Shown one piece after another: positions 1 through 50,094 of a stretch of 50,094 bases of DNA. The notes under the pieces are model-generated. The model saw only the letters and a program-made list of their open reading frames with translations. It was not told the DNA's origin and did not search any database. The number at the start of each line of letters is the position of its first letter. Position 1 is the first letter of the stretch. Source of the DNA: Thermoplasmatota archaeon (GTDB taxonomy: Archaea; Thermoplasmatota; Penumbrarchaeia; Penumbrarchaeales; Penumbrarchaeaceae); assembly GCA_016928095.1 (NCBI GenBank), contig JAFGLL010000116.1:1-50094 (forward strand), written 5' to 3'. The translations under genes and the position numbers were made by a program.

Positions 1-176
1 AAAAAGCAGAGGACGATCCTGGAGGCTCTTGAGATCAGTTTACCGGTTAATCCTTAAACCTCGTTACTATTTTTCCGGGAGTTAAGGCGGGAACGGTCAT
101 CGGACCGACCACACCATATATCACCATCTTTCCCCGTTGCCAGATATACCAGATACATTTCCAAACATGAATTGTA

Positions 177-407
177 TTATATTAAATTAACCGGTATAAT
201 CAGCCATCCGGGATAGATTCCCAACATCCGATTAAAGGGACATGTGTTTCCGAAATACCGTTTGAAAGCACTTATACGGCCTGGTTCTTTGGTTAGGATC
301 CTGTAGATCGCGAAATAATCGTTCCTGGCGTCTATCTGTAGTCCCTTTACCTGTTTGATACGTGTTATATGAAAATATGCCTCTCCTCTGGATACTATTA
401 GGTATCG
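177..407 (-). pseudogene. Possible gene relic, start-less open frame
   Basis: The minus strand is open for 76 codons from a stop at 408-410 to TAA at 177-179. The translation looks protein-like (it contains ARNDYFAIYRILTKEPGRIS), but the frame has no ATG, GTG or TTG until very near its end. A short ATG frame just upstream (463 downwards, starting MKPFYVRDYRQ) is in a different phase, as if a frameshift separated two pieces of one gene. Another minus frame is also open across part of this stretch, so chance is a real alternative. I do not recognise the family. Confidence 0.2.
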
Positions 408-483
408 TTATCTCTTTAGTTTATAGTTGCTTGGCGGTAATCCCTTACATAAAAGGGTTTCATATGTATTTGGTTTCCACAGT

Positions 484-494
484 AAAAGAAAAAA
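484..494 (-). terminator. Poly-T terminator after the SBBP/FN3 gene
   Basis: On the minus strand, just past the TAA at 500-502, the sequence reads TTTTTTCTTTT, a U-rich run typical of archaeal intrinsic termination. No strong hairpin precedes it. Confidence 0.5.
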
Positions 495-499
495 TTTTA

Positions 500-3400
500 T
501 TATTGTTCAACATTCTCCAAAAAGGAGACCTCAGAGTCCAGGATCGCCGATTCTTGTTGTTGAGTTGTGGACATTTGATATAGATCAGTGATCGATGTAG
601 ATCTCAACATAGGTTGCTCCGGAATCTTGTTAGCCCTTCTGATCAGTATGAAAACTACAACGGCAATCATCATTATAGTAATTGCAATAACAAAGATAAG
701 GATAAAAATCATCATTCCAGAGAGCCGTGCCTCTTTATCCTTCAATTCGACCATCCGTGTATCGGTCAGTGGCCCCTCTCCCAAAGCGTTCACGGCGGAC
801 AATTTGTATCCATTCCAACCCGCCTCGAAATTCTCGTCAATAAAAATCGGTATATCATCTCCTGGAACCTCGGCGATCTTCAACCACGATGATCCATCCA
901 TTGACCTGTAAATGAAATATTTGAGTATGGGGGATCCTCCATCACTATCCGGTGCGGTCCATGTGATCTCGATAGAACCAGATGAGATCACTCTTAATGA
1001 AAGATCCTTTACAACTGTCGGTCTACCGAGAGGTGTAACATTGTACGTATCGGAATACGGCCCCTCCCCCTGCTCATTGACGGCTGTTAGGCTGTAGGAG
1101 TACATCACACCATTCGTCACGTTTGTATCCCAGAAATTACCTTCCGGGTTCTCAGTCTCATGGACCATCTCCATTGATGTTCTATATGACCATCTGTAGA
1201 TCCTCACCGTGTCTATTGCCAAGCCTCCGTCGTTCAAGGATCTGTGCCATTCTACATCTACAGTATGATCTCCTGACGTCACCGTTATCTGGGCCGGAGG
1301 TGACGGTAGACCTGCCGGCCTCACACTCACCGATGTCGTAAGGGTCCCGTTTCCGAAAGCGTTGAAAGCCCTTACCTGATAAACATAATCCTTACCGTTT
1401 GTCACTGTCTTATCGTTGTATGTCAATACTTCTGGTTTCACATCGGATAGAAGTGTCATACTGGATCCCAACTCACCACGGAATATGGTGTATCCAAGTA
1501 TTGGAGTCCCCCCGTCCATTTTTGGGATTTTCCATGTGAGTATCACATATCCGTCCCATGCAGCGACGGATAAACCCACTGGACATCCCGGGCTGTCAAG
1601 CGGTGTGGCATTGACATCGATCGATGGGGCAGACTCGCCTACCTGGTTCTTCGCGGTGATCCGATAAATATATGTTATACCATTTGTAAGAGATACGTCA
1701 GTGAAAGATGTAAAGCTAGCATCCACCGTCTCCTTGATAACACACTCACCCTCTCTTCGATAAATGCAATACTCCTCGATCGGAGAACCTCCATCGCTCT
1801 CCGGTGGTTCCCATGAAATAATGACCGATAACGGTTTTATTGTTACCTTCACCGATCTTGGAGGTGTGGGTATGTCCAACGGTTCAACACTAACACTCGA
1901 AGATGGAGGTCCGAAACCGGCAAGGTTTTTGGCTCTTATTGTATAGGTATATTCCTCACCATTTACAACATCGGTGTCATTGTATTCAAGTATCATCGGT
2001 CCGATATCAATAAGAATTGGCGATCCTGCATTTTTTGTAATTGTATACTTGATTATGGCGGATCCTCCATCTTCTCGGGGAGCTTCCCACGTTAGCAATA
2101 CGTACCCTGGACCTCCCTTGACTTGGAAACTCTTTACTTCACCCGGGATCGTCATGGGGGTCGCATTGATCTCTGGCGTCGGATCCGATTCACCCATAGT
2201 GTTCAGTGCAGTTAAGCGGTAGCGATAGAGGAGGCCATTTGTTACATCAGTATCTAAAAACCTTTTAATATTGTAATCAAAGGATCTTATATATGGATCT
2301 GAGGAGGTCCCGTTATAACGATACAATATATATCCCGAAATTTCCAGACCTCCGTTGTTGAAAGGGGCGTTCCATGAAAGGTTGACAAAGACATTTCCAA
2401 ACTTTATGATATTAAAATTATTGGGAGGATCAGATATTGTCCCGGGTCTGGCCTTTACCTCGACCGAGAATGCCCCTTCACCTATTTTGTTGACCGCTCT
2501 CACCGCGTAATAGTAATCATTACCGTTCTGAACGGAAGTATCATTGTAGGAGTTATTCAGAACTTTACATAAAAAATTGAGTGACCCAGATATTCCACTT
2601 CTATATATATTATATTCGATAATTGGATTCCCACCATCAGATATAGGTGGATCCCATGATAACTCTACCAACGAATTACCAGGATTCGCGGTTATATTCA
2701 ATGGTTCCTCTGGAGGTAGTGTTGCATCCAATCTCATAACGAAGCCATCATGAACTCCTCCGTTGAAGCTGGTCTGAAAACTTCCTTCTTTAGTGGGAAA
2801 ATCCAATGATTCGGTATAGCCCAACATTATCGGTTGGTTCGAAACATTATCGACGAAAATATCATATGGTCTTTCTGTTTTTGAACCTCCGAACAAAGTC
2901 GAGTAATGATATCCGGATCCATCTTTCTTTATTTTCATATAAATTCCATCGGTAGATTCACCTGCGGGCTTCGTTTGGAACGCACCTTTCGAAGTCGGGA
3001 AATCTTTCATATCATCTCCATATCCGATGACGTGAATAGCACCCTCATTATCTCTAAATAATCCAACCAGCATTTCAGACGCTTTCCCTCCCTCATAGGT
3101 GGAGAATAGTAAGGATTTTCCTGACGGATCCAATGCCATGATAAAACCATCGGTCCCTCCATTGAATGTCGTATCATTGGCTCCCATCGTGACGGGAAGG
3201 TTTGCGCAATCCGTGAATCCACACGCATATACATTTCCATTTTCGTCTGTATCTATGTCAATGATTTTCGTCAAGAAGGATCCTCCAAAAAAGGTACTGT
3301 AGACGAAATTGAAGTTCCTTACATCGATCTTTATTACGAAACCATCCTCTTGACCGCTGAAGATTGTCTGGAAAGAACCGTTCGTGACGTGGAAGTTCGA

Positions 3401-4879
3401 TGAAGTTGTTGAGCCACAAACATAGAGATAATCTGAATAATATTTTATTGCATAGGGTAACTGTGAAGAGGTGCCTCCCAGGTATGTGGAATATAGCAAG
3501 TACATCCTGGAAATGTCGATGTGAAAAATGACAATATCGTATGAAATTCCTGATGATGCAAGTAATGATTGGAATGCATCCGAAGTAATTGGAAAATCAA
3601 ATGATTGAGAAGCTGCTGCAACAAATATATTATCAGAATCGTCTATAGCTATGTTTGGATATTTATCAGAATCAGACCCACCGATATATGTCGAGAGCAA
3701 GAGACTTGAGCCCGAGCTTGAGATCTTTGAAATGAACAGATCATAACCACCACTTCTATTGTTCTGATATGCGCCATCGGTTACAGGAAAATCAATGGAA
3801 TCTGTAAATCCAGCAACGATTATATCCCCCTTGGAATCCGTCTTAATACTTCGACAATAAGTAAAAGACGAGCCACTAAGATATGTACAAAAGACAAGAT
3901 CTCCACCATCTGGATCCAGTTTCAGAACAACTGCATTTTTTCCAGTAGGTGTTGTATTAAAGGAACCGGTTGTTACGGGGAAGTCTAATGATCTTGTCTC
4001 ACCGCAAATCACAACATTTCCGAAATCGTCCATATCCCCTTGATAAAGACAATCGCGACCAGAACCTCCGATATATGTGGAGAAATTCAATGCTCTGAGA
4101 TTGGGATCTATGATGACCTCCCTGTCATCATCATAAGCGTCAAGTGTGATTCCAAAACCATCATCTCGAAGTGAAAAGGAAGATCCTATTCTTTCCCCAT
4201 TATCCTGGTAGAATGTATTCAAACCTGAATCCGAGATGCTAACTCCGATCGGGGTTGACAATAATATCGAATCTTCCGAAATGGTTAGATCGATACAACC
4301 TTCCGTTCTCATCTTTATCAGGCCTGGATCAGCCCCGGGATGAAGGATCATATCATACTTCATAGATCCATCAACGCGATAGTAGCGAATATCGATACCA
4401 TTCCAGACATCTTCGTAATATACTTCCTGGAAACCATGGACATCGGAAGCCCATCTCGATCTGTTGTTACCAATGAAAAAATTATACTTAGTCTCAACGG
4501 GATCGATCGCATTTATTTGGTCGGAAGACCCGTCATCGAAGAGGACCTTTACAATGCAGTAGTCCTTGATACCTGTCTCTGAAGAACCAACTTGATTTTG
4601 AAGATCGATCCCTTCCATCGATTGGATCATATGATATATTCCATCCCTTGCAAGGGCGATCTTTCCATAGGATGTCTCACTTACAAAAAGTATTGACGGA
4701 TCCCATTGCCCTTTATTCTCTATGAAAACCTCTATTTCATAATTTTCAAGATCACTTATATCGTTTACGATACTGTAATTTCTTTTCGATGGATGATCCA
4801 GGTTATTATCACCAGACCCAGGATATGGCAGAAATGTTAGAAAGAAAATAACGAACCAAATAAAGATCCCACACTTCAT
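500..4879 (-). CDS. Surface protein: 7 SBBP repeats, 7 FN3 domains, TM anchor
   Basis: Very large predicted surface protein (1459 aa from the ATG at 4879; a GTG three codons upstream is the alternative). Order seen: signal peptide (about 1-24); a DUF7948-like domain (about 45-265, with ENKGQWDPS); seven SBBP repeats (about 265-720), each with a DFPVT-type motif and a following Gly/Asp-rich turn; seven FN3 domains of about 95 residues (about 725-1375), recognisable by repeated SW-PP-DGG-PI-Y-IYR patterns; one membrane helix (about 1388-1413); and a 46-residue Gln/Ser-containing tail. Seven SBBP repeats suggest one seven-bladed propeller. The likely role is adhesion or binding outside the cell; no catalytic motif is visible. 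It has its own promoter and a poly-T terminator. The family call is firm, the function is inference. Confidence 0.85.
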   Translation of the reverse strand: MKCGIFIWFVIFFLTFLPYPGSGDNNLDHPSKRNYSIVNDISDLENYEIEVFIENKGQWDPSILFVSETSYGKIALARDGIYHMIQSMEGIDLQNQVGSSETGIKDYCIVKVLFDDGSSDQINAIDPVETKYNFFIGNNRSRWASDVHGFQEVYYEDVWNGIDIRYYRVDGSMKYDMILHPGADPGLIKMRTEGCIDLTISEDSILLSTPIGVSISDSGLNTFYQDNGERIGSSFSLRDDGFGITLDAYDDDREVIIDPNLRALNFSTYIGGSGRDCLYQGDMDDFGNVVICGETRSLDFPVTTGSFNTTPTGKNAVVLKLDPDGGDLVFCTYLSGSSFTYCRSIKTDSKGDIIVAGFTDSIDFPVTDGAYQNNRSGGYDLFISKISSSGSSLLLSTYIGGSDSDKYPNIAIDDSDNIFVAAASQSFDFPITSDAFQSLLASSGISYDIVIFHIDISRMYLLYSTYLGGTSSQLPYAIKYYSDYLYVCGSTTSSNFHVTNGSFQTIFSGQEDGFVIKIDVRNFNFVYSTFFGGSFLTKIIDIDTDENGNVYACGFTDCANLPVTMGANDTTFNGGTDGFIMALDPSGKSLLFSTYEGGKASEMLVGLFRDNEGAIHVIGYGDDMKDFPTSKGAFQTKPAGESTDGIYMKIKKDGSGYHYSTLFGGSKTERPYDIFVDNVSNQPIMLGYTESLDFPTKEGSFQTSFNGGVHDGFVMRLDATLPPEEPLNITANPGNSLVELSWDPPISDGGNPIIEYNIYRSGISGSLNFLCKVLNNSYNDTSVQNGNDYYYAVRAVNKIGEGAFSVEVKARPGTISDPPNNFNIIKFGNVFVNLSWNAPFNNGGLEISGYILYRYNGTSSDPYIRSFDYNIKRFLDTDVTNGLLYRYRLTALNTMGESDPTPEINATPMTIPGEVKSFQVKGGPGYVLLTWEAPREDGGSAIIKYTITKNAGSPILIDIGPMILEYNDTDVVNGEEYTYTIRAKNLAGFGPPSSSVSVEPLDIPTPPRSVKVTIKPLSVIISWEPPESDGGSPIEEYCIYRREGECVIKETVDASFTSFTDVSLTNGITYIYRITAKNQVGESAPSIDVNATPLDSPGCPVGLSVAAWDGYVILTWKIPKMDGGTPILGYTIFRGELGSSMTLLSDVKPEVLTYNDKTVTNGKDYVYQVRAFNAFGNGTLTTSVSVRPAGLPSPPAQITVTSGDHTVDVEWHRSLNDGGLAIDTVRIYRWSYRTSMEMVHETENPEGNFWDTNVTNGVMYSYSLTAVNEQGEGPYSDTYNVTPLGRPTVVKDLSLRVISSGSIEITWTAPDSDGGSPILKYFIYRSMDGSSWLKIAEVPGDDIPIFIDENFEAGWNGYKLSAVNALGEGPLTDTRMVELKDKEARLSGMMIFILIFVIAITIMMIAVVVFILIRRANKIPEQPMLRSTSITDLYQMSTTQQQESAILDSEVSFLENVEQ

Positions 4880-4917
4880 GGTCGGCACTCTCTTAGATAA
4901 TATATGATTCTATCATC

Positions 4918-4950
4918 AATATTATATTACCGGAGCAGTATTTAAATTAA
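4918..4950 (-). promoter_or_regulatory. Promoter region of the SBBP/FN3 gene
   Basis: Two TATA-like boxes lie upstream of the minus-strand start at 4879: 4941-4950 (TTTAAATTAA on the plus strand) and 4918-4929 (ATATTATATTAC region). The first would give a leader of about 40 nt, the second a leader of about 15 nt. Confidence 0.45.
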
Positions 4951-5025
4951 AAACTCACCCCGCCAGATGACCTCCATCAGATCCCCGATCATTCGTGAAT
5001 AGGTTTCCGGAGCAGAGTTTGATCC

Positions 5026-5196
5026 AAGCTTCAGAGAGGATGTATTGCCGAAACCCTGGAAATACCAATGGTATTCCAAGCTACACATTATCTCTTACCC
5101 GTTGACTTCATGACCGTGGGTGAACACTGGCAGGAATTCGGAAAGGACATGTTCAGGGCACTTTACCTCTACAGGAGCCTGTTCCCCTTCAGTTGA
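5026..5196 (+). pseudogene. Possible small ORF or 3' gene relic
   Basis: A plus-strand frame open from 5026 to TGA 5194-5196 encodes a protein-like C terminus including VGEHWQEFGKDMFRALYLYR, using the codons preferred by the neighbouring genes (AGG, CTC, TTC, TAC, AAG). The first ATG is at 5068 (42 aa). Upstream the frame is closed, while a different frame just before it (about 4990-5040) is also protein-like, which would fit a frameshifted remnant. Its end overlaps the end of the pantoate kinase gene by 8 bp. The family is not recognised; it could be a relic or a functional microprotein. The rest of the 4880-5188 gap holds only the promoter listed above. Confidence 0.3.
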
Positions 5197-6388
5197 CGGG
5201 TCTGGCACCTATCAGGTCGATGTTGCAGACCTTGACCTCCCCCCTCCTATTCCAGGTATCTATCACCGCCCTCTTCTGGACCAGACCGGCGGAACCACCC
5301 ACCAAAGCAAAAACAGAGTTCCCTATCATTATCTGAGCCGCCGAAGCGAATCGCTCCACCTCCATCAGGGCCCCCTTGACATTCAGACCCTGCATCCGGG
5401 CCATCCTCGAGAAACGGGAGCTCTCCATCATCATACGCTCCGGTGTGGGATCGTTGAGGAGGTTGCCAAGAGCGGTCTCCCCTGCCTCGTTGATCCTGGT
5501 CCTCTTCAGGTCGTTGGTGAGTACCGTTGAAGTGTCGATCGGGTCACCAAGGGTCATTACCGCCACTCCAGGGGAGCTGTCTATGTTGACGGGAACCGTA
5601 TGTACCTCGCCATAGGGAGGGATCCCCGGAGCGAGCCTCATCTCTATTCCACCTCTCGCCTGTGCGACCACATCCCCCAACCCTCCTTTGATCAGGATGT
5701 CCGCCCTGTGAGCGGAAGCCACGACATCCGAATAGCTGATTAGACCCATGTCGGATCCCGCCTGGCTATCGTCCAGCCATCGATTAGCGGCCCTCACCTC
5801 ACCCCCTTCCTCCAGCATTCCCGAGGCCTTCCCGGACGACCTAACAGGTCTTATCTCCTTTGGAATGGATATCGACAGCTGGGTCCGATCCACGAGCCTC
5901 TTCCTGATCGGACGGACCCTGAACTCTCCTGTCCTCATGGAGAAGAAATCCTCCTGCTGTGCCTTGAACCTGAGCCTCCTGTCCCATGGCAGGACCCGGG
6001 AGTAGAATGCTTCCCATACGGCTATGGCCGTTGAAAGCGCTCCGGCCCCGGACATCCCGAAACCCTGCCCGACCGGGAGCTGGAGGGTGGCACGGACGCT
6101 CACTTCCCAGCCCTTGCCTCTCTCCGGGAGCAGGTATTCGACAACGCTGCCGTAGATCCGTGGGTCCACCGAGAAGTCGTTGACGCCTTTCACGGCAAGC
6201 TTGAACACCATGGGCCCGTCGTTCCCTGTCTCCTGGGGTGTTCTCATGGATACGTTCGAGAGGACGCCGAGCGACAGGTTGATGCCTGCACCTCTGGAGC
6301 CTCTTGCGAGCAGGTTTCTGGCCTTATCGTGGATGGAGAAGAACCCGGTGATGTGACCGGGGCAGAAACCCATTCCTCGAAGGACCAT
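5189..6388 (-). CDS. Pantoate kinase (GHMP family) with an insertion
   Basis: Predicted pantoate kinase, which phosphorylates pantoate to 4-phosphopantoate with ATP in the archaeal CoA pathway. The N terminus has the family pattern FCPGHITGFFSI followed by SRGAGINLSLGV; the GHMP ATP-binding loop PVGQGFGMSGAG is at 105-116; GGLGDVVAQARGG at about 235-247 is typical of the family. It is longer than usual (399 aa against roughly 280-310), and the extra length lies at about residues 138-213, a basic segment followed by an acidic one. The gene starts 5 bp after the end of coaBC, so the two CoA genes form an operon. The partner phosphopantothenate synthetase is not in the window. Family assignment is strong; the role of the insertion is unknown. 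Confidence 0.9.
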   Translation of the reverse strand: MVLRGMGFCPGHITGFFSIHDKARNLLARGSRGAGINLSLGVLSNVSMRTPQETGNDGPMVFKLAVKGVNDFSVDPRIYGSVVEYLLPERGKGWEVSVRATLQLPVGQGFGMSGAGALSTAIAVWEAFYSRVLPWDRRLRFKAQQEDFFSMRTGEFRVRPIRKRLVDRTQLSISIPKEIRPVRSSGKASGMLEEGGEVRAANRWLDDSQAGSDMGLISYSDVVASAHRADILIKGGLGDVVAQARGGIEMRLAPGIPPYGEVHTVPVNIDSSPGVAVMTLGDPIDTSTVLTNDLKRTRINEAGETALGNLLNDPTPERMMMESSRFSRMARMQGLNVKGALMEVERFASAAQIMIGNSVFALVGGSAGLVQKRAVIDTWNRRGEVKVCNIDLIGARPVN

Positions 6389-6393
6389 CTGAC

Positions 6394-7620
6394 CTACCTC
6401 GTACCCCTCAGTTCCATGGTCCTCTCCAGGAGGAAACTGGCTATATCCGACCTCTTACCGCTGACCTTGAACACTTCCTTCTGAGGGGTTACGAGATATA
6501 CCGTGTTGGTCTCCGGGGTTACATCCGATAGATCGTTGGCCACGATGGCCTGCATCCTGACCGCGGTCAACCTCTCGTAAGCCCTTTCAAGGAGCTTCTC
6601 GGGATCCCTGATGCTCTCGGCCTTGTACCCTACAAGGAATGCTTCGGGGAACAACCCTCTGAAGACCTCTATCACCTTGGGGGTGGGCCCAAGCTCTATT
6701 ATCAGCTCCTCCTTCCCGGAGGGTATCTTACCCTCTTTCCTCTTCGGGGAATAGTCGGAAATGCCTGCAGCGAAGAAAGCCATGGTCGGAGCTTTCCATT
6801 TACCGGGAAGGGCCTTGATCCTTTCAAGCAGGTCCCCGGTGGTGGAGAAACGGTCGACCTTCAAGGCCTCCGATATCTTTACCACGTTCTCACCGGCCAT
6901 CAGCAGCACCTCCGCGCCGTTACGGAAAGCCTCGACACCCAGAGCGATCCCAGATGCTCCAGATGCCCTGTTGGTGAGGATACGCATATCGTCCACCGGC
7001 TCCCTGGTCGCCCCCGTCACTATGAGGACCCTCTCGTTCCTCATGCTCCCGCCGGAGAGAAGGCGGAGCACATGCTCCACAATGATCTCCGTGGAGGCCA
7101 TTTTTGCCTTCTTCTCCTCTATTCTGGGGTCGATGACCAAGATACCCATCTTTAGGGCAGCTCCCAGGTTCTCCATTACCTTAGGGTGATCGTACATCGT
7201 GCTGTGCATTGCCGGGACAAGCATCACGGGGATCCCGGTACCGATGCCGGTCGTCAGGAAGGTCAGAACAGGTGTATCATCGATCCCGTGGACCATCTTC
7301 CCCAGGGTATTTGCGGTGCAGGGTGCGATGAGGATCAGGTCCGCTTTGCCCTCCACATCACCGCACATGGAGACATGCTCCACCTTACCAGTAAGATGGG
7401 TCACAACGGGGTTACCAGTGGCGAATTCCATCGAGTACGGTCCGATGATCTCGCAGGCCTTCTCGGTCATTACCGCGTGGACCTCGGCTCCATGCCTTAT
7501 CAGCTCCCTTGCGAGCTTGACGCATTCCACAGCTGCAATGGAACCGGTGATGCCCATGACGATCTTCCTGCCTGACAGCCTGCCAGACCTCGAACCCCTG
7601 ATATCATCCGAAGGATGCAT
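6394..7620 (-). CDS. coaBC: Bifunctional CoaBC: PPC decarboxylase / phosphopantothenate-cysteine ligase
   Basis: Predicted bifunctional CoA enzyme (408 aa). The N-terminal flavoprotein half (CoaC) has GITGSIAAVECVKLARELI at its start, IAPCTANTLGKM, and the active-site PAMHSTMYDHP motif in place of the bacterial PxMNxxM, a form I associate with archaeal Dfp proteins. The C-terminal half (CoaB) starts with VTGATREPVDDMRILTNRAS and keeps FLVGYKAES. It joins cysteine to 4'-phosphopantothenate and decarboxylates the product to phosphopantetheine. I chose the ATG at 7620 over an in-frame upstream start at 7743 because a TATA box at 7641-7650 lies 26 bp before it, and the upstream 41 codons do not match the family. 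It is first in an operon with pantoate kinase. Confidence 0.93.
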   Translation of the reverse strand: MHPSDDIRGSRSGRLSGRKIVMGITGSIAAVECVKLARELIRHGAEVHAVMTEKACEIIGPYSMEFATGNPVVTHLTGKVEHVSMCGDVEGKADLILIAPCTANTLGKMVHGIDDTPVLTFLTTGIGTGIPVMLVPAMHSTMYDHPKVMENLGAALKMGILVIDPRIEEKKAKMASTEIIVEHVLRLLSGGSMRNERVLIVTGATREPVDDMRILTNRASGASGIALGVEAFRNGAEVLLMAGENVVKISEALKVDRFSTTGDLLERIKALPGKWKAPTMAFFAAGISDYSPKRKEGKIPSGKEELIIELGPTPKVIEVFRGLFPEAFLVGYKAESIRDPEKLLERAYERLTAVRMQAIVANDLSDVTPETNTVYLVTPQKEVFKVSGKRSDIASFLLERTMELRGTR

Positions 7621-7640
7621 ACGGGTGAAAGTATCAATCT

Positions 7641-7650
7641 CGATAAATAG
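7641..7650 (-). promoter_or_regulatory. TATA box of coaBC, leaderless
   Basis: The minus strand reads CTATTTATCG, centred 26 bp before the ATG at 7620. This predicts a leaderless transcript and decides the coaBC start. Confidence 0.6.
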
Positions 7651-7699
7651 GTTTGGAGCTTGTTCATCGGCGGGTATTGGGTATAGAACGGCCAGGAGA

Positions 7700-7709
7700 T
7701 ATTTTAATA
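7700..7709 (+). promoter_or_regulatory. TATA box of the beta-helix gene at 7759
   Basis: TATTTTAATA at 7700-7709, with the start at 7759 giving a leader of about 25 nt. A G-rich ribosome-binding site (AAGGGGGGAT, 7741-7750) lies 8 nt before the ATG. The 138-bp gap is a divergent promoter shared with coaBC. Confidence 0.5.
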
Positions 7710-7758
7710 GCTGTAATATCATCATTGGAACGACAGACCCCAAGGGGGGATATGATAA

Positions 7759-10700
7759 ATGGGAGAAAGAAGTGCAATATCAAGGTCGTCAAGGCCTTTA
7801 CTGACAGTATCATTGCTGATCCTGTCGGCGATGATACCAATGCTGTTCATCGCCGTGGAGACGACCTCCGGAGCCTTCCTCTACGTTGGCAGCGGATCGA
7901 CATATGGAAGTATCCAGGAAGCCGTTGACGATGCTTCACCTGGCGATAGCATCATCATCGGGAAGGGGACCTACACCGAGAGTATAACCGTAACGACGAA
8001 CGGCTTGAGCCTTCTGGGGAACACGACCTCGGAAACCATCATAGGTCCAACGCCAGGTGATCCCGCGATCAATGTCACTGCGAAAGATGTTATCGTCTCG
8101 GGACTGACGTTCCATATCGGCGGGCTCTTCCTGAACGGCAGCAACATACGCGTATCGAATGCAGTGTTCAATAGAACATCCCAGACGGGGATCGTGGCGC
8201 ATTCCTGCAGCAACCTCTCCCTTCTCAACATATCACTGCTAAGCCCCATCAATGGCGGTCTGTTCGCCGCGAATTCAACGAACATCAACATAACACGTTT
8301 GACGTCAATGAACTCATCAGGGGATGTAATCCGTATAAGTGATTCTTCATACGTGAACATCATCGATACGGACCTGGACCTGAACAGCTCCTCGACAGGG
8401 ATGGTGTTCAGGAACGTTACGGCTGTAAAGTTGATATCCGTGACATTCTCATCCTCCGGGTCAGGCAATACCGGTGCATACCTGGAGGATTGCCTGGACA
8501 TCACCATCGACAGATGTATCCTCATGGTCGACACCATAGGCCTCACCCTCCGCAACTGCCGTCAGACCATTTTAAGTTCCAGTATGATGGGAGCGATATT
8601 CGACGGCTCCACCGGGATGGAGATGGTATCCTGCACCAATACGAGCATTTCCATGTTGACCTTCGATGTGATAGGGGGTAAAATAGGGTCCTCGATGGTG
8701 TCATGCACCAACGTATTCATGGAAAATACCAGCTTTCAGCTCAACAGCATAGATCCCATCGGAGTACTCTTCGATAGATCGTCCGGCCTCATGGTCAAGG
8801 ATTCGAACGGGATCGTACAGGATGGGCCTGCGACCTTCCTGCAAGCGATCGATTCGACGGATATCGGTGTTGTCGCCTCACTCTTCACCCTTGCCGCGGA
8901 TGAGTCCAGGCTGATCGACGCCCTTAGTTGCAGCGGTCTGTCCATTGAAAGGAACAGTCTATCCTCTATAGCGGACCTGACCACGCTCATCAGGGTCCAT
9001 GGAGGGACCGATAATACCACATTGTCCCATAACATCTTCCATCTCTCCGGAGGTGACTCCAGAGCGGTCCACGCAACAGGAGCGGGGGACCTTGCGATCG
9101 ACAACAATACCGTGCTCATCTCCGGGGATATATCCTACGGTTATCTGATAGAGGATGTTCACGATGCCGAATTGGTCGACGATCACCATGAGATATCCGC
9201 CACGGGGGATGTGGGGGTACAGATATCCGGACGCGGATTCAATGTTGAGAACATAACCCTCTTGGTGGATGGACCCTCATCCACGGGTATCTTCCTTATG
9301 GAATGCCACAACGGGACCCTCCAGAACATCACGATATCCGTTTCCGGAGAGCTCTCCACCGGGATGGTGATGTCATCCATGGGCAGCGACATCATATTGA
9401 ACGATATCACGATGAACCTGACCTCGATCAACGGTATGGCAATGGTGATCCAGAACGAAGGAGGACATGTGGACATGTCCTCCGTGAAGGTCAATTCATC
9501 CGTGGGGGCCTGGTTTTCGATGACCCTGAGAGGCGGGTCGTTCCGTATGACCGATCTTCAACTCGACTCCCTCGGGCAGGGGTTGCTGATGGAGAATTCC
9601 CACTCCAGCCTCATTTCGAGGTCCAGGATCTATGCTTCCTCAAAGGGGGTCACTTTTTCGGGATGCACCCTCGATATCTCGGGATCGGAATTTTCCAGCA
9701 TGGAGCTCCTTGATCTATCACATATCGTTTCCTGTGACTCCACCATCCACCAGCTGTTCGGCATCTCCGGGGGAAGCAGGCTGGATATCTACAACACGAT
9801 CGGTATAAGGACGATCCGTGGGAACCTGGAACCTTTCCAGGGTGTCGATCTCATGGTGGAGAACTGGGGCACTCCGGCCTACCGGACATCTTTCTTCGAT
9901 CCGGCAGGTACCGACGAGAAAACCGATGCCGATGGAGCGATACGGGACTTGGTCCTGCTTGACAGCATCTATCGGGACACCATTGTCAACCCCGAAACGG
10001 GAGTTACGAACGTCACCGTCCATGCCGAAGGTACATCACCAGTGGACTGGGACGGGATATTCACAATAGATACATCCTATACCCATACCGAGGAGTTGAT
10101 ATCCCCGGATATCGATCTCCCCGCCACACCCACCAATTTCAGCGTGAGGCGGGCCGAAACGCGTGAATCCCTGTTCCTGAAATGGGATCCGAACACGGAC
10201 GATGCCATAGAATACATCATATACTACCTTGACCCGGACATGGATGACCAGGGAGTCGCTGCCAGGATCCCATCCACGACCGTCACCTGGATGTCACCGG
10301 AGCTGGGGCCGTCCAAGAGGATGTTCTACTGGCTGACGGCCTGGGACGGGACATGGGAGTCCCCGCCAACAGCGGTTGTACAGGAGGTCACGATAGATAG
10401 GACCCCTCCTGCACAGCCACAGCTTCTCTCTTATGTAAGCTCGACAAAGGACTCCATCACGATGTCCTGGACGCATCCAGGTGATGACGACCTCGAGGGG
10501 TTCATGATCTTCATGTCAGGCCCGGGATCGATGGACTTCGAGCTGATATCGACCGTGGGACCGGACGTCAGGTCATATACCGCCGGGGGATTGCAGTTCA
10601 GTTCCAGCTACAGGTTCCAGGTCCAGGCTTACGATGGGAGCGATAACCTGTCACCATTCAGCCGGATCCTTCAGGCCAGTACGGAGCTGCCGATGATGGA

Positions 10701-12111
10701 GGTCCGGGTGACAGTTCACTACAATGAAACAGGACCCATGGCCGGTCTTCCAGCTGCAAACTGCGCACTGGAGCTTCTATCGTTCAACGGCACGGTCTTG
10801 CTGGTCATGAAGACCAATGAAACCGGTATCGGCAGTTTCATCGGAAGGGACCCCTACGAGAGCTATATGATCAGATCATCGCCTCCCGAGAACCTTCTTG
10901 GCGAGGTCGACACAAGGTCGGGTTACCTACCAGCGACCAGCGACGTACTGATACTCGACCCTGAGGTGGAGATCATCGATATCGAGCTGACGATGGAATA
11001 TTATCAGAAAATGGTAAATGGTTCCATCAGGCTCAGGGTCATCTACGGAGATGGACCGCGTACAGGGGTCGTATTCGGCGCTCTCGTGAAATTGGAATAC
11101 GATTACGGGATCATCATGACCCAGAAGAACACCAGCGGAGACGGGACAGCGATGTTCGTCCTGTCCAACCTGCCTCTGAGGGGCAGGTTCCAGGTGGTGC
11201 CGCCGGAGGGTGTCGGAGGAGACCCTTCCCTCAAGATCTCCGGATATCTCGCCTTGACAACTAACTTCTTCGAGCTCACACTCGATGACCGAGACCAGGA
11301 CATCGGTGATGTTATCCTCTCCTACTATACGTACGTACCGGAACCCGAGGACCTGTTGATCACCGCAATGAACCCATACGGTTCTGCAGTGGACCTGAAG
11401 ACCCCCGTGGTGATCAAGTTCAACCAACCCGTCGTCACGGCTTCGGTCGAGGAAGCTCTCCTCATAGCCCCATCTCTCAAGAACCCCCATATGATATGGT
11501 CCGACAACAACAGGTCCCTCAGGATAGAGCATGACGGGTTCCTTGCCAGGACCGAGTACACCGTGATCGTTGGCCCCGGAGCGATCTCCGTGGATGGCAC
11601 AAGCTTCCCGGCGGGTTATACCAACAATACCTGGTCCTTCACTACGACGGCGATACCCGATCCAGGGGAGCAGAATGACAATTCGAAATACATCCTCTAT
11701 GCCATAGCCATAGGGGCCATCATCCTGGTGATAATCCTGCTAGTCTATTCACGCCTCTCGTCAAGGAAAGGGGAAGAAGAGGTCGAACCATACCACTCCT
11801 ACGACAGCACCGACGAGTATGACGATGAGGAGACCTTTGAAGAGGATTACTCGGATGATGAAGAGGATCAAGACGACGATGACCTTCCCTACGACGATGA
11901 GGAATACGAGGAAGAGGAGCCCTACGAAGAGGAGGAGGGACAGGAGGATGAATTCGATGAGGACATGGATGAAATGGAGGAGGAAGAACTGGAGGAATTG
12001 GACGATGTCGCATTGGATGAGGGAATGACAGAGGATGACATGGAAATGGAGGAGGAGCCTGAACCTGCCCCCGAGATGAAGAGCAAGAAAAAGAAGAAGA
12101 GATCGAGATAG
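7759..12111 (+). CDS. Giant beta-helix/FN3/Big_5 surface protein with acidic tail
   Basis: Predicted 1450-aa surface protein. Seen in order: signal peptide (about 1-37); a NosD/CASH-type right-handed beta-helix (about 40-730), opening with GSTYGSIQEAVDDASPGDSI and continuing as many short Asn/Ser/Thr-rich coils; two FN3 domains (about 775-975); two carboxypeptidase-regulatory-like beta domains (about 980-1190); a Big_5-like domain (about 1195-1300) ending in a WSFTT strand; a membrane helix (about 1308-1330); and a cytoplasmic tail of about 115 residues that is almost all Asp/Glu and ends with the basic run KSKKKKKRSR. Beta-helices of this kind often bind or modify polysaccharide, but I see no catalytic residues I can name. 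Convergent with the next gene, 1 bp apart. Confidence 0.85.
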   Translation: MGERSAISRSSRPLLTVSLLILSAMIPMLFIAVETTSGAFLYVGSGSTYGSIQEAVDDASPGDSIIIGKGTYTESITVTTNGLSLLGNTTSETIIGPTPGDPAINVTAKDVIVSGLTFHIGGLFLNGSNIRVSNAVFNRTSQTGIVAHSCSNLSLLNISLLSPINGGLFAANSTNINITRLTSMNSSGDVIRISDSSYVNIIDTDLDLNSSSTGMVFRNVTAVKLISVTFSSSGSGNTGAYLEDCLDITIDRCILMVDTIGLTLRNCRQTILSSSMMGAIFDGSTGMEMVSCTNTSISMLTFDVIGGKIGSSMVSCTNVFMENTSFQLNSIDPIGVLFDRSSGLMVKDSNGIVQDGPATFLQAIDSTDIGVVASLFTLAADESRLIDALSCSGLSIERNSLSSIADLTTLIRVHGGTDNTTLSHNIFHLSGGDSRAVHATGAGDLAIDNNTVLISGDISYGYLIEDVHDAELVDDHHEISATGDVGVQISGRGFNVENITLLVDGPSSTGIFLMECHNGTLQNITISVSGELSTGMVMSSMGSDIILNDITMNLTSINGMAMVIQNEGGHVDMSSVKVNSSVGAWFSMTLRGGSFRMTDLQLDSLGQGLLMENSHSSLISRSRIYASSKGVTFSGCTLDISGSEFSSMELLDLSHIVSCDSTIHQLFGISGGSRLDIYNTIGIRTIRGNLEPFQGVDLMVENWGTPAYRTSFFDPAGTDEKTDADGAIRDLVLLDSIYRDTIVNPETGVTNVTVHAEGTSPVDWDGIFTIDTSYTHTEELISPDIDLPATPTNFSVRRAETRESLFLKWDPNTDDAIEYIIYYLDPDMDDQGVAARIPSTTVTWMSPELGPSKRMFYWLTAWDGTWESPPTAVVQEVTIDRTPPAQPQLLSYVSSTKDSITMSWTHPGDDDLEGFMIFMSGPGSMDFELISTVGPDVRSYTAGGLQFSSSYRFQVQAYDGSDNLSPFSRILQASTELPMMEVRVTVHYNETGPMAGLPAANCALELLSFNGTVLLVMKTNETGIGSFIGRDPYESYMIRSSPPENLLGEVDTRSGYLPATSDVLILDPEVEIIDIELTMEYYQKMVNGSIRLRVIYGDGPRTGVVFGALVKLEYDYGIIMTQKNTSGDGTAMFVLSNLPLRGRFQVVPPEGVGGDPSLKISGYLALTTNFFELTLDDRDQDIGDVILSYYTYVPEPEDLLITAMNPYGSAVDLKTPVVIKFNQPVVTASVEEALLIAPSLKNPHMIWSDNNRSLRIEHDGFLARTEYTVIVGPGAISVDGTSFPAGYTNNTWSFTTTAIPDPGEQNDNSKYILYAIAIGAIILVIILLVYSRLSSRKGEEEVEPYHSYDSTDEYDDEETFEEDYSDDEEDQDDDDLPYDDEEYEEEEPYEEEEGQEDEFDEDMDEMEEEELEELDDVALDEGMTEDDMEMEEEPEPAPEMKSKKKKKRSR

Positions 12112-12112
12112 C

Positions 12113-12673
12113 TCAGCCCTTCTTTCTCTCCGTTATCCTGATAAGCTTGAGGTTCTGCAGGTAGGCCAGGAACTTTGACAATCTGGGATACAGAGGCTCT
12201 ACCTCTTCACCGAACCGGTCGGAGAGCAGCCGGCCTATGGTCCTTACATCTCTGTTCCCATCCATGAGCTTCCATACGCTCCAACCATATTCGTCCAGCC
12301 TTATTCTCCTGACGGTCTTCAACCCGAGGACCCTGGCGACGTTCTTACCCTTTTTCGAAGAATAGAGGGGTATTACCAGATACTCCCCCCTCACACTTAT
12401 CCCGTCCTCCTTCTCGATCACCATGTCCAGCAGGTTCTGGACCCTTGGGTCCCTCCGGTAAGCTTCCTCGATCAGCTGGTCCCGGTCCTCCTCATCCACT
12501 TCCACTTTGGTTGAACCATACCACTCCTTTATCCTACCGGCCCTATCCTTTACCAGCTCATCGTCAGGTCTTGCCCACCAGGGTCTCTCATCCTCTGCAT
12601 CATCCTTCTTCTCGGGTGGTTCCACCTTGGGCACAGGTTTGCTTGCAAGGGGGCGCTTCATCTTGGCGGCCAA
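12113..12673 (-). CDS. PqqD-like domain protein
   Basis: Small soluble protein (186 aa). Residues 1-60 are Pro/Lys/Glu-rich and probably disordered. The C-terminal part (about 118-180) fits the PqqD-like winged-helix fold: RRIRLDEYGWSVWKLMDG followed by a helix with RTIGRLLSDRFGEE and a final LAYLQNLKLI. PqqD proteins bind peptide substrates for radical-SAM enzymes; stand-alone archaeal relatives have no settled function, and no radical-SAM gene is seen here. It is the last gene of the operon with the OPT transporter (19 bp gap), which suggests a shared role, for example in handling peptides, but that is inference. Confidence 0.7.
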   Translation of the reverse strand: MAAKMKRPLASKPVPKVEPPEKKDDAEDERPWWARPDDELVKDRAGRIKEWYGSTKVEVDEEDRDQLIEEAYRRDPRVQNLLDMVIEKEDGISVRGEYLVIPLYSSKKGKNVARVLGLKTVRRIRLDEYGWSVWKLMDGNRDVRTIGRLLSDRFGEEVEPLYPRLSKFLAYLQNLKLIRITERKKG

Positions 12674-12692
12674 TATATTGCCTCCGCTTTGC

Positions 12693-14711
12693 TCATTTCC
12701 TTCTGAGAACAGAGGACATCACAGACCCTGCCTGGGATCCGGAGAGCTGACCCAGGTGATCCCTTATCACCATGTAGACGATCATCATCATTATGAAGAG
12801 CAGGCCGAGCAGACCCGGGATAGCAGAAGGTTTGGAGAACACTGCTATGGCACCGGGGCCTCCTATGATGATTATCAATGCTACGATGACCCCGAGCACC
12901 GCTTCACCCGCAACCAGCCCCGCAGCGAAGAGAAGTCCTTTGTTGAAGGTGCTCTCCCTGTTCTCGGATATCCGTTTTTCAAGGGCCTCTCCCTGGAGAC
13001 CGTCGTACATCCTGGTCTTCTTCACGACCCACCTTTCGGATAACCAGCCAAGTACCCCGCCAAGGAAGATGGGGGTCGTAAGTGTGAACGGAAGGTAGAT
13101 CCCGATGGCAACCGCCATCACCGGCAACTTCCTCCATATCAGGAACACCGCTATCAGGACCCCTATCCCGAACATGAGATACTGGAACTCCATATTGAAT
13201 ATGGCATAGACCGTTGACCCCATTATCACGGCCTGGGGTGAGGGCAGGGCCGGGGTCCCGATCCCGTAGGCTGCCGCCAGGAGACCAACGATTATGGGTA
13301 TCACTGCGGCTCCGACGCCCACTCCTATGAACCGGCCCCACTGGATCCTTATTGGTGTGGCTCCGAGTATCTGCGCTGTCTTGAGCTCCTGCATGGAATC
13401 TCCAGCGATGGCAGCGGAGCAGCAGACGATGGCGGCCACCAGAATGGTGGCTCCCATACCTGCCGCCTTGTCCATACCTGACAGATGTATGGCACTCAGG
13501 CCCAGCAACATGAATGCCGTGATGACCAGTGTAGTGATGGTCACCGAAGATATCGGATTGTTGGAGGAACCCACAATTCCAGCCAGGTATCCGGCCACGG
13601 CCGTGAAAAGGAAAGTGGCCACCAGCATCACGAGGCCAAGGATTATCGACGGGAAGACCTCGCCTGTTATGAACAGGTATAGACCGAGTACGGCAATGAA
13701 TAGTATGACCAGGTAGATGATCGATACGTGGAAATCCCTCTCTGTCCTGATGGGGGCCGGAAGGTTCGCCTCCCTTTTCTTCCCCCCAAGGGTCTGTTTT
13801 ATAGACTGGCCGAGGGGGCCTCTCATCTTCCATAGTGTGTAGATGCCTCCCGTCAGAACAGCTCCGATGCCGATCCATTTGGTGTAATCGAACCAGATCG
13901 AATAGACCGCGTCTATCGGGTTCCCTCCCGGCCATCCCTGGATCGCCCCTATTAAAGGAATGGCGATCAACCATCCAAGTATCCCCCCGGAGAACACTAT
14001 GAAGGATATCTTGAAACCTATGATATATCCGACCCCCAGCAGAGCGGGTGAGATGTTGACTCCTCCGAAAAACCTTATCCTGCCGAAGTTCAGGACACCT
14101 TCCACCTTCTCTTTCCAGAGGGACAGACCTGATTCGGCAGAGAATTTCATGAGGCCGCCTATACCCGCAGCGATGGCGATGTACCAGATCCCCCTTCCGC
14201 CCTTTTCCATTGTTTTCAGCACTTCGGCGGCCGCAACCCCCTCGGGATATGGAAGGTCGAGGTCCTGTATGAAGACCTTTCTCAGCGGTATGGTGAAGAG
14301 TATGCCGAAGAGGCCACCGATCAGGGAGATGATGACCATTATCAGTATGTTCTTGAATGTGAACATCTCTTCCCATCCGCCGTTACCGGTCATCTGATTT
14401 ATCACGATCATGGCGGGGAAAGTGAATATTATTCCGGCTGCGAGTGCCTCACCGGCCACGCCTATGTTCTTGGACATGTTGATCTCGAGTATGTTCCCCT
14501 TGAACATCTTGAGGATGGCTAGGGCGAACACCAGAGAAGGAATGGTGGCCGAGACGGTCATACCGACGAAGAGGCCCAGATAGGCATTCGCTGCCCCCAT
14601 CACGATGGTGATGATGACACCGACGATTATGGCCTTCAATGAGAATTCGGGTATGTCATGGTCGGGAGAGATGTAAGGTTCGTAGTCGCTCATGTTCCAC
14701 ACACCCCTCAT
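12693..14711 (-). CDS. OPT-family oligopeptide transporter
   Basis: Polytopic membrane protein (672 aa, about 14-16 hydrophobic helices) of the OPT superfamily, proton-coupled importers of peptides or metal-chelate complexes. Family features seen: an N-terminal FSLKAIIVGVIITIVMGAAN helix followed by AYLGLFVGMTVSATIPS, a central GGNPIDAVYSIWFDY loop, and a C-terminal half with GDSMQELKTAQILGATP. The start at 14711 overlaps the upstream stop as ATGA, so translation is probably coupled to the 221-aa gene; an internal ATG at 14693 (MSDYEP) is the alternative. Substrate cannot be told from sequence. The unusual point is its tight pairing with a membrane-anchored extracytoplasmic protein. Confidence 0.9.
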   Translation of the reverse strand: MRGVWNMSDYEPYISPDHDIPEFSLKAIIVGVIITIVMGAANAYLGLFVGMTVSATIPSLVFALAILKMFKGNILEINMSKNIGVAGEALAAGIIFTFPAMIVINQMTGNGGWEEMFTFKNILIMVIISLIGGLFGILFTIPLRKVFIQDLDLPYPEGVAAAEVLKTMEKGGRGIWYIAIAAGIGGLMKFSAESGLSLWKEKVEGVLNFGRIRFFGGVNISPALLGVGYIIGFKISFIVFSGGILGWLIAIPLIGAIQGWPGGNPIDAVYSIWFDYTKWIGIGAVLTGGIYTLWKMRGPLGQSIKQTLGGKKREANLPAPIRTERDFHVSIIYLVILFIAVLGLYLFITGEVFPSIILGLVMLVATFLFTAVAGYLAGIVGSSNNPISSVTITTLVITAFMLLGLSAIHLSGMDKAAGMGATILVAAIVCCSAAIAGDSMQELKTAQILGATPIRIQWGRFIGVGVGAAVIPIIVGLLAAAYGIGTPALPSPQAVIMGSTVYAIFNMEFQYLMFGIGVLIAVFLIWRKLPVMAVAIGIYLPFTLTTPIFLGGVLGWLSERWVVKKTRMYDGLQGEALEKRISENRESTFNKGLLFAAGLVAGEAVLGVIVALIIIIGGPGAIAVFSKPSAIPGLLGLLFIMMMIVYMVIRDHLGQLSGSQAGSVMSSVLRRK

Positions 14712-15373
14712 CCATCCTCCAGGAGTTCCAGCTGATAATACTCATAATCTGCTGTCAGCGAGAACTCGTTCCCGTCATCGGTCAGACCTATGACACCCGG
14801 TCCCAGGACAGGTGTCCATATCCCGGCACCTACAAGGGTCACCTCTATGGTCCATACACCCCGACCCAGCCTTCCCACGTCAAGCAGGGTGTTCAGGTAT
14901 TCGTCATCGAGCGATACCACGACCTCAAGTATACCCGGGCTACCTATCTGGTTCTGCCCCTGGATGTCGGATGAGTTGCCATCGGGGTAGGTCACCCTAA
15001 GCGAGAACGTGTCAGGCTGGTTCTCGTAACGCCTGACCCTCGGCCTTCCCGGGGGTTCGGTCTCATCCGTCCATGAGAGCTTCGCTGTCAGGTTCTTTAT
15101 CACCTCGCCATCCCCTTCTGCGATCGTGATCGTACTTGTGTCGCCCTGGCTGAGATCATCATCCTGGGCTGCCGTCGCCCTTTGCAGCAGCAGACCCTCG
15201 AAAACATTGACCGTATCAGTTTGATGAGGTGGCCCGGAGGAACCCTGATCACTGCCCAGTACGATCGACGTAACCAGCATCACGATGAAGATACCTATGC
15301 CGATGTTCCTAACCAACTTGTCATACCTGTTCATGCCACCCACCACAGCATCTTGGGGATCAGGACCGACCAT
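14708..15373 (-). CDS. Membrane-anchored extracytoplasmic protein, coupled to OPT transporter
   Basis: Unrecognised protein of 221 aa. One hydrophobic helix near the N terminus (about 24-41, GIGIFIVMLVTSIVLG) follows a short cytoplasmic segment; the rest is predicted outside the cell and is rich in beta-strand patterns and acidic residues (about 75-215), with WTIEVTLVGAG near the end. It reads like a signal-anchored beta-sandwich. Its TGA overlaps the ATG of the OPT gene (ATGA), so the two are probably made together, and it may be an accessory or substrate-capture subunit. A TATA box 32 bp upstream predicts a very short or absent leader. The function is inferred from context only. Confidence 0.7.
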   Translation of the reverse strand: MVGPDPQDAVVGGMNRYDKLVRNIGIGIFIVMLVTSIVLGSDQGSSGPPHQTDTVNVFEGLLLQRATAAQDDDLSQGDTSTITIAEGDGEVIKNLTAKLSWTDETEPPGRPRVRRYENQPDTFSLRVTYPDGNSSDIQGQNQIGSPGILEVVVSLDDEYLNTLLDVGRLGRGVWTIEVTLVGAGIWTPVLGPGVIGLTDDGNEFSLTADYEYYQLELLEDG

Positions 15374-15400
15374 GTCTGGATTCGGGTTATCGGGGACAAT

Positions 15401-15410
15401 GGATATAAAT
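15401..15410 (-). promoter_or_regulatory. TATA box of the OPT operon
   Basis: The minus strand reads ATTTATATCC, about 32 bp before the ATG at 15373, predicting a leader of 0-6 nt. It sits in the 83-bp gap after the end of the 1091-aa surface-protein gene. Confidence 0.5.
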
Positions 15411-15456
15411 GTTCACAGAGGGACCATGCTTTCGATCCATCCGGGAACTTGCCCCC

Positions 15457-18400
15457 TCACCATTCATCTTCCGTTCCTTCCCACTCGGATTCGACCTCCG
15501 TGTAATCGATATCCTGGATCTCCGATCCTATCCTGGCCCTCTGACCTCTTGCAATGAGCACGGCCCCGACGATCACCGCGATCACCAGCAGTATGATAAT
15601 GACCAGTATGATGACCAATGTGAGGTCGTCCTTCGGCTCGGAGGCCGCCCCTGCATCACCGACCTCCACTTCGTAGGTCCTCTCGTCGGCCACCGGACCG
15701 CCTGGCATGGATACGACTAGTGAAAGGAGATACTCGCCAGCAGTGTCGGGTGCACTGATGTTAACACCGTAACGGCCTTCCCCGTCAACTAGAGCGGTAG
15801 CCTCCCCGCTGGAGGTCCCGTCCTTGAGGAAACTGACCATGACCAGATAACCGGTCGAATTGGATACGCTCCCCGAAAGCCTGATGTTCTGACCGGGTTC
15901 CCACACGCTCTCGGGGGACGGGAATATCTGTGGGGTCCCCATTGAATGTCCCTTTGCATATCCATCAGTTGTCCTGAACGAGAAGAGGAGATCGGTCGTC
16001 AGAGGCTCATCCTCCAGACCGTAGATACCGGCGGGCAGCTCAAGGTCGTATGCGGTGTCCATCTTGAAGAAAGCGGTTATCGTGACCTCCGAACCGGACA
16101 CCCATGTGAACATGGTGCCCTCCACTGTCGGGTCGATGCTGACATCATTTTCGATGAGGGGTTTCTTCACTGGAATTGAGAACGAGATCCTGATGCCCCC
16201 ATCTATTGACAAGGACTGCGGATCGGTCGGTTCCATGACGATGATCTCTATCGAGGGTGGTCTGACCCTGAAATCCGTGGAGTTCCCAAGCGGGAACATC
16301 GAAACATTATCACCTCTTTTCAGCTCCGGGGATATCCTTACATGATACATGGTATCGTGTTCAAGGTCCGATCCGGGGGTGAAGGTGACCGTCCTGTTAT
16401 CGCTGGAAACCTTATACTGACCTGCTACAGGAGCGCTCGATCCATCCGCTATAACGGAAAACTGCTTGTTGAAACGTTCCTCTCGTGGGACCATGATGGG
16501 CTTCATGAACGTGAACACCACGGCTGTCGAGGGGTCCACATTGATCGACCCTGGAGCCGGGGAAACTTCATACCAGCCCTGGACATGGAACAGGTCGATG
16601 GTCCCGACCATGAGATCGGAACCCGCTTCCAGTTCAAGCTCCGAGGTGTAAGTACTGTAACCGTAGAAACTCCCGTTGATGGAGAATATATCGGATGTGA
16701 TCGGACCCACAGGATCTATCGAAATGTTGAAATCGCCTGTCACATCCGTAAATGCAAAGAAAGGGCCGAAATCCACCCTGAAATCCTCCATGGCCATACC
16801 CTCGAATAGGAGGGTGCCAGAGATATGGGCCAACGGCAGGTCGGCCGTGGAGAAATGATACTCCAGGTCCCTCCACAGGACGGAAGTCGGGGCCTGCAGT
16901 GTTGTCAGTTCCCTGGAGACGATGAGAACGAAACGGCTTTCAAGGGGAAACTGGACATCGGGATCGACCACATATGTCAATTCATCCTGCCCTACCTCGA
17001 TGGAAAGCGGGATGGCGTTTTCCGGAAAGCCATCATTATCCTTTTCCCATATGGTGACGTTCAGGGAGGAGAAGAGGATGGGGTCCGGGACGTGAACAAG
17101 AAGGTCCGTACCCGGATGGACATGGACCTCCCCATTCATACTGACAGCCTCTACCCATACGGGGAGGGGGTCCTCTGTCAGCCCGAACTCCAGAAGCGCC
17201 TCTCCCGAAATAGGTACAGAGGCCATATCTCCCAATTTGTTGTAATGGGGGGCTGAGACCTCCACGGTGACCGCTCCTGACACCACCCTGGGGAAGAACA
17301 CCTCCCCCTGGTGGTCCGTGGTCATATTGAACGTATCTCCCAAGATGAGATCGTCAATGACATATGCCCAGGCCCCTTCGAGAGGCCTTCCATCCGAGGT
17401 CACCCTTACCTTCAGGGCACCCCAGGACTTTGGTCCGACCGGAATGTCGCCCATATCCAGCACACGTCCCTTCCTCACAATGTTTCCGGAACGCGATGTT
17501 CCATTGAACAGGTAACTTTCATCAATATCCATCCTATAGGTTCCTGCAGGGACCGAGGGGAAGCTGAAAACACCCTCATCGTCGGAAACGGAGATCTGAT
17601 CCAGCACTCTGATCTTGAGTCCTGCAACGGGCTCCAGGGTGTTTCGGTCCACGGTCCTTCCGGTTATCGCTCCGGGGGGAAGTTCCGTTGTGAACCTGAC
17701 GGTCATTGCCCTCCACAGGGGTCGGGTCCCAACATCGTCCATCAGGTGAGGTTCGATCCTCAGGTCATAGGTGGTGTTGAAATCAAGGGGCTCGATCGCT
17801 CGTAGATCTACCATGGAATCACCCTCTCTGGCAGTGAGCGTGAACGGGACCGAAACCATGCCATCCACCCTGAACAATCCATAATTGTTGACCTTCAGTA
17901 TGGAATCCGTGTCCATTGCCCTTTTAAAGTCGATGGTCAGCGGGAGTGAATGATTGACATCTACACTGCCAGCAAGCACGGAGAAAGGCCAGGGTTCCTC
18001 GGTCAGATCGAACACCGCAAGGGTGTCCCCTCCATCGGCAACGATCACGAAATCGTCAGGCTCGGTCCCTGACAGAGGCTGGAAGTTGGGCCGGGTGATC
18101 TCCACGGATGTGTTCACCGACCTTATCTCTGGATAGTACACCTCGCCATTGATATCCGTGTACATGGTGAGAGGGAACGGGGCATCCGGAAAACCGGGTA
18201 GGTAGCTCAATTCGACCAATGCATCTTCCAGTGTCCCACCGCTGGTCTGGTTGAGCACCTTGACGGTCAGGTTACCCGTCGGATAATCCCTCGCCATGAG
18301 GCGCCCTTCCGGGACCGAGGTGGTGTTCCCCTCGTAGATCGGTCCGTTGAAGTTATACATATCGGACCCGGGCAGTGCTTCTATATAATATGTGGAAAAG

Positions 18401-18732
18401 ATGAACACCGAATACGGGTTCAGGTTCGTGGGAACACCCCATGTATTGGAATCCACCGTAATGTTGAACTTGCCCTGCGGACCGGTCGTCCCGTTGAAGT
18501 AGAGGGTGACCAATTTCGGCGGGGTCCCGCCCATCTGCTTCAACGTCTGACAGGTCACCTTCATCCCTGCGCTGCCGTTCACGACAGACCCTTCGATCCA
18601 TGCATCGAGCGTCCCGGTGATCTCTTCTCCGGATATATAGAGAGGCTGCAATACGGGTATCAACATAGATAGCAATGATAGGGCCATTGCCAGCATTACG
18701 GATATCCCTCTCCTTGCGGTGTTCCTTGGCAT
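15457..18732 (-). CDS. Surface protein of Big_5 and regulatory-like beta modules, TM anchor
   Basis: Predicted 1091-aa surface protein: signal peptide (about 1-35), then alternating carboxypeptidase-regulatory-like domains (for example GAITGRTVDRNTLEPVAGLK) and Big_5/SbsA-type Ig-like domains, the latter ending in strands such as PLWRAMTVRFTTE or VTFTPGSDLEHDTMYHVRIS. A final domain with WEPGQNIRLSGSVSNSTG precedes one membrane helix (about 1039-1062) and a short acidic tail ending in EWEGTEDEW. The composite LWR...F-T plus regulatory-like module recurs here and in the upstream neighbour, so the two genes are related. No enzyme motif is visible; a structural or adhesive role is likely. The two genes lie in the same direction, 107 bp apart, with a terminator-like hairpin between them. 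Confidence 0.8.
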   Translation of the reverse strand: MPRNTARRGISVMLAMALSLLSMLIPVLQPLYISGEEITGTLDAWIEGSVVNGSAGMKVTCQTLKQMGGTPPKLVTLYFNGTTGPQGKFNITVDSNTWGVPTNLNPYSVFIFSTYYIEALPGSDMYNFNGPIYEGNTTSVPEGRLMARDYPTGNLTVKVLNQTSGGTLEDALVELSYLPGFPDAPFPLTMYTDINGEVYYPEIRSVNTSVEITRPNFQPLSGTEPDDFVIVADGGDTLAVFDLTEEPWPFSVLAGSVDVNHSLPLTIDFKRAMDTDSILKVNNYGLFRVDGMVSVPFTLTAREGDSMVDLRAIEPLDFNTTYDLRIEPHLMDDVGTRPLWRAMTVRFTTELPPGAITGRTVDRNTLEPVAGLKIRVLDQISVSDDEGVFSFPSVPAGTYRMDIDESYLFNGTSRSGNIVRKGRVLDMGDIPVGPKSWGALKVRVTSDGRPLEGAWAYVIDDLILGDTFNMTTDHQGEVFFPRVVSGAVTVEVSAPHYNKLGDMASVPISGEALLEFGLTEDPLPVWVEAVSMNGEVHVHPGTDLLVHVPDPILFSSLNVTIWEKDNDGFPENAIPLSIEVGQDELTYVVDPDVQFPLESRFVLIVSRELTTLQAPTSVLWRDLEYHFSTADLPLAHISGTLLFEGMAMEDFRVDFGPFFAFTDVTGDFNISIDPVGPITSDIFSINGSFYGYSTYTSELELEAGSDLMVGTIDLFHVQGWYEVSPAPGSINVDPSTAVVFTFMKPIMVPREERFNKQFSVIADGSSAPVAGQYKVSSDNRTVTFTPGSDLEHDTMYHVRISPELKRGDNVSMFPLGNSTDFRVRPPSIEIIVMEPTDPQSLSIDGGIRISFSIPVKKPLIENDVSIDPTVEGTMFTWVSGSEVTITAFFKMDTAYDLELPAGIYGLEDEPLTTDLLFSFRTTDGYAKGHSMGTPQIFPSPESVWEPGQNIRLSGSVSNSTGYLVMVSFLKDGTSSGEATALVDGEGRYGVNISAPDTAGEYLLSLVVSMPGGPVADERTYEVEVGDAGAASEPKDDLTLVIILVIIILLVIAVIVGAVLIARGQRARIGSEIQDIDYTEVESEWEGTEDEW

Positions 18733-18787
18733 TCTATCACTCCGTGATCATTACAAAATGCTCCGATCATATCAGAAAAGAATATCT

Positions 18788-18821
18788 GGAAAAAGTCACA
18801 CAGGGCGGGAATACCCCGCCC
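18788..18821 (-). terminator. Hairpin plus T-run after the 1218-aa surface gene
   Basis: A perfect 7-bp GC stem (GGGCGGG 18803-18809 with CCCGCCC 18815-18821, 5-nt loop) is followed on the minus strand by a T5 run at about 18791-18795. It lies 19 bp past the stop at 18840 and before the start at 18732. It resembles a bacterial-style intrinsic terminator and suggests the two surface genes are separately transcribed. Confidence 0.5.
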
Positions 18822-18839
18822 CGTGGATCGCATACGTGA

Positions 18840-21800
18840 TCAATCCTCTTTTTCATCCTCCATCTCCTCAAGATCTTCATCCTCATCGAGTTCCATATCG
18901 CTCTCGTCCTCGTCGAGGTCCATATCCTCCTCCTCATAATCTTCGGAAATGTCCCCCTCCTCGTCCTCATCGAGCTCTATCTTGTCCTGGTCCGAGAAAT
19001 CATAACCGCATTCGGAGCATTCCTCGTCATCCGGACCGAGCATGTTACCGCACTTGGGACACTTGTAGGCTTCCTCCTCGAACTCTGCACCACAGTGGGG
19101 GCATACCGTATCGTCCGAGCTCACAAGGTTGTGACATTCCGGACATTCGAACTCTTCCTTGAGCTCCTCCTCTATGTCCTTCTTCCTGCTCTGCATGTAG
19201 AGGAAGATCCCGAGGACCACGACGATGAGGATGACCGCTACAACCACGATAATGATAAGCAGGGACAATCCACCGTTAGCATCCTCCTTATCTTCAATAT
19301 AGATGCTTCTGGTGTATTCGTTCAACAGGGTACCTTTTACCCCGTCGAATACCCGGAAAAGGACCTGATACTCGCCATTCTCCCTGCCGGTGAAATCCAG
19401 CTGCACCTGCCTTTCTTCCAGCGCTGCAAGAGTGAAGTTGGAGATCTCCTCAAATTGAGCGTTTGGTGTGCTCACGGGCCGTATCGAAACGGATATCCTT
19501 ATTGCACGCCCCAGCGAGTTGGTCGCGGTCACGGTGATCAGGCCCGGTTCCTGATGATCGGCGGGAAGGCTGGAAATGGGATTGATATCGATCGTCTTGG
19601 TCTCTGTGGTGAAATATATCAGGAACGGGACCCTCAATCTTGCACCATTGGTTCCATATGCCCCTTCCGGTAGCGCGATCATGTACTCTGTCAGGAGTTC
19701 GAAATCGTCGTGCTCGATCCCCACCGATCTTCCGTTGGTGGCCCAGTTGAAGGTCAGGTTGCCTACCGGAGTGTTGGTATTAACCTTGACCATCTCGAGT
19801 CTGGATTCGACAAGTGTCCTGTTCACGGTATAATTGGTGAAATAGATGTAGATCTGGGTGTCCACTTTTACGTTCTCGGCGTCCATCTCCTCCTTGGTGG
19901 GATTTGTAAGGAGCACCTCGATCGGCTTGAGCTCGGTCATTATTTCTATTACCTCACCGCGTATCAGGGCTTTCAAGCCTGAATAGGTTAAAAGCTCCCT
20001 GTTGAACTCACCGTCGGGGAAATTGGAGATGGATAGTACATAACTCGTATCATGATCAAGGGCCCTATCCGGATGGATGGTCACCGTTTTCTTATCATCT
20101 GAAAGCTCGATGTCAATGTCAACTGGAGGCGATCCGAATGTGAAGTTCTCGAGGAAAGAAACGGGATCGGTATCCTGGAGCTCTTCCTGGAACCTGATTG
20201 TGATCGCCCCTGAAATGAGCATCCGTCCCATCTGGTCCTTGGGGTATACCACCGTAATCCAATCCGGGAGACGTTCAAGATCGAAATCCGTGTTATTGAT
20301 CGCAAAACCGGCTTTCAAGGTCCTCTGCCCCGTGAACCTCGTCGTGAGACCGATCTCGGTCCCGTTGGCAACAATGGTGACGGGGAACAGCTGAAGCACG
20401 TTCATTTCGATATCCACAAGGTATGCACCGTTGACCTCGGAATAACCGAAGTCCAGCAGGACATCCTCGTGATAGACCTCTATCCTGACACCTTCAACAC
20501 CTTTTCCGTTTATCAGTACCCTTCCGTTGACGGCGGCGGTCGGAAGCTTTTCTGTACTGAAGGGGATCGAAACGTCCCTCCAGAGCGGGTTGTTACCACC
20601 GATCTCGGCTATCTGCTCGCTTATGAAGAGCGTGTAATGCGTATTGTATGCAAGATCGGACCTCGGGACCACCCTCCACCTCTTGAAGCTCTCGGTCTCG
20701 TTGAAGACATCTACGAGGACCGGGACCGAACCGGGTCCCAGGACCTTGATATTGTCCGAGGTCATGGTGTCGACATCCATGTTGTTCTGGAAATCGAGCC
20801 TTATGTAATTGTCGACCTCGATGATGTTGTTGTCCAAAGGCAGGTATACCTCGCCGATCGCCATGATCTCCACGGGTAATGGTTTCTCCATGAGCATGAC
20901 GACCTTAGTTGTTGGATCATCAGTACCCGGTAGGATGCTGAACGAGCTATCATAATAGTTCGGGTACTCCGTTTTGAACGGTGTCGAAAGGTCCATCCTG
21001 ACATCCTCGAACCGTGCCTCACCGAATTCGTTGGTCTCCTGCATCTCTCCGGTGATGAACTGGGTGACCTTCACACCCTCCATGATCGTACCATCCTCGT
21101 CCTGGACGTTGATGACGACGGCCCTGGTCTCGCGTCGATGGACAACGAGTCCTTCAACGATGTCCTCGGTCCCTCTCGGGATGTTGAACTCGTACGGGGT
21201 TGACCTGTCTCCGTAATACAGATATTCATCAACACCACCGACCGATGGGCCCCAAACGGTTATGGTGTGGTCTGTGTTCTCCTTGACCTCCACACTGAAA
21301 TACCCGTCGGTAAGTTCGATCGGATTATTGTCGACCTTTACGGTCGTGCCCTCAGGGGCAGGATCGGAAGTCCCGTTTATATGTACGGTCCCGCTCACAA
21401 CGGAAGGTTCCTCCCACGTTCTGAATGTGGTCGAGAATGTCCTCCACAGGGTCTCGTTATTGGTCAGATTCAAAACCCTTGGCAGGACCTTCAAACGATA
21501 TGAGGTGTTGTATTCCAGGTCAGAGGTCGGTATCAGGTATACAAGTTGATCACCGGAACCCCATGAATAGTCCAGATCCACCTTGGAACCCCCCACTTTC
21601 TCAATGAACAGCGTTTCGGAGTTCACAGTGGAGGTGTTCATCGGGGTGTGGAACTGGACGAATAGACCCGCCTGGTTGCCGTTGGTCTTTATTCCGGTGG
21701 AACCATCGGCCGGGAAGAAGGAACGGACCAGAGGGTCCTCCTTCAGACCTATCTCGTAGGAGACGGTCTCACCGACCTTGAGTGTCCTCTCCTCGAAACC

Positions 21801-22496
21801 CGTTCCGTCCATAGTATTGAAATGTTGTTTGTTGAAACGGATCGTGATCTTGTTCTTCGACCCCTCGATACCTACCTGCATGTCCTCGAACAGGACATCT
21901 CCATTCGCATCGGTATAGAGACCGGATTCGGCAGAGTTGAAGGGGCCATGACTTGGGAATTCGAGACCTACATCCCGAAGAGGAGCTCCTGACGAGAGGT
22001 TGATTATCTTCAACGACATGCTACCGAAGACACCCGGCAGATAATCGAGCGTGCCATTTGGCAGATATTCCGGTGAAGGGATGGACTTGACGAAATTCTG
22101 AGGCATCGGATACAGGACAGTTCCGCCTCCCGTCTCGTTCCAGCCATACCTATCGTAGAGCTGGATCATCCAGGGCATTGTGTAATCGTGGAAATCCAGA
22201 TCGACCTCTGCAGAGAATTCCAAGGTCGTATCATTGAAATAGACAGGCCATGGACCAAGGGTCGAATGAGGTGTCGTGTTGGTATCCATACCGGTTATCC
22301 GAAGTACCTGTGAGAGGTTCACATCATCATGGTTCGCAGGTGTGAGGTTCCCGATGTACCCTATGAAATATCTGGTCTGGGACCAGACCCCCGGGCCCAT
22401 TTCCGTTTCCTCTGCCATTGGACCAACGGGTAATGAGACCAGACCCGAAAGCAGGAGCATTGCCAACAAAGCTATTGCATAGAATTTGACCTTCAT
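18840..22496 (-). CDS. Surface protein with cytoplasmic double zinc ribbon and acidic tail
   Basis: Predicted 1218-aa surface protein: signal peptide (about 1-28); an N-terminal beta-rich region; repeated Big_5-like domains ending in LWR-type strands (ETLWRTFSTTFRT, NPLWRDVSIPFSTE) alternating with regulatory-like domains (AAVNGRVLINGKGVEGVRIE); a CARDB-like domain with ALEERQVQLDFTGRENGEYQ; one membrane helix (about 1078-1101). The cytoplasmic part (about 112 aa) carries four CxxC knuckles at about 1117-1156 (CPECH, CPHCG, CPKCG, CSECG), forming two zinc ribbons, then a tail of about 55 residues nearly all Asp/Glu. The ectodomain is related to that of the next gene downstream. Zinc ribbons inside the cell on an adhesin-like protein suggest contact with a cytoplasmic partner; that is inference. 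Confidence 0.82.
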   Translation of the reverse strand: MKVKFYAIALLAMLLLSGLVSLPVGPMAEETEMGPGVWSQTRYFIGYIGNLTPANHDDVNLSQVLRITGMDTNTTPHSTLGPWPVYFNDTTLEFSAEVDLDFHDYTMPWMIQLYDRYGWNETGGGTVLYPMPQNFVKSIPSPEYLPNGTLDYLPGVFGSMSLKIINLSSGAPLRDVGLEFPSHGPFNSAESGLYTDANGDVLFEDMQVGIEGSKNKITIRFNKQHFNTMDGTGFEERTLKVGETVSYEIGLKEDPLVRSFFPADGSTGIKTNGNQAGLFVQFHTPMNTSTVNSETLFIEKVGGSKVDLDYSWGSGDQLVYLIPTSDLEYNTSYRLKVLPRVLNLTNNETLWRTFSTTFRTWEEPSVVSGTVHINGTSDPAPEGTTVKVDNNPIELTDGYFSVEVKENTDHTITVWGPSVGGVDEYLYYGDRSTPYEFNIPRGTEDIVEGLVVHRRETRAVVINVQDEDGTIMEGVKVTQFITGEMQETNEFGEARFEDVRMDLSTPFKTEYPNYYDSSFSILPGTDDPTTKVVMLMEKPLPVEIMAIGEVYLPLDNNIIEVDNYIRLDFQNNMDVDTMTSDNIKVLGPGSVPVLVDVFNETESFKRWRVVPRSDLAYNTHYTLFISEQIAEIGGNNPLWRDVSIPFSTEKLPTAAVNGRVLINGKGVEGVRIEVYHEDVLLDFGYSEVNGAYLVDIEMNVLQLFPVTIVANGTEIGLTTRFTGQRTLKAGFAINNTDFDLERLPDWITVVYPKDQMGRMLISGAITIRFQEELQDTDPVSFLENFTFGSPPVDIDIELSDDKKTVTIHPDRALDHDTSYVLSISNFPDGEFNRELLTYSGLKALIRGEVIEIMTELKPIEVLLTNPTKEEMDAENVKVDTQIYIYFTNYTVNRTLVESRLEMVKVNTNTPVGNLTFNWATNGRSVGIEHDDFELLTEYMIALPEGAYGTNGARLRVPFLIYFTTETKTIDINPISSLPADHQEPGLITVTATNSLGRAIRISVSIRPVSTPNAQFEEISNFTLAALEERQVQLDFTGRENGEYQVLFRVFDGVKGTLLNEYTRSIYIEDKEDANGGLSLLIIIVVVAVILIVVVLGIFLYMQSRKKDIEEELKEEFECPECHNLVSSDDTVCPHCGAEFEEEAYKCPKCGNMLGPDDEECSECGYDFSDQDKIELDEDEEGDISEDYEEEDMDLDEDESDMELDEDEDLEEMEDEKED

Positions 22497-22526
22497 GTTC
22501 TTACCACCAATCTTTCATATTTCCTT

Positions 22527-22537
22527 GGTATATTAGG
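22527..22537 (-). promoter_or_regulatory. TATA box of the 1218-aa surface gene
   Basis: The minus strand reads CCTAATATACC, about 36 bp before the ATG at 22496, with a GGTGGTAAG ribosome-binding site just before the start. The rest of the 253-bp gap holds the operator-like repeats and promoter of the winged-helix gene, plus an AT-rich run at about 22634-22652. Confidence 0.45.
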
Positions 22538-22691
22538 CTCCAGGAACCACCTTTTTGGAGGATCCTGTTAACGAAACGATAGTGGTGATGTTTGGTATAT
22601 AACTGTTTTGTCCATAAAAACATAATGCAACCCTAAAATTTTATATTTTTTGGGGGGTCGTGATCGTTGGGAGAAGAATTGGACAGAAAAG

Positions 22692-22716
22692 TTCAAATAT
22701 TTTTGAATTCATTCAA
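22692..22716 (+). promoter_or_regulatory. Overlapping inverted repeats, possible operator
   Basis: Two overlapping palindromes: TTCAAA-TATT-TTTGAA (22692-22707) and TTGAAT-TC-ATTCAA (22703-22716). They end 8 bp before the TATA box (22724-22732) of the winged-helix gene, so a dimeric regulator bound here could act on the BRE/TATA region, perhaps for autoregulation. Confidence 0.4.
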
Positions 22717-22723
22717 ATTATGT

Positions 22724-22732
22724 TGTATTAAA
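22724..22732 (+). promoter_or_regulatory. TATA box of the winged-helix gene
   Basis: TGTATTAAA, centred 22 bp before the ATG at 22750, predicting a leaderless message. Confidence 0.5.
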
Positions 22733-22749
22733 CTATCTGGAGCCATAGA

Positions 22750-23163
22750 ATGATGATCAATAATGATGTAGATCTACCGGATCTGGAAATATTATACATA
22801 TTGAAGGACAATATAAGAATGTGCATAGTTGACATTGTGATCTCCGGCGGAGAGTCGGGGGTCAGCTTCAAGGATATCGTATCCCAGAGCGGTCTGAGGC
22901 CCACGACAGCAGCATATCACCTCAAGATATTATGCAGGACAGGGATCACAGAGAAGATGTTCCGCAACCATGAGGGAAGACGGGACTATTCTTTCTACCA
23001 TCTCACAACGATCGGTGATCGGGCATATCACTCGGCCATGGACATGCAAAGAGGACTTGGCGAGAGCAGAGCATTTCGATATCCCATGGAACCTTGGAAC
23101 ATAGAGATAGTATCGATCAGGAACGGACCCAGATGCATTTCCTTCGAAAGGACCGAAGGGTGA
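22750..23163 (+). CDS. ArsR-like winged-helix transcription regulator
   Basis: Small DNA-binding protein (137 aa). Residues 10-100 fit an archaeal ArsR-type winged helix: an N-terminal helix ILYILKDNIRMCIVDIVISG, a helix-turn-helix with VSFKDIVSQSGLRPTTAAYH, and a wing with NHEGRRDYSFYHLT. A segment of about 35 residues follows with no recognised sensor domain and no metal-binding Cys cluster. It starts at a leaderless ATG (a second ATG follows directly). It is 6 bp from the downstream DUF3467-like gene. Palindromes before its promoter suggest autoregulation, and it diverges from the 1218-aa surface gene, which it might also control. Confidence 0.8.
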   Translation: MMINNDVDLPDLEILYILKDNIRMCIVDIVISGGESGVSFKDIVSQSGLRPTTAAYHLKILCRTGITEKMFRNHEGRRDYSFYHLTTIGDRAYHSAMDMQRGLGESRAFRYPMEPWNIEIVSIRNGPRCISFERTEG

Positions 23164-23169
23164 TGGGAC

Positions 23170-23547
23170 ATGACGAAGAACAGGGAAAAGGAACGGGTCA
23201 AGAAAGACACCATCAAGGTGGTCAGGGCATCGGACCATAGGAGCCACTATATCATCGGAGCGGTCCCTCAGTGGACGGATGATGATCTGAGGCTGCATCT
23301 TTACAATGAGGTGATCGAGGGTGTCGGTGGACCTTATTATATTTCCAGTGCGCAGATAATACTCCCAAGGTCAGCAGTTCCAAGGCTGAACGACGCTTTA
23401 AGGAGTGCGGTCCGATCGGATGGAGAGGGGAAAAGATCAGAGGTCACATCGATACCCATGGAGGTATCATTGGAGATAGATAGCGAGAATTACAAGAAGG
23501 ACAAAAAGCCGCAAAGGAAGAAGGTCCCAAAGATCCGGAGAAAGTGA
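23170..23547 (+). CDS. DUF3467-like small protein
   Basis: Small soluble protein (125 aa). The pattern HYIIGAVPQWTDDDLRLHLY followed by YYISSAQIILPRSAVPRLND resembles DUF3467, short proteins with two beta-hairpins and a helix, of unknown function. Both ends are very basic (KNREKERVKKD at the start, a Lys/Arg-rich last 25 residues), so it could bind nucleic acid. It is in an operon with the winged-helix regulator (6 bp gap), which hints at a shared regulatory role. It is convergent with the receiver gene, 1 bp apart. The family match is moderate. Confidence 0.6.
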   Translation: MTKNREKERVKKDTIKVVRASDHRSHYIIGAVPQWTDDDLRLHLYNEVIEGVGGPYYISSAQIILPRSAVPRLNDALRSAVRSDGEGKRSEVTSIPMEVSLEIDSENYKKDKKPQRKKVPKIRRK

Positions 23548-23548
23548 T

Positions 23549-23908
23549 TCAGGACAGGGCCCGGGTTACCGCTTCGCGGATCGTATTGATATCGGCGGGC
23601 TTCTCCAGGAAGTTCGTGATACCGAGACCGTTGACGGTCTCTTTCACGGATTCATCTGCGGTCAGAAAAAGTATCTTCTGAACGGGATTATTCTCGAGAA
23701 CGGCCTTTGCCAGCTCGGTCCCGGACATGATAGGCATCCTGTGATCGATTATCAGAAGGTCCGGTCCGGTCTGGAGACCCAGATATGTCTGAAGGGCCAT
23801 TTCACCATTGAGGGACTGGGCGATCACTCTATGCCCCATATCCTCAAGGATAATGGCCATCAACTGCTGTATCGTGGGTTCATCGTCAACTATCATGATG
23901 TCGGCCAT
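23549..23908 (-). CDS. CheY-like single-domain response regulator
   Basis: A receiver domain with no output domain (119 aa). The acidic pocket is D8-D9, the phospho-acceptor is D55 in LLIIDHRMP, followed by T83 and K103-P104, so all key residues are present. Such proteins are phosphorylated by histidine kinases and act through protein contacts. No kinase lies nearby. It has its own TATA box (23960-23968) and a GGGTGGT ribosome-binding site, between the end of atpA and the winged-helix pair. Confidence 0.93.
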   Translation of the reverse strand: MADIMIVDDEPTIQQLMAIILEDMGHRVIAQSLNGEMALQTYLGLQTGPDLLIIDHRMPIMSGTELAKAVLENNPVQKILFLTADESVKETVNGLGITNFLEKPADINTIREAVTRALS

Positions 23909-23959
23909 CTAAACCACCCTTCTTTGTATTCTTAGACCTGGGGCTTATCGAACAGGTAC

Positions 23960-23968
23960 CATATTAAA
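23960..23968 (-). promoter_or_regulatory. TATA box of the receiver gene
   Basis: The minus strand reads CTTTAATAT, about 55 bp before the ATG at 23908, giving a leader of about 30 nt with a ribosome-binding site. It shows that the receiver is not simply the tail of the ATP synthase operon. Confidence 0.45.
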
Positions 23969-24000
23969 GATACGTGCATATCATCCGACCTTGTTCCCGA

Positions 24001-25773
24001 TCACAGGGAGAGTAGTTCCTTCGAGATCTCCTCCTTGATCGGTCTCACCCTGTCCCTGAAGCTCTCGTTTTGCATCTTTGCCATCCTGGATATGGTAATG
24101 CGGCATTTCGCATTCCTGATGGTATCCACGGAGATGCCCCTGGATACGGCCTTCTGCGCCATATCGTCGAACAGAAGGATCGCCCTCAACATCTCCACCT
24201 GTTTGTACTCCGGGCAGAACGAATCCACATCATGGAATGCATTCTGCTGGAGGAAGTCCTCCCTCAGCATCCTGGTGGTCTCCAGTGTGACCTGCTGTGA
24301 TGGAGGCAACGCGTCTGGACCCACCAGTTGGATGATCTCCTGGAGCTCGGCCTCCTGCTGCAATAAGGCCATCGCCCTGTTCCGAAGTTCCAGCCAATCC
24401 TCCGATATGTTCGATTTCCACCATCCTTCTACCTTGCCAAGGTACAGGGAGTAGGATTTGAGCCAGTTGATCGATGGGAAATGTCTCTTGTCCGCGAGGT
24501 TCGAATCCAGTGCCCAGAAGACCTTCACGATCCTCAGGGTGTTCTGCGTGACCGGTTCTGAGAAGTCACCTCCAGGAGGTGAGACCGCTCCGATGACCGA
24601 TATCGAACCACTCCTCGCAGTGCTTGCCATACATTCCACTGACCCGGACCTCTCGTAGAAGTTCGCCAATCTGCTGGAAAGGTAGGCGGGATATCCTTCC
24701 TCCCCGGGCATCTCCTCGAGTCGCCCCGATATCTCCCTCAGGGCTTCGGCCCACCTTGAGGTCGAATCGGCCATCAATGCCACATCATAACCCATATCCC
24801 TGTAGTATTCGGCTATGGTTATCCCGGTATAAACGGACGCTTCCCTGGCTGCAACGGGCATGTTCGATGTATTGGCGATCAACACGGTCCTCGCCATCAA
24901 CGGCTCCTTCGTCCTCGGGTCCTCCAGTTTTGGAAACTCCCTCAGAACGTCCGTCATCTCGTTACCCCTCTCCCCGCACCCGATGTACACAATAACATCA
25001 GCATCGCTCCACTTTGCCAGCTGATGCTGGGTAACGGTCTTGCCGGTACCGAAACCTCCAGGGATCGCGGCCGTTCCGCCCTTGGCTATAGGAAAGAACG
25101 TATCCAGGATCCTCTGACCCGTGATCAATGGGGTATCCGGGTCCCTCTTGCGTTTGAAAGGACGGGAGATCCTGACGGGCCATCTATGCACCATGCTCAA
25201 TTCGAGGTCGCCCATCGAAGTAGCCAGAGTACATATGTTCTGGTCCACCCTGTAGTGACCAGATGTGGCTACCTTCAGGACCACGCCCTCGGTCTCAGGG
25301 GGAACCATTATTATGTGCTTGACCGTCGGTGTTTCCTGGACACGTCCTATCTCATCTCCGGCCATCAACCGATCCCCCTCCTTGACGGATGGATCGAACT
25401 TCCATTCACGTTCATGATCGATGGGAGTGACGGATACACCTCTGCTTATGAAATCCCCTGTCCTATCCCTTATCGATGCAAGAGGGCGTTGTATGCCGTC
25501 ATATATCATCGACATGAGGCCCGGACCAAGCTCGACCGAGAGCGGTTCCCCGGTCATTTCGACTACCTCTCCCGGAGAGATACCGGAGGTCTCCTCGTAT
25601 ACCTGAATGGTGGCCATGTCGGAATCCAGCTCGATTATCTCTCCTATCAATCTCTCGGATCCGACAGTAACGACATCGTACATCTTCGCTCCGCTCATGC
25701 CACTAGCTTTCACTACCGGACCGGCGATCATCTCTATGATGCCGGCAGACCTTTTATCCGTATCAACGGTCAT
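24001..25773 (-). CDS. atpA: A-type ATP synthase subunit A (catalytic)
   Basis: Catalytic subunit of the A1 head (590 aa). The P-loop is GGFGTGKT (239-246), where archaeal homologues usually have GPFGSGKT, followed by [20 protein letters not shown] and [20 protein letters not shown]. The long A-type non-homologous region (about residues 100-190) is present. An ATG at 25773 is chosen over the in-frame TTG 25797 and ATG 25791, because an AAGGAGG at 25782-25788 sits 8 nt before it. It is the last gene of the H-I-K-E-C-F-A operon; B and D, which normally follow, are absent here, and B lies at 35820 on the other strand. Confidence 0.97.
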
Positions 25774-25781
25774 TCGACAGA

Positions 25782-25788
25782 CCTCCTT
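25782..25788 (-). promoter_or_regulatory. Ribosome-binding site that fixes the atpA start
   Basis: AAGGAGG on the minus strand, 8 nt before the ATG at 25773. It lies inside the longer reading frame that starts at 25797, so it argues for the shorter protein. Confidence 0.65.
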
Positions 25789-25809
25789 CATGATCAAATA
25801 AAGAACCTT

Positions 25810-26142
25810 TCATATCTGCTCTTCCTTCCTGTCAGGGTCCATTCCAACAGCTCTTTTTATCAGGTCCCTGGCCCTTTTATCCTCGTTCGTCCCCGGTATC
25901 ATCACCGTCACCGGAAGCATGATACCCATGACCCTTTTCTCGAAGAGCCTGTCACTGAGGGCTTCACCACAATCCCGGGAGAGTATCATCACTCCGTGAT
26001 CACCCTTTATCATACGTGCATACCATTCCTTCAGGAGATCCACTTCCATCCCCTTTTCCCATATCAGGACCTCGGTCACACCTGCCAGGTTGAGACCGAG
26101 GGCGATGTCCTCATCCACTGCTGCACAGACCCCAGACCCCAT
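25810..26142 (-). CDS. atpF: A-type ATP synthase subunit F
   Basis: Central-stalk subunit F (110 aa), which sits in the rotor with subunit D. The family pattern is present: an N-terminal strand, NLAGVTEVLIWEKG, a middle GVMILSRDCGEALSDRL, and a C-terminal PVTVMIPG followed by the helix RDLIKRAVGM. Its ATG shares bases with the stop of the C-subunit gene (TGATG), so translation is coupled. The DEDIALGLNLAGV segment keeps the typical acidic start but lacks the usual initial KIAVIGD strand, which is shortened to GSGVCAAV. Confidence 0.9.
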   Translation of the reverse strand: MGSGVCAAVDEDIALGLNLAGVTEVLIWEKGMEVDLLKEWYARMIKGDHGVMILSRDCGEALSDRLFEKRVMGIMLPVTVMIPGTNEDKRARDLIKRAVGMDPDRKEEQI

Positions 26143-27239
26143 CAGACCCCTCCCTGATATACCAAAGATGCCCTGGTCTTTTCAACCTCCCAGCCTGCGA
26201 AAGATGCCTGGACCAGTGTCCTAATGTTCTTCATCTCCATCTCCTTCCCCACCATGTATCTTATCGTGGGTCCTATGTTCATACCGAAGGAATAGGATAT
26301 GGAAATAGACGCATCGAGCAGCATCTGGTCCAGGGCTATCTCGAGCCCTGTTGGACCTCTCTCGACCGCATCCTTGAAGAACCTTTCCAGATGGGTTCCG
26401 TTCAGGACCGATATCGATTCTTTTAGGTTCGAGGATTCGGACATCTGCTCGAGAACGGGTACACCTATCGTCCCACCTCTGGTGTAAAGATACGGCATCA
26501 CCTGCTCCCTTGTCCACCCGTTCATCTTGGACCTGATCAGAAGCTGGATATTGTACCGGTCCGCCAGGATATGAGAGAAGGATCTGGTGCCCCTCCTGCA
26601 GGATATCGGAACACCATCCAGATCGAAGATGGCATCCAGAACATACCGGTCCAGGACCGAATCGATCTCCTCCAGTCCTGCCTCCGACTCCTTGACAAGC
26701 GGTGCTATCGCCTTGTTGACACCGTGTCCCTCAAGGTACTCGACCGCCTGGGCCAGACCTGTTGACCCGAGGAACTGTGCCTCGAGGTCCGGGTCCAGAT
26801 ATCCAACGGGGTACAATGGTTCTGACCTCTTGCCGACCAATCTGAGGAGGCGCTTCAACTCCTCCATCTCCCAGAAACCGATGTAAGCCTTTACAAGGGG
26901 TGTAACTGCTTTAGGTGATCCAGTATAAAGCTGATCAAGGGATGCGTGGAACCTTGCCATGATCCTTCTATCCGCTTCCCTGAAGGTGCTCGCACCCTCA
27001 TCGGATGCAAGGTCACCTTGAAGGCTCTTTATCAAAGAAGATGGATCTGACATACCCAACAGCGGAGTGAGCTCATCTCTTGTCACGTAAGGGTTCCCTA
27101 TCGTGGAAAGCCTTGCATTATGGTAGGCGAACTGACCCATCAGGACCATCTTTCTGATCCCGAATATCAGAACGGCTCCAAGTAGTGCTGCGCCCAAGCC
27201 CAAGGCCGCGATAACAGGAAGCGTCAGCTGTATTACCAA
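26142..27239 (-). CDS. atpC: A-type ATP synthase subunit C with extra N-terminal membrane helix
   Basis: Subunit C (365 aa) couples the rotor ring to the central stalk and is normally a soluble, all-helical protein. From about residue 35 the family pattern begins (GQFAYHNARLSTIGNPYVTR) and continues to GWEVEKTRASLVYQGGV. Before it stands a clear hydrophobic helix (about 6-28, LPVIAALGLGAALLGAVLIF) followed by the basic turn IRK, as in a signal anchor. The start is a TTG at 27239 with AGGTGAG six nt upstream, overlapping the atpE stop; the only other good start, an ATG at 27149, would remove the helix but leave a 100-bp gap in a tight operon and has a weak ribosome-binding site. I therefore favour a membrane-tethered C subunit. 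Confidence 0.9.
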   Translation of the reverse strand: MVIQLTLPVIAALGLGAALLGAVLIFGIRKMVLMGQFAYHNARLSTIGNPYVTRDELTPLLGMSDPSSLIKSLQGDLASDEGASTFREADRRIMARFHASLDQLYTGSPKAVTPLVKAYIGFWEMEELKRLLRLVGKRSEPLYPVGYLDPDLEAQFLGSTGLAQAVEYLEGHGVNKAIAPLVKESEAGLEEIDSVLDRYVLDAIFDLDGVPISCRRGTRSFSHILADRYNIQLLIRSKMNGWTREQVMPYLYTRGGTIGVPVLEQMSESSNLKESISVLNGTHLERFFKDAVERGPTGLEIALDQMLLDASISISYSFGMNIGPTIRYMVGKEMEMKNIRTLVQASFAGWEVEKTRASLVYQGGV

Positions 27240-27249
27240 TCCATCTCAC

Positions 27250-27861
27250 CTACATGTTCTGGAACAGGTGTTCCGCAATTGTCTCCCTTATCCGCTCCTC
27301 GTTACGGTCCATAAGCCCCTGGAAGGTCATGTCGACCACCATGCTGCCTTTCCTGTCTGCGGCTATGAACCCGCCAAGCAGTTCCTTCCCCTTGAACCTT
27401 GAAAATGGTTCTCGGTCCATCAGGTGTCCTTCAAGGACCCTCACCATGGTGCGCTCATTGGATAGGACCTTCAGGTCCCTATCCCCAACTGCGTATACCA
27501 CGGCATCATCACCGAGCATCCCCAGTGTCCGGGATAGCATAAGATGAAGATATGAACCTAGCTCATCGTCCGATAGGTGCTTGATCCTTTCTCTGACGGC
27601 CGACATGGCATCCCATATGAGTTCTTCCTTGGCGGACAGCAGGGCCTCTCTGGCCTTTCTCTTACCATCCGACAGGGATACGTTCATGGTCTGTTCTATC
27701 TCCTTTGTGAGCCTGCTTTCCATCTCGGAGATCTCGGCATCCACCTTCTTGCGGGACCCTACCCTGATCCTTTCAGCTTCCGATCGGGCCTCCGTGAGTA
27801 TCCTCTGCTTCTCCACTTCAGCCTCCTCGATGATCCTTCCGATCATATCCTCAATGGCCAT
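27250..27861 (-). CDS. atpE: A-type ATP synthase subunit E (peripheral stalk)
   Basis: Peripheral-stalk subunit E (203 aa), which pairs with H to hold the A1 head still. The N-terminal half is a long charged coiled coil (about 1-95, starting MAIEDMIGRIIEEAEVEKQR); the C-terminal half is globular, with ELLGGFIAADRKGSMVVDMT, the conserved GG-near-C-terminus pattern, and a final RIRETIAEHLF. The length is usual for the family. It lies 14 bp after the K gene and 10 bp before the C gene. Confidence 0.93.
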   Translation of the reverse strand: MAIEDMIGRIIEEAEVEKQRILTEARSEAERIRVGSRKKVDAEISEMESRLTKEIEQTMNVSLSDGKRKAREALLSAKEELIWDAMSAVRERIKHLSDDELGSYLHLMLSRTLGMLGDDAVVYAVGDRDLKVLSNERTMVRVLEGHLMDREPFSRFKGKELLGGFIAADRKGSMVVDMTFQGLMDRNEERIRETIAEHLFQNM

Positions 27862-27875
27862 TCATTACCACCCTT

Positions 27876-28619
27876 TCACCCGAGCATTCCGGAAGCTATG
27901 AGCAGGAATATGGCCACCAGGAAACCGAATATGGCCATCGTTTCGGACATCACAGTGAAGATGACACCCTGACCGAAGACCTTGTTGTTCCTCCCGAAGG
28001 CGGCTGCAGCAGCCGATGCGGTCATCCCCTGAGGGATGGCAGAAACACTGGAGAATGCGATCACTAGCCCGATAGCGAGTGCTCCCCACCCGACATACGG
28101 ACTCTTCAGGATAGCGAATTCCGGCCCACCGGTCAAGCCGGTGAAGTTCAGGACCAGAATGGCGATCAGAAGACCGTATATACCCTGGGTCATCGGTAGT
28201 GCCTGGTATACTATCAGCCTTCCGAACTTATCGGGACGCTCGGCTGCGACACCGGTCGCTCCCGCTCCGGCGATACCTATACCGATCGACGATGTGATGG
28301 CCGCTATTCCCATTGCCAGGGCGACACCGATGAAAACTAGCATCCTGTTATCGTGGACCACCCTGGAATCCTCCATATTCTGCGGGTCGGTATATCCAAG
28401 GTACTCTTCGATGTTCGTCATCCCGTCATCATCTAGGTCCAGAGTAGCGTCGTTCGTCACATTGTCGAGACCGTTGGCCGCTTCCCAATCGTCGTCCATC
28501 CCATCATGGTCCTGGTCGACCAGTGGCGTCCTTTCTGCAGATACCGCTACCGTGCAGGTCAAAATAGCACACATTCCCAAAACAAGCAGGCCTACCACGA
28601 AAAGTGGTTTTCTTTTCAT
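27876..28619 (-). CDS. atpK: A-type ATP synthase rotor subunit K fused to calcium-type loop domain
   Basis: Membrane rotor subunit (247 aa; four-helix K/c subunits are usually about 150-160 aa). Seen: signal peptide or first helix (about 5-28); an outside segment with two loops, DQDHDGMDDDWE (35-46) and DLDDDGMTNIEE (61-72), then GYTDPQ, the DxDxDGxxDxxE pattern of thrombospondin type 3/EF-hand-like repeats; then two hairpins (four helices, about 93-245). Hairpin 1 has LPMTQG (L141, T144, Q145), helix 3 has Q197, helix 4 has the ion-binding E226. This matches the Na+ ligand pattern of Enterococcus NtpK (L61, T64, Q65, Q110, E139). The start ATG has a GGAGGA site. The whole frame is continuous, so this is a fusion and not two genes. 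Confidence 0.92.
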   Translation of the reverse strand: MKRKPLFVVGLLVLGMCAILTCTVAVSAERTPLVDQDHDGMDDDWEAANGLDNVTNDATLDLDDDGMTNIEEYLGYTDPQNMEDSRVVHDNRMLVFIGVALAMGIAAITSSIGIGIAGAGATGVAAERPDKFGRLIVYQALPMTQGIYGLLIAILVLNFTGLTGGPEFAILKSPYVGWGALAIGLVIAFSSVSAIPQGMTASAAAAAFGRNNKVFGQGVIFTVMSETMAIFGFLVAIFLLIASGMLG

Positions 28620-28677
28620 TGACCATTCCTCCGTATTGTTGGTTCAGATAATTTGATCGAGACATGATCCTTTTTGG

Positions 28678-30711
28678 TCATCCTGTTCCACCCCCGACAC
28701 CGGCATCGTCACCGCTCATTGTATATTCTCGTTCTCTCCCGAACGGGTCAAATAGCTCTCCGCCCCCCTCAAAGAACCTCGAGAAGAACTCCACGAACTG
28801 GAGTCTGACCGAATGTACAGCTGCACCAAGGGTCTGAAGCAGCAGGTTGAACACATGCAGGAATATGAGTAGTATGGCCACGACAGGGATCATCGCTGCA
28901 TGGAGATCAACGAGCATCTCTCCCACTATGTTGAAGGCCATCGCCAGTCCGAACGTGGACAGGCCAAGGGCAAGTATCCTGGTGTATGATATCCAGTCCC
29001 CCAGCAGACCCTCGATATTGAACAGGAACATGGCCCCCACCTCGAAGAAGAGAAGACCGGCACCCGAAATGAAGGCGGCTGCACCGATGATCGTGAGGAC
29101 GGTATCCAGTTCCCACCATCCCAGAAGTATTGCACCGATGAATATCACTGCACCGGCCTGGACAAGTACCCAGGAAACGGTTCCTTTCACGAACCCCCAG
29201 ACCTCCCTCTTCTTCAAACGGTCCGCTCCCAGAAGAATGAACCCCAGGTTCAGCTGGGCAAGTCCCAACCATAGCGAGACCTGAAAAAGGAGCATCGGGT
29301 CCTTGAGCGTGTTGTAGGGTAGCTTGATCCCGAATATCGTGAGGGTGAACAACGGTTCCAATGGGTCGCCATAGAACAATCTAGGTACAAGGTCCCCGAA
29401 GAAGGACCCCATCCACAGACCGGCAGCGATCGCCGAGATACCCATCAATATGCCCAGAGCACCAATGTTCCTCAGGCTGTTGCTCTTCTTACCTTTCCGG
29501 AAGATGTAGAGCGAGGGGAGTAGGAGAAGCAGACCGTATCCCGCGTCCCCCAGCATAAGACCGAAGAATAGTATGAACGGTATGGATATCCACATGCTGG
29601 GATCGAGCTCATTGTACCTTGGTGTGGAGAATGTCAATGCAAGAGGTTCGAAGAGACGTGTGAACCTGTTGTTCCGAAGCTTCGTTGGTACGATGTTCTC
29701 GCTTACCTCATCCTCTGTTGGGTCCCTTTCCTCCATTTGATATCTGCCCTTGGTCATGTCATGCAGGAGGGAACTCAGCTCTCCCAGCCTGTCGGCTTCC
29801 ATGAAACCGGAGATCATTTTGGTGTAAGTGGTACCTTTCAGGGTGGAGGCTACATCGGCCTTCTCGATCTCAATATCCAATGCTTCCCTCAAGGCCATTG
29901 CCTGAGGGAGGAGTGCTTCTGCAAAGGATGCACCGGTCTCCCTGAGCGAGATCTCCTTTCTCTCGAGCTGTTCGTCCATCCTTTCGAGTTCTCCGATGAT
30001 CTGGAGAACGGGAAGTGTCATCATTTTTGTGGAACCGGCGCTCCTATCCAGGAAGTTCGCGAACCTCCGAATGTCCAGATTGATCTCCGAGAACAGGCGC
30101 CCTCTGATGATACTTTCGACCTCCATAGCGCTGCTGCGAGTGAATATGATCCTCACGGCATGGATACCTTCCTTCCTGTCAAGAAGTGATCCCTGGACCT
30201 CGGCATTTACCTTGGATAATGCCGTGGAAAGCTCCATGAAACGCCTGGTCGTCCCCACTTTCACCACTGTTCTGCCAAGCGAGGAGATCGCCAGAAGATC
30301 GATATCAAGACCGGTCAATGATGAGAACCTGTCCTTCAATTCAGATATGTAGCCCCTATCCTCCGCGATCCTGTCCAATTCCTTCCGGAGCGGCTGTACA
30401 TCGGTCTCGGCGCCTTGCAGAAAAGAGATCGACCTTTCCAGGACATCCACAGGAGCGATGAGGAACCTCTCGGGATCAGGGACCTGCAGTGAGGATAGAA
30501 GCCCCTTTTTTTCTTTCTCCAGTGGCTCCAGGAAATCCAGGAGCTTGTCCAATCTGCTCTTGACCTCTGTGACTTCCTTGTGTGAGGATAGCTCCATCTT
30601 CCCATCATAATGTATCTGAATGATCATTGAATCATAAAGTCTTTCCATTACCCTTTTGAGGTCTGACCTCATCAGATAGATCTCGACCCATTTCATCCGT
30701 TTTGGATACAA
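28678..30711 (-). CDS. atpI: A-type ATP synthase subunit I (a-subunit, ion channel)
   Basis: Stator membrane subunit (677 aa) that forms the ion half-channels with the K ring. Residues 1-365 are the cytoplasmic domain with coiled-coil segments, starting in the family style MYPKRMKWVEIYLM; from about 375 come 7-8 membrane helices, with FGLMLGDAGYGLLLLLPSLY near the first, and the conserved C-terminal helix with the essential arginine in GAAVHSVRLQFVEFFSRF. It ends in a Gly/Asp-rich tail. The start is a TTG: AAGGAGAGG (30719-30727) lies 7 nt before it, whereas the next ATG (30696) would be 22 nt away, and homologues also begin a few residues before the MKWV-type strand. Confidence 0.95.
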   Translation of the reverse strand: MYPKRMKWVEIYLMRSDLKRVMERLYDSMIIQIHYDGKMELSSHKEVTEVKSRLDKLLDFLEPLEKEKKGLLSSLQVPDPERFLIAPVDVLERSISFLQGAETDVQPLRKELDRIAEDRGYISELKDRFSSLTGLDIDLLAISSLGRTVVKVGTTRRFMELSTALSKVNAEVQGSLLDRKEGIHAVRIIFTRSSAMEVESIIRGRLFSEINLDIRRFANFLDRSAGSTKMMTLPVLQIIGELERMDEQLERKEISLRETGASFAEALLPQAMALREALDIEIEKADVASTLKGTTYTKMISGFMEADRLGELSSLLHDMTKGRYQMEERDPTEDEVSENIVPTKLRNNRFTRLFEPLALTFSTPRYNELDPSMWISIPFILFFGLMLGDAGYGLLLLLPSLYIFRKGKKSNSLRNIGALGILMGISAIAAGLWMGSFFGDLVPRLFYGDPLEPLFTLTIFGIKLPYNTLKDPMLLFQVSLWLGLAQLNLGFILLGADRLKKREVWGFVKGTVSWVLVQAGAVIFIGAILLGWWELDTVLTIIGAAAFISGAGLLFFEVGAMFLFNIEGLLGDWISYTRILALGLSTFGLAMAFNIVGEMLVDLHAAMIPVVAILLIFLHVFNLLLQTLGAAVHSVRLQFVEFFSRFFEGGGELFDPFGREREYTMSGDDAGVGGGTG

Positions 30712-30718
30712 AGAGAGA

Positions 30719-30727
30719 CCTCTCCTT
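30719..30727 (-). promoter_or_regulatory. Ribosome-binding site that fixes the atpI TTG start
   Basis: AAGGAGAGG on the minus strand, 7 nt before the TTG at 30711 and just after the stop of the H gene. Confidence 0.6.
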
Positions 30728-30730
30728 TTA

Positions 30731-31048
30731 TCACTGCTCCTCTAACAGCAGTTGCATTACATGATCTACAGCCAGAGGGATCTTCGACCTCAATCTATCA
30801 TCCAGTCCCCTGGCGACCTCTATACCATCGCTCTTTATCTTCTCCGCCTGCTCTTGTGCCTTTGTATTGGATGAACCCAGGACCCTGCTCTTTCGTAGAT
30901 TGAACTGGCTCAGCCTATCCTCCCTCTCCTTCCTTGCCCCTTTCTCCGCTTCCTCGATGATGTTATTTGCCTGTTCCTTGGCCTTCTCGACCAGGGTCTT
31001 TGCTTCCTTTTCAGCATCGACAAGCATATTAAGGGTGCGGTCTCCCAT
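30731..31048 (-). CDS. atpH: A-type ATP synthase subunit H (peripheral stalk)
   Basis: Subunit H (105 aa), a nearly all-helical coiled coil that pairs with subunit E in the peripheral stalk. The sequence is a continuous Lys/Glu/Ala heptad pattern (AEKEAKTLVEKAKEQANNII) with a short amphipathic C-terminal helix (IPLAVDHVMQLLLEEQ). The length is typical. It is the first gene of the operon, with GGTGGTAGG before its ATG, and is transcribed away from the 874-aa repeat-protein gene. Confidence 0.9.
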   Translation of the reverse strand: MGDRTLNMLVDAEKEAKTLVEKAKEQANNIIEEAEKGARKEREDRLSQFNLRKSRVLGSSNTKAQEQAEKIKSDGIEVARGLDDRLRSKIPLAVDHVMQLLLEEQ

Positions 31049-31307
31049 TTTCCTACCACCAGCAGTAAGTCCTTTCCACGAACGGAGGCTTAATGGATCG
31101 TATTACTTAATCCTTATCGTGTCTCATTTTGACAATGCAGACCGTTCCAGCCTGTTGACGATACGAGATGGGGAAAGGGATTATTAATGAATATCCTATT
31201 ATACCCTAACATAATGTCCTAAGATGTGGATGGAGGACCTTCGAAGATAATTTCAAGGAAACTTTTATAGCAAACATTAGGTTTGGGACAAAGGGGGAAA
31301 TATTGAT
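31049..31307. promoter_or_regulatory. Divergent promoter region: ATP synthase operon / repeat-protein gene
   Basis: A 259-bp AT-richer gap. For the plus-strand gene, ACTTTTATAG (31261-31270) is a TATA candidate about 42 bp before the TTG at 31308, and GGGGG (31293-31297) is its ribosome-binding site. For the operon, minus-strand candidates lie at about 31088-31097 (CCATTAAGCC) and 31103-31113 (GATTAAGTAA). ATTATTAATGAATATCCTAT at about 31181-31200 is a further AT-rich element. Confidence 0.5.
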
Positions 31308-33932
31308 TTGACAACCTCCGGCGAGGGTATCGACCCTATGGTTGAAAAATTGGAGATGGTCCTCAAGAAAGGGGACCTCATAATCTCCATGCTGGAAAAA
31401 CAGGGTATCGCAACAAATGAAATCAGGGTCCAGATGGATGCGGCAAAGACCTCCTTTTCCAGCGGTGAGATATCCAGAGCATATGTCATTGCCCAGCAAT
31501 GCGTGGGTGAACTCCTTCGATTGAAGGATATTGCGGGGCCTGTGCAAAAGGAACCTGCCGCAAAAAAGGGAAAAGGAGTGTTCGCTCTAATTCGAGACAA
31601 CACGGATGAGATGAAGAAGAAACTGGAAGAATGGAAGATCATCACCAGAGGTTGGCGTGAGAAGGGATACTCCTTCGAGGAAGAGGCCAGCCTCTTCAAC
31701 AGGGATTTCGAGGAGATAGAAAAAAGGTTCATATCCATTGGTGGTCAGATCGAAAAAGCAGAGATCATCAGGGGCCGCATGAACCGTATACGTGACGAGT
31801 TCAAACATATCGGTAGCAGCTACAAGAATAAGATCGATGAGGTGGAGGGGGCAACATTCCGCCTCGATAGACTGGACAACATCGAACGGCGTCTGACCTC
31901 TCTGGTGACCACATTGAAGTCCGTGGAAGGCAGGTTCACGACATTGAGGAACAGGATCAGCAGGTTTAAAAGGCAGGGACTCAACACCTCTTCATTGGAG
32001 GACATGCTGGAGAACGACGAGGACATGGACTACCTGGACAAGCAGTTCAATATATATGAGAGCAATATCGAGTTTCTCCTGAAGGAAAAGCAGAAATTGA
32101 AGGGATTGAGGGATGACCCGGTATCAATAAAGTATCAGAAGAAGTTCAAGGACATAGAAATGATGATCGACGACCCCTGGCAGCTTGACCCGGTGGTCGA
32201 AAGGATGCTTTCTCTGGAAAAGGACATAAAAAGTGAGAAGGAACACCAAAAGAGAAGGTCGGAGGAGAACAAGCGGAGGGAAGAGATCAAAAAGAATCTT
32301 GACAGATATAGAGATGAGGGGTTCAAGGTCGATGTTGTATCTCAATTGCTGGATGAGGACATAAATCTCCTTGAGGAGGAGTTCGACATCTTCATCAGAC
32401 AGACCGCAAGGTTGAGGTCGTTAAAGGAAAGACTGTTCAAACTGGATGCCACTGGCTTCGAGGAGGAAGTGGTACATATATCTCAGAAACTCTTCGATCC
32501 CACGAATATCGAAGCTATTGATCACGAGTTGAACCTCCTTAAAGACAGGATCATCAAACAGAAGACGCGCTTCCAGCGTATAGAGAACGCGATCAAAGAA
32601 TGGACGGCCATGGGTTTCAAGGTCTCCAAATTGGAAACCGCATTGAAGAACGATGTTGAAATGGCAGAGGAGATATACGAGGATTATTCCGTCAAGATAA
32701 AGGAGCTTCTGGAATTCGACTCAAAACTTCAGGGGATCAAGCATAAGGACCTCAACGAGATGGTACACAAGGTCAAGTTGAAGGTCAAGAATCCGGAACT
32801 CATAGATACTGTTCGCAAGGAAATGGATAACCTCATCAGGGTCAAGGACGATATGGAGGAACTACGTTCCAGCCGTAAGGAACTGAACGACCTGTTGAAG
32901 ATCTGGCGGGGCCAGGGTTATAAAATGGACAGTATAAACGATATGATGAGAAAAGAGGAAACCGTAGAGGGTCTTGAGAACATCATACTCAGCTATACCG
33001 GGGCTATCGCCTCACTGGAAATCATCAGGACCTCGATCGCCGCGGAGGAACGTGGGTGGTTCCCGACGGAGGAGAGGTATATCAGGGAGAACATGGACGA
33101 TCCGGAAAGGTCCAAAGAGGTCCTCCAAACCTTCAACAAGCTCAAGACCCAAAACAGGAAGGAGGAGAAGAGAAGAGGTGAGATCTCCAGGAAGCTCAAG
33201 GAGCTTACCCACCGCGGGATCGATATATCGAGGGTCGAACCGCTCCTGATAGGGGACAAGGAGACACTTGATAACGAGTATACGATCTTCAAGGAGAATG
33301 TCAGGGAACTGCTGATCCTCAAGGCCGATCTGCTGAAGGAAGCGAAGCTTCAGAAAGACCAGGGTAAGGAATTATTCGTCAAGAGCCTGACGGACCCATA
33401 CTCCCTGGGAACCTACAGACTTCAGATAAACGGGTCGGACCAGAAACCCGAAATCCGGGAAAGAACACCATCAAAAACCTCCCCCTCTCAGGATATCAAG
33501 GAACTCAATGAGCTGGCCAAGGCCGCCTACAAGGAGAACAGGCTCAAAGAGGCACTCCGTCTCTTCGAGATCGTCCAGTCAATGGACCCCTCCAACAAGG
33601 AGAGCCGTTTCTACATGAAGAAGGTCCTTCTGAAACAAAGGAGTTTAATAACTGAAGGAACCGATACAAGAACGGATACCCAAACCGTGGAACCGGAGGA
33701 CATCTCACTGAAAAAGGTGGAAGAAGCTCCGAAGGTGGAGGGACGGGGGGGTGACCCTAACTGCCTGTCATGCAGAGGCACCGGGAATTGCATATGGTGC
33801 GATGGAAGCGGAAAATGCTCCACCTGCGGAGGTTCCGGGAAATCCCTCGGCAATGTATGCAATTCCTGCAAAGGGACCGGTGAATGCAACGTCTGCAAGG
33901 GAACAGGTAAATGTAGTTGGTGCAATATCTGA
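31308..33932 (+). CDS. Repeat coiled-coil protein with TPR and six-CxxC zinc domain
   Basis: An unrecognised soluble protein of 874 aa with three parts. (1) Residues about 100-700: a charged helical region with a repeat of about 100 residues, whose marker glycines fall at 120, 224, 338, 436, 537 and 637. Half A reads roughly EW---GFKV--LE--L--D-E-LEE-F--Y---I--L; half B has a DP/NP turn (289, 397, 495, 598, 696) followed by ID-V--EM--L. (2) Residues about 728-775: one or two TPR-like helices (KEALRLFEIVQSMDPSNKES). (3) The C terminus (819-872): six CxxC pairs, most as CxxCxGTG/GSG, like the DnaJ zinc domain. The start is TTG with a GGGGG site 10 nt upstream; an ATG at 31338 is the alternative. 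It is divergent from the ATP synthase operon and 4 bp before a surface-protein gene. Confidence 0.75.
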   Translation: MTTSGEGIDPMVEKLEMVLKKGDLIISMLEKQGIATNEIRVQMDAAKTSFSSGEISRAYVIAQQCVGELLRLKDIAGPVQKEPAAKKGKGVFALIRDNTDEMKKKLEEWKIITRGWREKGYSFEEEASLFNRDFEEIEKRFISIGGQIEKAEIIRGRMNRIRDEFKHIGSSYKNKIDEVEGATFRLDRLDNIERRLTSLVTTLKSVEGRFTTLRNRISRFKRQGLNTSSLEDMLENDEDMDYLDKQFNIYESNIEFLLKEKQKLKGLRDDPVSIKYQKKFKDIEMMIDDPWQLDPVVERMLSLEKDIKSEKEHQKRRSEENKRREEIKKNLDRYRDEGFKVDVVSQLLDEDINLLEEEFDIFIRQTARLRSLKERLFKLDATGFEEEVVHISQKLFDPTNIEAIDHELNLLKDRIIKQKTRFQRIENAIKEWTAMGFKVSKLETALKNDVEMAEEIYEDYSVKIKELLEFDSKLQGIKHKDLNEMVHKVKLKVKNPELIDTVRKEMDNLIRVKDDMEELRSSRKELNDLLKIWRGQGYKMDSINDMMRKEETVEGLENIILSYTGAIASLEIIRTSIAAEERGWFPTEERYIRENMDDPERSKEVLQTFNKLKTQNRKEEKRRGEISRKLKELTHRGIDISRVEPLLIGDKETLDNEYTIFKENVRELLILKADLLKEAKLQKDQGKELFVKSLTDPYSLGTYRLQINGSDQKPEIRERTPSKTSPSQDIKELNELAKAAYKENRLKEALRLFEIVQSMDPSNKESRFYMKKVLLKQRSLITEGTDTRTDTQTVEPEDISLKKVEEAPKVEGRGGDPNCLSCRGTGNCIWCDGSGKCSTCGGSGKSLGNVCNSCKGTGECNVCKGTGKCSWCNI

Positions 33933-33936
33933 CGGT

Positions 33937-35787
33937 ATGGCCTTTAATACTTATCGAACGACCTTCATGTTCTTGATCCTGCAAGTATTGATACTCCTTG
34001 CCAATCCGGTATCCGCTCAATGCTGCACTCCCGCAGAAGGTAGCCCTTATACAGGTCCAATGGTCCCCTGGGATGGTGAGGATATAACCGGTAAAAATGT
34101 GGTCATTAACAGCACCCTGATCATCGATGGACAAATGAAGATCGTGAACTCCACGGTCATAATGGAGGGCGGGGGGATGGTCCTGAACTCATCTGGATCG
34201 CTGACCGTGGTCAACTCCGTGCTGACCTCGGGAGCTCCCGACCATGGTTTCTTTCTTGACCTTCGGGGCCAGGTCATCATGGACAACGTTACCCTGGACG
34301 GATGCATCGATGAGGAGAACTCTTATTTCGGCCTCTATCTGGAGGGCACCTCGATGCATGGATCGGGCCTGATAATGAAAGGATCAGGTATGATAAGACT
34401 CGAGGGGGGAGGTCTGTTCCTTGAAAGATCGGCGATCAACGGTATCATGTCCTACGGGGGCAACATGACCATCAAGGACTCCCTCGTGGACCAGTTCGGT
34501 GTGAACCATTATGGAGAGGGACAGATCGATATCCAGGATGTCAAGATCAGTTCCAGCATACCTTTCACCCAGACCGCGGGATTGTCCCTTGTGGATGGAC
34601 CCGGGGTATCCATCGATGGTCTTGTTGTCAATGGTTCGTTCAATGCCGGTCTATTCGTCCAGTCGGGATCATTATCTGTTGAAGATGCACTGATCGACCT
34701 TCCGGAAGGCCTGTTCGGTCTGAGCGCGTCGGCATCTACCATCGGGGAACTTACGAACATATCGATAAAAGGTCCAATGACAGGTGTCGAACTCGTTGAC
34801 TGTACTATGGAGGGGGACCTCACCTCGAGCATGTTGGATACCTCCTTCCTCGGTATCAACGTTCAGGGAATGGAACCCTTCTCGATAAAGGAGACGACCA
34901 TAATGGGTGCATCCTACGGTATCTCTTCCTCGGCACCTCTTTGGGTCAAGAACAGTACTTTCATCGACAACGAGGTTGGTATCCTGATAGAGGATGGTCC
35001 GATCATGGTCATAACCGGCTGCAGGTTCGAGAACTTCGGGCAATGGGCAGTGGAGGATGAGACCTGGACCGATCGATACTACATGGACAACGAGTTCTAT
35101 CCGTCAAATGAGAGCAAAGGCATCATTGCCTGGTGGGGATGGCAGGACATAGAGGTCACCGGTCCAGGCGGTATACCGGTGTCAGGTGCGGAGCTGGTCC
35201 TGGTTTCGTCCTTTGGCTCGAGGTCTATTGTCCGTGGAACGGAGGCGGGTGTCATATGGGGGTACAGCGGGCTTGACGGCAGGAAGGTGGATGTCAACTA
35301 TACTATCGAAGCACGATGGGGGACGGCCACTATCGAGATGGACCTGGTCCCAAGAGAGGGACGGACGATCCAGATATTACTCCCTCTTACTGACATCTAC
35401 CTGAGCAATATCGAGTACAGGAACGACAGGGCGGTGGTCACTTTAATGTCCAACGGTTCTTCGGCAAGGGAAGTAACGGTGGAGATATTCATAGATGGTA
35501 AGAGCTGGAACCATGAGACGGTCGAGATAGCATCTGATGATATCAGGACCGTGACCATAGCACTCCCGGAACTCGACCCCGGATCACATACCATCGAAGC
35601 AAAGGCCTCATCCAATTACGAATACAGCGGCATGGACGGTTACCTCCTTATGAACAATGCAAAGAGCACAGAGGTCATCATAGACAGGGAGAAGGATGAC
35701 GGAAAGGTTAATCTGGTCATTGCAGGATCGGCCTTGTCCATCATCGCAATAATGATAGGGATAGTACTTCTCAGGAAAGAGGACTAA
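33937..35787 (+). CDS. Beta-helix surface protein, C-terminal TM
   Basis: Predicted 616-aa exported protein. The longer open frame starts at 33751, inside the previous gene, but the first 62 codons there are just another frame of its Cys-rich end; the ATG at 33937 gives a clean signal peptide (1-27, TTFMFLILQVLILLANPVSA) and lies 4 bp after the previous stop. The mature part starts QCCTPAEGSPYTG and forms a parallel beta-helix (about 45-410) of short coils such as KNVVINSTLIIDGQMKIVNS. A CARDB-like domain follows (about 485-570: NIEYRNDRAVVTLMSNGSS), then a membrane helix (about 594-612) and a four-residue tail. It is in an operon with the repeat/zinc protein. Its role is probably surface binding; no catalytic site is seen. 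Confidence 0.8.
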   Translation: MAFNTYRTTFMFLILQVLILLANPVSAQCCTPAEGSPYTGPMVPWDGEDITGKNVVINSTLIIDGQMKIVNSTVIMEGGGMVLNSSGSLTVVNSVLTSGAPDHGFFLDLRGQVIMDNVTLDGCIDEENSYFGLYLEGTSMHGSGLIMKGSGMIRLEGGGLFLERSAINGIMSYGGNMTIKDSLVDQFGVNHYGEGQIDIQDVKISSSIPFTQTAGLSLVDGPGVSIDGLVVNGSFNAGLFVQSGSLSVEDALIDLPEGLFGLSASASTIGELTNISIKGPMTGVELVDCTMEGDLTSSMLDTSFLGINVQGMEPFSIKETTIMGASYGISSSAPLWVKNSTFIDNEVGILIEDGPIMVITGCRFENFGQWAVEDETWTDRYYMDNEFYPSNESKGIIAWWGWQDIEVTGPGGIPVSGAELVLVSSFGSRSIVRGTEAGVIWGYSGLDGRKVDVNYTIEARWGTATIEMDLVPREGRTIQILLPLTDIYLSNIEYRNDRAVVTLMSNGSSAREVTVEIFIDGKSWNHETVEIASDDIRTVTIALPELDPGSHTIEAKASSNYEYSGMDGYLLMNNAKSTEVIIDREKDDGKVNLVIAGSALSIIAIMIGIVLLRKED

Positions 35788-35789
35788 AG

Positions 35790-35799
35790 GTTTAATATC
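35790..35799 (+). promoter_or_regulatory. TATA box of atpB, leaderless
   Basis: GTTTAATATC, centred 25 bp before the atpB ATG at 35820 and only 2 bp after the stop of the beta-helix gene. It predicts separate, leaderless transcription of atpB. Confidence 0.6.
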
Positions 35800-35819
35800 A
35801 CTCCACTCTTCACCCAGGC

Positions 35820-37214
35820 ATGCCTCGATCAGCGAACAAGGATATCGAATATTCAACGATCACCGAAGTCTCCGGACCTTTGATGGTCGTGGAGAAGGTA
35901 CAGGGGGTTTCATACGGAGAGGTCGTCAAGATCAGACCACCGGATGGCAAGATCAGGTTGGGACAGGTCCTTGAAGCGCACCTTGACAAGGCCATCGTTC
36001 AGGTGTTCGAAGGCACAAAGGGTATCGATACAAAGAACACATCCGTGAGGTTCACGGGAGAGACCATGAAGATAGCGGTCTCACCTGACATGCTGGGCAG
36101 GGTGTTCTCAGGAACGGGTAAGCCCATCGACGACGGGCCTCTCATCATTCCCGAGAAGCGCGTGGATATCAACGGTGAGCCCATAAACCCGACCTCAAGG
36201 GAGTACCCCAAAGAGTTCATACAGACAGGGATCTCCACCATCGACGGGATGAATACACTGGTCAGAGGGCAGAAGCTGCCGATCTTCTCGGCTTCCGGGC
36301 TCCCCCACAACGAACTTGCTGCCCAGATCGCACGTCAGGCCAAGGTGCTAGGCACAGGAGAGGATTTCGCGGTGATATTCTGTGCAATGGGGATAACATC
36401 GGAAGAGGCGAACTTCTTCATCAGGTCTTTTGAACGATCGGGAGCCCTGGAAAGGGCGGTCCTGTTCCTGAACCTCGCCGATGACCCTGCCATAGAGAGG
36501 ATCATCATCCCCAGGATGGCACTGACCACCGCCGAGTATCTTGCATTTGAGAAGGATATGCATATCCTGGTGATACTCACCGATATGACCAATTACTGCG
36601 AGGCCCTCAGGGAGATCGCCGCTGCAAGGGAAGAGGTTCCCGGAAGGAGGGGGTACCCGGGCTATATGTACACCGACCTCTCGCAGATATACGAGAGGGC
36701 AGGCAGGATAGAGGGAAAGAGCGGATCGATAACACAGATCCCCATACTGACCATGCCCGACGATGATATCACTCATCCGATCCCGGACCTAACTGGTTAC
36801 ATCACCGAGGGCCAAATAGTGCTTTCCAGGGACCTCCACCGTAAGGCTGTCAAACCCCCCATAAATCCACTTCCATGCCTTTCAAGGCTAATGAAACAGG
36901 GGATCGGAAAGGGCAGGACCAGGGAGGACCACGACCAGGTATCCAACCAGCTTTACGCTTCCTATGCGGAGGGTGTGAACCTCAGGGATCTTGTTGCGGT
37001 CGTGGGGGAGGAAGCCCTTACGGGAAGGGACAGGGCATACCTGAAGTTCGCTGATGTGTTCGAGAAGGATTACATATCCCAGGGAGATGAAGAGGACAGG
37101 TCCATCAAGGACACCCTTTCATTGGGGTGGAGGCTCCTGAAGATGATCCCCAGGGAAGAGCTCAAGAGGATCGACGAGCCCTACATCAAGAAATACTATC
37201 CTGCCACTGTCTGA
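35820..37214 (+). CDS. atpB: A-type ATP synthase subunit B
   Basis: Non-catalytic nucleotide-binding subunit of the A1 head (464 aa), which alternates with subunit A. Family features: [20 protein letters not shown] at the start, [30 protein letters not shown] in place of a Walker A loop, and [20 protein letters not shown] with [14 protein letters not shown]. The length is normal. The gene stands alone: it has its own leaderless promoter, and the usual atpD is not next to it; a DNA methyltransferase follows. The rest of the synthase is on the opposite strand 4.8-11.8 kb to the left, so equal supply of A and B must come from two transcripts. Confidence 0.97.
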
Positions 37215-37227
37215 CCGAGCTTCAGAG

Positions 37228-37237
37228 GATTATAATA
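37228..37237 (+). promoter_or_regulatory. TATA box of the methyltransferase gene
   Basis: GATTATAATA, centred 28 bp before the ATG at 37261. It favours this ATG as a leaderless start over the in-frame GTG at 37240, which would lie before the expected transcript start. Confidence 0.5.
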
Positions 37238-37260
37238 GGGTGTCCACCATCTTCCGGACG

Positions 37261-38166
37261 ATGTGTGATGGCACGCCTTTGAAGGTGATCGATCCGGTCG
37301 ATACCGAGGGAATGCTCGATATCGGGAGTGTTTCCGATTCCGTTATCTTCGGGGACTGCAGGACGGTATTATCGCGGTTACCGGATTCCTCCGTTGATAT
37401 GGTGTTCATGGACCCACCGTATCATCTTCAGCTCCCCAAGAAGGACCTGAAGCGATGGAACCAGAACAATGTTGTCGTGGCGGTGAGGGACGAATGGGAC
37501 AGTTTCGGGTCCTTCGAGGAATACGACAGGTTCATAGAGGAGGTCCTTGTGGAGGTGAAAAGGGTCCTTAAGGAAAAGGGGGCCCTCTGGGTCATATCCA
37601 CATATCATTCCATCCACCGGATAGGCAAGATAATGCAGGACCTTGGCTTCTGGATCCTGAACGATGTCCACTGGGTCAAGACCAATCCCATGCCGAACTG
37701 GCTGGGGGTCCGCTTCACGAACGCCACGGAAACACTTCTTTGGGCCCTTAGGGACAAGGATGCAAAGGGGTACACATTCCATCGTGATCGGGCAAAGGAG
37801 TTCGGTATAGGCAAGGTTGGAGCCAACGTATGGGTGATCCCTCTATGTACCGGAGAGGAGAGATTGAAGAACAGCGAGGGAACACGTCTTCACTCGACCC
37901 AGAAACCCGCAGAGCTACTGCGGAGGGTGACCCTGACCTCCACAAACGAAGGGGACCTGATACTCGATCCCTTTGCCGGAACAGGCACGACCGGTCACGT
38001 TGCGAGAGAACTTGGAAGGAAGTTCATAATGATCGAGGCAAATCCCGATTATATCCCGGGCATGGCGGAGCGTTTCACCTTCGGGGCTCCGGGTCCAAAG
38101 GATAAAAGGATCAAGGAGCTCGAGGAGGCGATGGCGGAAGGGGAGGGGGAGGAGGGCGATCCGTGA
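37261..38166 (+). CDS. CcrM/HinfI-like adenine DNA methyltransferase, orphan
   Basis: Predicted beta-class adenine-N6 methyltransferase (301 aa). Motif IV is DMVFMDPPYHLQL near the N terminus, and motif I (SAM binding) is LDPFAGTGTTGHVARELG near the C terminus, which is the beta-class order. The middle segment (LGFWILNDVHWVKTNPMPNW, FTNATETLLWAL, PLCTGEERLKN, LHSTQKPAELLRRV) follows the CcrM and HinfI methylase pattern closely, so GANTC is a likely but unproven target. The extra C-terminal DNA-binding domain of CcrM is lacking. No restriction gene is nearby, so it looks like an orphan with a possible regulatory role. A GTG at 37240 is the alternative start. Its last 56 bp overlap the end of the convergent surface-protein gene. 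Confidence 0.88.
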   Translation: MCDGTPLKVIDPVDTEGMLDIGSVSDSVIFGDCRTVLSRLPDSSVDMVFMDPPYHLQLPKKDLKRWNQNNVVVAVRDEWDSFGSFEEYDRFIEEVLVEVKRVLKEKGALWVISTYHSIHRIGKIMQDLGFWILNDVHWVKTNPMPNWLGVRFTNATETLLWALRDKDAKGYTFHRDRAKEFGIGKVGANVWVIPLCTGEERLKNSEGTRLHSTQKPAELLRRVTLTSTNEGDLILDPFAGTGTTGHVARELGRKFIMIEANPDYIPGMAERFTFGAPGPKDKRIKELEEAMAEGEGEEGDP

Positions 38167-41100
38167 CCGGTCCCTGGGAAGGTGGCAGAGTGGGTGGTAT
38201 GTTCCGTTGATATCCTGCTGGAAGCTGTTGTGGAGGAAAAACAGGCATTGGTATACCGGAGCTTTCAGGAGGGTAACGTTTCTTCCTTACCAGAACTACG
38301 CCGACAACGACCACACCACCGATAAGGAGGAACGCTATTATCACCAACAATACGGTCAGCAGTATGTCCGAGCCCCCGTTCCCATCGGGTGCCACGATCT
38401 GATCCGTACCCTTAACCTCGATGGTCACCTCGGCATATGAGACCGCACCGTCATCATCCATGACCTCAAGGATGACCCTATACGACCCGGCTTTCGAGAA
38501 AGCATGAATAACCACGGTTCCCTCCGCATCATCGCCGTCGTCGAAATCCCAGAGGAAAAGGAGAGAGACCATATCTGAAGGATTGTCAGAACTGCCGTTG
38601 GCCGAGAAAGTGATCACGGACCCGACATCGACCGAATTGCTGGTAACTTCAATGACCGCCCTCGGAACCGGGTTACCGATCACCATGTCCTTTTTTATTT
38701 CGACCCTGTCATCCCCGTCATCGATGGTCATTTTCACCGTATACCTGCCCTTTCTCGAGTAGGTATGTAGCGCCTTGGGGCCAGTGACAGGCCCGCTGTC
38801 ATCATCGAAGTCCCAGGTGACCAGCAGGAATTCGAGATCATGTGGCGTATCCCACAGGTCCACCGCTTCGAAGGTTATCACCTCATCCTCATCATAGGAT
38901 GAGTTCTCGGTTAATATCCCTCCCCGTGGAAGCATGTTGAGGACATTGAGATACAGTTCTTCCTCATCACTTTCAAGGTCATCATCCACGACAGCGACGA
39001 TCAGATCATATCGGCCTTCTTGCGGGAGGGAGAACGTGAAAGTGCCGTTGCTGGACCTTATATTGTTATCGTTCGGGAACCTCAGCTCGTAAACCAGGTT
39101 CTCTCTATCCGACGAAGTATCCTTGCCTTTGACCCTCAGCTCCACTATCTCATCCTCGTAAACATCGAACAACGGGGATATCTCCTCTATCTGGGGGGCA
39201 ACATTCCTGACCTCGACCTTCAAGGAAAGGGATGCCGAGGACCCGTCGTCATCCCGGACAGTACAAGTGACATCATATACCCCGCTGAACTGGTACACAT
39301 ATCCGATATCGGGGGTCGATCTCCAACCGCTTTCGTTGCCGTTCCCGAAGTCCCAGTTGTATTCAAGCGAGTGCAGATCGGATTGAGTATCGAGACCTTC
39401 CACGATATCATCCAGGTCCAGGGCCGAATCCTCATCGATAAGGAGAAGGCCCGGATCATCATCCACCCAGTTCAGGGCAGGGGCTCTGTTGGTGATGTTG
39501 ACCCATCCCAGCAGGGTCCCCCCTCCGCCGTACTGGTCCCTCACCGACGCCTTCACGGTGTAGTTGCCCGTCCCGGTATATCTATGGATGCCTTCCGACA
39601 GGTCCGACCAGGTCTCCTGCTCGGTCCCATCCCCGAAATCCCATTTCATCTTCTTCTGACCGGTATCGGAGGGGGAATCGAACACAACAGGTGCAAAATA
39701 TATCAGGTCATCCTCGAAATGGACCGTATCATTTCCGTCCCCGGGCTCGACCCATCCCCAGGGGTCCACATTGAGGACATCCACGAATGCGCTCTTTGAG
39801 ACCTCATCGGTTCCGTCTATCACATCTATCCTGATGGTGTACCTTCCTGGGGCAGAGTATGAATGAGATGTTGATATATGACCCGACCCTTTGTTGCTGG
39901 CTGCATCACCCCAATCGATCTCCCAGCTGATGTTGACGAGGTCTGATGGTGTGTCAGCAACGATATCCTTCAGCACCACAATAGCATCCATTTCGACCAT
40001 GCGGTCAACGATGTCTATTGCGGGAGGTATGTTCTTAACTTCCACCACGATGGGATACAGGTCCCTGCCCAGATTCGAACCGTCCCTCACACGGCACCTC
40101 ACATGGAAGATCCCATCGTGATGGACAGGGATGGATATCCGGGGTTCCGTCCAGTCTGTGTTCACATCGAACAGATTGTCCGAATCCAGGTCCCATTGAT
40201 ATAAACTTATATAGGAATCCGTCGAGACCGCATCGATGGTGATAGTAACATTGGAATCCTCCTTAAGGGGGGATGAGACAGTATATCCTTGTATATCGGG
40301 ACCTTCCCCATCCTGCCTCTCTATCTCAATAATGGTATCTGCATACGAGGAAGTTTCCTGTATCAACCCGTCAGGCCATACGATATCAATGATCATAGGT
40401 CGAGCGCCGATGGATGGACCAAGTCCGAAATGAAGAGTTACGGCCTCCTGATGTGCATGACCCGTCCCTGCCCTCACCTCTCTTGTTATCATCACATTCT
40501 CATCATCAAGTTTATATCTCACGGTGACCCTTGCCCCCACCGCATCTGGATCAAGACCGTCCTGCTTAAGCTTGATCTCCAGCCAATGATCGCCCGATGA
40601 AAGCTGGTTCTGATACAATCTCAACCTGTAGCCCTGCCAGTTCGAACCGTCCCACCTGTCGCCCCCCCCGGTAACGAGGTCCAGGTCGCCGTCATTGTCG
40701 TAGTCTACCCACAAACAGGCGTACGTATTGGAGCCTTTGATCCCCAGCTTATCCGTAACATCCTCGAAGGTGGTTCCGTCAGGGATCGACGGGTCAGTGG
40801 AATGTCCTTTGTTGTGGTAGAGATGAGGAGTTGTGTAGGACAGGTCCCCGTAGACCTGGGGTATGTATATGTCCTCCCACCCGTCATTGTCATAGTCCCC
40901 GATCGCAACCCCGGAGAATGTCTGATCGCCTCGGTAGGTTCCCTGACCCCCGACAGGCCATCTCGGAATGCCGGAGGTGTTACGGTAATCCGTGAACCTG
41001 TAATATGGCGCCCCGTCATTGATGTAGAGATTGCCGTCGTCGCAGACGTACCCTCTAATATCATAGGTGCTCCCTATATAGCCAACATATTTGTGAACGA

Positions 41101-42046
41101 AATCGGATGTCCAAAGATCAAGGTTCCCGTCTCTGTTGAGATCGGCCCAGGCCGAACCTATGGTATGGCCCCAGTTCGGCCCCCACCAGTACTGACCGTA
41201 GACATTTCCGGCCGTGGCATCATAATACCAATCGTTCGCATACGTTCCCGAGCAGTTCTTTTCCTGTCCCACCTCATTGAAAGTTCCGTCCATCCGGTTC
41301 TCGAAGAGGTGGTTCTCCCTGATCCTGTAATGGGATACATAAGCATCCTGCCAATGGTCGTTGTTGTAATCCCCCCATGTCACCCCTCGAGAATAGAAGT
41401 TCTCATCGGTCCTGATCCCGACCGTCGATGAGATGTCCGTGAACGTCTGACCTTTCTCGTTTCGGAGAAAGTGGTCAGGGAAGTATATCGGGTTCCCGTC
41501 GTTCCAGTCCTCCCCGTTCCCGACGTACAGGTCGAGGTCACCGTCCCGGTCGAAATCACCCCATGCATTCCCTGTGTTGGGATGGATGTTCTTCCAGGAA
41601 TTGAAAACCTCGGTCGAGACATCTATCAGCCTGAAATCCGGAGCACCCTGGTTCTCCCAGAACCGATCGGCAGTACCCTGTCCGCACCCCTGGTAGAGGT
41701 CCTGGTCACCGTCCCCGTCCCAATCCGCCCATACCCCGTTTGTGGACCCTGAGGTGGTGGAATTGAAAACCGTAGACTGATGTGTGAAGTTCCAGTGAGG
41801 AGGCCCATTATTCATCAACAACCTGTTCCCGTTGAACAATAGGTCTTGGAAGCCATCGTTGTTCCAATCCACAGCGGATATGAAATTGGCCGCCGAGGTC
41901 TGATCGAACACATCAGTCCCTACATCCATGAAGCTAACTTCCCTGGCAGGTGGTGTGGAACCTCCCAACGTGCCCTGTCGCCCTGCCGAAAACGAAAAGA
42001 TGGGAGATATCAGCATAAGGACCAGTAGGAGCACATAGGGTCTCAT
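38111..42046 (-). CDS. Surface protein: FG-GAP/UnbV propeller, ~7 PKD domains, TM, Pro-rich tail
   Basis: Predicted 1311-aa surface protein. Order: signal peptide (1-21); an FG-GAP/VCBS propeller (about 35-480) with seven DWNNDG / DYDNDG-type calcium loops (DWDGDGDQDLY, DFDRDGDLDLY, DLNRDGNLDLW, DYDNDGDLDLV and others); an ASPIC/UnbV domain (about 485-565, with GARVTVRYK and VWPDGLIQE); about seven PKD-like domains (about 580-1215), several with the WDFGDG or WDFDDG signature; one membrane helix (about 1228-1250); and a cytoplasmic tail of about 60 residues that is very Pro-rich (ending PPPPPLPPSPPRAP). This is a CRTAC-like arrangement. It lies 48 bp after the next surface gene upstream and may share its transcript. 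Confidence 0.87.
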   Translation of the reverse strand: MRPYVLLLVLMLISPIFSFSAGRQGTLGGSTPPAREVSFMDVGTDVFDQTSAANFISAVDWNNDGFQDLLFNGNRLLMNNGPPHWNFTHQSTVFNSTTSGSTNGVWADWDGDGDQDLYQGCGQGTADRFWENQGAPDFRLIDVSTEVFNSWKNIHPNTGNAWGDFDRDGDLDLYVGNGEDWNDGNPIYFPDHFLRNEKGQTFTDISSTVGIRTDENFYSRGVTWGDYNNDHWQDAYVSHYRIRENHLFENRMDGTFNEVGQEKNCSGTYANDWYYDATAGNVYGQYWWGPNWGHTIGSAWADLNRDGNLDLWTSDFVHKYVGYIGSTYDIRGYVCDDGNLYINDGAPYYRFTDYRNTSGIPRWPVGGQGTYRGDQTFSGVAIGDYDNDGWEDIYIPQVYGDLSYTTPHLYHNKGHSTDPSIPDGTTFEDVTDKLGIKGSNTYACLWVDYDNDGDLDLVTGGGDRWDGSNWQGYRLRLYQNQLSSGDHWLEIKLKQDGLDPDAVGARVTVRYKLDDENVMITREVRAGTGHAHQEAVTLHFGLGPSIGARPMIIDIVWPDGLIQETSSYADTIIEIERQDGEGPDIQGYTVSSPLKEDSNVTITIDAVSTDSYISLYQWDLDSDNLFDVNTDWTEPRISIPVHHDGIFHVRCRVRDGSNLGRDLYPIVVEVKNIPPAIDIVDRMVEMDAIVVLKDIVADTPSDLVNISWEIDWGDAASNKGSGHISTSHSYSAPGRYTIRIDVIDGTDEVSKSAFVDVLNVDPWGWVEPGDGNDTVHFEDDLIYFAPVVFDSPSDTGQKKMKWDFGDGTEQETWSDLSEGIHRYTGTGNYTVKASVRDQYGGGGTLLGWVNITNRAPALNWVDDDPGLLLIDEDSALDLDDIVEGLDTQSDLHSLEYNWDFGNGNESGWRSTPDIGYVYQFSGVYDVTCTVRDDDGSSASLSLKVEVRNVAPQIEEISPLFDVYEDEIVELRVKGKDTSSDRENLVYELRFPNDNNIRSSNGTFTFSLPQEGRYDLIVAVVDDDLESDEEELYLNVLNMLPRGGILTENSSYDEDEVITFEAVDLWDTPHDLEFLLVTWDFDDDSGPVTGPKALHTYSRKGRYTVKMTIDDGDDRVEIKKDMVIGNPVPRAVIEVTSNSVDVGSVITFSANGSSDNPSDMVSLLFLWDFDDGDDAEGTVVIHAFSKAGSYRVILEVMDDDGAVSYAEVTIEVKGTDQIVAPDGNGGSDILLTVLLVIIAFLLIGGVVVVGVVLVRKKRYPPESSGIPMPVFPPQQLPAGYQRNIPPTLPPSQGPVTDRPPPPPLPPSPPRAP

Positions 42047-42094
42047 ATATCCGGCACCATCGGTGAAGGGTACAGGAGGGAGATAAACTTCACC

Positions 42095-44695
42095 TCAAGG
42101 TGTGATGTCTCCCGACCTTCCGCAGTGAGGGCATTTGACCGTGAACGTCTGATGTTTCCTCACGACATCGAGCTTTATCTTCTCCTTGAACACTTCCGAA
42201 CAGAATGGGCACTCTATAACGACCTTGAGGGACCTCTCCTCCTCCTTCGCGGAGGCATCTTTGTCGTCCACCCTTCCTGCTTCTTTCGACCCCTTCCTTT
42301 CATGGATCATCTCCACGCTCTCGCTTTCCTCCTCATTCCAAACAGGGACAAGGTCATGTACCTTGGGGCCATGTTTCCTTTGATCGGCCACATGTCCCCG
42401 GATCTCCCGATCATCCACCTCCCTGGATGATCTGAAACCTTCCGGGTCTATACCGAGGCTCCTGAGCCTCCTCTCGAGGCGTTTCCTTGCACTGGACCTG
42501 AAAAGTGTGGCGATCAGGACAAGCGTGAGAACGATCAGCACCAGCGGGATGGATATCAGAAGGAACGGCCACAGGTCGGCATTGTCGTATATGAACGCAT
42601 CATCTTCGTTGATATCTATGGTGACCGAGGCCGTATCCGAGAGACCACCGCTGTCCTTGACAGTGAGCAGGATCTCAAGGTCATCTCCAGCCTCTTCTGC
42701 CCTCCAGGTGACGGTCGCCCCTCTGTATGTGTTGCCATCCGGCATGGTCCAGAAATAGGTCATGGGATCATTTTCAGGATCACTGGAACCGGTCCCGTCG
42801 AACCTTATATCCTCACCAACGGACCTTGTATAGTATCCGCCCTCTATCCTGATGTCCGCCGTGGGGGGCATATTGTCCTCAATTGATGTCGGTTTGAACA
42901 TCACCGTTCTCACATCTTGGTCCTCGTTCCCGATAATATCCACTGCTGTCACGGCCGTCCAGTAGTTCAGAAGAGGATCAAGGTCCGCGATCACTATGGA
43001 CTCCTCGCCCGGATCGACCACCTCCAGATATGGTGACAGACCCGATAAATCCTGGAAATCGAAGAGCTCAAGATAGATGTTGTACTGCTTGAGGTCACGT
43101 GCGTTCGAAGGGGTCCAGCTCAGTGAAACAGCACCTTCGTCCACCACCTCGATCCAAATGGTTTCCACGGGAGCGGGAGGCTCGGTATCGAACGGGTCGT
43201 ATCCTTCTCCCACGACCATCATATCGTCAAGGAACCAACCCTCACCATGACCCTGGTCATTTGCAACAACGGAAAGCCTTATCCTGGTACTCCCGCCAGT
43301 GAAGGGTAATAGCTCGAACCCGTCCACCCCCCATTCGTCCGTGCCGACTATGGCCTCCGAACCGCTCATGGGGCCGGAGATGTTCTCGTTAAGTTTGCCG
43401 TATGTGAAACCCAGAGGCTCAAGAACTACCCAATCCCCCTCTTCCGTCATTGCCTCAACAACACCACCGCAAGTACCCTTCGGTCCGAGAAAACTGTACC
43501 TGTGATAGAGGTACAGGAAAGAATCCGTATAATAGGTAAGGTCGATCCACCCTGTCTCGATGTAGGCCCAGGTCGGGCCATTGAAACCTGCGGAGCCATC
43601 CCTATCACCGGTTTCCGACCCGTACCAGAGCACTTCACCTCCGGACATAGAGAAGCCCGTGAGAGGAGGGGTGATCGTATTCCATACCGCATCGGCGATG
43701 CCGTTCTGAACGTTGAGATGAGAGGTCCCTATGGAAGAATCATCGTAATATATGGGGGAGAAGGACCTCATGTTGAAGGACCTCCCCTCCTGATAATTCC
43801 CTTCAACCGTCAGGTTGATCCATCCACGGAAAGACCCGGATGACGAGGGATACCATTCCACGAACCTCCTTTGGATAGATCCGCCAGTTACCTCGGACCT
43901 ATAATAGAACTCGAAATCCTGACCTGAAGACTCTACGTATACCGTCACATAGGTGTCCTCAGGTACTGTCAGGCCTTCATCAATGACCTGGAAGGTGATC
44001 AATACCGCTTCGCCTCTCGCCACGACCGGGGGCATGTATGCATCAGCGCCCAGGGATATGGAGACCTGTGGTTTCTCCTCCGCCGAGATCCTGATACTGT
44101 CCACCATAAAACCATTATCACAGTGGCCGTCGGGATGATCAACGAGAAGGAACCTGAGAACAAGGGTGTCCCCGAGCTCGTTGCCCAGCACCAGGATGTC
44201 CTCCTTCCAGGTACCTGTCCGTGACCCGTTATATTCCACCACCTCTATCCAATCACCGGCATCTATGCTGATCTGCAGATAGCATAGATCACTGCCCAGT
44301 ATATCTCCGCTCTCTTCCTCCTCATCCTCCATCAGGGTCAGGTCCATCCAGTACAGGAATGATATCTCGAGACCGTTGAAGGAGGAGGTGTCAAGCTCCG
44401 GAGAGCGAAGGTAGGCACTTGTCCCGTTCAGATATGTACCGTTCAGAGGACAACCCCAGACCTTAGACCCATCACCCGCCCGGTCCGGACCGGGGTTCTC
44501 CGGTGACCCGGGTCCCGGTGAACCCCACTCCCACTGGTCCCCCGCACCTCCGTGGATGAACCCTCCGTCGTCCTCCTCGAGATCGAAGACCAGTACTGTC
44601 GAGAGCTGGGCTTGTGCCCGGTCCCATCCGATGGGAAAGGAGATAAGCACCAGGATAGCAGCTGTGATCAGCAAGGTCCTTCTCACGGTCTTCAA
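42095..44695 (-). CDS. Surface protein with FN3/PKD domains and cytoplasmic zinc ribbon
   Basis: Predicted 866-aa surface protein: signal peptide (about 1-28, RTLLITAAILVLISFPIG); two jelly-roll-like regions (about 30-200 and 330-500) that describe sheet-rich MAM/lectin-like folds (SFLYWMDLTLMEDEEEESGD, RIRLSVVANDQGHGEGWFLD); an FN3 domain (about 515-610); a PKD domain (about 615-700, TYFWTMPDGNTYRG); a membrane helix (about 711-732); and a cytoplasmic tail of about 134 residues ending in a zinc ribbon (CPFCSEVF, then CPHCGRSG). The start is uncertain: TTG 44695 follows a GGTGAT site and the TATA box; an in-frame TTG at 44725 would add 10 residues. A second surface protein here with a zinc ribbon inside the cell. 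Confidence 0.8.
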   Translation of the reverse strand: MKTVRRTLLITAAILVLISFPIGWDRAQAQLSTVLVFDLEEDDGGFIHGGAGDQWEWGSPGPGSPENPGPDRAGDGSKVWGCPLNGTYLNGTSAYLRSPELDTSSFNGLEISFLYWMDLTLMEDEEEESGDILGSDLCYLQISIDAGDWIEVVEYNGSRTGTWKEDILVLGNELGDTLVLRFLLVDHPDGHCDNGFMVDSIRISAEEKPQVSISLGADAYMPPVVARGEAVLITFQVIDEGLTVPEDTYVTVYVESSGQDFEFYYRSEVTGGSIQRRFVEWYPSSSGSFRGWINLTVEGNYQEGRSFNMRSFSPIYYDDSSIGTSHLNVQNGIADAVWNTITPPLTGFSMSGGEVLWYGSETGDRDGSAGFNGPTWAYIETGWIDLTYYTDSFLYLYHRYSFLGPKGTCGGVVEAMTEEGDWVVLEPLGFTYGKLNENISGPMSGSEAIVGTDEWGVDGFELLPFTGGSTRIRLSVVANDQGHGEGWFLDDMMVVGEGYDPFDTEPPAPVETIWIEVVDEGAVSLSWTPSNARDLKQYNIYLELFDFQDLSGLSPYLEVVDPGEESIVIADLDPLLNYWTAVTAVDIIGNEDQDVRTVMFKPTSIEDNMPPTADIRIEGGYYTRSVGEDIRFDGTGSSDPENDPMTYFWTMPDGNTYRGATVTWRAEEAGDDLEILLTVKDSGGLSDTASVTIDINEDDAFIYDNADLWPFLLISIPLVLIVLTLVLIATLFRSSARKRLERRLRSLGIDPEGFRSSREVDDREIRGHVADQRKHGPKVHDLVPVWNEEESESVEMIHERKGSKEAGRVDDKDASAKEEERSLKVVIECPFCSEVFKEKIKLDVVRKHQTFTVKCPHCGRSGDITP

Positions 44696-44740
44696 CGGAT
44701 CACCAGAGGTCCTTTCAGGTACCAAATAATCGAATGTTGT

Positions 44741-44750
44741 TATTTAAAGG
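44741..44750 (-). promoter_or_regulatory. TATA box of the FN3/PKD zinc-ribbon gene
   Basis: The minus strand reads CCTTTAAATA, with transcript start expected near 44718-44721, downstream of the TTG at 44725 and upstream of the TTG at 44695. Confidence 0.5.
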
Positions 44751-44810
44751 ATTTTGACGTTATACTGAAAAAGGGGGGACACAAGGAACACGGGCGCATC
44801 CAAGATCCCT

Positions 44811-45584
44811 CTATTTCAGAAGTTCCTCATTCAGTGCAAGTTCAAGGGCTGCCAGACCAGTGGTCGCCCTCGACAGTATGAGAACGTCCGGATCGACCAT
44901 GGACATTGCGCCCCTATCGGGGTTTATCTCCACGATACGGCCCCCCTGACCCTTTGCGATATCCGGGATGAGGGAGACAGGTTGGACCGAACCTGATGTA
45001 CCTACCACTATGAGGTCCACTCCGTCGTATGCCTTCTGAAAAGCTTTCCGGACCTCCCTTTCGGGAAGGGATTCCCCGAAAAAAACTATGTCCGGACGCT
45101 TGATGGCCCCGCATTCACATTCGGTCCTGAACCCTGGCCAGGATCGTCTGTCCAGGACCTCCTTCCTGCCGCAAGCGGGGCAATAGATCCTCCTTGCATT
45201 ACCGTGTACCTCGAGAAGCTCACGGGTCCCGGCAATACCATGCAGACCGTCGACGTTCTGGGTCACCACCGGCCGCACCCATCCATTGGCCTCCATCCTG
45301 GAAATGGCCATGTGGGCCTCGTTCGGTTCGGCGTTCATCGAGCCTTCTATGATCTCCCTTAGCATGTCCCAGGTCCTGTACGGGTCCTCCTTGAAGGTGT
45401 CAATATGTCCGTGGTAATAGGGATCGTACTTCTCCCACAACCCTCCCGGACCCCTGAAGGGAGGTATATTTGATTCCACGGATATTCCGGCACCTGTCAC
45501 GACCATGGCGGGCAACCTTGCCGCTAACATGCGGGCTGCCGTCCTGGCCTGTGACATGATCTCTTCGGGTATCGACACCGGCAT
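44811..45584 (-). CDS. Sir2-family NAD-dependent protein deacylase
   Basis: Predicted sirtuin (257 aa), which removes acyl groups from lysines using NAD+. Signature motifs: VTGAGISVESNIPPFRG for NAD binding, TQNVDGLHG, the catalytic His in LLEVHGN, and a zinc site with CPACG and CECG, followed by RPDIVFFGESLP and VVGTSGSVQPV. All key residues are present. The ATG at 45584 is used; a GTG two codons upstream is possible. In archaea the classic target is the chromatin protein Alba, but no such gene is here. A T5 run at 44768-44772 past the stop may terminate it. It is divergent from the small helical gene. Confidence 0.95.
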   Translation of the reverse strand: MPVSIPEEIMSQARTAARMLAARLPAMVVTGAGISVESNIPPFRGPGGLWEKYDPYYHGHIDTFKEDPYRTWDMLREIIEGSMNAEPNEAHMAISRMEANGWVRPVVTQNVDGLHGIAGTRELLEVHGNARRIYCPACGRKEVLDRRSWPGFRTECECGAIKRPDIVFFGESLPEREVRKAFQKAYDGVDLIVVGTSGSVQPVSLIPDIAKGQGGRIVEINPDRGAMSMVDPDVLILSRATTGLAALELALNEELLK

Positions 45585-45733
45585 CAGCACTCATAGGGTT
45601 CATCAGGGCTCAGCCCGCGATATATCATCATCTGCCGCCGGGGAAACCTCTCTGGCAGCATATATCTGTTGTGCTGCGATATTTCACTTTCAAAAGAGCG
45701 GAAGTACTCACCCCTCTTCGATCCCATCTACCA

Positions 45734-45744
45734 ATTATTAATAT
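45734..45744 (+). promoter_or_regulatory. TATA box of the glycosylase operon
   Basis: ATTATTAATAT, centred about 28 bp before the GTG at 45768. The 183-bp gap also holds GATATATC at 45619-45626, a candidate TATA box for the divergent Sir2 gene. Confidence 0.5.
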
Positions 45745-45767
45745 CCTGGACCCGATAGAGGTCAGAG

Positions 45768-46154
45768 GTGCGTATGATGAACCGCGAGGAATATATCTAT
45801 TACACCTTCATGAAGAAGGTGACAGAGGACGATTTCATCTCCCTTGACGAAAGTGGTCTGATATTGATCCTCGAGGACAAGCTCGGACTATCGGACGACC
45901 GTATGGACGAGATCATGGGTTGGATAGAGGAGGGTGGTTCTCCGCTCGATGATGAAGGAACAAGGACCTTGGCAAATGATACCTCCAACCACCTACAGGA
46001 ACTCTCCATTTACGAGTCCATACTGAGGGAAGCCCTGAAGGATGAGGCCGTTCATAGGGATGAAAAGGACCTGATCATCGCTCTGACCTCCATCATGAAC
46101 ATCTCCGAGGAAGAAAGGTCCAAAATATATGACAGCATATTGTCCGGGTCATGA
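45768..46154 (+). CDS. Small acidic helical protein, coupled to DNA glycosylase
   Basis: An unrecognised 128-aa protein, acidic and nearly all helix. Two similar halves can be seen: TEDDFISLDESGLILILEDK plus LGLSDDRMDEIMGWI, and LKDEAVHRDEKDLIIALTSI plus MNISEEERSKIYDSI. This DE-rich helix pair recalls TerB-like or EF-hand-like helical repeats, but I would not assign a family. The start is GTG 45768 (leaderless) or ATG 45774/45777 after a GAGGTG site. Its stop overlaps the ATG of the glycosylase gene (ATGA), so translation is coupled, and it may help that enzyme or share its damage response; that is inference. Confidence 0.7.
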   Translation: MRMMNREEYIYYTFMKKVTEDDFISLDESGLILILEDKLGLSDDRMDEIMGWIEEGGSPLDDEGTRTLANDTSNHLQELSIYESILREALKDEAVHRDEKDLIIALTSIMNISEEERSKIYDSILSGS

Positions 46155-46807
46155 GATACGACCCCGACGTGGTCCGATCGTTGAGGGAGACCTATTCGAT
46201 CATCGAAGATGATGTCATCCTGAGGTCATCCGAATTCCGTGAGATATGGGATTCGGATGATGAGAAAAGAGCATTGAACGAGCTCCTTTTCTGCATCCTG
46301 ACACCACAATCCAGGGCGCAGGTCTGCTGGGGGGCCATAGAGGAGATGGCATGTACTGATGTCCTTTTCAAGGGCAACTATGAAGAGGTCCTGGAAGCCG
46401 TCCGCTTTGTAAGGTTCAAGTACAAGAAGGCCCGGTATCTCATCGAGGCCAGGGGGAGGTTCATGGAAGGGGGGAATATCCATCTCCTGGAGTTCATAAG
46501 GGAGACAGGTGACCCGCTGAAGGTCAGGGATCGGCTCGTGAAGGACATCAAGGGTCTCGGATACAAGGAAGCAAGCCATTTCCTGAGGAATATCGGGCTG
46601 GGTGAAAGGATGACCATCCTTGACAGACATATACTGCGTATCCTCTCAAGGGCCGAGGTGATAGAGAGGGTCCCCACCTCTATGACCAACAGAAGGTACC
46701 TTGAGATAGAGCAGGAAATGATACGTTTCGCGGAAACCGTAGAGATACCCGTATCACATCTTGACCTGGTGATGTGGTATAAAGCGACGGGAACGATATT
46801 CAAATGA
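46151..46807 (+). CDS. Archaeal Ogg2-type N-glycosylase/DNA lyase
   Basis: Predicted 8-oxoguanine DNA glycosylase with AP-lyase activity (218 aa), helix-hairpin-helix superfamily. The hallmark HhH segment KGLGYKEASHFLRNIG carries the catalytic Lys (K139); ILDRHILRIL has the catalytic Asp (D158). The N-terminal ELLFCILTPQSRAQVCW is also typical of the archaeal Ogg2 group. The length is normal for the family. The enzyme repairs oxidised guanine, in keeping with the oxidative-stress genes 2 kb away. Its start overlaps the stop of the preceding small gene, and a GAF-domain gene follows after 9 bp, so all three form one operon. Confidence 0.9.
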   Translation: MRYDPDVVRSLRETYSIIEDDVILRSSEFREIWDSDDEKRALNELLFCILTPQSRAQVCWGAIEEMACTDVLFKGNYEEVLEAVRFVRFKYKKARYLIEARGRFMEGGNIHLLEFIRETGDPLKVRDRLVKDIKGLGYKEASHFLRNIGLGERMTILDRHILRILSRAEVIERVPTSMTNRRYLEIEQEMIRFAETVEIPVSHLDLVMWYKATGTIFK

Positions 46808-46816
46808 GGTGGTATC

Positions 46817-47275
46817 ATGGCGTTCGATGAAAAAAAGGTGAAAGAGCTGATGGATGAAGCGGAAACCGCCCTAAGGGGATCGGATCCACTGGAGGCGGTC
46901 TGCAGGCTTCTCAGGGACCGCGTCGAGCATTACGACTGGGTCGGATTCTATCTTCTGGATCCCGAAAGGGAGAGGGAGCTGGTGATCGGTCCTTTCGCCG
47001 GAGAGCCCACGGAACATACCAACATCGGGTTCGGTCAGGGGATATGCGGTCAGGCCGCTGAAACCGGAAAGCTTTTCCTGGTCCAGGATGTCACCAGGGA
47101 GGAAAATTACCTGTCATGCAGCCCGGAAGTGAGATCTGAGATCGTGCTTCCCATTTTCAGGGATGGGGGTCTGGTCGGGGAGCTGGATATAGACAGCCAC
47201 CGATCAGAACCCTTCACCATGCTCGATACGGTCCTCCTTGAGGGTATATGCCGGATGGTGTCCCCCTACCTCTGA
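46817..47275 (+). CDS. GAF-domain protein, free methionine-R-sulfoxide reductase-like
   Basis: A one-domain GAF protein (152 aa) of the fRMsr type, which reduces free methionine-R-sulfoxide. Pattern: HYDWVGFYLLDPERERELVI, GPFAGEP, GQGICGQA, YLSCSPEVRSEIVLPI, GGLVGELDIDS. In E. coli fRMsr the cysteines are C84, C94 and C118 (catalytic). Here C77 matches C94 and C101 matches C118; the position of C84 (in GEPTEH) has no Cys. Two cysteines can still form the recycling disulfide, so activity is plausible, but a plain ligand-binding GAF protein remains possible. A strong GAGGTGG site lies before the ATG. It is in an operon with the oxidative-repair glycosylase, and its end overlaps convergent sfsA by 10 bp. 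Confidence 0.82.
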   Translation: MAFDEKKVKELMDEAETALRGSDPLEAVCRLLRDRVEHYDWVGFYLLDPERERELVIGPFAGEPTEHTNIGFGQGICGQAAETGKLFLVQDVTREENYLSCSPEVRSEIVLPIFRDGGLVGELDIDSHRSEPFTMLDTVLLEGICRMVSPYL

Positions 47276-48000
47276 TCCGGCGGATCCATGCATAACGGGA
47301 TTGGGCCGATATAGCGTATCTCGTCCCCTTCAATCCTGTAACATATAGGGTGGGCTTCAACCCCTGCTCCAAGAGCTTCCATAAAAGTGGCAGAGAACAA
47401 TGGGTCCATTCGAAAATTGGGCGAGAAGCATTCGGGATGCGGTCCCACAACAAGGATAAGGATGCCGGCCCGGTGGCCGTGTTCAACAATGTCCATCAAC
47501 TCCTCCAGATGCCTGCTTCCCCTTTCCGTCGGGGCATCCGGGAACAATGCGACCTTGTCAATGGTTAGGGAGCATCCCTTGACCTCTATGTAAAGCTCCC
47601 GTCCCCTGTCATCGATCATCCTGTAATCAAGCCTGCTCCTTCCCACCCTCACCTCGGGTTTGAGCTCCATGGCCTTCCCGAACGGGCTCAGACCGGGATC
47701 CTGGAGCAGTGCCTGGGAAATGTGTCTGTGGAGCGATGAGTTCACAAGGACCCATTGACCATCTACCCTTCCCGCGATGAGGTCCCAACCGGTCTTTCTC
47801 TGTTCCCCGACAGCCTTCTTGACCAGAAGTCTGGTTCCGGGAACAAGGACCTCCTTCAACCTTCCCGGATCGTGGACATGGACATCCTGAGGCCCCTTAT
47901 CCTCCATTCCATCGATCACCGCCCGGGCCAGGAAACGGTTGGGCCTTGAAACGAAGGTTGCCTGGCAGTCCCAGTTGAGCTTTACCGATCCACGCCTCAT
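47266..48000 (-). CDS. sfsA: SfsA family protein
   Basis: SfsA homologue (244 aa). Family features: an N-terminal OB-like domain with SRPNRFLARAVIDG and DVHVHDPGRLKEVLVPG, then RKTGWDLIAGRVDGQWVLVN, and a C-terminal domain resembling PD-(D/E)XK nucleases with RLDYRMIDDRGRELYIEVKG, where D...E-V-K fits the nuclease-like core. E. coli SfsA was linked to maltose gene expression and binds DNA; the archaeal role is unknown. The gene is divergent from the flavin reductase/rubredoxin gene across only 66 bp with one shared AT palindrome, and the ATG is probably leaderless. Confidence 0.92.
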   Translation of the reverse strand: MRRGSVKLNWDCQATFVSRPNRFLARAVIDGMEDKGPQDVHVHDPGRLKEVLVPGTRLLVKKAVGEQRKTGWDLIAGRVDGQWVLVNSSLHRHISQALLQDPGLSPFGKAMELKPEVRVGRSRLDYRMIDDRGRELYIEVKGCSLTIDKVALFPDAPTERGSRHLEELMDIVEHGHRAGILILVVGPHPECFSPNFRMDPLFSATFMEALGAGVEAHPICYRIEGDEIRYIGPIPLCMDPPDQR

Positions 48001-48023
48001 GGAATATCAATGTTCTCAAAATG

Positions 48024-48037
48024 AATATATATATATT
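48024..48037. promoter_or_regulatory. Perfectly palindromic TATA element, shared divergent promoter
   Basis: AATATATATATATT is its own reverse complement. It is centred 30 bp before the sfsA ATG (48000, minus) and 36 bp before the GTG at 48067 (plus), so it could serve as TATA box for both genes in the 66-bp gap. Confidence 0.55.
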
Positions 48038-48066
48038 GCCTGTCTAATGGACTTTCAGGTGGTGTC

Positions 48067-48765
48067 GTGTCAGGGGAAACCCTCTTCAAGGTGACCTATG
48101 GAATGTATATCGTTGGCTCGAGGTCGGGGGACAGGCTGAACGGACTTATCATCAACACGGCAAACCAGGTCACCTCCTCACCCCCCCGGGTATCCGTGAC
48201 CATATCAAGGAATAATCTCACACACGATTACATCATGGAAAGCAAGGTCTTCTCCATATCCGTTCTGAGGAAGGATACCCCGTTGAAGTTCATTGGAACA
48301 TGGGGTTTCAGGTCCGGCAGGGACATCGACAAGTTCCAGGGTACCAATTACAGGATTGGCGGGACAGGAGCCCCAATAGTACTCGACAATGCCATCGGAT
48401 ACATGGACCTGAAGCTCGTCAACCACATGGAGGTGGAGACCCACACCATCTTCATCGGCGAGATCGTGGGGTCCGAGATGATCAGCGACGGTGAGCCGTT
48501 GACATACACCTATTACAGGGATATCAAGGGAGGACACTCCTCTAAGCTCGCCCCCACTTACGATGGCTGGGCTGATAAGCCCAAGGGACCTGCGAGCAAG
48601 GACCTTTCGAAATATATCTGTCAGAGGTGCGGATATGTTTACGACCCAATTGCAGGCGATCCGGGGTCCGATATCGGACCGAATACCCCCTTTTCCGAAT
48701 TGCCCGCCACATGGGTATGCCCTCTCTGCCGGGCGGGGAAGGACGAATTCCGCTTGGCTAACTGA
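48067..48765 (+). CDS. Flavin reductase-rubredoxin fusion (high-molecular-weight rubredoxin, Hrb-like)
   Basis: A two-domain redox protein (232 aa). Residues about 1-165 are an FMN-binding split-barrel flavin reductase domain (LFKVTYGMYIVGSRSGDRLN, TANQVTSSPPRVSVTISRNN); residues about 180-230 are a rubredoxin with iron-binding pairs CQRCGYVYDP and WVCPLCRAGKDEF. This is the arrangement of Hrb in acetogens, which moves electrons from NAD(P)H to the flavodiiron protein FprA for O2 or NO reduction. No FprA gene is in the window. The start is GTG with a GGTGG site. It is the first gene of an oxygen-defence cluster with ferritin and rubrerythrin-like genes. Confidence 0.93.
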   Translation: MSGETLFKVTYGMYIVGSRSGDRLNGLIINTANQVTSSPPRVSVTISRNNLTHDYIMESKVFSISVLRKDTPLKFIGTWGFRSGRDIDKFQGTNYRIGGTGAPIVLDNAIGYMDLKLVNHMEVETHTIFIGEIVGSEMISDGEPLTYTYYRDIKGGHSSKLAPTYDGWADKPKGPASKDLSKYICQRCGYVYDPIAGDPGSDIGPNTPFSELPATWVCPLCRAGKDEFRLAN

Positions 48766-48806
48766 TCATGGGTTAATTAGAAATATCCGTGAAACCAACC
48801 GGGGGC

Positions 48807-48812
48807 GGAGGT
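48807..48812 (+). promoter_or_regulatory. Ribosome-binding site that fixes the ferritin start
   Basis: GGAGGT, 7 nt before the ATG at 48820 and only 1 nt before an upstream in-frame ATG at 48814, so the shorter form is favoured. Confidence 0.65.
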
Positions 48813-48819
48813 AATGATA

Positions 48820-49332
48820 ATGATAAGCGATAAGATGTTGAGCGCCCTGAACGAACAGGTCAGGGAGGAACTGTACTCGGCATACCTCTATCAGTCAATG
48901 TCCGCATTCTGCGACTTCAAGGGACTGAAAGGTATCGCCCACTGGATGGACATGCAGACAAAAGAGGAGATGATCCACGCCCGCAAGTTCTATGACTACA
49001 TCCTTGAAACGAGCGGCATGGCGAAGCTTGATACGATCAAGGCGCCACCCCACAAGTTCGGAACACCTCTTGAGATATTCCAGGAAGCCCTCAAGCACGA
49101 GGAATACATCACCAAAAGGATCTACGACCTCGTTGACCTTGCCACGGAACTGAAGGACCATGCGACCTTCAACATGCTCCAGTGGTTCGTCAACGAGCAG
49201 GTGGAGGAAGAGGCGACCGCCAGCGAGATGATAGACAAACTGAACCTGATCGGTGACCACCCGGGTGCGATGTTCCAGTTCGACAAGGAACTGATGACAA
49301 GACCAGCCCCAGTACCCCCGGTGGCCCAATGA
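48820..49332 (+). CDS. Non-heme ferritin
   Basis: Iron-storage ferritin (170 aa), a 24-mer cage protein that oxidises Fe2+ and stores Fe3+. With the start at 48820, ferroxidase residues fall at the same numbers as in E. coli FtnA: E17, E50, H53, E94, Q127 and E130, in REELYSAYLYQ, EEMIH, KHEEYITKRI and NEQVEEE. The upstream ATG (48814) is too close to the ribosome-binding site. An AT-rich element at about 48770-48785 may be a promoter, so the gene could be expressed apart from the rubredoxin fusion. It stores iron while limiting Fenton chemistry. Confidence 0.95.
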   Translation: MISDKMLSALNEQVREELYSAYLYQSMSAFCDFKGLKGIAHWMDMQTKEEMIHARKFYDYILETSGMAKLDTIKAPPHKFGTPLEIFQEALKHEEYITKRIYDLVDLATELKDHATFNMLQWFVNEQVEEEATASEMIDKLNLIGDHPGAMFQFDKELMTRPAPVPPVAQ

Positions 49333-49354
49333 TAAGGACCATGGAAGTGAGATA

Positions 49355-49846
49355 ATGGACCTGGATAACTACAGTCTCGAGGAACTCCTTCTGGCAGCCA
49401 TCAAGAGCGAGGTGGAGAGCAAAGATGTCTACACTCGACTTGCTGGGAAGGTTGATAACGCATATCTATCGGATAAGCTAATTTTTATGGCCGGGGAGGA
49501 GCAGAAGCACAGGGATTTCCTGGAATCCGTCTACAGGATGAAATTCAGGAAAGATGCCACACTTCCGGTAAGATCCCCCGTCCCCCTTCCGGAGGTCAAT
49601 GTGAAGCCGGGTATGGTGATGGCATCCGAGGTTATACTGCAGGCAATGGCCGCGGAGAAGGCCGCTTCCGAGTTCTACGGTTACATGGCCGGAAAACACG
49701 AGTTCGATGACGAAACCAAGAAGACCCTCAACTACCTCTCATCCATGGAGATGGGACATTACAGGCTGCTGGAGCTTGAAAAGGAGCAGCTGAACCAACA
49801 AGAAGAGTACGAGTTCGAATGGGAAATGATGCACGCGGGTCCTTGA
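49355..49846 (+). CDS. Rubrerythrin-like diiron protein without rubredoxin domain
   Basis: A ferritin-like four-helix diiron protein (163 aa). Metal ligands can be placed at E19, E49-x-x-H52 (EEQKH), E101 and E132-x-x-H135 (EMGH), the rubrerythrin/erythrin pattern of two ExxH pairs. The rubredoxin domain of classical rubrerythrin is missing; the fusion protein two genes upstream could supply the electrons. It follows ferritin by 22 bp. A peroxide-reducing role is likely. The last 12 residues (EYEFEWEMMHAGP) look like a small extra tail. Confidence 0.88.
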   Translation: MDLDNYSLEELLLAAIKSEVESKDVYTRLAGKVDNAYLSDKLIFMAGEEQKHRDFLESVYRMKFRKDATLPVRSPVPLPEVNVKPGMVMASEVILQAMAAEKAASEFYGYMAGKHEFDDETKKTLNYLSSMEMGHYRLLELEKEQLNQQEEYEFEWEMMHAGP

Positions 49847-50016
49847 CACCCGAAATTATGGATCCGCATGAGGACCTCATGATCGTGATATCATCTCTCA
49901 ACGACATCAGATCATGATCTCATGGAGAAGTCCAGTTGGAACTCCTCTTCTATCCAAGCTTGCGCGGAACCCAAATGATCATTCTTCATCATCCTGCGAC
50001 CTCTTCCCGGTGTAGA
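49847..50016. other. Intergenic region after the rubrerythrin-like gene
   Basis: No gene is seen. It contains short imperfect palindromes (ATGAGGACCTCAT at about 49868-49880, and repeated ATCATGA/TCATGAT words to about 49925), which might form a weak hairpin, but no clear T-run follows. Confidence 0.4.
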
Positions 50017-50060
50017 TGCCGGTCGAAAATGTCACACTTATGCCGATTGAAAATGTCATA
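50017..50060 (+). repeat. Two imperfect 20-bp direct repeats before a TATA box
   Basis: Repeat 1 (50017-50036) and repeat 2 (50041-50060) share TGCCG--TGAAAATGTCA with few differences and a 24-bp period. A TATA-like GTATTTAAAG follows at 50064-50073. They could be tandem operators of a gene beyond the edge. Multi-repeat ends with a GAAAATGTCA-type core are also seen in IS21-family elements, so the start of an insertion sequence is another reading. Confidence 0.5.
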
Positions 50061-50094
50061 GGGGTATTTAAAGGCATTCAGTTAGAACCTCCCG

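Follow-up and report, generated by a model that had tools for sequence, protein, structure and literature searches.

A protein of six ~100-residue helical repeats encoded beside atpB in a Thermoplasmatota archaeon and its possible role in ATP synthase assembly

Results

The P0001 gene lies between the two parts of a split atp cluster

The window, by which we mean the whole stretch of DNA analysed here (50,094 nucleotides), is a contig from a Thermoplasmatota genome of 2.8 Mb assembled into 124 contigs (GenBank assembly GCA_016928095.1, contig JAFGLL010000116.1). It holds the gene of P0001, a protein built of six helical repeats whose features are collected in Table 1. A Shine-Dalgarno-like purine-rich run (31293-31297) lies upstream of the start codon, and the GAAAC-n-TTTATAG element before the gene also occurs in two related genomes, G001 and G002, with TTTATA common to G000, G001 and G002. 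The ortholog in G001 keeps the TTG start and a similar leader as well. Bacterial promoter and terminator scans gave results at chance level.

Table 1 Features of the P0001 locus (positions in the window; residues are those of P0001)
Feature	Position	Strand	Basis
atpH-I-K-E-C-F-A divergent operon	24001..31048	-	
TTTTATA, putative archaeal TATA box of the P0001 gene	31263..31269	+	sequence read; 39 nt 5' of TTG
Gene of the six-repeat helical, predicted rod protein (P0001, 874 aa, TTG start)	31308..33932	+	ORF; orthologs
N-terminal three-helix region, residues 9-75	31332..31532	+	AF2 full-length model, pLDDT about 72-84
GKGV(F/Y)AL(I/F)R motif, residues 88-97, 5' of repeat 1	31569..31598	+	nearly all aligned orthologs, G008 included
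Repeat 1, residues 90-193 (G120)	31575..31886	+	per-repeat HMMs, shuffle test
Repeat 2, residues 194-307 (G224)	31887..32228	+	per-repeat HMMs, shuffle test
Repeat 3, residues 308-405 (G338)	32229..32522	+	per-repeat HMMs, shuffle test, AF2 pair model
Repeat 4, residues 406-506 (G436)	32523..32825	+	per-repeat HMMs, shuffle test, AF2 pair model
Repeat 5, residues 507-606 (G537)	32826..33125	+	per-repeat HMMs, shuffle test
Repeat 6, residues 607-707 (G637)	33126..33428	+	per-repeat HMMs, shuffle test
TPR-like helices, residues 726-781	33483..33650	+	PF07719 sub-threshold; three AF2 helices, pLDDT 75-85
Six-CxxC domain, residues 819-872	33762..33923	+	present in f1, absent in G008
Exported beta-helix surface protein, 616 aa, C-terminal TM by eye	33937..35787	+	PF13229 E=1.9e-11
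atpB, A-type ATP synthase subunit B	35820..37214	+	NF003235 above cut-off; directly behind surface gene

An earlier reading of this DNA, made from the sequence only, had correctly placed the gene divergent from the ATP synthase operon (at atpH) and 4 bp before a surface protein gene; it had missed atpB, which follows the surface gene. The atpB product scored 827.6 bits against TIGR01041, just under the cut-off of 844.65, and the gene of subunit D is located elsewhere in the genome. A stand-alone response-regulator-like receiver follows atpA (23549-23908, minus strand), as does its homolog in G005, and the gene at 38111-42046 (minus strand) encodes a surface protein of 1311 aa in which five PKD domains occur together with FG-GAP repeats and an UnbV/ASPIC domain. 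Within the divergent operon, atpK (27876-28619, minus strand) has a signal-like start and a DxDxDG...DxDxDG region before its two c-hairpins, and these are kept both in the family of the source genome (f1) and in G008, from the second family of the order. By eye the region is EF-hand- or thrombospondin type 3-like (L059-L066), and the atpK genes of G017 and G028 carry a stretch at the same place that appears PKD-like, also by eye (L083, L084). As read from the sequence, the extra region of atpK would place an exported domain on the rotor ring.

Linkage to atpH and atpB is conserved in two families

Full-length orthologs of P0001 share 44-68% identity with it in f1 and 21% in G008, all of them from draft assemblies of a single order with few members. 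The order of a divergent atpH followed by the P0001 gene, the beta-helix gene and atpB was found in G000, G003, G004, G005, G006 and G007, and in G001 and G002 as far as the contigs reach. The beta-helix gene is thus the conserved next gene in f1; in G008, atpB comes directly behind the P0001 gene and the beta-helix gene is missing. Linkage to atp genes is conserved in all orthologs with readable flanks, and the gap to the next gene is 4-20 bp where it can be measured, with overlapping stop-to-stop frames in G006 and G007. The sequence-only reading had asked whether homologues always lie beside atpH or beta-helix genes; they do so for atpH in both families and for the beta-helix gene in f1 only. 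Because atpH and atpB flank the gene in both families and the surface gene does so only in f1, the weight shifts from export to ATP synthase, and the link to atpB becomes the firmer one.

Outside the order, atpB stands directly behind atpA in most of the relatives checked, among them G010 and G011, the other two genomes of the same class. Some lineages have a long frame separating atpA from atpB, or atpA is outside the stretch read. Frames of ~1000 aa or longer between or overlapping the two genes were noticed in G016 and G027 (L088 10508-13768, minus strand; L089 5336-9355). Since the relatives outside the order mostly keep atpA-atpB, the P0001 gene and the displaced atpB downstream of it define the same clade, suggesting that atpB moved when the P0001 gene appeared.

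P0001 contains six repeats in a common register

The sequence-only reading had described six copies of a new repeat, marked by the six glycines listed in Table 1, which are spaced by 104, 114, 98, 101 and 100 residues. We aligned P0001 with eight orthologs, one of which is encoded by a gene broken across two contigs, cut the alignment at the glycines and built an HMM for each repeat. When these HMMs were matched to the other repeats of P0001, the register offset was 0 in nearly every case, and the cross-repeat scores summed to 435 bits. In 300 shuffles preserving which positions are hydrophobic, polar or Gly/Pro, the sum averaged 73 bits and peaked at 150; the self position was excluded in both cases. 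The reversed sequence gave a far lower score. Register and shuffles together confirm the six copies, and the same two results led us to reject a generic coiled coil as an explanation of P0001. Alignments between single repeats by hhalign reached probabilities of up to 97%, and the pairs 1-6 and 5-6 gave no in-register alignment; the signal is clearest for repeats 3, 4 and 6 and weakest for repeat 1. Each unit consists of a long helix ending in (W/Y)xxxG(F/Y)xV, a short helix, a second long helix with Fxx(F/Y)xxxIxxLxxL, and a (G)FExExxxI..L.DP segment. All full-length orthologs, including that of G008 with its 21% identity, keep six repeats. The repeat, its period and its conservation are well shown.

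No signal or membrane segment was seen by eye in P0001. Searches with the whole protein returned a sub-threshold TPR match only in Pfam, and no match in NCBIfam or among PDB sequences.

The repeat resembles spectrin in period and may differ from it in predicted helix order

An AF2 model of repeats 3-4, computed from eight rows taken from the window and two related loci, is an all-helical chain with a mean pLDDT of 88.7 and a pTM of 0.61, in which the helices are 42, 4, 27, 10, 37, 9, 26 and 14 residues long. The full-length model is poor (pLDDT 58.7, pTM 0.29) and weak in its middle. Foldseek found no neighbour at E<=0.001 in the PDB or among viral structures; its sub-threshold matches included Protein A repeats and the spectrin-like PRC1, at E 1.5-8.5. 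The rod or solenoid of defined length that the sequence-only reading had suggested is supported in its length by the constant six repeats, and a rod shape over all six seems plausible.

Spectrin-type repeats are three-helix bundles of about 106 residues that form tandem rods, each continuing from its helix C into helix A of the next, and the repeat of P0001 is like them in its similar period (98-114 residues here, and 98, 101-102 and 109 in relatives), its all-helical makeup, its frequent tryptophan, its tandem arrays and its whole-turn differences in spacing. A probable difference lies in the helix order: in the AF2 pair model the unit runs long (37-42), short (4-9), long (26-27) and medium (10-14), and successive units are separated by a Pro break. 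The spectrin family PF00435 gave no match up to E=1 in P0001, nor was it one of the 25 families that were listed for the 31 units described below.

The C-terminal end combines TPR-like helices with six CxxC motifs

Behind the repeats, the sequence-only reading had predicted TPR-like helices and a DnaJ-like zinc domain. The helices appear in the AF2 model, and their match to PF07719 (E=0.01, 16.4 bits) is below the cut-off of 27; P0001 resembles TPR proteins in one TPR-like hairpin before the CxxC end and differs from them in that the hairpin is a single copy scoring under the Pfam cut-off. As for the DnaJ-like domain, the six CxxC motifs are there, spanning C819 to C872 with linkers of 5-5-10-5-5 residues that read the same in both directions, and every f1 ortholog that has this end aligns with P0001 at all 12 cysteines. 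The likeness stops at the level of motifs: PF00684 (DnaJ_CXXCXGXG) gave no match in P0001 up to E=1, and the best PDB matches of the CxxC end, although DnaJ chains, had E values of 0.037 and 0.067.

In the cysteine-rich domain of DnaJ, CxxC motifs act in pairs and two zinc ions are bound. By analogy, motifs 1-6, 2-5 and 3-4 of P0001 could form three zinc sites by pairing across a hairpin, which would extend the DnaJ arrangement; the 12 kept cysteines are consistent with up to three such predicted sites. The DnaJ domain and that of BSD2/ZnJ2 share repeated CxxCxGxG motifs and a middle loop with this end, whereas P0001 has six motifs with 5-5-10-5-5 linkers instead of four, and no J domain (PF00226) was detected in it by Pfam. 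BSD2/ZnJ2 are examples of chloroplast proteins that carry CXXCXGXG motifs, lack a J domain and act as holding chaperones while a large complex is assembled (PMC5818400). We also noticed small proteins (L005 in G000:C66, and L026) that combine about a dozen CxxC motifs with a zinc ribbon and a TPR-like hairpin. Given such stand-alone TPR-CxxC proteins in the same and related genomes, the TPR-CxxC end is a movable module.

The repeat defines a family across Thermoplasmatota

With a model of the six repeats, arrays were detected in long proteins from related genomes, and a scan of GTDB contigs with the single P0001 sequence returned close relatives only. A profile of 31 units matched 71 of 293 Thermoplasmatota genomes (E<=1e-5), the search being confined to this one phylum. 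It had been foreseen that a profile might find only generic coiled coils with no ~100-residue period; this outcome was looked for and not obtained, as 105 of 115 spacings between successive units in 20 array proteins lie within 90-120 residues. Since the array proteins were gathered by the repeat itself, it is these periods, rather than the matches, that are independent evidence. Arrays reach 11 copies and their spacings recur exactly at 98, 101-102 and 109 residues; the steps of 3-4 and 11 residues amount to whole helical turns, which would fit packing between neighbouring helices.

Known families gave no counterpart. Pfam matches to the 31 units were scattered and single, the commonest family occurring in three of the 31, and a PDB profile search with these units returned short coiled-coil matches only (best E 0.002). 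No family for the repeat was found in Pfam, NCBIfam, PDB sequences or Foldseek, and literature searches of partial coverage returned no description of the repeat or of an atp-linked factor. The claim of a new ~100-residue helical repeat thus stands, with a strictly periodic phylum-wide profile search behind it, and the repeat is apparently an undescribed family spread through Thermoplasmatota.

Other members often join the repeat to an AAA+ domain of the DnaA type (PF00308, E 3e-37 to 6e-61), to zinc ribbons or to DUF835. In one member (L101 988-2433, minus strand), a single unit occurs in a membrane protein that by eye has four TM helices and that ends in a J domain (PF00226 E=1e-20). L039, L045, L048, L049, L050, L051 and L052 are archaeal proteins, 900-1400 aa long, that carry the unit eight times in tandem, and most have a C-terminal AAA+ domain of the bacterial DnaA type, or its start at a contig end, several with zinc ribbons. 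The AAA domain is missing from the eight-copy proteins of G000 and G001, including L039 (4307-7033), which is from the same genome as the P0001 gene. By profile, L048, L051, L045 and L039 share the repeat with P0001, in eight copies spaced by ~98 residues; unlike P0001, this type carries a C-terminal DnaA AAA domain (except L039) and zinc ribbons, and no adjoining atp genes were noticed. The N-terminal region of the DnaA-type proteins is one that we take to be PATAN-like. L041 and L043 each hold a pair of adjoining ORFs of great length (1238 and 1601 aa; 1361 and 1852 aa), and every one of these has 10-11 units, mainly 101 or 109 residues apart. No link to atp genes was seen for the other members of the repeat family.

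Discussion

We propose that P0001 is a soluble cytoplasmic protein in which an N-terminal helical domain, six stacked ~100-residue repeats, a TPR-like hairpin and, in f1, a CxxC hairpin predicted to bind zinc would form a rod. Its gene is probably co-transcribed with atpB, from a promoter facing the remaining atp operon. The repeats would set a fixed spacing between partners, and the end with the TPR-like helices and CxxC motifs might hold on to a client that is not yet folded or assembled, perhaps subunit B, until A3B3 has formed. Predicted solubility, the fixed number of repeats, a C terminus of a client-binding type and the location next to atpB together lead us to read P0001 as a scaffold or assembly factor dedicated to the A1Ao ATP synthase, with a probability of about 0.38. 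Zinc binding, co-transcription and contact with the enzyme are features that we infer, and it is gene order that ties the protein to ATP synthase. Several observations count against an assembly role: the same repeat is found in many proteins unconnected with ATP synthase, other archaea build the enzyme without P0001, the full-length AF2 model is poor, and the orthologs come from the drafts of one order and possibly reflect one rearrangement event. Moreover, G008 lacks the CxxC end, implying that this end is not essential to the shared function.

The breadth of the family is also what makes a more general role credible. P0001 might be a cytoskeletal or regulatory scaffold unrelated to ATP synthesis, fixed in place by one rearrangement that split the atp genes and sharing only its expression level with atpB. 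One ancestral event would explain the order-wide gene order, and the members with DnaA-type AAA+, zinc-ribbon, DUF835 and J domains show no atp link that we could see; however, the linkage persists between proteins only 21% identical and despite the loss or gain of the beta-helix gene. We regard this general role as doubtful yet a serious contender, and the assembly role is only slightly more likely than one ancient rearrangement that brought a member of the repeat family into the operon. The sequence-only reading had offered a scaffold or chaperone for assembly or export, of which the scaffold seems plausible. For export, the rod and its CxxC end would hold or target the beta-helix surface protein encoded downstream, in keeping with the 4-bp gap, the gene order conserved in f1, and the presence of both CxxC end and beta-helix gene in f1 and their joint absence from G008. 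That co-variation is a single contrast, however, and G008 retains the P0001 gene and atpB without the surface gene, so that we consider such a role unlikely.

P0001 could instead be a structural accessory subunit of the enzyme, such as an additional peripheral tether that links A1 to a partner in the membrane or at the surface. The gene of a predicted rod of fixed repeat number adjoins atpH, whose product belongs to the peripheral stalk, as well as atpB, and the extra, predicted exported N-terminal region of rotor subunit K indicates that the enzyme is already modified in this order. On the other side, no membrane anchor was seen in P0001, and we know of no A-type ATP synthase that carries such an extra rod part; a structural subunit is in our view the least probable of these readings. 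A wider proposal, speculative and itself not likely, is that the repeat is an undescribed, phylum-wide rod domain that would work like spectrin without belonging to the spectrin family, and that in this order the ATP synthase, whose rotor subunit would also bear an exported domain, took in the six-repeat copy as a fixed structural part or as an assembly scaffold.

If these results are right, a periodic repeat unseen by Pfam and NCBIfam, present in about a quarter of the sampled genomes, would fill an annotation gap that runs through the phylum. To our knowledge, no dedicated accessory or assembly protein of the archaeal A-type ATP synthase has been known before, and a rod tied by gene order to a relocated atpB would make P0001 a testable candidate for one.
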